A stretch of 23,537 nucleotides of DNA from a virus, in IMG/VR virus record IMGVR_UViG_3300022538_000051, positions 1 through 23,537 of that record. One strand, 5' to 3'. Of this stretch, positions 1 to 23,537 are shown piece after piece (positions within the stretch are counted from its first letter, which is position 1; every line of letters begins with the position of its first letter). The position numbers were made by a program, and so were the translations under genes. A model generated the notes under the pieces. It was given only the letters and a program-made list of their open reading frames with translations. It had not been told where the DNA came from and did not search any database.

Positions 1-385
1 AATCCCTCCCATCTACTGTACCCCCAACTGTGACATTGCCGTCAAGGTATGATACCCCCTTGACTTCCAACTTACCTGTCACCATCCAATCATTTTCTGA
101 AGCAAGGGAATGTGCTGTAGTACCACCCTCTCCTATGCGGTTGTAATCGCCCGTCTGTCCTGCAATAGTTGTCTTAGTCCCATCATTGGAAACCGCTAAT
201 CCATCGGATTCCATGACAGCACCAGCAGTATTAACAGTAGTGGAATTTACAAGTTGTGTTTTGGCGTTTGCTACTGTTATCTTCTTAGTTTCGTCAGGCG
301 TAGCCGCAATATCCACTAGGGCGAGTAAATCACTATCACCTAGCGTGGTTTTGGCCGTGAGAGAACTTATCTTAGTATCTGCCAT
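1..385 (-). CDS. Phage fibre-type structural protein, N-terminal part (partial)
   Basis: The frame is open from an ATG at 383-385 to the window edge, so only the first 128 residues or so are visible. It begins MADTKISSLTA and continues with LLALVDIA and ETKKITVANAK. That pattern is common at the N-terminus of phage fibre or head-fibre proteins, where it is thought to attach the protein to the virion. The last visible residues (SYLDGNVTVGGTVDGRD) resemble the entry into a repetitive beta shaft. A good ribosome site (AGGAGATATAA) precedes the ATG. It follows the 395-832 gene after a 9-base gap, so both are probably in one late transcript. The receptor-binding or chaperone C-terminus lies outside the window. 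The fibre assignment rests on remembered N-terminal similarity and is not proven. Confidence 0.75.
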   Translation of the reverse strand, partial: MADTKISSLTAKTTLGDSDLLALVDIAATPDETKKITVANAKTQLVNSTTVNTAGAVMESDGLAVSNDGTKTTIAGQTGDYNRIGEGGTTAHSLASENDWMVTGKLEVKGVSYLDGNVTVGGTVDGRD

Positions 386-394
386 TTATATCTC

Positions 395-832
395 CTATGC
401 CTGGTCAACCACAACAGCACCATCAATGGTTAGAGTATCCGTATTCTCCATAGAGATAATAGAAGCAAAGCAGCACTCTACAAAGGTTACATCGCCATCA
501 TCATTACAAGCCTGAATACCACTTACACTTTTGGCAGCAGTTGAAGATAAGGTAAATACGTGGTCGAATGTGATAGTATCGTTATGCCCCCCTGTGGAAT
601 TAGAGGTAGTCTGTGACATAGTATCTATAGTATCTATGCTTAACCCGTATCCTGTCGTGTGCCACGCATCAACGGGGCCTGTGGAAGATGATTGCTTTGA
701 TGCTGTGCAGGCCGTAGTATCGTTCATGCACACAATCTTATTCATAGCCGTAGCTGCTGGCGATGACGCATCGGACATTAGAACCACCCATTCTTGTATT
801 CCCTCATCAGTTATTTCTTGACTTTGAGCCAT
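395..832 (-). CDS. Putative phage structural protein, function unknown
   Basis: A 145-residue protein that is acidic and rich in Ser, Thr, Asp and Ala, with little Lys or Arg. This composition suits a beta-rich virion protein. It starts MAQSQEITDEGIQEW and has an unusual number of cysteines (about six). A strong AAGGAGG lies just before the ATG and is embedded in the end of the 811-1152 gene, which overlaps by 22 bases. A tandem 9-bp repeat (ATAGTATCT twice, 618-635) encodes the local IDTIDT stretch. Its place directly before the fibre gene suggests an accessory tail or head component. I do not recognise a named family. Confidence 0.7.
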   Translation of the reverse strand: MAQSQEITDEGIQEWVVLMSDASSPAATAMNKIVCMNDTTACTASKQSSSTGPVDAWHTTGYGLSIDTIDTMSQTTSNSTGGHNDTITFDHVFTLSSTAAKSVSGIQACNDDGDVTFVECCFASIISMENTDTLTIDGAVVVDQA

Positions 833-1152
833 GTTATTGTCCTCCTTGTTTTTACTTTAATAATCTCCCAGATGCTCGACCACATTCCTTCTGGGCTATC
901 TTCTCCTGTTCTGTATTTCCAAACTATGTTTTCATTAGGATAAGCCTCTGCGTATTCTGCTCTATATTTGTGATATAAGAGTAGCAAGACATATTGCCAT
1001 GATTTGATAATATACTTCACAAGACAGGTGAGTCTTACGCAATCTATACCTCCAAGCGAGTCTATGGAGGTTTGCCTTGAAACCAACCTTCCTCCACGTT
1101 TGTGCGTAGCACCCCAACGTACTTTCAGTCCTGCATGACTACTTGACTTCAT
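811..1152 (-). CDS. Hypothetical protein, 113 aa
   Basis: The ATG at 1150-1152 overlaps the TGA of the upstream zinc-ribbon gene as ATGA, so I prefer it to an in-frame ATG further upstream at 1213. The protein is basic, with a hydrophobic middle (SWQYVLLLLY) and a Trp- and Lys-rich tail. No family is recognised. The last 22 bases overlap the next gene, and its final codons encode that gene's Shine-Dalgarno (KTRRTI over AGGAGG). Coding status rests mainly on the two tight overlaps with convincing neighbours and the lack of another open frame here. Confidence 0.5.
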   Translation of the reverse strand: MKSSSHAGLKVRWGATHKRGGRLVSRQTSIDSLGGIDCVRLTCLVKYIIKSWQYVLLLLYHKYRAEYAEAYPNENIVWKYRTGEDSPEGMWSSIWEIIKVKTRRTITWLKVKK

Positions 1153-1283
1153 GCTATATAAATCAACCCTGGGGCGGTTAGTTGCTTTACCATTACACCC
1201 CCACACTTCTCGCATTTAAGATTGTCTCTTATCGTTTCTTGTATATGACCGCATTTCAAGCATCTAAATATCCAAATTGGCAT
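1149..1283 (-). CDS. FmdB-like zinc-ribbon protein, 44 aa
   Basis: A 44-residue gene starting MPIWIFRCLKCGH, with a second pair CEKCGG and then VMVKQLTAP. The two CxxC pairs (residues 8-11 and 24-27) form a complete small zinc ribbon of the FmdB or regulatory zinc-ribbon type, whose members usually begin MPxYxFxCxxCG. AAGGAG lies 5 bases before the ATG. The stop overlaps the next start as ATGA. The start lies back to back with the plus-strand promoter at 1292-1320. The role is unknown; such proteins may bind DNA or a partner protein. The ribbon is clear and the function is not. Confidence 0.85.
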   Translation of the reverse strand: MPIWIFRCLKCGHIQETIRDNLKCEKCGGVMVKQLTAPGLIYIA

Positions 1284-1291
1284 TATTCTCC

Positions 1292-1320
1292 TTGACTTTT
1301 TGTTTATTTTATGTTATAAT
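1292..1320 (+). promoter_or_regulatory. Sigma-70-type promoter for moron island
   Basis: TTGACT at 1292-1297 and a perfect TATAAT at 1315-1320 are separated by 17 bases. The predicted start site near 1327 is immediately before AGGAGGTGAT and the ATG at 1340, giving a leader of about 13 bases. It drives plus-strand genes against the surrounding minus-strand genes. The 13 bases from -10 to the start site (TATAATGTTATTA) are identical to those of the promoter at 3122. Confidence 0.85.
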
Positions 1321-1339
1321 GTTATTAGGAGGTGATAGA

Positions 1340-1471
1340 ATGAGAGTACATATAGTGCATGACAGAAAGGGAGACCCAGTAGTGGAAGTTGCAGGACACG
1401 AGGGCGACAGCGTTAAGGATATTGTCAATGCTTATAAAGAAGCTGTTAAACTATTAAAGAAGGAGAAATAG
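1340..1471 (+). CDS. Small hypothetical protein, 43 aa (moron gene 1)
   Basis: The chosen start is the ATG at 1340, 7 bases after AGGAGG. An in-frame start further upstream would lie within the promoter. The 43-residue protein begins MRVHIVHDRKGDPVVEVAGH and ends in a helical, Lys-rich segment (IVNAYKEAVKLLKKEK). It looks like a short beta hairpin followed by an amphipathic helix. No family is recognised. It is the first of three plus-strand genes served by the promoter at 1292. Confidence 0.75.
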   Translation: MRVHIVHDRKGDPVVEVAGHEGDSVKDIVNAYKEAVKLLKKEK

Positions 1472-1480
1472 GAGGTGTGA

Positions 1481-1672
1481 ATGAGGAATATATTTCGCAG
1501 AGAGAAGAAGGAACCCCCACCCCCAAAACCACGCTTCTGTGATAAGGGGCATAATATCACTAATGTCAGGTGCTTATATTTTACCTTTGGGGATATTATG
1601 ACCAAATGGTTATGCCCCTATTGTTTCGTGGAATTTATCGAAGTGAATGTATCGGGCATTAAGAAGGTGTAA
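1481..1672 (+). CDS. Small cysteine-containing protein, 63 aa (moron gene 2)
   Basis: Preceded by TAGGAGGTGTGA at ideal distance from the ATG. The N-terminus is basic with a proline run (EPPPPKPRF), followed by CDKGH and, after about 30 residues, CPYC. These Cys and His residues could bind one zinc ion, but the spacing matches no family I can name. It lies 9 bases after moron gene 1, and its TAA directly abuts the ATG of the next gene. Confidence 0.7.
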   Translation: MRNIFRREKKEPPPPKPRFCDKGHNITNVRCLYFTFGDIMTKWLCPYCFVEFIEVNVSGIKKV

Positions 1673-1825
1673 ATGGAAGCTAAGGATACTGTGATGAGCA
1701 TAATTCAGATAAAAGAGAAGCCACCCGATAAATCTTATTTAGAAGCCCAAGCTGAAATCTCTTTCAAGGCAGGCATAAAAGAAGTGGTGGATTGGGTAAA
1801 GCAGTTTAGGGGGAATTGGTATTAA
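1673..1825 (+). CDS. Small hypothetical protein, 50 aa, probably truncated by TAA (moron gene 3)
   Basis: The ATG abuts the TAA of moron gene 2, with AAGAAGGTG as ribosome site. The protein begins MEAKDTVMSIIQIKEKPPD and ends VVDWVKQFRGNWY at TAA 1823-1825. The same frame continues open after that stop to a TAG at 1910-1912, encoding IDRVSYPSIWITDMEEW then QARLKEWGINP. That tail resembles the C-terminal end of many small phage proteins (W-Q-A-x-L-K-E-W-G). I infer a full-length ancestor of about 79 residues interrupted by one nonsense codon. Readthrough or a base-call error are alternatives. Confidence 0.65.
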   Translation: MEAKDTVMSIIQIKEKPPDKSYLEAQAEISFKAGIKEVVDWVKQFRGNWY

Positions 1826-1908
1826 ATTGACAGAGTTAGTTACCCCTCTATTTGGATAACAGATATGGAGGAATGGCAAGCCAGGCTAAAAGAATGGGGT
1901 ATTAACCC

Positions 1909-2154
1909 CTAGAAATACCTCTTTGTTCCTGCTGCTTTTCGTTTACGGAACTCGTTGTACTCTTTAAGTGCCTGTCCTACTTCTTTCTTGGAATACTTCC
2001 TCTGCGGAACAGGCTGGCTTAATTCCTTTTTAGTTTTCTCCGTCTGCCATTCGACAATTTCCCGATACTGGTTCCTGTCCATATCCGCAGCACCAGGGAT
2101 TAAGATAGTCCTTTCCCTATCGCCTACTTTGACTTTGAATCTTGAATCAACCAT
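1909..2154 (-). CDS. Hypothetical basic protein, 81 aa
   Basis: An 81-residue, highly charged protein with an N-terminal beta-like segment (FKVKVGDRERTILIPG) and a helical, Lys- and Arg-rich C-terminal half. Its start overlaps the end of the 2124-2735 gene by 31 bases, and the ribosome site (AATAGGGATTT) is weak, so translational coupling is likely. Its end meets the convergent plus-strand island at about 1912. No family is recognised. Confidence 0.6.
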   Translation of the reverse strand: MVDSRFKVKVGDRERTILIPGAADMDRNQYREIVEWQTEKTKKELSQPVPQRKYSKKEVGQALKEYNEFRKRKAAGTKRYF

Positions 2155-2735
2155 AAATCCCTATTCTTTCCTTTCCTCATTGTTTTGTAAGTCTTCATAA
2201 GTTCTTTATTCACTGGTAGCTTAAATCCGTAAGGGACTCCTGTTTTAGTTTGGCAAACAGCACTACCCCTTGAAATCTCAACCTTACACCCCATTCCTTT
2301 TGCTATTCCAGCCCAGAACTCCACACCACCCTTCTCTCTCTCGTATTCTTTTGTCGTTATCATGTCCACACCATACATTCGGATATAGTTATATCCCTTG
2401 TATAAAGCGTAGGCTATCATATAACATATCGTAGAGGTAAAGAACTCAGTCCCGAATCTCTCCACGATTCTCTTGTAAGGATACCTTTTCGTCTTGATTC
2501 CCTTGACTTGGTGTAAACTGATAATGGGGAAATCTGCGTCCTTTAAGTGCTCAATATCAAACTGTATATCCCCATAAGGGTCTAATCTGGTATCGGACAT
2601 GAATAACTTATCCATTTTTCTACACTTCCTGAACCCTCGATTAACACCCCACACCTCAGCATCATAAGGACACTGATACCCAGTTGAACCCATACCCAAG
2701 AGAATTACGGTCTTTTCATTTTTCTTAGCAGTAAT
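2124..2735 (-). CDS. Rossmann-like phage protein (MptE/DUF115-like), probable ATT start
   Basis: The visible protein carries KTVILLGMGSTGYQCPYD, then EVWGVN, LYKGYNYIRMYGVDM and KGGVEFWAGIA. This is the layout of a phage Rossmann-fold family related in style to MptE/DUF115 proteins, often annotated hypothetical and sometimes found near sugar-modification genes. The first ATG (2699) removes the first beta strand (KTVILL) and has no ribosome site. The frame is open upstream to a TGA, and its only codon well placed after a perfect AGGAGG (7-base spacing) is ATT at 2735-2733. That gives about 203 residues starting (M)TAKKNEKTVILLG. The frame and family resemblance are clear; ATT initiation is inferred. 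Confidence 0.7.
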   Translation of the reverse strand: MTAKKNEKTVILLGMGSTGYQCPYDAEVWGVNRGFRKCRKMDKLFMSDTRLDPYGDIQFDIEHLKDADFPIISLHQVKGIKTKRYPYKRIVERFGTEFFTSTICYMIAYALYKGYNYIRMYGVDMITTKEYEREKGGVEFWAGIAKGMGCKVEISRGSAVCQTKTGVPYGFKLPVNKELMKTYKTMRKGKNRDLWLIQDSKSK

Positions 2736-3118
2736 TGCTCAGCCTCCTCTAAAACTCTTTCCTTGCTAGGCAACCGCCTACTCCCACGATAAACCTTACG
2801 TTTCTGGAACTTAATTCCTAGCTCTGCCTCTGCCCTTTTTATTGTTAGATAGGGCAAAAGGCTTTCCAGTAAGTTCAATGCCTTACGGGAGGTTAAAATA
2901 AGTTGCCATTTATCACGATTATTGTCATGTGCCTTATTGTGCCAAATATAGCCATCGAAGGAAAACTGTATTTGGCTAATAATCCACTCATTAGTATTAC
3001 CAATGGAAACACATAATTGGCGTTCAATCCTACCATTCGCCCTTTTTGTATTCCTTATGGTGATACAACCCTCGCCATCGAAAAATCCAGCGAAATAAGC
3101 TAAATCCGTTTTATTCAT
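2705..3118 (-). CDS. LAGLIDADG homing endonuclease, 137 aa
   Basis: A single LAGLIDADG motif is visible at residues 8-17 (YFAGFFDGEG) followed by CITI. The later part matches the family (KWQLILTSRKALNLLESLLPYL). With one motif in 137 residues it should act as a homodimer that makes a double-strand break at a long DNA target and so spreads its own gene. It is free-standing, with no intron or intein evident in the neighbours. Its last 30 bases overlap the extended 2124-2735 gene. The ribosome site is weak (AAAAGGAA about 12 bases upstream). The plus-strand promoter at 3122 abuts its start. Confidence 0.9.
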   Translation of the reverse strand: MNKTDLAYFAGFFDGEGCITIRNTKRANGRIERQLCVSIGNTNEWIISQIQFSFDGYIWHNKAHDNNRDKWQLILTSRKALNLLESLLPYLTIKRAEAELGIKFQKRKVYRGSRRLPSKERVLEEAEQLLLRKMKRP

Positions 3119-3121
3119 TAC

Positions 3122-3150
3122 TTGACATTATTTCCTTTTTGTGGTATAAT
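3122..3150 (+). promoter_or_regulatory. Consensus sigma-70 promoter for leaderless moron gene
   Basis: Perfect TTGACA (3122-3127) and perfect TATAAT (3145-3150) are separated by 17 bases. The predicted start site, 7 bases after the -10 box, is the A of the ATG at 3157. No ribosome site exists between promoter and gene. It is the strongest promoter match I see in the window. Confidence 0.9.
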
Positions 3151-3156
3151 GTTATT

Positions 3157-3339
3157 ATGAAAGTTAAAACAACTGAGCAAACTATTGAGATTGTATTATC
3201 TGTGAAGGAGATTAAAAACATCAATGCCGGAGAAACCTTGGTGGGAAAACCAACTACTGAATTTTTATCCCCCTTGGGTAATAAGATGTTAATAGTTAGA
3301 AAATGGGTAAAAGCAGATGAAGAAATACCTGTGGTTTAG
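3157..3339 (+). CDS. Small hypothetical protein, 60 aa, probably leaderless
   Basis: The ATG at 3157 is 6 bases after the TATAAT box and coincides with the expected transcription start. An upstream in-frame TTG at 3139 overlaps the -10 region and is unlikely. The 60-residue protein begins MKVKTTEQTIEIVLSVKEIK and ends KADEEIPVV. It is mostly beta-strand-like, with no cysteine and no membrane segment. The TAG overlaps the end of the convergent pyruvyl-transferase gene by 4 bases. It is a single-gene plus-strand insert in a minus-strand region, as expected of a moron. Function unknown. Confidence 0.75.
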   Translation: MKVKTTEQTIEIVLSVKEIKNINAGETLVGKPTTEFLSPLGNKMLIVRKWVKADEEIPVV

Positions 3340-4394
3340 TTGATAGCCGTTCTTATTGTCTTTAAGTTGTGCTGTGTTATCACCCATAATTTATATTTAA
3401 CGTCCTCTATCCTTTCCGTGAAGTCTTTGTAGTTGATTTGATTAACCGCCTGTACTATTCTGTCCTTCAAGTCGGGGTCGAAGATAAAGATACCCCTTGT
3501 TATCCCAATATCATTAAGAAAGAATGTTACCTTGTCATGGCTTATTATCGGTACAAAGGGATTACCCACCCCGAAAGGAATCATCACACCATGCCCCCTC
3601 ATGCCTATCGTTAGAGGACAACCTGAGTAGAAATCCATTATTTCTTGGGGGGATTTGCAGTAGAGTTTCACCACATCATATTCCACGCCAGCTTTATCAA
3701 GATACTTCGCCATCCCATAGTCGGCATTCCCCCTTACTATGTGCAAAACTAATCTGATTCTGAAACCTTTGAGTTCCTTCAAAGCTCCAGCTATTGACAT
3801 CAAGATTTTCTCGTCCCTACCACCAAATCTGTGACAGGGAGCATCCATCGCTGGCTGAAGAGCTATCTCATTCCTTCTTAATGTTTTGTCACTAGGATAG
3901 ATGTACGATAATAAGGTTGCAGGGTCAGGTTGGAATTTCAACTTCTCGACTAAATCCGAATCAAGGTATTTGGATAACTTATCTATACTGCCCGAATTAC
4001 GCAGGCTGAAGAACGCACTTTGCCTTACAAGTTGGTTTATTTGGGGTTTGAATAATTTATTGAACTCTACTTGTCCCCAGAACCTGCTATCGCCAATACC
4101 AAAAACTATGATAGGCTTCTTGATCTGTTCTACCTGCTCTACTGTTAGGGGGCAATACCACCCAGAGGCGTATTGAGAGCCGTGCAAAGTACCAGCGTGT
4201 AAAAGCCCACCTCCACCTATTACAACAGCATCAACATTTTTGTTAATGTAGTCAATGATGTATTCTGGGGGTTGCTTAAGATAAGCATTATACTTGCCCC
4301 AACAACCCTCACCTATTAAATCCTCAACAACCTCAGTGGCAATCGTATCGCCGGCGTTTCCCCTGTCAAACACCCCGAAATGATAATACTTCAT
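3336..4394 (-). CDS. Polysaccharide pyruvyl-transferase family protein, 352 aa
   Basis: Motifs of the WcaK/CsaB family are in order: RGNAGD (11-16), VVIGGGGLLH (57-66), VFGIGDS (97-103), a GMRGHGVMIPFG block near 264-275 and ISHDKV near 284-289. Members add a pyruvate ketal from phosphoenolpyruvate to a sugar, or act as related GT-B glycosyltransferases. The length is typical and no domain is missing. It is the last gene of the glycan cassette, and its ATG overlaps the methyltransferase stop as ATGA. In a cassette making an activated nonulosonic acid, it could modify the acceptor glycan or itself transfer sugar. The family is sure; the substrate is inferred. It is soluble, with no signal peptide. 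Confidence 0.9.
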   Translation of the reverse strand: MKYYHFGVFDRGNAGDTIATEVVEDLIGEGCWGKYNAYLKQPPEYIIDYINKNVDAVVIGGGGLLHAGTLHGSQYASGWYCPLTVEQVEQIKKPIIVFGIGDSRFWGQVEFNKLFKPQINQLVRQSAFFSLRNSGSIDKLSKYLDSDLVEKLKFQPDPATLLSYIYPSDKTLRRNEIALQPAMDAPCHRFGGRDEKILMSIAGALKELKGFRIRLVLHIVRGNADYGMAKYLDKAGVEYDVVKLYCKSPQEIMDFYSGCPLTIGMRGHGVMIPFGVGNPFVPIISHDKVTFFLNDIGITRGIFIFDPDLKDRIVQAVNQINYKDFTERIEDVKYKLWVITQHNLKTIRTAIN

Positions 4395-5086
4395 CTCTTA
4401 ACCACGACATGATGAGACCCGTATCTATTCGTAACTCTTAATGCGGGCTTATACAGAAAGTATTCCTCAACTGCCTCCCGAATACCAGGGAACGCAGGTA
4501 CATCGTAATCGTGGAACATCATTATCCCCCCTTCCACTAATCTAGGGTAGAAGAACTCACAACAATCTTTAGCCCCCTGATATAAGTCGCAATCCACATG
4601 GACAAAACAGAACCTCTTATCCTTAGCTTCATGGAGGGTGTCCTTGAATAACCCCTTATAGAACTTCACTAACCCCTCTTTATCAAAATCCTCAAGCAAC
4701 ATCTTGACCTTGGCAACTGATAGGTCTTTCTTCGGATCCCACCATTCGGGAAGGTCATGTTCAGGGTCAGCGTCAGGCATAACATCGAAAGTGTCAAATA
4801 AATGAATGGTTTTCCTTCCATCGAAAAATCTCATCAGTAGACGAGCCGTAGCACCGAAGTAAACTCCTGCTTCTGCTATATCGCCCTCTAGTTTACCACA
4901 CGCCCTTGCACAGTTTTCTATCTGCATAACATCAGACATGGCTTGGGGCATGATAACTATACAGTGCCCATTCCCGGGACTATCTAAATAAACCTCCCTC
5001 AGCCTATCAGTGGGGGAGATGGCTCTAGGAACCGCACTAAAGGGTTTTGAGGCAATGGCTCTCTCTAAATCTTTGCCTTTAAGCAT
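4391..5086 (-). CDS. TylF/MycF-type O-methyltransferase, 231 aa
   Basis: A class I SAM-dependent methyltransferase. Motif I is GDIAEAGVYFGAT (68-80), followed by HLFDTF (95-100), HVDCDLYQGA (163-172) and the metal-binding FHDYD (191-195) with the family ending FPGIREAVEEYF. TylF/MycF enzymes methylate sugar hydroxyls with a divalent metal. The overlap with NeuB upstream (8 bases) and the pyruvyl-transferase downstream (4 bases) implies coupled translation and a shared pathway. The likely role is O-methylation of the sugar made by the cassette or of its acceptor. The family call is firm and the acceptor is inferred. Confidence 0.9.
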   Translation of the reverse strand: MLKGKDLERAIASKPFSAVPRAISPTDRLREVYLDSPGNGHCIVIMPQAMSDVMQIENCARACGKLEGDIAEAGVYFGATARLLMRFFDGRKTIHLFDTFDVMPDADPEHDLPEWWDPKKDLSVAKVKMLLEDFDKEGLVKFYKGLFKDTLHEAKDKRFCFVHVDCDLYQGAKDCCEFFYPRLVEGGIMMFHDYDVPAFPGIREAVEEYFLYKPALRVTNRYGSHHVVVKR

Positions 5087-5897
5087 TTCTTAACTTCTCC
5101 TTTACTGGCAACTCGGAGGGGTAAACCCTCTTGACACCATCCCCCATTGCCTTCTCTAAAGTTCTTATGTCTTTAACTAACTTCCTTAACCCCTGCGGTT
5201 CTACTGAAGCTGATTGGTCAGTTCCCCACATGGAACGGTCTAGCGTGATATGCCTTTCAACCATCTCCGCACCTAACGCAACCGCAGCAATCGTTGTGCT
5301 CAACCCTACCTCATGCCCTGAGTACCCAATCTTGCAACCATACCTTTTCTTTAAGGCAGGTATCATTAGTAGATTGAGTTCTTCGGGCTGAGCAGGATAT
5401 GTAGAAGTAGAGTGTAGTAAAACAATATCTTTCCCCAAAATCTCAACTGCACGGTCTATCTCCTCTATTGTGCTCATGCCTGTGGATAAAATTGGTTGTG
5501 TCGTGGTATTTCTGGTAATGTAATCTAATAACTCATAATAAGTAAGGCACGCTGACGGGATTTTGATATAGGGAACATTGAACTCTGCCATGGAATCCAC
5601 GCTAGGTATGTCCCAACAAGAGGCAAACCATTGGATGTGTTCCTTGCAATAAAGGTGCAAACAGTGATAATCGGACTTTCCGAACTCCATCTTCCTCTTA
5701 TATTCAATATAGGACATCTCGCCCCAGGGGGTTTCTCTTGGAATATCCCATTGACTCTTAGGAACTGCTAGTTCGGGAGTTCGCTTTTGGAACTTAACGA
5801 AATCGCAGCCACAATCCACTGCCACATCTATTAAGTCAAAGGCTTTTAGAATATCCCCGTTATGGTTAATACCTATTTCGGCTATTATTTTGACCAT
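5079..5897 (-). CDS. neuB: NeuB-type nonulosonate (N-acetylneuraminate-like) synthase, short form
   Basis: A TIM-barrel synthase that condenses phosphoenolpyruvate with an N-acyl hexosamine to give a nine-carbon sialic-type acid. Visible motifs: EIGINHNGD (7-15), VKFQKR (34-39), SCWD (93-96), YIKIPSA (110-116), LSTGMST (137-143), HSTSTYP (162-168), GYSGHE (191-196), ERHITLD (214-220) and GTDQSASVEP (225-234). The catalytic barrel is complete. The protein ends at 272 residues and lacks the 60-70 residue C-terminal SAF (antifreeze-like) domain of classic NeuB, SpsE and PseI, which closes the active site in the dimer. The start overlaps the cytidylyltransferase gene by 13 bases. The exact sugar (Neu5Ac, legionaminic, pseudaminic) cannot be told. 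Confidence 0.92.
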   Translation of the reverse strand: MVKIIAEIGINHNGDILKAFDLIDVAVDCGCDFVKFQKRTPELAVPKSQWDIPRETPWGEMSYIEYKRKMEFGKSDYHCLHLYCKEHIQWFASCWDIPSVDSMAEFNVPYIKIPSACLTYYELLDYITRNTTTQPILSTGMSTIEEIDRAVEILGKDIVLLHSTSTYPAQPEELNLLMIPALKKRYGCKIGYSGHEVGLSTTIAAVALGAEMVERHITLDRSMWGTDQSASVEPQGLRKLVKDIRTLEKAMGDGVKRVYPSELPVKEKLRNA

Positions 5898-6550
5898 AGC
5901 TTCATCGTCTGTTCAGCCAGCCAGAAAGTAAACGGGGTATCAACCTCCACGCAAGCCTCTTCGGGCATCACATAGAATCCCAACCTTCCGTAGATGACAC
6001 ACTTCTTTTCTAGGAAGTGTTTGGCATTAAAGATATAAATAGCTCCGTTCTCTACAAAGTCTGTCAGTTTGTCTTGTCTCCTAGGTCTTCTACCAAACGG
6101 GTCATAGTTTACTGGGAACGGACACTGCAACCCCAACGCCCATATAAAATTCTTAAATGTCCCTACACTTATCAGGGACTCGTATTTCCCCTTCTCGTAA
6201 ACATCGAGGGCTTCGTTTATAAAGATTTCGTGCCTCAACGGAGAAGTGGGTTGTAGCATCATTACTGTATCATACCCATCTACTTTGCCCAGCACATCAA
6301 TGACAGCTTCGGCAGCATGGGCAGAATCGGTAGCCATTTCCAACGGCCTATCTATAACTTCCACACCCAACGATTCACTTATTGTTTTAATCTCGGCATC
6401 TTCCGTAGATACCACAAACCTATCTAGGTTCGATTTCTGGGCAGCCTCGATTGTATATTGAATCATCGGCTTCCCGTTCAACATCTTAATGTTCTTCCGG
6501 GGGATACCTTTGCTTCCCCCTCTCGCTGGTATTACTCCCAGTGTTTTCAT
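5885..6550 (-). CDS. neuA: CMP-nonulosonate (sialic acid) cytidylyltransferase
   Basis: Activates a nine-carbon acidic sugar with CTP. Motif I is GVIPARGGSKGIPRKNI (residues 5-21), followed by VVSTEDAEI, MLQPTSPLR (98-106), ENGAIYIF (167-174) and VEVDTPFTFWLAE near the C-terminus, the last two contributing sugar and metal binding. At 221 residues it has the usual size of single-domain NeuA proteins. I choose the ATG at 6548-6550, which begins MKTLGVIPARGG as family members do. The purine site AAAGGAG is only 2 bases away, and an in-frame GTG at 6601 would add 17 residues unlike the family. It is the first gene of the cassette, behind a structured leader. Confidence 0.92.
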   Translation of the reverse strand: MKTLGVIPARGGSKGIPRKNIKMLNGKPMIQYTIEAAQKSNLDRFVVSTEDAEIKTISESLGVEVIDRPLEMATDSAHAAEAVIDVLGKVDGYDTVMMLQPTSPLRHEIFINEALDVYEKGKYESLISVGTFKNFIWALGLQCPFPVNYDPFGRRPRRQDKLTDFVENGAIYIFNAKHFLEKKCVIYGRLGFYVMPEEACVEVDTPFTFWLAEQTMKLWSK

Positions 6551-6577
6551 ATCTCCTTTCTGAAGGGTGGGACTGGC

Positions 6578-6617
6578 TCGGACTAACGTAGTTTCAGCCA
6601 CTTTGCTCTCAGTCCGA
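6578..6617. promoter_or_regulatory. Inverted repeat in the leader of the glycan cassette
   Basis: Perfect 7-bp arms TCGGACT (6578-6584) and AGTCCGA (6611-6617) enclose a 26-base loop containing the alternative GTG start at 6601. GTTTCAG occurs twice (6591-6597 and 6620-6626). It could be a protein-binding site or a leader hairpin affecting neuA translation. This is inference from the repeat alone. Confidence 0.4.
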
Positions 6618-6652
6618 ATGTTTCAGTGACACCAACCCTCCTTTCCAAAGGT

Positions 6653-6676
6653 GGGGGTGATTGAAGGCTCACCCCC
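6653..6676. terminator. Strong hairpin between head genes and glycan cassette
   Basis: GGGGGTGA (6653-6660) and TCACCCCC (6669-6676) form a perfect 8-bp stem with an 8-base loop. It lies 14 bases after the stop of the 6691-7473 gene in transcription direction. On the minus strand it is not followed by a T run, so it is at best a partial terminator or an RNA-processing or stability element that sets the ratio of head to cassette mRNA. An adjoining AAAAGGCTTTT palindrome (6677-6687) adds to the structure. Confidence 0.45.
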
Positions 6677-6690
6677 AAAAGCCTTTTGCT

Positions 6691-7473
6691 CTAGTCTAGT
6701 TGGAGCATGAAGTAAACGCAGCCATAGCTAGATGTGTTACACATGATTCCATGACCTGCTCTTTGCGGTGAAGTAGTGGTCGCTCCACCAGTCTCAGTAG
6801 AAGTAATACCACCTGTTGCAGTAAAGTACACATCCTTATCCTGTGGGCCAGTACCAGGCCAAGTAGTAGTGTAATGCCCCATAGTTGGGCCACTTACCTT
6901 GCCCCAGAAGTAGTAGCCACTGGTGATGGAGCATATTGGCTTATAGCAAACAAAAGTCTCGTAATTGGATGCCTCAGCACCAGCCGACACAACATTGCTG
7001 TATGGGCTTGTCATAGCATCCACCGCACCATCGGTAATAGCCACATCTAGTGGTGCATTTAAGGTGATGTAGAGACTTGCAGTAGTACCAACCGTAGAAC
7101 TAATAATCCTACGAGTCTGCCTTTCTGAAACACTTCCTCCATAAAAGTGGGCTAACCCACCCTCATAGAAATTTACGGGTCTGTTGGTAGGCGTATTGGT
7201 GTCGTCTATGCGTATCACAACGTCGCCTACGGCAGCAGTATCACTATACAAGTCACAGGTAGCCATATCACCAGCCACAAGGTCAGCAACCACGTTGGCA
7301 TTTACAACTGCATACTCAATAGTTCCAGTCATAGCTGCACCCGCCTTACACATTCGGTACCTACTACCCCACTCATCTATACCCAGAGTACCTATCAATG
7401 CTGGTTTGTCAGCAGCAGCATACTGCTTGTAGATTGCCGATGCTTCTAACTGCATAATATAAGGAAAACTCAT
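6691..7473 (-). CDS. Phage head structural protein downstream of capsid (decoration-like), 260 aa
   Basis: A 260-residue protein rich in Gly, Ala, Thr and Ser. Its N-terminus reads MSFPYIMQLEASAIYK, then ALIGTLGIDEWGSRYRMCKAG, and further on PYSNVV and YYFWGKVSGP. It resembles, from memory, uncharacterised phage proteins encoded right after the major capsid gene and thought to be capsid-bound or decoration proteins. Gene order (capsid, 63-residue gene, this gene) supports that. AAAGGAG lies 7 bases upstream of the ATG. It is the last head gene before the glycan cassette and would be an obvious candidate acceptor if the cassette decorates virions. The structural role is inferred from position and composition. 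Confidence 0.7.
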   Translation of the reverse strand: MSFPYIMQLEASAIYKQYAAADKPALIGTLGIDEWGSRYRMCKAGAAMTGTIEYAVVNANVVADLVAGDMATCDLYSDTAAVGDVVIRIDDTNTPTNRPVNFYEGGLAHFYGGSVSERQTRRIISSTVGTTASLYITLNAPLDVAITDGAVDAMTSPYSNVVSAGAEASNYETFVCYKPICSITSGYYFWGKVSGPTMGHYTTTWPGTGPQDKDVYFTATGGITSTETGGATTTSPQRAGHGIMCNTSSYGCVYFMLQLD

Positions 7474-7475
7474 AT

Positions 7476-7667
7476 TTAATCTCCTTTTATATTTTTCGAC
7501 TCTGTTTTAGGTTGGAGTCGCCAACCTTTTCTTTTGTATTTGCGTGTTGACCACGCATCGGCAGGGAGATGTAACAACCGACCATCGGGTAACAAATAAT
7601 CAGCCCAAGGCTGTCCATCCCTATAATCCAATTCCCAGTTCTGTCCCCGAATTGTGTCATTCTCCAT
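7476..7667 (-). CDS. Small hypothetical protein between capsid and decoration-like genes, 63 aa
   Basis: The ATG at 7667 is preceded by AAGGAGTATTGGC, which begins directly after the capsid gene's stop. The 63 residues are hydrophilic, with DYRDGQPWADYLLPDG and a basic C-terminal half (TRKYKRKGWRLQP). Similar short proteins with a KKG[FW]R ending are common beside phage capsid genes. No function is known. The downstream gene starts within 3 bases of its stop, so the three genes form one translational unit. Confidence 0.65.
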   Translation of the reverse strand: MENDTIRGQNWELDYRDGQPWADYLLPDGRLLHLPADAWSTRKYKRKGWRLQPKTESKNIKGD

Positions 7668-7678
7668 GCCAATACTCC

Positions 7679-8554
7679 TTAACTTGTGTACAGGTCAGCA
7701 GGTGCAGCAGCGTCAATCGTAATAGGGGCACCCTGACTGTCATCTAACTCGAAACAGCCATAGTCTGACACAACCACAACTTCCCACGCCCTGAGTGAAG
7801 CATCTCGCTCTCGCTCAGTATAGGGAGCTACTGATTGCACAGTACACATAGCCGACTTGGATGCGATGCACCCGATAGCGTCATCGGTTCCGTCAGGTAC
7901 AATGTTCCCATCCTCAAAGACAGGGATTTGATTCATGGTCAGCTTCCAGAAGTCCCTTAACAAGTCCTCTGCGTAACCATGAGGTATAGGGTAGGCAGCC
8001 ATAGGTGTTAGTGTTATAGCAGCTACCAAGTCTCTGATGGCGTACGGGTGATGGACTATGAATATTGGTTTGGGGTATTTGTTTATCTTGGCAAAAGACA
8101 TATAGGAGCCAAGTTTTGCTATAGTCCATGTAGTGTTAGCAACACCAAGAGTAGTTCCACCATTCAACGCAGTGAACAGGGCAATTATGTCCGTATCCAT
8201 CTTGCGTGCCATAGCATCGCCCATCTGCCGTCCTATAACACGGAACAAATCGGGTTGAGATTGCCTTACTAATTTGTCAGTAAGGATAACCTTCAAACCG
8301 ACTTCGCCCGTTGTCAGGTCAACAGTGGACATACCAATAGCCTTGGAGGTCGTGATGTCCAAACCGTCTGTCAGTGCATCAGCCGACATCTGCCCTACTT
8401 TGGGTACTGTTATCTGCTTCTCGCCTGGAACCAATGTGAATTTCTCCACAAGGTTCACGCAAGGTGCAGAATGTTCAGCAGTATATCTACACTCAGCGAT
8501 AGCAATACGTTGTGCGTTCGCTAAGTTGGTTTCGCTTGCAATCTGAATTGGCAT
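7679..8554 (-). CDS. Major capsid protein, HK97-fold type, 291 aa
   Basis: A 291-residue protein beginning MPIQIASETNLANAQ. Features fit an HK97-fold shell protein without a long cleaved N-terminal segment: an early beta region (QITVPKVG), repeated mention of TDKLVRQSQPDLFRVIGRQ and AMARKMDTDIIALF (spine-helix-like), IFIVHHPYAIRDL, and an acidic C-terminal beta region ending APADLYTS. The gene directly follows the scaffold-like gene, the canonical capsid position. A ribosome site AGGAGAATTAG precedes the ATG. The call rests on length, composition and order, plus general resemblance to phage capsid proteins of this class. Confidence 0.8.
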   Translation of the reverse strand: MPIQIASETNLANAQRIAIAECRYTAEHSAPCVNLVEKFTLVPGEKQITVPKVGQMSADALTDGLDITTSKAIGMSTVDLTTGEVGLKVILTDKLVRQSQPDLFRVIGRQMGDAMARKMDTDIIALFTALNGGTTLGVANTTWTIAKLGSYMSFAKINKYPKPIFIVHHPYAIRDLVAAITLTPMAAYPIPHGYAEDLLRDFWKLTMNQIPVFEDGNIVPDGTDDAIGCIASKSAMCTVQSVAPYTERERDASLRAWEVVVVSDYGCFELDDSQGAPITIDAAAPADLYTS

Positions 8555-8565
8555 CTAATTCTCCT

Positions 8566-9300
8566 CTATAAAATTCCTTGTTCCTGTCGCAGCTTCGTAT
8601 ATTCGCTAGTGGAGATTTTGCCATCGGCATAATCCTGCTCGGCTTTTTCAAAGCCAGCATTAGAGCCAGACGGAGCACCCGCACCTTCGCCGGTTAAGTT
8701 CAATGCCTTGAGTTTTTGTTCTAGGGCAATTTGAAGTTTATCTTCCACTAATTTATCAATATCTACATTACTAGTTTTCATTTTATCCTTGAGGTGTTTC
8801 AATCCTTCTCGGAAAGTTCTCCCCTCTCCGAGTGCCTCTTTAACTTGAGGATCGCAGCTATCCAAATCTTCATAATCCAAGTGCAAACCCTCATCAGCAC
8901 AATAATCAATAAATCTTTGTGCGTCTGGGTCTGACTTGGGTTCTTCAGGCTTGGATTTCTCCCTGCGTTCCTTTAGTTGTTGGCTGTAGGTTTGTTTAGC
9001 TTGCCTTGGCTCCTCTTCACCACTTACTTTGGCAGTGATTTCGTCCAAAGCACCTGCAAGCATTTCCTCTTGGACTTCCATTCTTTTCCCTAAAGCATCT
9101 ATCTCAACTTTAGAACCACCCTTCAATCGTGCGTCTTTTAACTCTCTCTTTGTCTGTTGCAGAACGCCCTCTTTGCGTTCTATCTCCGTATCTCTTTCCA
9201 CTATCTGTCTCTGAAGCTCTTCGACAGTTGGTTGAGCTGTAACTTCACCAGGTTGGGTAGTCTCTTCCTCCACAACCGGGGTTGTATTCTTCTCTTCCAT
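8566..9300 (-). CDS. Capsid scaffolding-like protein, 244 aa
   Basis: A highly charged, helix-rich protein of 244 residues with an acidic low-complexity N-terminus (residues 1-35), a coiled coil at about 28-100 (VEELQRQIVERDTEIERKEG and onwards), a Lys/Glu-rich linker, and a C-terminal helix ending SEYTKLRQEQGIL. This is the usual makeup of phage scaffolding proteins, which guide procapsid assembly through a C-terminal capsid-binding helix and then leave. The position immediately before the major capsid gene agrees. TTGGAGGTGAT provides a strong ribosome site. No protease domain is visible. Confidence 0.75.
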   Translation of the reverse strand: MEEKNTTPVVEEETTQPGEVTAQPTVEELQRQIVERDTEIERKEGVLQQTKRELKDARLKGGSKVEIDALGKRMEVQEEMLAGALDEITAKVSGEEEPRQAKQTYSQQLKERREKSKPEEPKSDPDAQRFIDYCADEGLHLDYEDLDSCDPQVKEALGEGRTFREGLKHLKDKMKTSNVDIDKLVEDKLQIALEQKLKALNLTGEGAGAPSGSNAGFEKAEQDYADGKISTSEYTKLRQEQGIL

Positions 9301-9333
9301 ATCACCTCCAATCTCTGTTTCTTGGATGGTTAA

Positions 9334-9358
9334 ATCCCCGTTCGACCTTGAAGGGGAT
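9334..9358. promoter_or_regulatory. Intergenic hairpin ahead of the scaffold and capsid genes
   Basis: ATCCCC (9334-9339) pairs with GGGGAT (9353-9358), and the inner TTC pairs with GAA after one bulged G, leaving a 6-base loop. It lies in the 92-base gap between the giant gene and the scaffold gene, the longest gap within the head module apart from the terS side. There is no T run. It may be an mRNA processing or stability site that raises capsid-gene expression. This is inferred from position. Confidence 0.3.
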
Positions 9359-9392
9359 AATAAAAGCCAACACTCGACTCGATGTTAGCGTT

Positions 9393-12300
9393 CTATTTCA
9401 AATCAGGTCTTAATTCGTAAAATCTATCTTGTTGTTCTGGGGGTAAATCAGACCACTTGTTATAACCATACGCCTGTGCGTATGAATCCTGTAATGCCTT
9501 CACAGCATCACCTTCATTTTTAAGGGCGTATTGGCTGAATATCATCTGTCTTATATCAGCGTTCCTTATAGCCCGTTCTACTTGAACAGCATAAGGTGTA
9601 GGTATCCCCACAATCTGCCCTATGCCTTTAGCGTAATGCTCTATTGTTCTTACTAAATAGTCAGTATCTACGTCTTTCAACGGGTCTCTGCCTTGTTCTA
9701 ATAAGTTGACAGTCCCCGTAATTGCGTATTGTAATTCTCTGAGTGTGGAGAAAATGGGACTTGCCTCGGCTGGGAAGGGTTCATCGGTAATCCAGCCATA
9801 AGCTGATTGTAAAATCTGCCCAGCAGCAAGTAAGTAGTTAGCAGGCCCTAGTATGGCAACTCTCATCTGGTGTTCTTTTTTCCACTGGAAAGCATCGGAC
9901 ACAAGTTGGAACATCATGGGTAATACCCACCACGCCAGAAGAATGTTTAATGTATTTCTACCCTTCGAACCACGCCCCGCTTTAAGATTTCTGGCACTAT
10001 CAGCAATTAAACGGTAGTATTTATTCGGCTGACTTTGGAACATAGTAAATAACTTACCAAACGAACCATGCTTTCTTAGGGCAGCCATATCTTCTAGTCC
10101 GAATGAAGGCTGGCTTCTTTTAGTGGCTATCTCAGCATGAGTTATGGCATTTGGTATTTTCTGTTTCTTCATTGATTGATACACAGACCATGCCCCAGGT
10201 TGGGTAACAGCCGTATCAACTTTATGTATCCCTAGCATTAAAAGGTCTCGCCAGTTCTTTGAATTGGATAATCTACCCGCAACATCCTTTTCCTTAACTA
10301 GCCGAACATCACGCTCATGCCCTCTCCCCCACCTTTCTGAAAAGTAGCCTGACAGTTCCTTCATTTCCTTGATGCTTGCCATAGGATGTTTGTAAAAATC
10401 AGCAACACCTGTAAAGAAGTCCTTAATAGGCATCGGTTGATAAGTTAAATAAGCTGGTAATGATAACGCCTGCTTAAAACTAACAGCGATCTTCACCCCC
10501 AAAGCAGCGAGAGTAAAGTGTCCTCTTAGCTTATCAACGCCACCTACAATTAACGCCCTATCTATACCATCTCTGGCTATATCATTCAGGTGTCTGTCTA
10601 AATGACTTAGAATATCCTGTCCATGATACTGTCTTATGGCGGTTCGGACATCTGTATTACCAAACACCATTCGGGCTTCCTTCATAGAAGTTGCAAACGC
10701 CTTGAAGTGCTCCATCTGAATAACATGGCGAACCCAAACTTGGGTAGCACCATTAAACCGTAATGGTATTCTATTTCTAACCCTCGCCTTTAGGCTATTG
10801 TTTGTAACGCCAGCGTATCTATAATTATTCTGTGCCGTTAGAATATGCTCATAATAACTAGCTTCTAAGTCTCTATTCAGGGGTACATATTTAGGATTTT
10901 CAGGGAACGGGATATGGTATTTATTCTCAAAGACAGGCTTAATCGTTTTCCCATAGTTCTGAACATATTGATTAGAAAGCCAAGTGGCATATTGTAAGTC
11001 CTCTGCCGTCATTGAATCCTTGACAGCATTTATCATCTCGTCAGTCCACTTCATTCCAATCCTAAAAGTCTCGTCAAGTGTGGGGTCTTGCAGTTCCAAG
11101 TATTTCTGTATAATTTGGTCTTTGGTAAGGGATAAAGTTGAACTCTGCCCTTCAGTATTAGCAAATGTACCCAGACTTATTTTCTCTCTAATGAGGCGAC
11201 CCAAGAAACTATTAAGTTCTCTTCTCCCCTTCACACCATATATTTCCTGTACCTTACTAGCAGTCTTTCCATCTACCCAATTTATTACACCCAACTGTTG
11301 TATGCTACGAGACGTATGTAGATTAAACCCAAGTTGGCTAAGCGGACTTTGGAATGGTTCAGATGCTTTATCAAACCTGCTTAACTTGTCCAATATATCA
11401 TCCATGCCATACTGCCAATTAGTTAAGAAGGATTTAGGCTTACCCTCCCTAGCCCACATATCTCTCGTGTCAATAGTTCCAGCACTAGGCTTTATGCCCT
11501 TGCCACCTGTTAGCGAGGCAATAACATCTTCTCGGACTTTGGTTATTCTTTCAAGCTCAGCTTCTCTTTCGGCAGCCCTCAAACCTCGTCCTGTTGCCTT
11601 TAGAGATTGAACTTCCCTTAAAGTATAAGCTAACTCGTCAGAGGACATACCCTTTAGTCCTGATACCTGTAGTATTTCGTTAGCTTCATCTGCTACTTCA
11701 AAGGGCATCTTGCCTTCCTCGGCAGCTTCTATGTTCTTTAATATCTCGGCTTTTACGTTCTCTCTTTCTAGGTTAGTATTGGCTTTAATCTCATTTAATT
11801 GTCTTTGGGTTTCTGCTGTGAACCTACCATATCTCATACCCGCAGCCTTGGCGGGTTTAATACGTCTTAATTCGCTTATTATTTGAGCCGTTAGGGTTTT
11901 CTGAGCTGCTTGCTCTGCGTATTTATCAGCCTGTGCTATTGCCTTTGTTAAGTCAGTTTCAGTTTTGACATTCTTAACCGCAGAAAGCATCTTGCCCTGA
12001 ACTTCTTTTGGTAGATTAGCTTTAGCATACTCTGTAAGTTGCTTTCTAGCATCCTCGTATTGTAACTTCTTAGTTGCCCATTGGGATTGCAGGTTGCGAA
12101 TAGCCTTAACTGGTTCTAGTCCTTCTACTGTGACCACACCTTCAGGGATTATACTTGTTACTGTTCCGCCTTCGGCTAGGGCGGTGGTTTCAGCAAACTT
12201 GCGATACTGGACCCCCCACACACCCTCATACCGCTCATAGGCCTTAGTTTCATAAAAGGGGTATCGTCTCTTTAAGGCTTCTGCCCCCCTTGTTGCCTGT

Positions 12301-14654
12301 GTCTCTGTTTTGTAGGTTGCTAGATGTCCAAATTCTTCTCCACTAGGATAAACCCTGTGTTCTGCCCACGGGGTTTCAGGTGTAGTAGTTTCTACTGCGG
12401 TTGCAGTAGGTTTTACTGCTTGTAGTTTATCGTAAACCTTAATAGCTTCGGGAGACATTTCACTTCTGGGCGGGAAGGCAATATTGTTCTCCTTTATGTA
12501 CTTCCCAACATCTATTAAAGCCCTTGCGGAAGCCAGACCTTTCTCCCTAGAAACGATATTTCCTAGTGTTAGTTGCCCCTCTCTCATATGGGATTCACCT
12601 ACTATTAAGGGTTTACTCTGCGTGTCGGTTCTTACAAAAGCCTCACCCTCTGGAATCCCAATAGTATGAAGATGGCTGGGCAAAACTTCAGGAACTTGCT
12701 GTAATAGCACTTCACCTTGAGCTAAAAGCTGTTGCTGGACTTCTGGGGGCATTGGGATACCCTCAGTTACACCAGCCTCCAAGTCCTTAATACTATCCTT
12801 GAGATATGTAATCATCCTCTCTTGGGCAAGTATCTCGGATTTATCAGGCGCAGTAAAGAGTTTCGCCCTCTCTAAGCTAATTTCTTTCTGGGCTAGTTGG
12901 GTTTTAAGACTGTTAATCTCTGTTGCTGCCCCCGCACTAACAGCTTGGGGTATTGCAGCTTCGGGGGCTTCAATGCCACCTACAGCCTCAAAGAGTTCTT
13001 GTGCCTCTTTTGTGGCTGCCCATTCTGGGTCAGCAGCTTTAGTTAATGCAATAGCAGCCCCACCAACACTTAATTTAGCGACAACGACTCGCCATGCTTG
13101 CTCTACTGACATCTTGGCAATTGCTTCTGTTGTTTGCCCGATACTCCCCAAAACAGTTACCATAGCAGGTGATTTAGAGGGTTCTGCAAACTCCAATAAA
13201 ACCTTAATTAGTCGTGGAAGTGTTTGCTGGTGATAATAGTTTACAATCTCTGTGCCAACAGGCATCCTCGCTGATTGCTTTAGCATACTATCTACGACAC
13301 CTGCGATATGAGAAATAGCTTGCGGGGTAGCCTGAGTTGCTAAATGGGGATTAGCCCGTAAAACATCATCAATATATCGCAGGGTATATTTCTGGATTAG
13401 AGCCTCTGTATCTGCCCAAGTCGCAGCTTGAGCCTGTGTCCATGCCTTGCCTGCAATACGCCTTGTTATTTGTGATGGGGCATAACCAACGATTCTCTCA
13501 AAAGCCTCTAGGGGTTTTAATGCAATTTGGGCAACCTTAGCAACCCCTCCAGTTACACCTCCTGCTTGAACCGCAGGCTGTAACGCCTGGCTTACCTGAC
13601 CAGCAGCAGGTAGCATAGCAAGTGTTAATATTGGCATTACCCACTCACCGATAAATTGCTCACCTTTTGTAAGTGGCGTACCAAGTCCTAATTGCGGGGC
13701 GTTGTAGATATACTCAGGTGGCATAGTAGGAAGTGGTAATGTTTTCTTTAATTCCTCTTCGGTTATTGGGCCTATCGCTAAATCTTTCGTGGGCTTTTCC
13801 ATTAACAGATTAACCCAATCTTCAGGGTTGGTGATATTATGACTTGTAGCCCAATTCACTAAGGTATTTTTATAATCACTTATTCGCTGTTGCTCTGGTG
13901 TCATCCAGTAAAAAGGATTAAGGGGAATAGATTTCCATACTCCACTAAAGAAGCTTCTAATCTTCTGCCCTGCACTATCACTATAAGTTTTTATTTCACC
14001 TGTTTCAGGATTGATATACCCAAGTGGCTGCAAAGGGTTTCTTTCATCAATAATGGCATTGTTGGGCATTACTCTTAAACCCTCACCAATATCAATTCCC
14101 TCTTTGGGAATCTCAGTTATTGGTTCCACTTCAGGAGTTTCCTCGCTAACCTCTTCGGGCTGCTGGAGTTTATTAAACCAAAGGTCTATTGAAGCCTCTT
14201 GGTCGTCAGGGTTTAGATTAGCCCAATTACCGCCAACTTGTTTTAGCTCCCATTTAGCCCACTTCTCAGCCTCTTTTCTGAGGTCGTCCATTCGATCTTG
14301 TTCGGTTGCCTGTTCAACCTGCCTTACAACAGTATCAGCCCAAGCCCTACCAGACATTATTTGCTGCTTAATGGAAGATTCAGAAATAGGAATCTGGTTT
14401 GTCACGCCTAATAGCTGTAATTTCCTATTAGCCTCGTCTATCTCGTCAGCAGCAGAAGCACGTTGATAAGCACGGGCGAAATTTGCGGCTACTTGGGCGT
14501 TCAATGCCACTGCCTGCCCTTTATCCCTCGCCATCTCTTCTTTGCGTAAGCGGGACTGCGTAGCAAGTCTGTCTAATAAACTATCCGTCTTTTGACGTGA
14601 TATGTCGGACTCACGTTCAACTATGTCTGCTGTCTGATACCATTTAAGAGTCAT
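9393..14654 (-). CDS. Giant virion-associated (internal or ejected) protein, 1753 aa
   Basis: The largest gene in the window. Residues 1-180 are helical and charged. A hydrophobic segment (EWVMPILTLAMLPAAG) lies near 338-353, long helical and Ala-rich stretches follow, and a segment near 763-825 (RVYPSGEEFG to VWGVQYRKF) looks like a small beta domain. Lys/Glu-rich coiled-coil regions fill about 850-1100. The last 500 residues are mixed, with hydrophobic stretches such as LGVKIAVSFKQALSLPAYL and NILLAWWVLPMMF near 1570. Giant multi-domain proteins at this place after the portal are typically packaged in the head and ejected with DNA, or are large polyvalent proteins. No protease, lysozyme or polymerase signature is visible. 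Ribosome site AGGAGAAA. The coding call is certain and the role is inferred. Confidence 0.8.
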   Translation of the reverse strand: MTLKWYQTADIVERESDISRQKTDSLLDRLATQSRLRKEEMARDKGQAVALNAQVAANFARAYQRASAADEIDEANRKLQLLGVTNQIPISESSIKQQIMSGRAWADTVVRQVEQATEQDRMDDLRKEAEKWAKWELKQVGGNWANLNPDDQEASIDLWFNKLQQPEEVSEETPEVEPITEIPKEGIDIGEGLRVMPNNAIIDERNPLQPLGYINPETGEIKTYSDSAGQKIRSFFSGVWKSIPLNPFYWMTPEQQRISDYKNTLVNWATSHNITNPEDWVNLLMEKPTKDLAIGPITEEELKKTLPLPTMPPEYIYNAPQLGLGTPLTKGEQFIGEWVMPILTLAMLPAAGQVSQALQPAVQAGGVTGGVAKVAQIALKPLEAFERIVGYAPSQITRRIAGKAWTQAQAATWADTEALIQKYTLRYIDDVLRANPHLATQATPQAISHIAGVVDSMLKQSARMPVGTEIVNYYHQQTLPRLIKVLLEFAEPSKSPAMVTVLGSIGQTTEAIAKMSVEQAWRVVVAKLSVGGAAIALTKAADPEWAATKEAQELFEAVGGIEAPEAAIPQAVSAGAATEINSLKTQLAQKEISLERAKLFTAPDKSEILAQERMITYLKDSIKDLEAGVTEGIPMPPEVQQQLLAQGEVLLQQVPEVLPSHLHTIGIPEGEAFVRTDTQSKPLIVGESHMREGQLTLGNIVSREKGLASARALIDVGKYIKENNIAFPPRSEMSPEAIKVYDKLQAVKPTATAVETTTPETPWAEHRVYPSGEEFGHLATYKTETQATRGAEALKRRYPFYETKAYERYEGVWGVQYRKFAETTALAEGGTVTSIIPEGVVTVEGLEPVKAIRNLQSQWATKKLQYEDARKQLTEYAKANLPKEVQGKMLSAVKNVKTETDLTKAIAQADKYAEQAAQKTLTAQIISELRRIKPAKAAGMRYGRFTAETQRQLNEIKANTNLERENVKAEILKNIEAAEEGKMPFEVADEANEILQVSGLKGMSSDELAYTLREVQSLKATGRGLRAAEREAELERITKVREDVIASLTGGKGIKPSAGTIDTRDMWAREGKPKSFLTNWQYGMDDILDKLSRFDKASEPFQSPLSQLGFNLHTSRSIQQLGVINWVDGKTASKVQEIYGVKGRRELNSFLGRLIREKISLGTFANTEGQSSTLSLTKDQIIQKYLELQDPTLDETFRIGMKWTDEMINAVKDSMTAEDLQYATWLSNQYVQNYGKTIKPVFENKYHIPFPENPKYVPLNRDLEASYYEHILTAQNNYRYAGVTNNSLKARVRNRIPLRFNGATQVWVRHVIQMEHFKAFATSMKEARMVFGNTDVRTAIRQYHGQDILSHLDRHLNDIARDGIDRALIVGGVDKLRGHFTLAALGVKIAVSFKQALSLPAYLTYQPMPIKDFFTGVADFYKHPMASIKEMKELSGYFSERWGRGHERDVRLVKEKDVAGRLSNSKNWRDLLMLGIHKVDTAVTQPGAWSVYQSMKKQKIPNAITHAEIATKRSQPSFGLEDMAALRKHGSFGKLFTMFQSQPNKYYRLIADSARNLKAGRGSKGRNTLNILLAWWVLPMMFQLVSDAFQWKKEHQMRVAILGPANYLLAAGQILQSAYGWITDEPFPAEASPIFSTLRELQYAITGTVNLLEQGRDPLKDVDTDYLVRTIEHYAKGIGQIVGIPTPYAVQVERAIRNADIRQMIFSQYALKNEGDAVKALQDSYAQAYGYNKWSDLPPEQQDRFYELRPDLK

Positions 14655-14660
14655 TTTCTC

Positions 14661-15404
14661 CTATTGTCTAGCTGTAGCCCACTTAGGTGTTAGTTTCTGT
14701 TGCTTGGGGAATAAAGATTGAGATTCTCTTGTATAAGGTGTCCAGTGTCTCTGCCAATCAGACATCTGCCTTACCGCCTCCTTAGAGAACTCAGTTGGAG
14801 CACCAGCCTTAAACCAAGCCTGATAACCAGCCATCTCCCCCATCTGTTCAGGGGTTAGTTCCTCCTGTGCACCTAATAGCTGTAATTCCCCCACTTCCTT
14901 AGTGGCCGGAAGCCCTCGATGTGTACCTGGTCTTCCCGGCAGGTCAACAGTTGCGGGGGTAAGATACTGTTTCATCCAATCTGGAACAGGCGGGGGTTTA
15001 TATTCAGGCGGCCTTGCCTCCGTAACACCCCTTTCCCTCGCTACTTTATATCGCAAATCTTTTATTCTGTTGCCTATGAGCCACCTGATCATGCTGCCTT
15101 CGGGGCCTCTATATTCCCCAAGCAACGAAGAGAGGTCTTCTATTTTCCGTTCCTCTGCCCAACCCTTGCCATAAGACAGGGGGTAAAAAGGTGCAGGTGT
15201 GTACCATTGGGGGTATAAATCCATATAGCCAGTACGACTTAATTTGAGTTGCAACCATGCCCCTATTGAGTGTTTCAGGTCTGGAGATATGCCACTACGG
15301 GTAAAATCTGCAAGTTGCTGATAGGTCGTATTGGTAGAGCCACCCGCCCCTTCAATTCGCCGACCGAGTCTAGCAGGGATATTGGAAATCTTATCTTCAG
15401 CCAT
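14661..15404 (-). CDS. Hypothetical protein between portal and giant protein, 247 aa
   Basis: A 247-residue basic protein, rich in Pro, Trp and Tyr, starting MAEDKISNIPARLGRRIEGA. A proline-rich centre (EYKPPPVPDW) separates two helical halves, and there is no cysteine or membrane segment. The start overlaps the stop of the upstream CxxC gene as TAATG within a 22-bp repeat. It ends 7 bases before the giant gene, with which it is probably co-translated. I do not recognise it. Position suggests a minor head component. Confidence 0.7.
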   Translation of the reverse strand: MAEDKISNIPARLGRRIEGAGGSTNTTYQQLADFTRSGISPDLKHSIGAWLQLKLSRTGYMDLYPQWYTPAPFYPLSYGKGWAEERKIEDLSSLLGEYRGPEGSMIRWLIGNRIKDLRYKVARERGVTEARPPEYKPPPVPDWMKQYLTPATVDLPGRPGTHRGLPATKEVGELQLLGAQEELTPEQMGEMAGYQAWFKAGAPTEFSKEAVRQMSDWQRHWTPYTRESQSLFPKQQKLTPKWATARQ

Positions 15405-15423
15405 TATTTACCCCCCTGTTCCA
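15402..15423. repeat. 22-bp direct repeat, copy 1
   Basis: CATTATTTACCCCCCTGTTC plus CA, matching 15743-15764 at 21 of 22 positions. On the minus strand it encodes the last codons EQGGK, the stop and the overlapping start of the next gene, so each copy is a complete stop/start junction. Confidence 0.85.
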
Positions 15424-15745
15424 AAATGGGAACCTGAACTCTCTCAGTTCTTTCATACATTTCCTTATCAGTTGTGATATAACTAACCCTCATTGCATAG
15501 TCTCTTTTAATATTAGAAAGTATTTTATGAACTTCGTGCCACTCGATGCTAAGTCCAGAATGTTCCCAACTTGCACCATCTAATCCAAAGAAGGCAGTAA
15601 AGCGAGAAATTAAATTACTTAGACATATACTGCAAATATTGGAATGTAAATCCGAACTTTTTTCTTTTCCATCCCAGTAACCTGCTCCATCATCATATCC
15701 ACTCTTTTTGTTACAAATAACACAACTTGTATTATCTTGACTCAT
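15404..15745 (-). CDS. Small CxxC protein, 113 aa, bracketed by direct repeats
   Basis: A 113-residue protein beginning MSQDNTSCVICNKKSG, with a second pair CSICLSNL near residue 38. This is two CxxC knuckles, a likely zinc-binding module of the kind seen in many phage accessory proteins. The rest is mixed helical and ends PILEQGGK. The same EQGGK ending and stop/start junction occurs at the upstream gene, because the gene lies between two 22-bp direct repeats. It is more AT-rich than its neighbours (for example ATATACTGCAAATATT around 15625). Both features suggest later insertion into the head operon. Function unknown. Confidence 0.75.
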   Translation of the reverse strand: MSQDNTSCVICNKKSGYDDGAGYWDGKEKSSDLHSNICSICLSNLISRFTAFFGLDGASWEHSGLSIEWHEVHKILSNIKRDYAMRVSYITTDKEMYERTERVQVPILEQGGK

Positions 15746-15764
15746 TATTTACCCCCTTGTTCCA
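15743..15764. repeat. 22-bp direct repeat, copy 2
   Basis: CATTATTTACCCCCTTGTTC plus CA, with one C/T difference from copy 1 at 15402-15423. It spans the C-terminal EQGGK codons of the 76-residue gene and the ATG of the CxxC gene. Confidence 0.85.
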
Positions 15765-15975
15765 TTTTATACATCCATTTATTTACATCGTCCATGCCGT
15801 GTTTTTCAACCATCTCGTAGAGTTGTGCTTCGGTTAGGTTATCATATTTCTCTCGCTGTTCCCCTAAAGTGAGTTTCCTTACACCGTAGGGGTCAGTAGC
15901 GAACTCTTTATATTTCTGGTCAATAGCCTTCACCATTTCTGTCATCTTTTTCATAGATTCTGTAGCTATATTCAT
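15745..15975 (-). CDS. Small helical hypothetical protein, 76 aa
   Basis: A 76-residue, Lys- and Glu-rich helical protein (MNIATESMKKMTEMVKAIDQ at the start, LTEAQLYEMVEKHGMDDV in the middle) ending KMEQGGK. Its start overlaps the stop of the 89-residue gene as ATGA. It has no cysteine and no membrane segment. No family is recognised. Confidence 0.65.
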   Translation of the reverse strand: MNIATESMKKMTEMVKAIDQKYKEFATDPYGVRKLTLGEQREKYDNLTEAQLYEMVEKHGMDDVNKWMYKMEQGGK

Positions 15976-16241
15976 CCCATTTCCCCTACTCGTTCATAGG
16001 TCAGCTCAAAGATGTCTGGCTTGCAGGGATACTTCTCGCCTTTAACGCCAGTGATAATCCAATCACCGCTACTTACTATGTGCCAACCCTCTAATGTTGG
16101 AATCTCCCATACTACTGAGACACCCTTATTTCTGCTCAAGCCAAGAGAGGTAGCAAGGGCAATAGTTTTTATCCCATTGAATCCATCAATATGCTTGAAC
16201 TGCATAGCATCAATAACTACTGGCTTTTTTCTGAATTTCAT
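15972..16241 (-). CDS. Conserved phage small protein (GVKGEKYPCKPDIFE family), 89 aa
   Basis: Begins MKFRKKPVVIDAMQF and carries GDWIITGVKGEKYPCKPDIF. This N-terminal K-P-V-x-I-x-A plus G-V-K-G-E-x-Y-P-C-K-P-D-I-F signature is widespread in small phage proteins of many hosts and has no established function. The protein is a compact beta-rich domain of normal length. Both ends overlap neighbours as ATGA (portal upstream, 76-residue gene downstream). Family recognition is from memory. Confidence 0.85.
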   Translation of the reverse strand: MKFRKKPVVIDAMQFKHIDGFNGIKTIALATSLGLSRNKGVSVVWEIPTLEGWHIVSSGDWIITGVKGEKYPCKPDIFELTYERVGEMG

Positions 16242-17929
16242 TCCGCTAGTTCTCCTTCTACCCTAGTTGGTGTAGTAGAAGCCTTTTCCGCTAAATCACT
16301 GGAGATTCCCGCACCTTTTTTAGGAGGTGGTATGTTTTTAGCAGCGTTACGTTCAGCTTCTTCTAGCTGCTCTAATGCCTCATCCATTCCCAAACGCTTC
16401 ATAGCATCTTTAGCCATCACGTCTAACGCCCCTACTGAACTCAACCCCCTCTCTGCCCACTTTTGGGCCATCTCATCCATTGCTTCCTTCTCGGACATAT
16501 CGTGATATTCCCTGAGTTCCGTTTTTTCGCTGATAGAACCACCTTTTCTGAGATTAGCACCAAGATACTTCCTTGCATCGGTAGCTTCAGGAGGTTCTGC
16601 TAATAGTTGAACCTCGCAATCATAATGCCCGTTTATATCCGAGGGTTTAAGTGTCAAATAAGTTTTACTTTCCTCATCTGAAAAGTTCTTTAATTGAACT
16701 GGATACTTATAAACCTTCTCTATAATCCGCAACCCCATACCTACTGCTATCGCCAACCCATCTTCTAAATTCTTAAACGGGTCTTTGTAGATAGGTTTGG
16801 CGGTTGAAATTAAAGTTTCCTGATGCTGTCCACTGTAAACTCCAGGAGGTCGCCCACCACTTAGAACTGAAGGCGGACTTGCATACTCCTTCACCATCGC
16901 CAGTTGACTAAACAACGCTGCGGGTACGGTTTCACCTGTTTGAATTTCTGTTTTCAATTCATCTACTACGTCATATAGCCACTTGTTAGGGTCAGTGGGG
17001 ACTTTACCATCTGGGTATAACTTCTTGATAACATCTGTGTTGGCTCTTCCTAAAGTCGCCTTATATCTTGGATACGCAAATCTCTGTAAAATAGCGTCTG
17101 TTTGGGATAGGTTTCTCGCCTCAAGTTTCAGCATATCTGTTCTTGGGTAAATTATAGAGCGAACAGCATATTCTGGCTTCCCCTCATAAGAAGTCTGCCC
17201 TAATCCAGCATTTATATGAACAACATTATTGAACCCCATAATATTAGGTTGGACATCATAAGGTAAGATAGGTTCATCGTCTATCAGGAAGGAACGCCAT
17301 TTACCACTCTTGAAGGCAAGCCACTTAACGAGTTTGTCATCAGCCTTTCTTGTACTCCACTTCCATTCATTCTCTTCACAAATAGCCTTCGCCTCGGAGA
17401 CGGTAATATCAAAGTATTTGATAATATCATGCGGAATTAGCCCGTCATGGGCAGGAGAACAATAAGTATTTATCGGTTCTAAGGGATTTAAGGATAATGG
17501 GAAATGAAACAACCTTTCTTCACTATCCTCCCCGAAATAAGTGTCATCCATAGGAACCTCAATGAATACCTCGCCCCGTACGAGTAATTTCGTGGCTGCT
17601 TCCTTTATCTGGAGAATGTATGTCCTTAAAAAGAAATTACCAAACGCTTCTAGTAAGGCAACTTGCTTCCTGGCTGCATCGCTGTCATTACGTGAATAAA
17701 ACTTCACTCTTGGATTGTCAAGCGTATAATGTCTCACACCAGCGTCCACCCAGTTTCTAGCCGTATCGGGCATCCGTACTGGGTAGTCAGTAGGTACTCC
17801 AGGGTCAAAGGTTAATTCGTAGTATGCGTCAATATCCCTTTGGTCTTGATGTAACTGCTGGTAATACCTTTCATACGCCTTAAATTTCCCTTTAATTTTA
17901 TCTACCGTTGGCTTTGTATTTTTTGCCAT
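16238..17929 (-). CDS. Portal protein, 563 aa
   Basis: A 563-residue protein one gene after the large terminase, the standard portal position. It starts with a charged helix (KFKAYERYYQQLHQDQRDID). A mixed alpha/beta body follows, with VDAGVRHYTLDNPRVKF and AATKLLVRGEVFIEVPM, the typical portal pattern of a G-E-x-F-I/F-E-V strand. Later come LSGGRPPGVYSGQHQETLIS and a long helix, and an Ala/Pro/Lys-rich tail (IPPPKKGAG) closes the protein. Twelve copies would form the DNA channel that docks the terminase. Only 7 bases separate it from the terminase stop. The call combines length, order and sequence style. Confidence 0.85.
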   Translation of the reverse strand: MAKNTKPTVDKIKGKFKAYERYYQQLHQDQRDIDAYYELTFDPGVPTDYPVRMPDTARNWVDAGVRHYTLDNPRVKFYSRNDSDAARKQVALLEAFGNFFLRTYILQIKEAATKLLVRGEVFIEVPMDDTYFGEDSEERLFHFPLSLNPLEPINTYCSPAHDGLIPHDIIKYFDITVSEAKAICEENEWKWSTRKADDKLVKWLAFKSGKWRSFLIDDEPILPYDVQPNIMGFNNVVHINAGLGQTSYEGKPEYAVRSIIYPRTDMLKLEARNLSQTDAILQRFAYPRYKATLGRANTDVIKKLYPDGKVPTDPNKWLYDVVDELKTEIQTGETVPAALFSQLAMVKEYASPPSVLSGGRPPGVYSGQHQETLISTAKPIYKDPFKNLEDGLAIAVGMGLRIIEKVYKYPVQLKNFSDEESKTYLTLKPSDINGHYDCEVQLLAEPPEATDARKYLGANLRKGGSISEKTELREYHDMSEKEAMDEMAQKWAERGLSSVGALDVMAKDAMKRLGMDEALEQLEEAERNAAKNIPPPKKGAGISSDLAEKASTTPTRVEGELAE

Positions 17930-17936
17930 AGTCTCC

Positions 17937-19307
17937 TTATGTCCTCACGAAGGTTCGTTTGGGCTGTACTCCGCTCCATGATAGTTCGGGGAGTCTTTCC
18001 ATCAAACCCGAAAAGCCGTATTTGTTTGCTAAGTAAAATATGACCCCCGTACAGGCATGATTATTTTTACTTAATGGTTTCAGCGTATTCTTATCCCTTA
18101 TCCATATACCACCACCATCTACAGGGGACTTGCCACCCCCCATTTCAGCAATAATACCCCTGCACTTAGGGTCAATCTCAATTCCAGGTCGCCCTGTTAC
18201 AGGATGTTGTTTCAAGTGAGTTCTCAATAAGTCAATCCCATCTTCCACCCCTACCTTTTTGCTCTGGAGGCTAATCTTGCCCTCAGACAACCAAACCTCT
18301 ATGGGTGCAGCCATCGCCTGGTGTTGTCTAGCAGCTATGTCTATCGCACCACCCTGAACAGCAGGCCACCAGTCCTTCTTCTTGCAAATCAGAACGATGT
18401 CTTTAGTAACAACGCCCTGAACGTATATTTCGTCTATTAACTTTAGATGGTCTCCGTAGTCTTGGATGGCTAGAACCGCATACGCACCAGCATAGCCAGG
18501 GTCTACTGCTAGTTCAACAGGTAAGTCTTTATTGAATGGGCAGGGTTTAACATGGATAGAGTTGGCAAACTCAAGAATAACTCTTCCTGTCTTGGGACAG
18601 GGAACACCCCCGAAGCGTTCCATGAACCTTTCGGCAGTCATGGCTGATTCCTGCTTCAGAATCTCGGCATCGTTCCTTCCCCCAGGATAGATAACCTTAT
18701 TACTCCATGTTGGTATAGAAAAGGACTTCCAGCCTAATTCGTTATGGGATTGTCCCAAGTCATAATACTCCCTGAACCAACCAGTGTATTCCTCCTCCTC
18801 GAATGTTCCGCCTGCAACTATCGTACCTCGCTTTTCAGCCACACGCTCAATACATCTTAAAATAACTTCATAATCAACCTGACCAGCCTCACATACAACT
18901 ATAGCGTCTGGAGCAGTAGTAGCGATTGTCTCAGGATACCTTGCGGACTTTGTTATGATCTGCGTTCCATCTTGGAGTAGAATTTCCCCAGGGTCTATGT
19001 TCTTGGTTGGAGGTTTGGCTAAAACCTCAAGGTATGTGAAATCACTAACAGCATAATCCCATTCGCCACGACACGCATCGTAATTGTTTCCTAAAAGCCA
19101 GAATAAAGCCTTCTTCTTGTAGGGCATGAAGTCCGTCCACCAACGGCTAAGAATACCATCCTTTTCCCCCACCATTGACTTCCCACCCCTTACTCCACCT
19201 ACGGGTTGCTTAAAGCGGCTTCGGTCTCGGTGTACTGGTAATTGTGCGTCTGTGGGAACGTATCCCACCAATCCGAAAATCTTATCCTGTGCTTCTTGAA
19301 ATCCCAT
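17937..19307 (-). CDS. terL: Terminase large subunit (packaging ATPase-nuclease)
   Basis: Packaging motor with two domains. The Walker A motif is VGGVRGGKS (residues 36-44), DAIVVCEAG is the likely Walker B, with Glu as catalytic base, and the nuclease core begins at ELAVDPGYAGAYAVLAIQD, whose Asp would bind metal. Later acidic and aromatic blocks follow (GAIDIAARQHQ). I place the start at the ATG at 19305-19307. It overlaps the TAA of the 59-residue gene as TAATG, whereas the longer form needs a TTG at 19352 inside that gene in another frame. This gives 456 residues, normal for the family. It acts with the small terminase at the portal. Confidence 0.92.
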   Translation of the reverse strand: MGFQEAQDKIFGLVGYVPTDAQLPVHRDRSRFKQPVGGVRGGKSMVGEKDGILSRWWTDFMPYKKKALFWLLGNNYDACRGEWDYAVSDFTYLEVLAKPPTKNIDPGEILLQDGTQIITKSARYPETIATTAPDAIVVCEAGQVDYEVILRCIERVAEKRGTIVAGGTFEEEEYTGWFREYYDLGQSHNELGWKSFSIPTWSNKVIYPGGRNDAEILKQESAMTAERFMERFGGVPCPKTGRVILEFANSIHVKPCPFNKDLPVELAVDPGYAGAYAVLAIQDYGDHLKLIDEIYVQGVVTKDIVLICKKKDWWPAVQGGAIDIAARQHQAMAAPIEVWLSEGKISLQSKKVGVEDGIDLLRTHLKQHPVTGRPGIEIDPKCRGIIAEMGGGKSPVDGGGIWIRDKNTLKPLSKNNHACTGVIFYLANKYGFSGLMERLPELSWSGVQPKRTFVRT

Positions 19308-19486
19308 TATTTTATCGGTTTCATACAACCCAACTTTATCCACTTCTCCCAACAGTCAGGACATCCATTCTCAAGCACCTCTTGATGCTCTTTGGCAGAT
19401 TCCTCCGTCTCGTGGGTATGGCAGACAATATCTGTCTCTGTGTCAATTACACGATATAATGTCAATGGTTCTATCTTATATCTCAT
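19307..19486 (-). CDS. Small cysteine-bearing protein between terminase genes, 59 aa
   Basis: The ATG at 19484-19486 follows TAGGAGGTAT, a strong ribosome site. The protein begins MRYKIEPLTLYRVIDTETD, then VCHTHE, and ends with GCPDCWEKWIKLGC. One CxxC and further Cys and His residues could bind zinc. TAA at 19307-19309 overlaps the terL ATG as TAATG, so terL is probably coupled to it. No family is recognised. A role in terminase regulation is only suggested by position. Confidence 0.75.
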   Translation of the reverse strand: MRYKIEPLTLYRVIDTETDIVCHTHETEESAKEHQEVLENGCPDCWEKWIKLGCMKPIK

Positions 19487-19636
19487 ATACCTCCTAATGT
19501 TATGTTAAGTTATTGAAATCCTATATTGGAGAGCTTACCCTATCTCTATCCCCACACACAAATACGAATTGGATTAGCCTTATGGCACATCTACACACGC
19601 AAACACACAACTAACTGAGTATAATATGTATTACAT
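19487..19636. other. Non-coding gap between small terminase and its downstream neighbour
   Basis: 150 bases without a convincing gene. It contains a CA/TG-rich stretch (CACACACAAATACG and CACACGCAAACACAC near 19552-19608) and an AGGAGG at its left end that serves the 59-residue gene. Packaging initiation (cos or pac) sites often lie beside terS, but nothing here proves one. Confidence 0.4.
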
Positions 19637-20068
19637 CTACTCTTCACCAGTGAGTTCTATTACCTTAGTCTCTTTAGAGGTCAGTTGGTGTGCCTGCTCT
19701 TGTAATGCTATCAACACCTTAGATGGCCCTACTTCTAGTTCTATTCTTCTCCCCCACCGCTCAGGATTCTTACGTTCTAGCCTTGTCATGTCAGCAGGCC
19801 AATTCCTCTTGTCTTCCCCGGCATCATGGACTCTTGATACTGTATCAGCTTCACTCTTGGCCTCTGCCTTTTTTAGGTCTTCAAAGAATTCTACATATAT
19901 ATCATCACCGTTACCCCCAGGACTCTCAGCACGTTGTTGCCAATTACAATAAGAAGCATGAGAGACACCGGCAGCAAGGCAAGCAGTCTTGATATAATTA
20001 CCATTACTAATATATTTAATAATAGTATTATATATATCTTTATTTAATAATTTAGTTCTTCTACCCAT
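19637..20068 (-). CDS. terS: Terminase small subunit, 143 aa
   Basis: An N-terminal helix-turn-helix (about residues 8-45, with GNYIKTACLAAGVSHASYCNW) is followed by EFFEDLKKAEAKSEADTVSR, a helical oligomerisation region, and NWPADMTRLERKNPERWGRR, a signature shared by many small terminases of this class. The protein recognises the packaging start site on phage DNA and loads terL. The length is typical. No Shine-Dalgarno precedes the ATG; the region is almost pure A/T, unlike every other gene in the operon. The first 26 codons or so are also extremely AT-rich. Confidence 0.9.
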   Translation of the reverse strand: MGRRTKLLNKDIYNTIIKYISNGNYIKTACLAAGVSHASYCNWQQRAESPGGNGDDIYVEFFEDLKKAEAKSEADTVSRVHDAGEDKRNWPADMTRLERKNPERWGRRIELEVGPSKVLIALQEQAHQLTSKETKVIELTGEE

Positions 20069-20110
20069 TATATTATTACTTATTATTATATTAGTATATT
20101 ATTAGAAATT
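19991..20110. other. Extreme AT-rich island over the terS start
   Basis: 120 bases with only 15 G or C by direct count. It spans the first 26 codons of terS and 42 bases upstream, with repeated TATTATTA-type words (TATATTATTACTTATTATTA, then TTAGTATATTATTAG). It sits at the divergence point of leftward late and rightward early genes. Candidate roles are a packaging site, a DNA-unwinding origin, or a promoter/silencer region. Confidence 0.6.
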
Positions 20111-20145
20111 ATGCGCTAATTTAAGTCTTTACGAGTGAAGGGGGG

Positions 20146-20174
20146 TTGACAAAGTTTAGGGGGTGTGATAGAGT
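20146..20174 (+). promoter_or_regulatory. Promoter for the rightward small-gene array
   Basis: TTGACA (20146-20151), a 17-base spacer and TAGAGT (20169-20174, four of six consensus bases). It is followed by AAAGGAGGGAAT and the ATG at 20202. A G-rich run (GGGGGG before the -35 box, GGGGG in the spacer) is unusual. Confidence 0.65.
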
Positions 20175-20201
20175 ATAGTCATTAAAGCTAAAGGAGGGAA
20201 T

Positions 20202-20426
20202 ATGTATAAAGGAAAGTATGTACACACCATAACTGAGGGGGATGTCAAGCGACCTTACAATGCTTTGCGAGAATACTTCCACATCAAGCCAGGCTTTAGC
20301 TTCGCCCGTCTTTACCAAACGATGGGGAGGTTATTACCTTGTGATGTAGGGAAGCAGGTATTTGAAGTTGGCGACATCTACCAAGTAGAAAATGATGAGC
20401 AGTTACAAGCTCGATTATCCCGCTAA
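20202..20426 (+). CDS. Hypothetical early protein, 74 aa
   Basis: The first gene of the rightward array, with AAAGGAGGGAAT before the ATG. It is a 74-residue basic protein starting MYKGKYVHTITEGDVKRPYN, with a beta-rich end (VGKQVFEVGDIYQVEN). No cysteine pair or membrane segment is visible. It lies directly downstream of the promoter at 20146 and upstream of a tandem-hairpin leader. No family is recognised; a regulatory role is possible only by position. Confidence 0.75.
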   Translation: MYKGKYVHTITEGDVKRPYNALREYFHIKPGFSFARLYQTMGRLLPCDVGKQVFEVGDIYQVENDEQLQARLSR

Positions 20427-20433
20427 ACCCGAA

Positions 20434-20469
20434 ACACCCCTCCAGGGGTGTCGTAGAGTTAAACTCTAC
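20434..20469. promoter_or_regulatory. Two tandem hairpins
   Basis: ACACCCC-TCCA-GGGGTGT (20434-20451, a 7-bp stem) is followed one base later by GTAGAGT-TAA-ACTCTAC (20453-20469, a 7-bp stem). There is no T run, so they are not a classical terminator. They lie in the 102-base gap between two small genes and may form an RNA structure controlling the downstream gene or mRNA processing. Confidence 0.6.
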
Positions 20470-20528
20470 TTGATAAGGGTTCTTTAACAACTGAATATAG
20501 CGAGGCAGGCAGGGTATAAGGAGATAAG

Positions 20529-20696
20529 ATGACAGGTTTATCGCATGAGGTATTAGTTGAATTCAGGGGTTATATAAATGCAATCGAGGCAACTGTTCTC
20601 AGGGGAAGAGTAGAGCAACACTTGAAGGATATTATAAAACTAGCGAAAAAATGCCAGAGGGAATTGAAGCAAGACACTTTTTATGTTGACAGTTAA
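20529..20696 (+). CDS. Small hypothetical protein, 55 aa
   Basis: ATG at 20529 after ATAAGGAGATAAG. The 55-residue protein runs MTGLSHEVLVEFRGYINAIE to LKQDTFYVDS. It looks fully helical and charged, with one cysteine. It is too short for most gene callers, but has a strong ribosome site and collinear neighbours. No family is recognised. Confidence 0.65.
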   Translation: MTGLSHEVLVEFRGYINAIEATVLRGRVEQHLKDIIKLAKKCQRELKQDTFYVDS

Positions 20697-20754
20697 ACCC
20701 CTAAGTCCTGACCTCGCTTTATTCAAGTGTTAAAATAAAATAAGGAGGTAGAAA

Positions 20755-21057
20755 ATGTATACTAAAGGAGAATGGAAGGCAGAGATAGGCTATACAAATA
20801 TCTGGATTACTGCTAATGTCTATCCATCTGGTAAAAAACATAGTACCGTAGCTGAAATACCTACATCAAATGACAATGCTGAGGCCAACGCCCACCTTAT
20901 AGCAGCAAGTCCTGATATGTATGAGGAATTACTTTGGGCTGATGAGGCAATATGTAGCCTTTGCAAAGAGATAAACCCCCAACACGCAACCTGTACCAAG
21001 TGCGATGAGCATGAGAGCAGGCTAAAAGCCCTAGCCAAAGCCAAAGGCAAACAATAA
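20755..21057 (+). CDS. TKGEW/LIAAxPDMY phage family protein with added CxxC insert, 100 aa
   Basis: AAGGAGGTAGAAA precedes the ATG. It starts MYTKGEWKAEIG, has a middle EANAHLIAASPDMYEELLWA, and ends LKALAKAKGKQ. The A-N-A-x-L-I-A-A-x-P-x-[ML]-[YL] signature occurs in very many small phage proteins of unknown role. Compared with its paralogue at 22634, it carries an extra segment between the signature and the tail with CSLCKE and CTKC, a likely zinc knuckle. It ends 31 bases before a strong terminator and is the last gene of the first block of the early array. Confidence 0.85.
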   Translation: MYTKGEWKAEIGYTNIWITANVYPSGKKHSTVAEIPTSNDNAEANAHLIAASPDMYEELLWADEAICSLCKEINPQHATCTKCDEHESRLKALAKAKGKQ

Positions 21058-21088
21058 CTAACTGACCTTTGTTTCCTCCTTTCGAGAG

Positions 21089-21110
21089 CAGGCCCTTCGG
21101 GGCCTGTTTT
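21089..21110 (+). terminator. UUCG-loop intrinsic terminator
   Basis: CAGGCCC (21089-21095), TTCG loop, GGGCCTG (21100-21106), then TTTTCTT. It is a 7-bp GC-rich stem with an extra-stable tetraloop and a T run on the plus strand. It closes the 20202-21057 block and lies directly beyond the stop of the minus-strand gene at 21112. Confidence 0.92.
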
Positions 21111-21111
21111 C

Positions 21112-21261
21112 TTATCTCTTCTTGGTAGGTTTCCAACCGTGTTCAATACCTCTTAGCAGGTTTGCTTGACGTTTGGCCTTTGCTTTTGTGGTGTGCTTGG
21201 CTTTAACACCACCAGGGGTTGATACTCTATAACCGTTGACTTTCTTTATTCTTACTGGCAT
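21112..21261 (-). CDS. Small basic phage protein, 49 aa, opposed to the early array
   Basis: ATG at 21259-21261 with AGAGGTAAAT before it. The 49 residues start MPVRIKKVNGYRVSTPGGVK, then AKHTTKAKAKRQANLLRGIE, ending WKPTKKR. Very basic proteins of this design (MPxRxxKVxGY[RK]V, then TTKAKAxxQxRLL) are common in phages and may bind nucleic acid, though this is untested. It is the only clear minus-strand gene inside the rightward array, between a plus-strand terminator and a plus-strand promoter, which marks it as an independent insert. Confidence 0.8.
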   Translation of the reverse strand: MPVRIKKVNGYRVSTPGGVKAKHTTKAKAKRQANLLRGIEHGWKPTKKR

Positions 21262-21279
21262 ATTTACCTCTTATGTGAC

Positions 21280-21308
21280 TTGACATATTTTACAGCCTGT
21301 GATATTCT
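21280..21308 (+). promoter_or_regulatory. Promoter for the second block of the rightward array
   Basis: Perfect TTGACA (21280-21285), a 17-base spacer and TATTCT (21303-21308, four of six consensus bases). GTAGGAGGTGAAC and the ATG at 21328 follow, so the leader is short. It restarts transcription after the terminator at 21089. Confidence 0.75.
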
Positions 21309-21327
21309 ATGTGTAGGAGGTGAACAA

Positions 21328-21525
21328 ATGAGCATGATAGCTGATATAAATAAATACAAGAGACAGCTAATAGCTAGGTATCAAAGACGGGGCTTATATG
21401 AGAACTTTGGGCAAGCCGAAGTTAGCAAGCTCACAGATAAGTACGGCACGGATTATACCTGGCAACGCACCACACAGCCCATTGACGACTTTAATAACTG
21501 GTGTATGAACTTTACAGATATTTAG
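21328..21525 (+). CDS. Conserved small phage protein (RRGLYENFGQAEV family), 65 aa
   Basis: The start chosen is the ATG at 21328, 6 bases after AGGAGG; an in-frame extension upstream would cover the promoter. It begins MSMIADINKYKRQLIARYQR, followed by GLYENFGQAEVSKLTDKYG, and ends FNNWCMNFTDI. The G-x-Y-E-N-F-G-Q-x-E-V-x-x-L motif recurs in short phage proteins of no known function. Mostly helical, no membrane segment. Confidence 0.8.
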   Translation: MSMIADINKYKRQLIARYQRRGLYENFGQAEVSKLTDKYGTDYTWQRTTQPIDDFNNWCMNFTDI

Positions 21526-21568
21526 ATAGGGTGTATTATATAGGTAATCTTATTAAAAGGAGGAAGAG

Positions 21569-21757
21569 ATGAAATTCAAACCAACGAAGGCTGAAATGGC
21601 GAGAAATATAGTTTACGCACTTTATGATAGAAACTACAAAACCACACCAATGACTGAAGTGATGGAAAAGAAATACAAGAAACTGCTCAAACTCTCCTGT
21701 GGAGAACTATGCGAGAGTAATAAAAGTGCAATCGCCATATTAGGTAAATTCAGTTAA
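21569..21757 (+). CDS. Small hypothetical protein, 62 aa
   Basis: AAAAGGAGGAAGAG precedes the ATG. It is a 62-residue basic helical protein beginning MKFKPTKAEMARNIVYALYD, with KLSCGELCES in the second half. The S-C-G-E-L-C segment might form a disulphide or metal site, but it is isolated. It lies between related-size genes of the early array. Function not known. Confidence 0.75.
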   Translation: MKFKPTKAEMARNIVYALYDRNYKTTPMTEVMEKKYKKLLKLSCGELCESNKSAIAILGKFS

Positions 21758-21783
21758 GAGGTTAAATAAAGGAGGTGATGAAA

Positions 21784-21969
21784 ATGAACAAAAGGGAAAT
21801 GGATGCCCACAGCGTAAACTGTTATGATTGTGGCGAATTGGTGGATGAGAGGGATTGCGTTAATGGCGATGAATACACGCACGATGGCGGGAGTTTATGC
21901 CCACATTGTCTTGCAGCTAGGAAAGCAAGAGAGGTATTAAACCGAATTAGCCAACCCCTAACCTTATAG
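21784..21969 (+). CDS. Small zinc-ribbon protein, 61 aa
   Basis: Preceded by AAGGAGGTGATGAAA; the ATG at 21784 has the better spacing, with in-frame GTG (21775) and ATG (21778) as alternatives. It carries CYDCGELVDERDC and then GGSLCPHCLAARKA: two CxxC knuckles about 26 residues apart form a complete zinc ribbon like those in many phage early proteins. The remainder is a short helix. It may bind nucleic acid or a host protein. Confidence 0.8.
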   Translation: MNKREMDAHSVNCYDCGELVDERDCVNGDEYTHDGGSLCPHCLAARKAREVLNRISQPLTL

Positions 21970-21999
21970 AGAAAGGAGAGACAAAATAGGAAGTACTTA

Positions 22000-22062
22000 T
22001 TGATAGCAGTAATATGAAGTATAATTATCGCAGGATGCTTTATTTATGTAAGAAAACATTAA
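22000..22062 (+). pseudogene. Broken copy of a mini membrane peptide gene
   Basis: Frame from TTG 22000: LIAVI, TGA at 22015-22017, then SIIIAGCFIYVRKH and TAA at 22060. After the TGA it matches the intact peptide at 22248 (SIIIGCFVYVRRH) nearly residue for residue, and both are followed within 1-2 bases by AGGAGGAGAAA and the next gene's ATG. It therefore looks like a duplicated unit that decayed. TGA is a true stop elsewhere in this genome, so recoding is unlikely. Confidence 0.55.
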
Positions 22063-22073
22063 AGGAGGAGAAA

Positions 22074-22247
22074 ATGTTAAATGTAGAGAATTTAGATGTT
22101 AAATCTTTGTTAAGCAGAATTGGGGATGAATTTGACCTCAATACACCAGCAGAACACCCAGATAGGCATAAAATTCATCACCATATTATGCGGTTACAAG
22201 AGTATGCCCTTCGTTATGGGTTAATCAATGATTGGATAAGAAAATAA
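22074..22247 (+). CDS. Small hypothetical protein, 57 aa
   Basis: The ATG at 22074 follows AAAGGAGGAGAAA at ideal spacing; an in-frame ATG at 22014 lies in the decayed peptide copy. The 57-residue helical protein starts MLNVENLDVKSLLSRIGDEF and contains a His-rich turn (HPDRHKIHHHIM) that could hold metal. Its TAA abuts the ATG of the membrane mini-gene. No family is recognised. Confidence 0.75.
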   Translation: MLNVENLDVKSLLSRIGDEFDLNTPAEHPDRHKIHHHIMRLQEYALRYGLINDWIRK

Positions 22248-22316
22248 ATGATTGCAGCAGCAATTATATTAGGATCAATTATTATAGGGTGTTTCGTTTA
22301 TGTAAGGAGACACTAA
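22248..22316 (+). CDS. Mini membrane peptide, 22 aa
   Basis: ATG directly after the stop of the 57-residue gene (TAAATG). It encodes MIAAAIILGSIIIGC, then FVYVRRH: one hydrophobic helix of 18-19 residues with a basic C-terminus, which predicts N-out insertion in the membrane. Its stop is followed by GGAGGAGAA and the next ATG. The parallel decayed copy 186 bases upstream supports a real coding unit, perhaps an inhibitor or lysis regulator. The role is unknown. Confidence 0.5.
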   Translation: MIAAAIILGSIIIGCFVYVRRH

Positions 22317-22325
22317 GGAGGAGAA

Positions 22326-22637
22326 ATGAAGAACATTAGAACCGAAGGCTTAGAATGGAGGGATAAGGTAAACGGCAATTCCTACTTTTCGGCAAGGGCT
22401 TATGTGGATGGAGAACTTGTGGCAGTTCTACCCTTCCAGTATGGCTACGGAGACCACTATGTTGATGTTGCCTGGCAAGTAATCACCAAAAGACTAGGGC
22501 TTGATGTCGAGCATTATCAGAACGGTGGCATGGAACGGATGTGGCAATGGTGCCAAGAGCGCAACATTGACTATTCATCCATAAAGCACACTGCCTTAAA
22601 GCGTGAGGTCGTCAAGTTTGGTACGGAGGTGAAATGA
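22326..22637 (+). CDS. Conserved small phage protein, 103 aa
   Basis: AAGGAGGAGAA before the ATG. It begins MKNIRTEGLEWRDKVNGNSY and continues with YVDGELVAVLPFQYGYGDHY. This beta-hairpin segment with P-F-Q-Y-G-Y-G-D recurs in small phage proteins of unknown role. A helical C-terminal half follows (VITKRLGLDVEHY, then WQWCQERNIDYSS). The stop overlaps the next start as ATGA, coupling it to the TKGEW-family paralogue. Confidence 0.8.
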   Translation: MKNIRTEGLEWRDKVNGNSYFSARAYVDGELVAVLPFQYGYGDHYVDVAWQVITKRLGLDVEHYQNGGMERMWQWCQERNIDYSSIKHTALKREVVKFGTEVK

Positions 22638-22918
22638 ATTATACAAAGGGAGAGTGGACAATATTTGGGAATATGAGTGGTTTGAGAGAATTTCCCGAAG
22701 GTCATATACAAATTGTTGGTGATGGGCAGCGAGATAACATAGCGATTATACCAAGACGCTGGAATAACCCTGAAGCCAACGCCAATCTCATAGCAGCAGC
22801 ACCAGATATGTATGGGGCGTTGAAGGAAGCATTCGAGAAAAGCCACAATCCAGAGGTCGAGATAATCCTAATGAAAGCCCTATCCAAAGCCGAAGGAAAG
22901 GAGGTGAAAGCCGAGTAA
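22634..22918 (+). CDS. TKGEW/LIAAxPDMY phage family protein, second paralogue, 94 aa
   Basis: Starts MNYTKGEWTIFG, contains NNPEANANLIAAAPDMYGAL and ends LMKALSKAEGKEVKAE. It shares the signature and the flanking K-G-E-W and ALxKAxGK ends with the gene at 20755, but lacks that gene's CxxC insert. It begins within ATGA of the preceding stop and is followed 20 bases later by a terminator, closing the second block of the early array. Function unknown. Confidence 0.85.
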   Translation: MNYTKGEWTIFGNMSGLREFPEGHIQIVGDGQRDNIAIIPRRWNNPEANANLIAAAPDMYGALKEAFEKSHNPEVEIILMKALSKAEGKEVKAE

Positions 22919-22938
22919 ATTAAATTCCTATCAAACGG

Positions 22939-22957
22939 GGGAGCTTCGGCTCCCTTT
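22939..22957 (+). terminator. UUCG-loop intrinsic terminator
   Basis: GGGAGC (22939-22944), TTCG loop, GCTCCC (22949-22954), followed by TTTCCCC. A short GC-rich stem with an extra-stable tetraloop right after the 22634-22918 gene. The T run is short, so termination may be partial. Confidence 0.8.
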
Positions 22958-23045
22958 CCCCTAAAATCTAATTATGGATAATTACAACGAAAATCTACTT
23001 AATAAAGTATTTCTTATTCGAGAAAGACTTTTCAGGAGGAGTAAA

Positions 23046-23369
23046 ATGGGAAAATTTGGATGGAGCTTACCACCTGGATGCACAATGAATGATATTGAGA
23101 GAGCCTATGGAGACCAGCCAACTATGCTCGAAATTTATGAGATGCAAGAAGGGGGGAATCTAGATGAGGAACAACAAAAGATATTCAATCAACTAGTTGA
23201 AATTGATTGTGCAAATGACCTCATGGAAAAGATACTGAACTGGGCTTATGGAACTGGCTACAAGGCGCACCAGGGAGATGAAGAGGAATATCAATATTAC
23301 CGTAGCGAACAACGCCAAGGGCGATTGCCTAAAATTCGTGACTATTTCAAGAAGCTACGCAGGGGATAG
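23046..23369 (+). CDS. Conserved phage protein (WSLPPGCT type), 107 aa
   Basis: The start is placed at the ATG at 23046, 6 bases after AGGAGG; an in-frame ATG at 22974 lacks a ribosome site and would encode RRS over the AGGAGG. It begins MGKFGWSLPPGCTMNDIERA, an N-terminus found in many small phage proteins of unknown role. An acidic helical middle (LDEEQQKIFNQLVEIDCAND) and a basic tail (DYFKKLRRG) follow. The gene converges with the minus-strand membrane gene at the right edge. Confidence 0.8.
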   Translation: MGKFGWSLPPGCTMNDIERAYGDQPTMLEIYEMQEGGNLDEEQQKIFNQLVEIDCANDLMEKILNWAYGTGYKAHQGDEEEYQYYRSEQRQGRLPKIRDYFKKLRRG

Positions 23370-23371
23370 GG

Positions 23372-23537
23372 TTATCCAAATACCTGACCAAAAGCCCATA
23401 ATCCTATAATCACAGCCAGGAGTGCCAATATAAACTTAGTCATAACACCTTGCCAATACTGAGCCGTAAATAAATGATTAAATACAGCATCCCAAATCAT
23501 TGAAATCTGCTCCTCTAAACTTTCAGGCTTCTTTGGT
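23372..23537 (-). CDS. Membrane protein, C-terminal part (partial)
   Basis: An open frame enters from the right edge and stops at TAA 23372-23374, leaving 54 residues. It reads PKKPESLEEQISMIWDAV, then a linker, KFILALLAVIIGLWAFGQVF and G: a charged soluble part and one terminal transmembrane helix. Phage holins and superinfection or lysis accessory proteins can look like this, but the start is missing. It opposes the rightward array and could be the first visible gene of another minus-strand unit. Confidence 0.65.
   Translation of the reverse strand, partial: PKKPESLEEQISMIWDAVFNHLFTAQYWQGVMTKFILALLAVIIGLWAFGQVFG

Follow-up and report, generated by a model that had tools for sequence, protein, structure and literature searches.

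A candidate nonulosonic acid module in a variable slot behind the head genes of a tailed phage

A sugar-gene cassette among phage structural genes

Why should a phage carry, among the genes for its own particle, genes for a sialic-like sugar, and what would that sugar be attached to? This question is raised by a complete IMG/VR virus record (IMGVR_UViG_3300022538_000051; 23,537 nucleotides, hereafter the window). An initial annotation, made from the DNA alone, had described four overlapping same-strand genes in a phage head and tail operon, encoding a NeuA-type cytidylyltransferase, a NeuB-type synthase, a TylF-type O-methyltransferase and a PS_pyruv_trans family protein. The coordinates bear this out (Table 1), with overlaps of 13, 8 and 4 bases between successive genes, as do Pfam scores far above the respective cut-offs (22.6 bits for CTP_transf_3, 22 for NeuB, 23 for TylF and 25.3 for PS_pyruv_trans). 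A Shine-Dalgarno sequence (AGAAAGGAG) lies in front of the neuA ATG at 6550.

Genes for TerS, TerL-like, portal-like and scaffold-like proteins and the major capsid protein lie upstream of the cassette. The cassette had been placed directly after these head genes, but one conserved gene (6691–7473) intervenes; the predicted structure of its product (pLDDT 34) gives no usable model for a decoration role. Nor does the cassette end at 3336, as first thought: a LAGLIDADG open reading frame and then a fifth cassette gene follow. Structural-type genes are found after the cassette, and a fibre-like gene (385–2) continues past the end of the record.

Table 1. Features in and around the cassette in the window.
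Feature	Position	Strand	Basis
Major capsid protein (MCP)	7679..8554	-	PF25209 E 1.6e-10; PHROG major head protein; 33% to Pelagibacter phage HTVC111P MCP
Conserved gene after MCP, unknown fold, possible head decoration protein; left boundary of slot	6691..7473	-	Homologue behind MCP in nearly all of ~80 related phages
9-bp GC-rich hairpin between head genes and neuA, without T run	6652..6677	-	z -1.7, weak
NeuA-type CMP-nonulosonate cytidylyltransferase, 221 aa	5885..6550	-	CTP_transf_3 (PF02348) 81.7 bits; PDB CMP-Neu5Ac synthetases E 6e-30
NeuB-type nonulosonate synthase, 272 aa, without SAF domain; probable Kdn-type synthase	5079..5897	-	PF03102 253 bits; catalytic residues invariant
TylF-type O-methyltransferase, 231 aa	4391..5086	-	PF05711 77.9 bits; PDB MycF/NovP-type E 5e-13 to 1e-10
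PS_pyruv_trans family protein, 352 aa, putative pyruvyl or sugar transferase	3336..4394	-	PF04230 81.4 bits; RGH motif
LAGLIDADG homing endonuclease ORF, probably inserted at start of transferase gene	2705..3118	-	PF00961/PF14528; missing there in L251, L269, L281
GT42 (CstII)-like sialyltransferase-fold protein, fifth cassette gene, 191 aa; start codon uncertain	2124..2699	-	Profile and fold searches
Small conserved gene; right boundary of slot	1909..2154	-	Family abuts 6691..7473 homologue in 57/63 related phages

NeuB and the likely sugar

The NeuB protein stops at the end of the catalytic domain and is missing the C-terminal SAF (antifreeze-like) domain. This is the rule among its relatives, as a long C-terminal extension was found in only 1 of 96 viral copies and in none of the 80 cellular ones. 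The active-site residues E7, K35, H195, H216 and D227 are invariant across 20 viral copies. In Neu5Ac synthase, the SAF domain supplies an Arg that contacts the N-acyl group. The closest cellular relatives of the phage NeuB include chromosomal copies from Streptomyces (58–61% identity; locus L145), which adjoin an A-2_8-polyST gene, a DUF6716 glycosyltransferase gene and a CTP_transf_3+HAD fusion. By its gene content I infer that this corresponds to the locus SCO4873–SCO4882, which makes the Kdn teichulosonic acid of streptomycete walls (PMC11481543, PMC13011467).

Because the phage NeuB is without a SAF domain and shares ~60% identity with the synthases of these apparent Kdn loci, a Kdn-type product made from mannose appears likelier than Neu5Ac, and the absent NeuC would therefore leave no gap. 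From that absence the initial annotation had concluded that an N-acyl hexosamine must come from the host, a claim that these relationships, which point to mannose as the aldose, do not support. A cupin gene beside NeuB (D-lyxose isomerase-like in contig L251) was considered as evidence for mannose supply and dropped, as few viral loci have it next to NeuB.

NeuA lies close to 79 of the 99 viral NeuB copies, and only three named-phage records have a NeuB relative. In a quick tree, the window NeuB falls, with weak support, in a virus-rich region near that of contig L002. The cassette of L002 also includes a relative of the PS_pyruv_trans protein, for which no relative was found among named-phage records, and none in the PDB by sequence search. 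This protein scores below the CsaB equivalog cut-off (46.7 versus 213.1 bits).

A distant GT42 relative as fifth gene

The initial annotation saw no classical sialyltransferase in the cassette. This does not hold, as the fifth gene encodes a protein with profile and fold matches to the GT42 family. Searching the PDB with a profile of its family (hmmsearch) returned nine matches, all nine of them GT42 (E 4e-8). A model of a sister copy (pLDDT 88) gave CstII for all of the top six Foldseek matches (E 4e-6, TM ~0.5). In both searches, significant scores went to CstII/CstI-type sialyltransferases alone. While this distant relationship is directly observed, the gene product itself is probably a distant GT42 sialyltransferase, judging from the profile and the predicted fold. 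Asn31 of CstII aligns with the conserved Asn of a WGxN motif, but Arg129 is not kept and the region of His188 could not be aligned. The proteins of this family are ~190–220 amino acids long and miss every Pfam cut-off; Pfam CST-I has no match in 34 family members at E<=1, and PF01973 (Maf) stays below its cut-off, with a best member at E 0.017. Scans of viral sequences with the single GT42-like sequence, as with that of NeuA, gave no matches, and alignment-based scans were required.

In many phages, GT42-like genes turn up next to NeuA/NeuB. NeuA/NeuB genes lie near 15 of 80 GT42-like loci; among the 35 loci with 12 kb or more of sequence, the figure is 14. Both proportions are subject to a mild selection bias, since the family was collected with patterns drawn partly from NeuB-adjacent loci. 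Viewed from NeuB, a GT42-like gene is present in just 3 of 99 viral loci. The window copy has no ATG start, and its frame is open upstream to ~2738; no group I intron or other Rfam RNA was found at the LAGLIDADG reading frame in front of it.

A variable slot behind the head genes

The two genes that bound the cassette lie directly against each other in 57 of 63 related phages; in the other six they are separated by an insert. The inserts of contigs L251, L269 and L281 contain NeuA and a GT42-like gene, and those of L305 and L308 another sugar-type module. In L025 the slot holds structural-like paralogues. The survey of related phages that the initial annotation had suggested finds a module with NeuA and the GT42-like gene in this slot in three sister contigs, and similar cassettes also lie beside other capsid lineages (L002, L208, L234). 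Because the module in the sister contigs is flanked by the same two phage genes, its origin as a host island beyond a prophage boundary is rejected, and its place within a phage structural operon is supported. The best reading of these comparisons is that the slot may serve as a site where glycan modules are swapped.

Proposed role and alternatives

I propose that the SAF-less NeuB would form a Kdn-type nonulosonic acid by condensing phosphoenolpyruvate with a hexose that carries no acyl group (most likely mannose or mannose-6-phosphate). NeuA would activate this acid with CTP, and the GT42-like protein would transfer it from CMP to an acceptor. TylF may then O-methylate the glycan, and the PS_pyruv_trans protein may pyruvylate or extend it. 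Given that the genes lie in a late head-tail operon, within a slot whose contents can be swapped, the acceptor would most likely be a virion protein. This could be the fibre, the capsid protein or the product of the gene at 6691–7473, and its modification would take place in the cytoplasm, as with the O-glycosylation of flagellin by Maf enzymes. The initial annotation's suggestion of virion or surface glycosylation as the likely purpose is supported. I give an even chance to the narrower reading, in which virion proteins receive a nonulosonic acid through a swappable phage module; the gene families, their membership of a module, the slot and the distant GT42 relationship are observed, while the identity of the sugar, the acceptor and the location on the virion are what I infer within it.

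A serious rival is that the module remodels the host surface, in lysogenic conversion or superinfection exclusion, so that a nonulosonic acid on envelope glycans alters the phage receptor. Envelope glycans are classically modified with nonulosonic acids and by methylation and pyruvylation, the cellular NeuBs nearest to that of the phage belong to cell-wall polymer loci, the GT42 enzymes whose function is known add sialic acid to lipooligosaccharide, and two strong sigma70-like promoters in the vicinity serve small antisense genes, in the manner of morons. I nonetheless find this reading less likely, as the cassette is without flippase, lipid carrier or acetyltransferase genes and lies in the late structural operon with no clear promoter to itself, similar modules adjoin capsid genes in several phage lineages, and structural-like paralogues take the module's place in L025. 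It is very unlikely that the genes are cargo without function for the phage, such as a decaying moron or an assembly artefact. Such decay would fit the missing ATG of the GT42-like gene, the homing-endonuclease reading frame in front of it and the absence of the module from most related phages, but all four upstream genes are intact and their active-site motifs are conserved, and the same slot and gene kinds recur across independent contigs.

Two further alternatives concern the parts of the pathway. The sugar could be Neu5Ac, legionaminic or pseudaminic acid, made from a host-supplied N-acylated hexosamine as the initial annotation had it, and the top NCBIfam matches are indeed NeuB_NnaB and PseF. 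Both lie far under their equivalog cut-offs, however (242.5 versus 399.65 bits for the N-acetylneuraminate synthase model TIGR03569, and 112.7 versus 205.7 for PseF); no NeuC-like, aminotransferase or N-acetyltransferase gene was seen in the slot, and with the SAF-less NeuB this makes an N-acylated product unlikely. It is also quite unlikely that the PS_pyruv_trans protein is the actual transferase and that the GT42-like protein is of another kind, such as an MptE-like kinase fold. Members of the PS_pyruv_trans family are thought to have a GT-B-like fold, and PF01973, which covers MptE-like proteins, is weakly matched by 3 of the 34 GT42-like family members. Against this, the PS_pyruv_trans gene is missing from L251, L269 and L281, all three of which have the GT42-like gene, and the PDB profile and fold matches of the latter are to GT42, not MptE.

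Comparison with known systems

For a phage module that would glycosylate virion proteins, each of the known systems offers a partial parallel. The Streptomyces teichulosonic acid locus shares the SAF-less NeuB and an adjacent CMP-synthetase, and Kdn in streptomycete walls is often methylated (PMC11481543, PMC13011467). It differs in building a cell-wall polymer with a polyST-type transferase, whereas the phage has a GT42-like transferase, TylF and PS_pyruv_trans. The HAD phosphatase domain of that locus has no phage counterpart, which counts against the proposed mechanism. Campylobacter CstI and CstII (GT42) are the sole PDB family that the profile search returned, rank first by fold, and have CMP-donor synthesis encoded alongside; the phage protein is shorter, only ~15–18% identical, and its acceptor is probably not lipooligosaccharide. 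The Maf flagellin transferases, a model for cytoplasmic protein O-glycosylation, combine a CstII-like catalytic domain with a CMP-nonulosonate donor (PMC11339370), but the phage protein is without their N- and C-terminal domains.

In Bacillus subtilis, the sps legionaminic acid pathway likewise uses a NeuB (SpsE) and a NeuA (SpsF) to coat a surface structure with a nonulosonic acid (PMC7439481), but needs SpsM, SpsC, SpsD and SpsG to build its diamino sugar, none of which the phage has. Among phages, Stenotrophomonas phage DLP4 also bears a NeuB-family gene, although this is a lone gene with a TM segment in the lysis module, with no NeuA or transferase reported there (PMC6469090). Phage glycosyltransferases have been proposed to modify the capsid in mycobacteriophage-type glycosylation (PMC11256854), a system without dedicated nonulosonic acid synthesis.

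More generally, tailed phages of several lineages may encode a complete nonulosonylation system of their own, made up of a compact GT42-like transferase, NeuA and a SAF-less NeuB, that decorates their capsid, decoration or fibre proteins, with the site behind the head genes as a general exchange slot for alternative virion-glycan modules, a tentative generalization that I rate a little short of even. If it is true, phages bring a complete system to make, activate and attach a sialic-like acid, and some cover their own virions, or else their host, with an anionic sugar. The compact GT42-like family, which is new and unannotated in Pfam and PHROGs, would then be a tool for CMP-nonulosonate transfer. 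The slot also offers a way to test why phages have sugar genes, as carrier and non-carrier virions are one insert apart.

Insertion of the module beside the capsid genes

The window comprises an entire IMG/VR virus record of 23,537 bases. The initial annotation described four overlapping, same-strand genes within a phage structural operon (neuA, neuB, tylF and PS_pyruv_trans), and their coordinates and Pfam scores bear this out. They are preceded, in transcription order, by the genes for TerS, TerL-like, portal-like, 1753-aa, scaffold-like and major capsid (PF25209) proteins, with one conserved gene (7473-6691) between the last of these and the cassette. The gene for the 1753-aa protein (9393-14654, minus strand), flanked on one side by the portal-side genes and on the other by the scaffold-like one, matches no Pfam family above cut-off.

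Features of the cassette, and inserts at the equivalent site in related phage contigs
Feature	Coordinates	Strand	Evidence or gene content
neuA	6550-5885	minus	Pfam family match far above cut-off
neuB	5897-5079	minus	Pfam family match far above cut-off
tylF	5086-4391	minus	Pfam family match far above cut-off
PS_pyruv_trans gene	4394-3336	minus	Pfam family match far above cut-off
GT42-like transferase gene	2699-2124	minus	profile and fold searches
L281 insert			NeuB-NeuA-GT42-like
L269 insert			NeuA-GT42-like
L251 insert			radical SAM, NeuA, B12 radical SAM, NeuB, cupin, methyltransferase, GT42-like
L305 and L308 insert	12059-19353 (L305)		methyltransferase, cytidylyltransferase-like, SIS-domain, TPP-dependent enzyme pair, radical SAM
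L025 insert			three structural-like paralogues

The survey covered 80 proteins related to the capsid protein, at 51-66% identity. In nearly every case a homologue of the 7473-6691 gene comes after the capsid gene, and in 57 of the 63 contigs that also possess a homologue of the small 2154-1909 gene, the two touch (≤30 bases). The slot between them, which holds 4.5 kb in the window, is occupied in six (L281, L269, L251, L305, L308 and L025). The search for the cassette beside capsid genes of related phages, proposed earlier, thus found NeuA with a GT42-like gene in three of them, and contigs L027 and L028 contain the start of the same kind of module before they end. L305 and L308 are apparently the same phage type, and their predicted genes possibly provide a route to another activated sugar. 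Radical SAM/SPASM and B12-binding radical SAM genes lie amid NeuA/NeuB in L251 (5303-8080), L028 (8090-10954) and L027 (7893-8807).

In other lineages (L002, L208, L234), whose capsid proteins have no similarity to that of the window detectable in the same searches, GT42-like, methyltransferase, NeuA and NeuB genes also adjoin head genes, with a sulfotransferase-family gene added in L234. This shows that such modules were recruited repeatedly beside head genes. The occupied slot in sister phages and the like modules in these lineages speak against both a host island and an assembly artefact.

A putative GT42-like transferase gene

No classical sialyltransferase had been visible to the initial annotation, which overlooked the GT42-like gene; its product matches nothing in Pfam or PHROG. 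An alignment-based scan found 95 relatives, of which 80 were kept. Run against all PDB chains, a 34-member profile had nine matches better than chance, all of them sialyltransferases (CstI, CstII and a lipooligosaccharide sialyltransferase; E 4e-7 to 5e-4). A second profile (29 members) retrieved GT42 exclusively (E 4e-8 to 3e-6), the best matches being a single continuous stretch. For the predicted structure of the intact sister copy in L251 (pLDDT 88, pTM 0.82), the six top-scoring PDB chains are all CstII (E 4e-6 to 3e-4, TM about 0.5); viral matches are unnamed or MptE-like. Of the alignable CstII residues, Asn31 is kept but Arg129 is not, and the His188 region is outside the alignment. 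The protein is thus a predicted transferase with a GT42-like fold and distant homology to GT42 enzymes. A CstII-like domain also occurs in the Maf flagellin transferases, which place nonulosonic acids directly on Ser/Thr (PMC11339370).

In the window, the frame is open 5′ to about 2738 and includes the expected first strand (TVILLGMGST), but no in-frame ATG, GTG or TTG lies upstream of that strand in 2699-2760 (minus strand). The frame directly follows a LAGLIDADG ORF, absent there from sister phages, and an in-frame AUU stands behind GAGGAGG within the 3′ end of this ORF. The gene may have a rare start codon, be impaired, or contain a sequence error.

By profile search, NeuA is in the available flank of 79/99 viral NeuB copies. 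NeuA or NeuB is near 15 of 80 GT42-like loci (14/35 among those with at least 12 kb), counts subject to selection bias, as the family was seeded from L002 and L021, where it was first seen adjoining NeuA/NeuB; L208, L209, L216, L225, L229, L234, L251 and L263, among others, were not seeds. The converse association is weak: only 3/99 viral NeuB loci have a GT42-like gene, and most viral NeuB copies therefore sit in other kinds of cluster. Three to four GT42-like paralogues per phage, tandem or clustered, occur in L186, L187 and L189 (around 10000-12700), which suggests several acceptors or chain extension.

Identity of the sugar

The window NeuB consists of the catalytic domain alone (272 aa). 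The equivalents of the Neisseria NeuB active-site residues Glu25, Lys53, His215, His236 and Asp247 are kept in the 19 aligned viral relatives (41-62% identical). The SAF domain of Neu5Ac synthase provides an arginine touching the N-acyl group; a C-terminal extension that could accommodate this domain is present in 1 of 96 viral relatives and, among the matches listed, in none of 80 cellular ones. Against the NCBIfam equivalogs of Neu5Ac synthase and pseudaminic acid synthase, the protein scores below the cut-offs.

The nearest cellular copies among the matches listed (58-64% identical) are from Chloroflexi, Planctomycetes, an archaeal MAG and many Streptomyces. In the Streptomyces tendae locus L145, the gene for the SAF-less NeuB comes after a CTP_transf_3 and HAD fusion, and DUF6716 glycosyltransferase and A-2_8-polyST genes are close by. 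Streptomycete walls contain a Kdn-based teichulosonic acid, made by SCO4873-4882 (PMC11481543, PMC13011467), and I infer that L145 is the equivalent locus. A route from Man-6-P to CMP-Kdn is described in the alga Prymnesium parvum (PMC6200933). Because NeuB lacks SAF, falls below these cut-offs and has relatives in a probable Kdn-type locus, the product is more likely to be of the Kdn type, made from mannose or Man-6-P, than Neu5Ac. NeuC would then not be needed, which would remove the earlier argument that its absence obliges the host to supply an N-acyl hexosamine.

Proposed function

In the best reading overall, which has about an even chance of being correct, a CMP-activated Kdn-type sugar would be synthesised, transferred by the GT42-like protein to a virion protein, and methylated, possibly also pyruvylated. 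A virion target is favoured because of the late-operon position, the lack of export genes and the recurrence beside head genes. The same three features speak against remodelling of the host surface, which I consider rather unlikely, although it is favoured by the cell-wall homologues and by the use of lipooligosaccharide acceptors by known GT42 enzymes.

The complete gene set is missing from every phage in the named-phage collection. Open-access literature on nonulosonic acids with phage or capsid, and on phage-encoded neuB, yielded only the NeuB-like gene of phage DLP4 and relatives (PMC6469090); absence from this literature does not prove novelty.

Antisense to the late operon are two near-perfect extended sigma70 promoters, each with TG before the -10: TTGACA-17-TATAAT (3122-3150, plus strand; 12/12) and TTGACT-17-TATAAT (1292-1320, plus strand; 11/12). 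They lead into small plus-strand ORFs (ATG 3157-3339; about 1340-1471), which would be moron-like genes.
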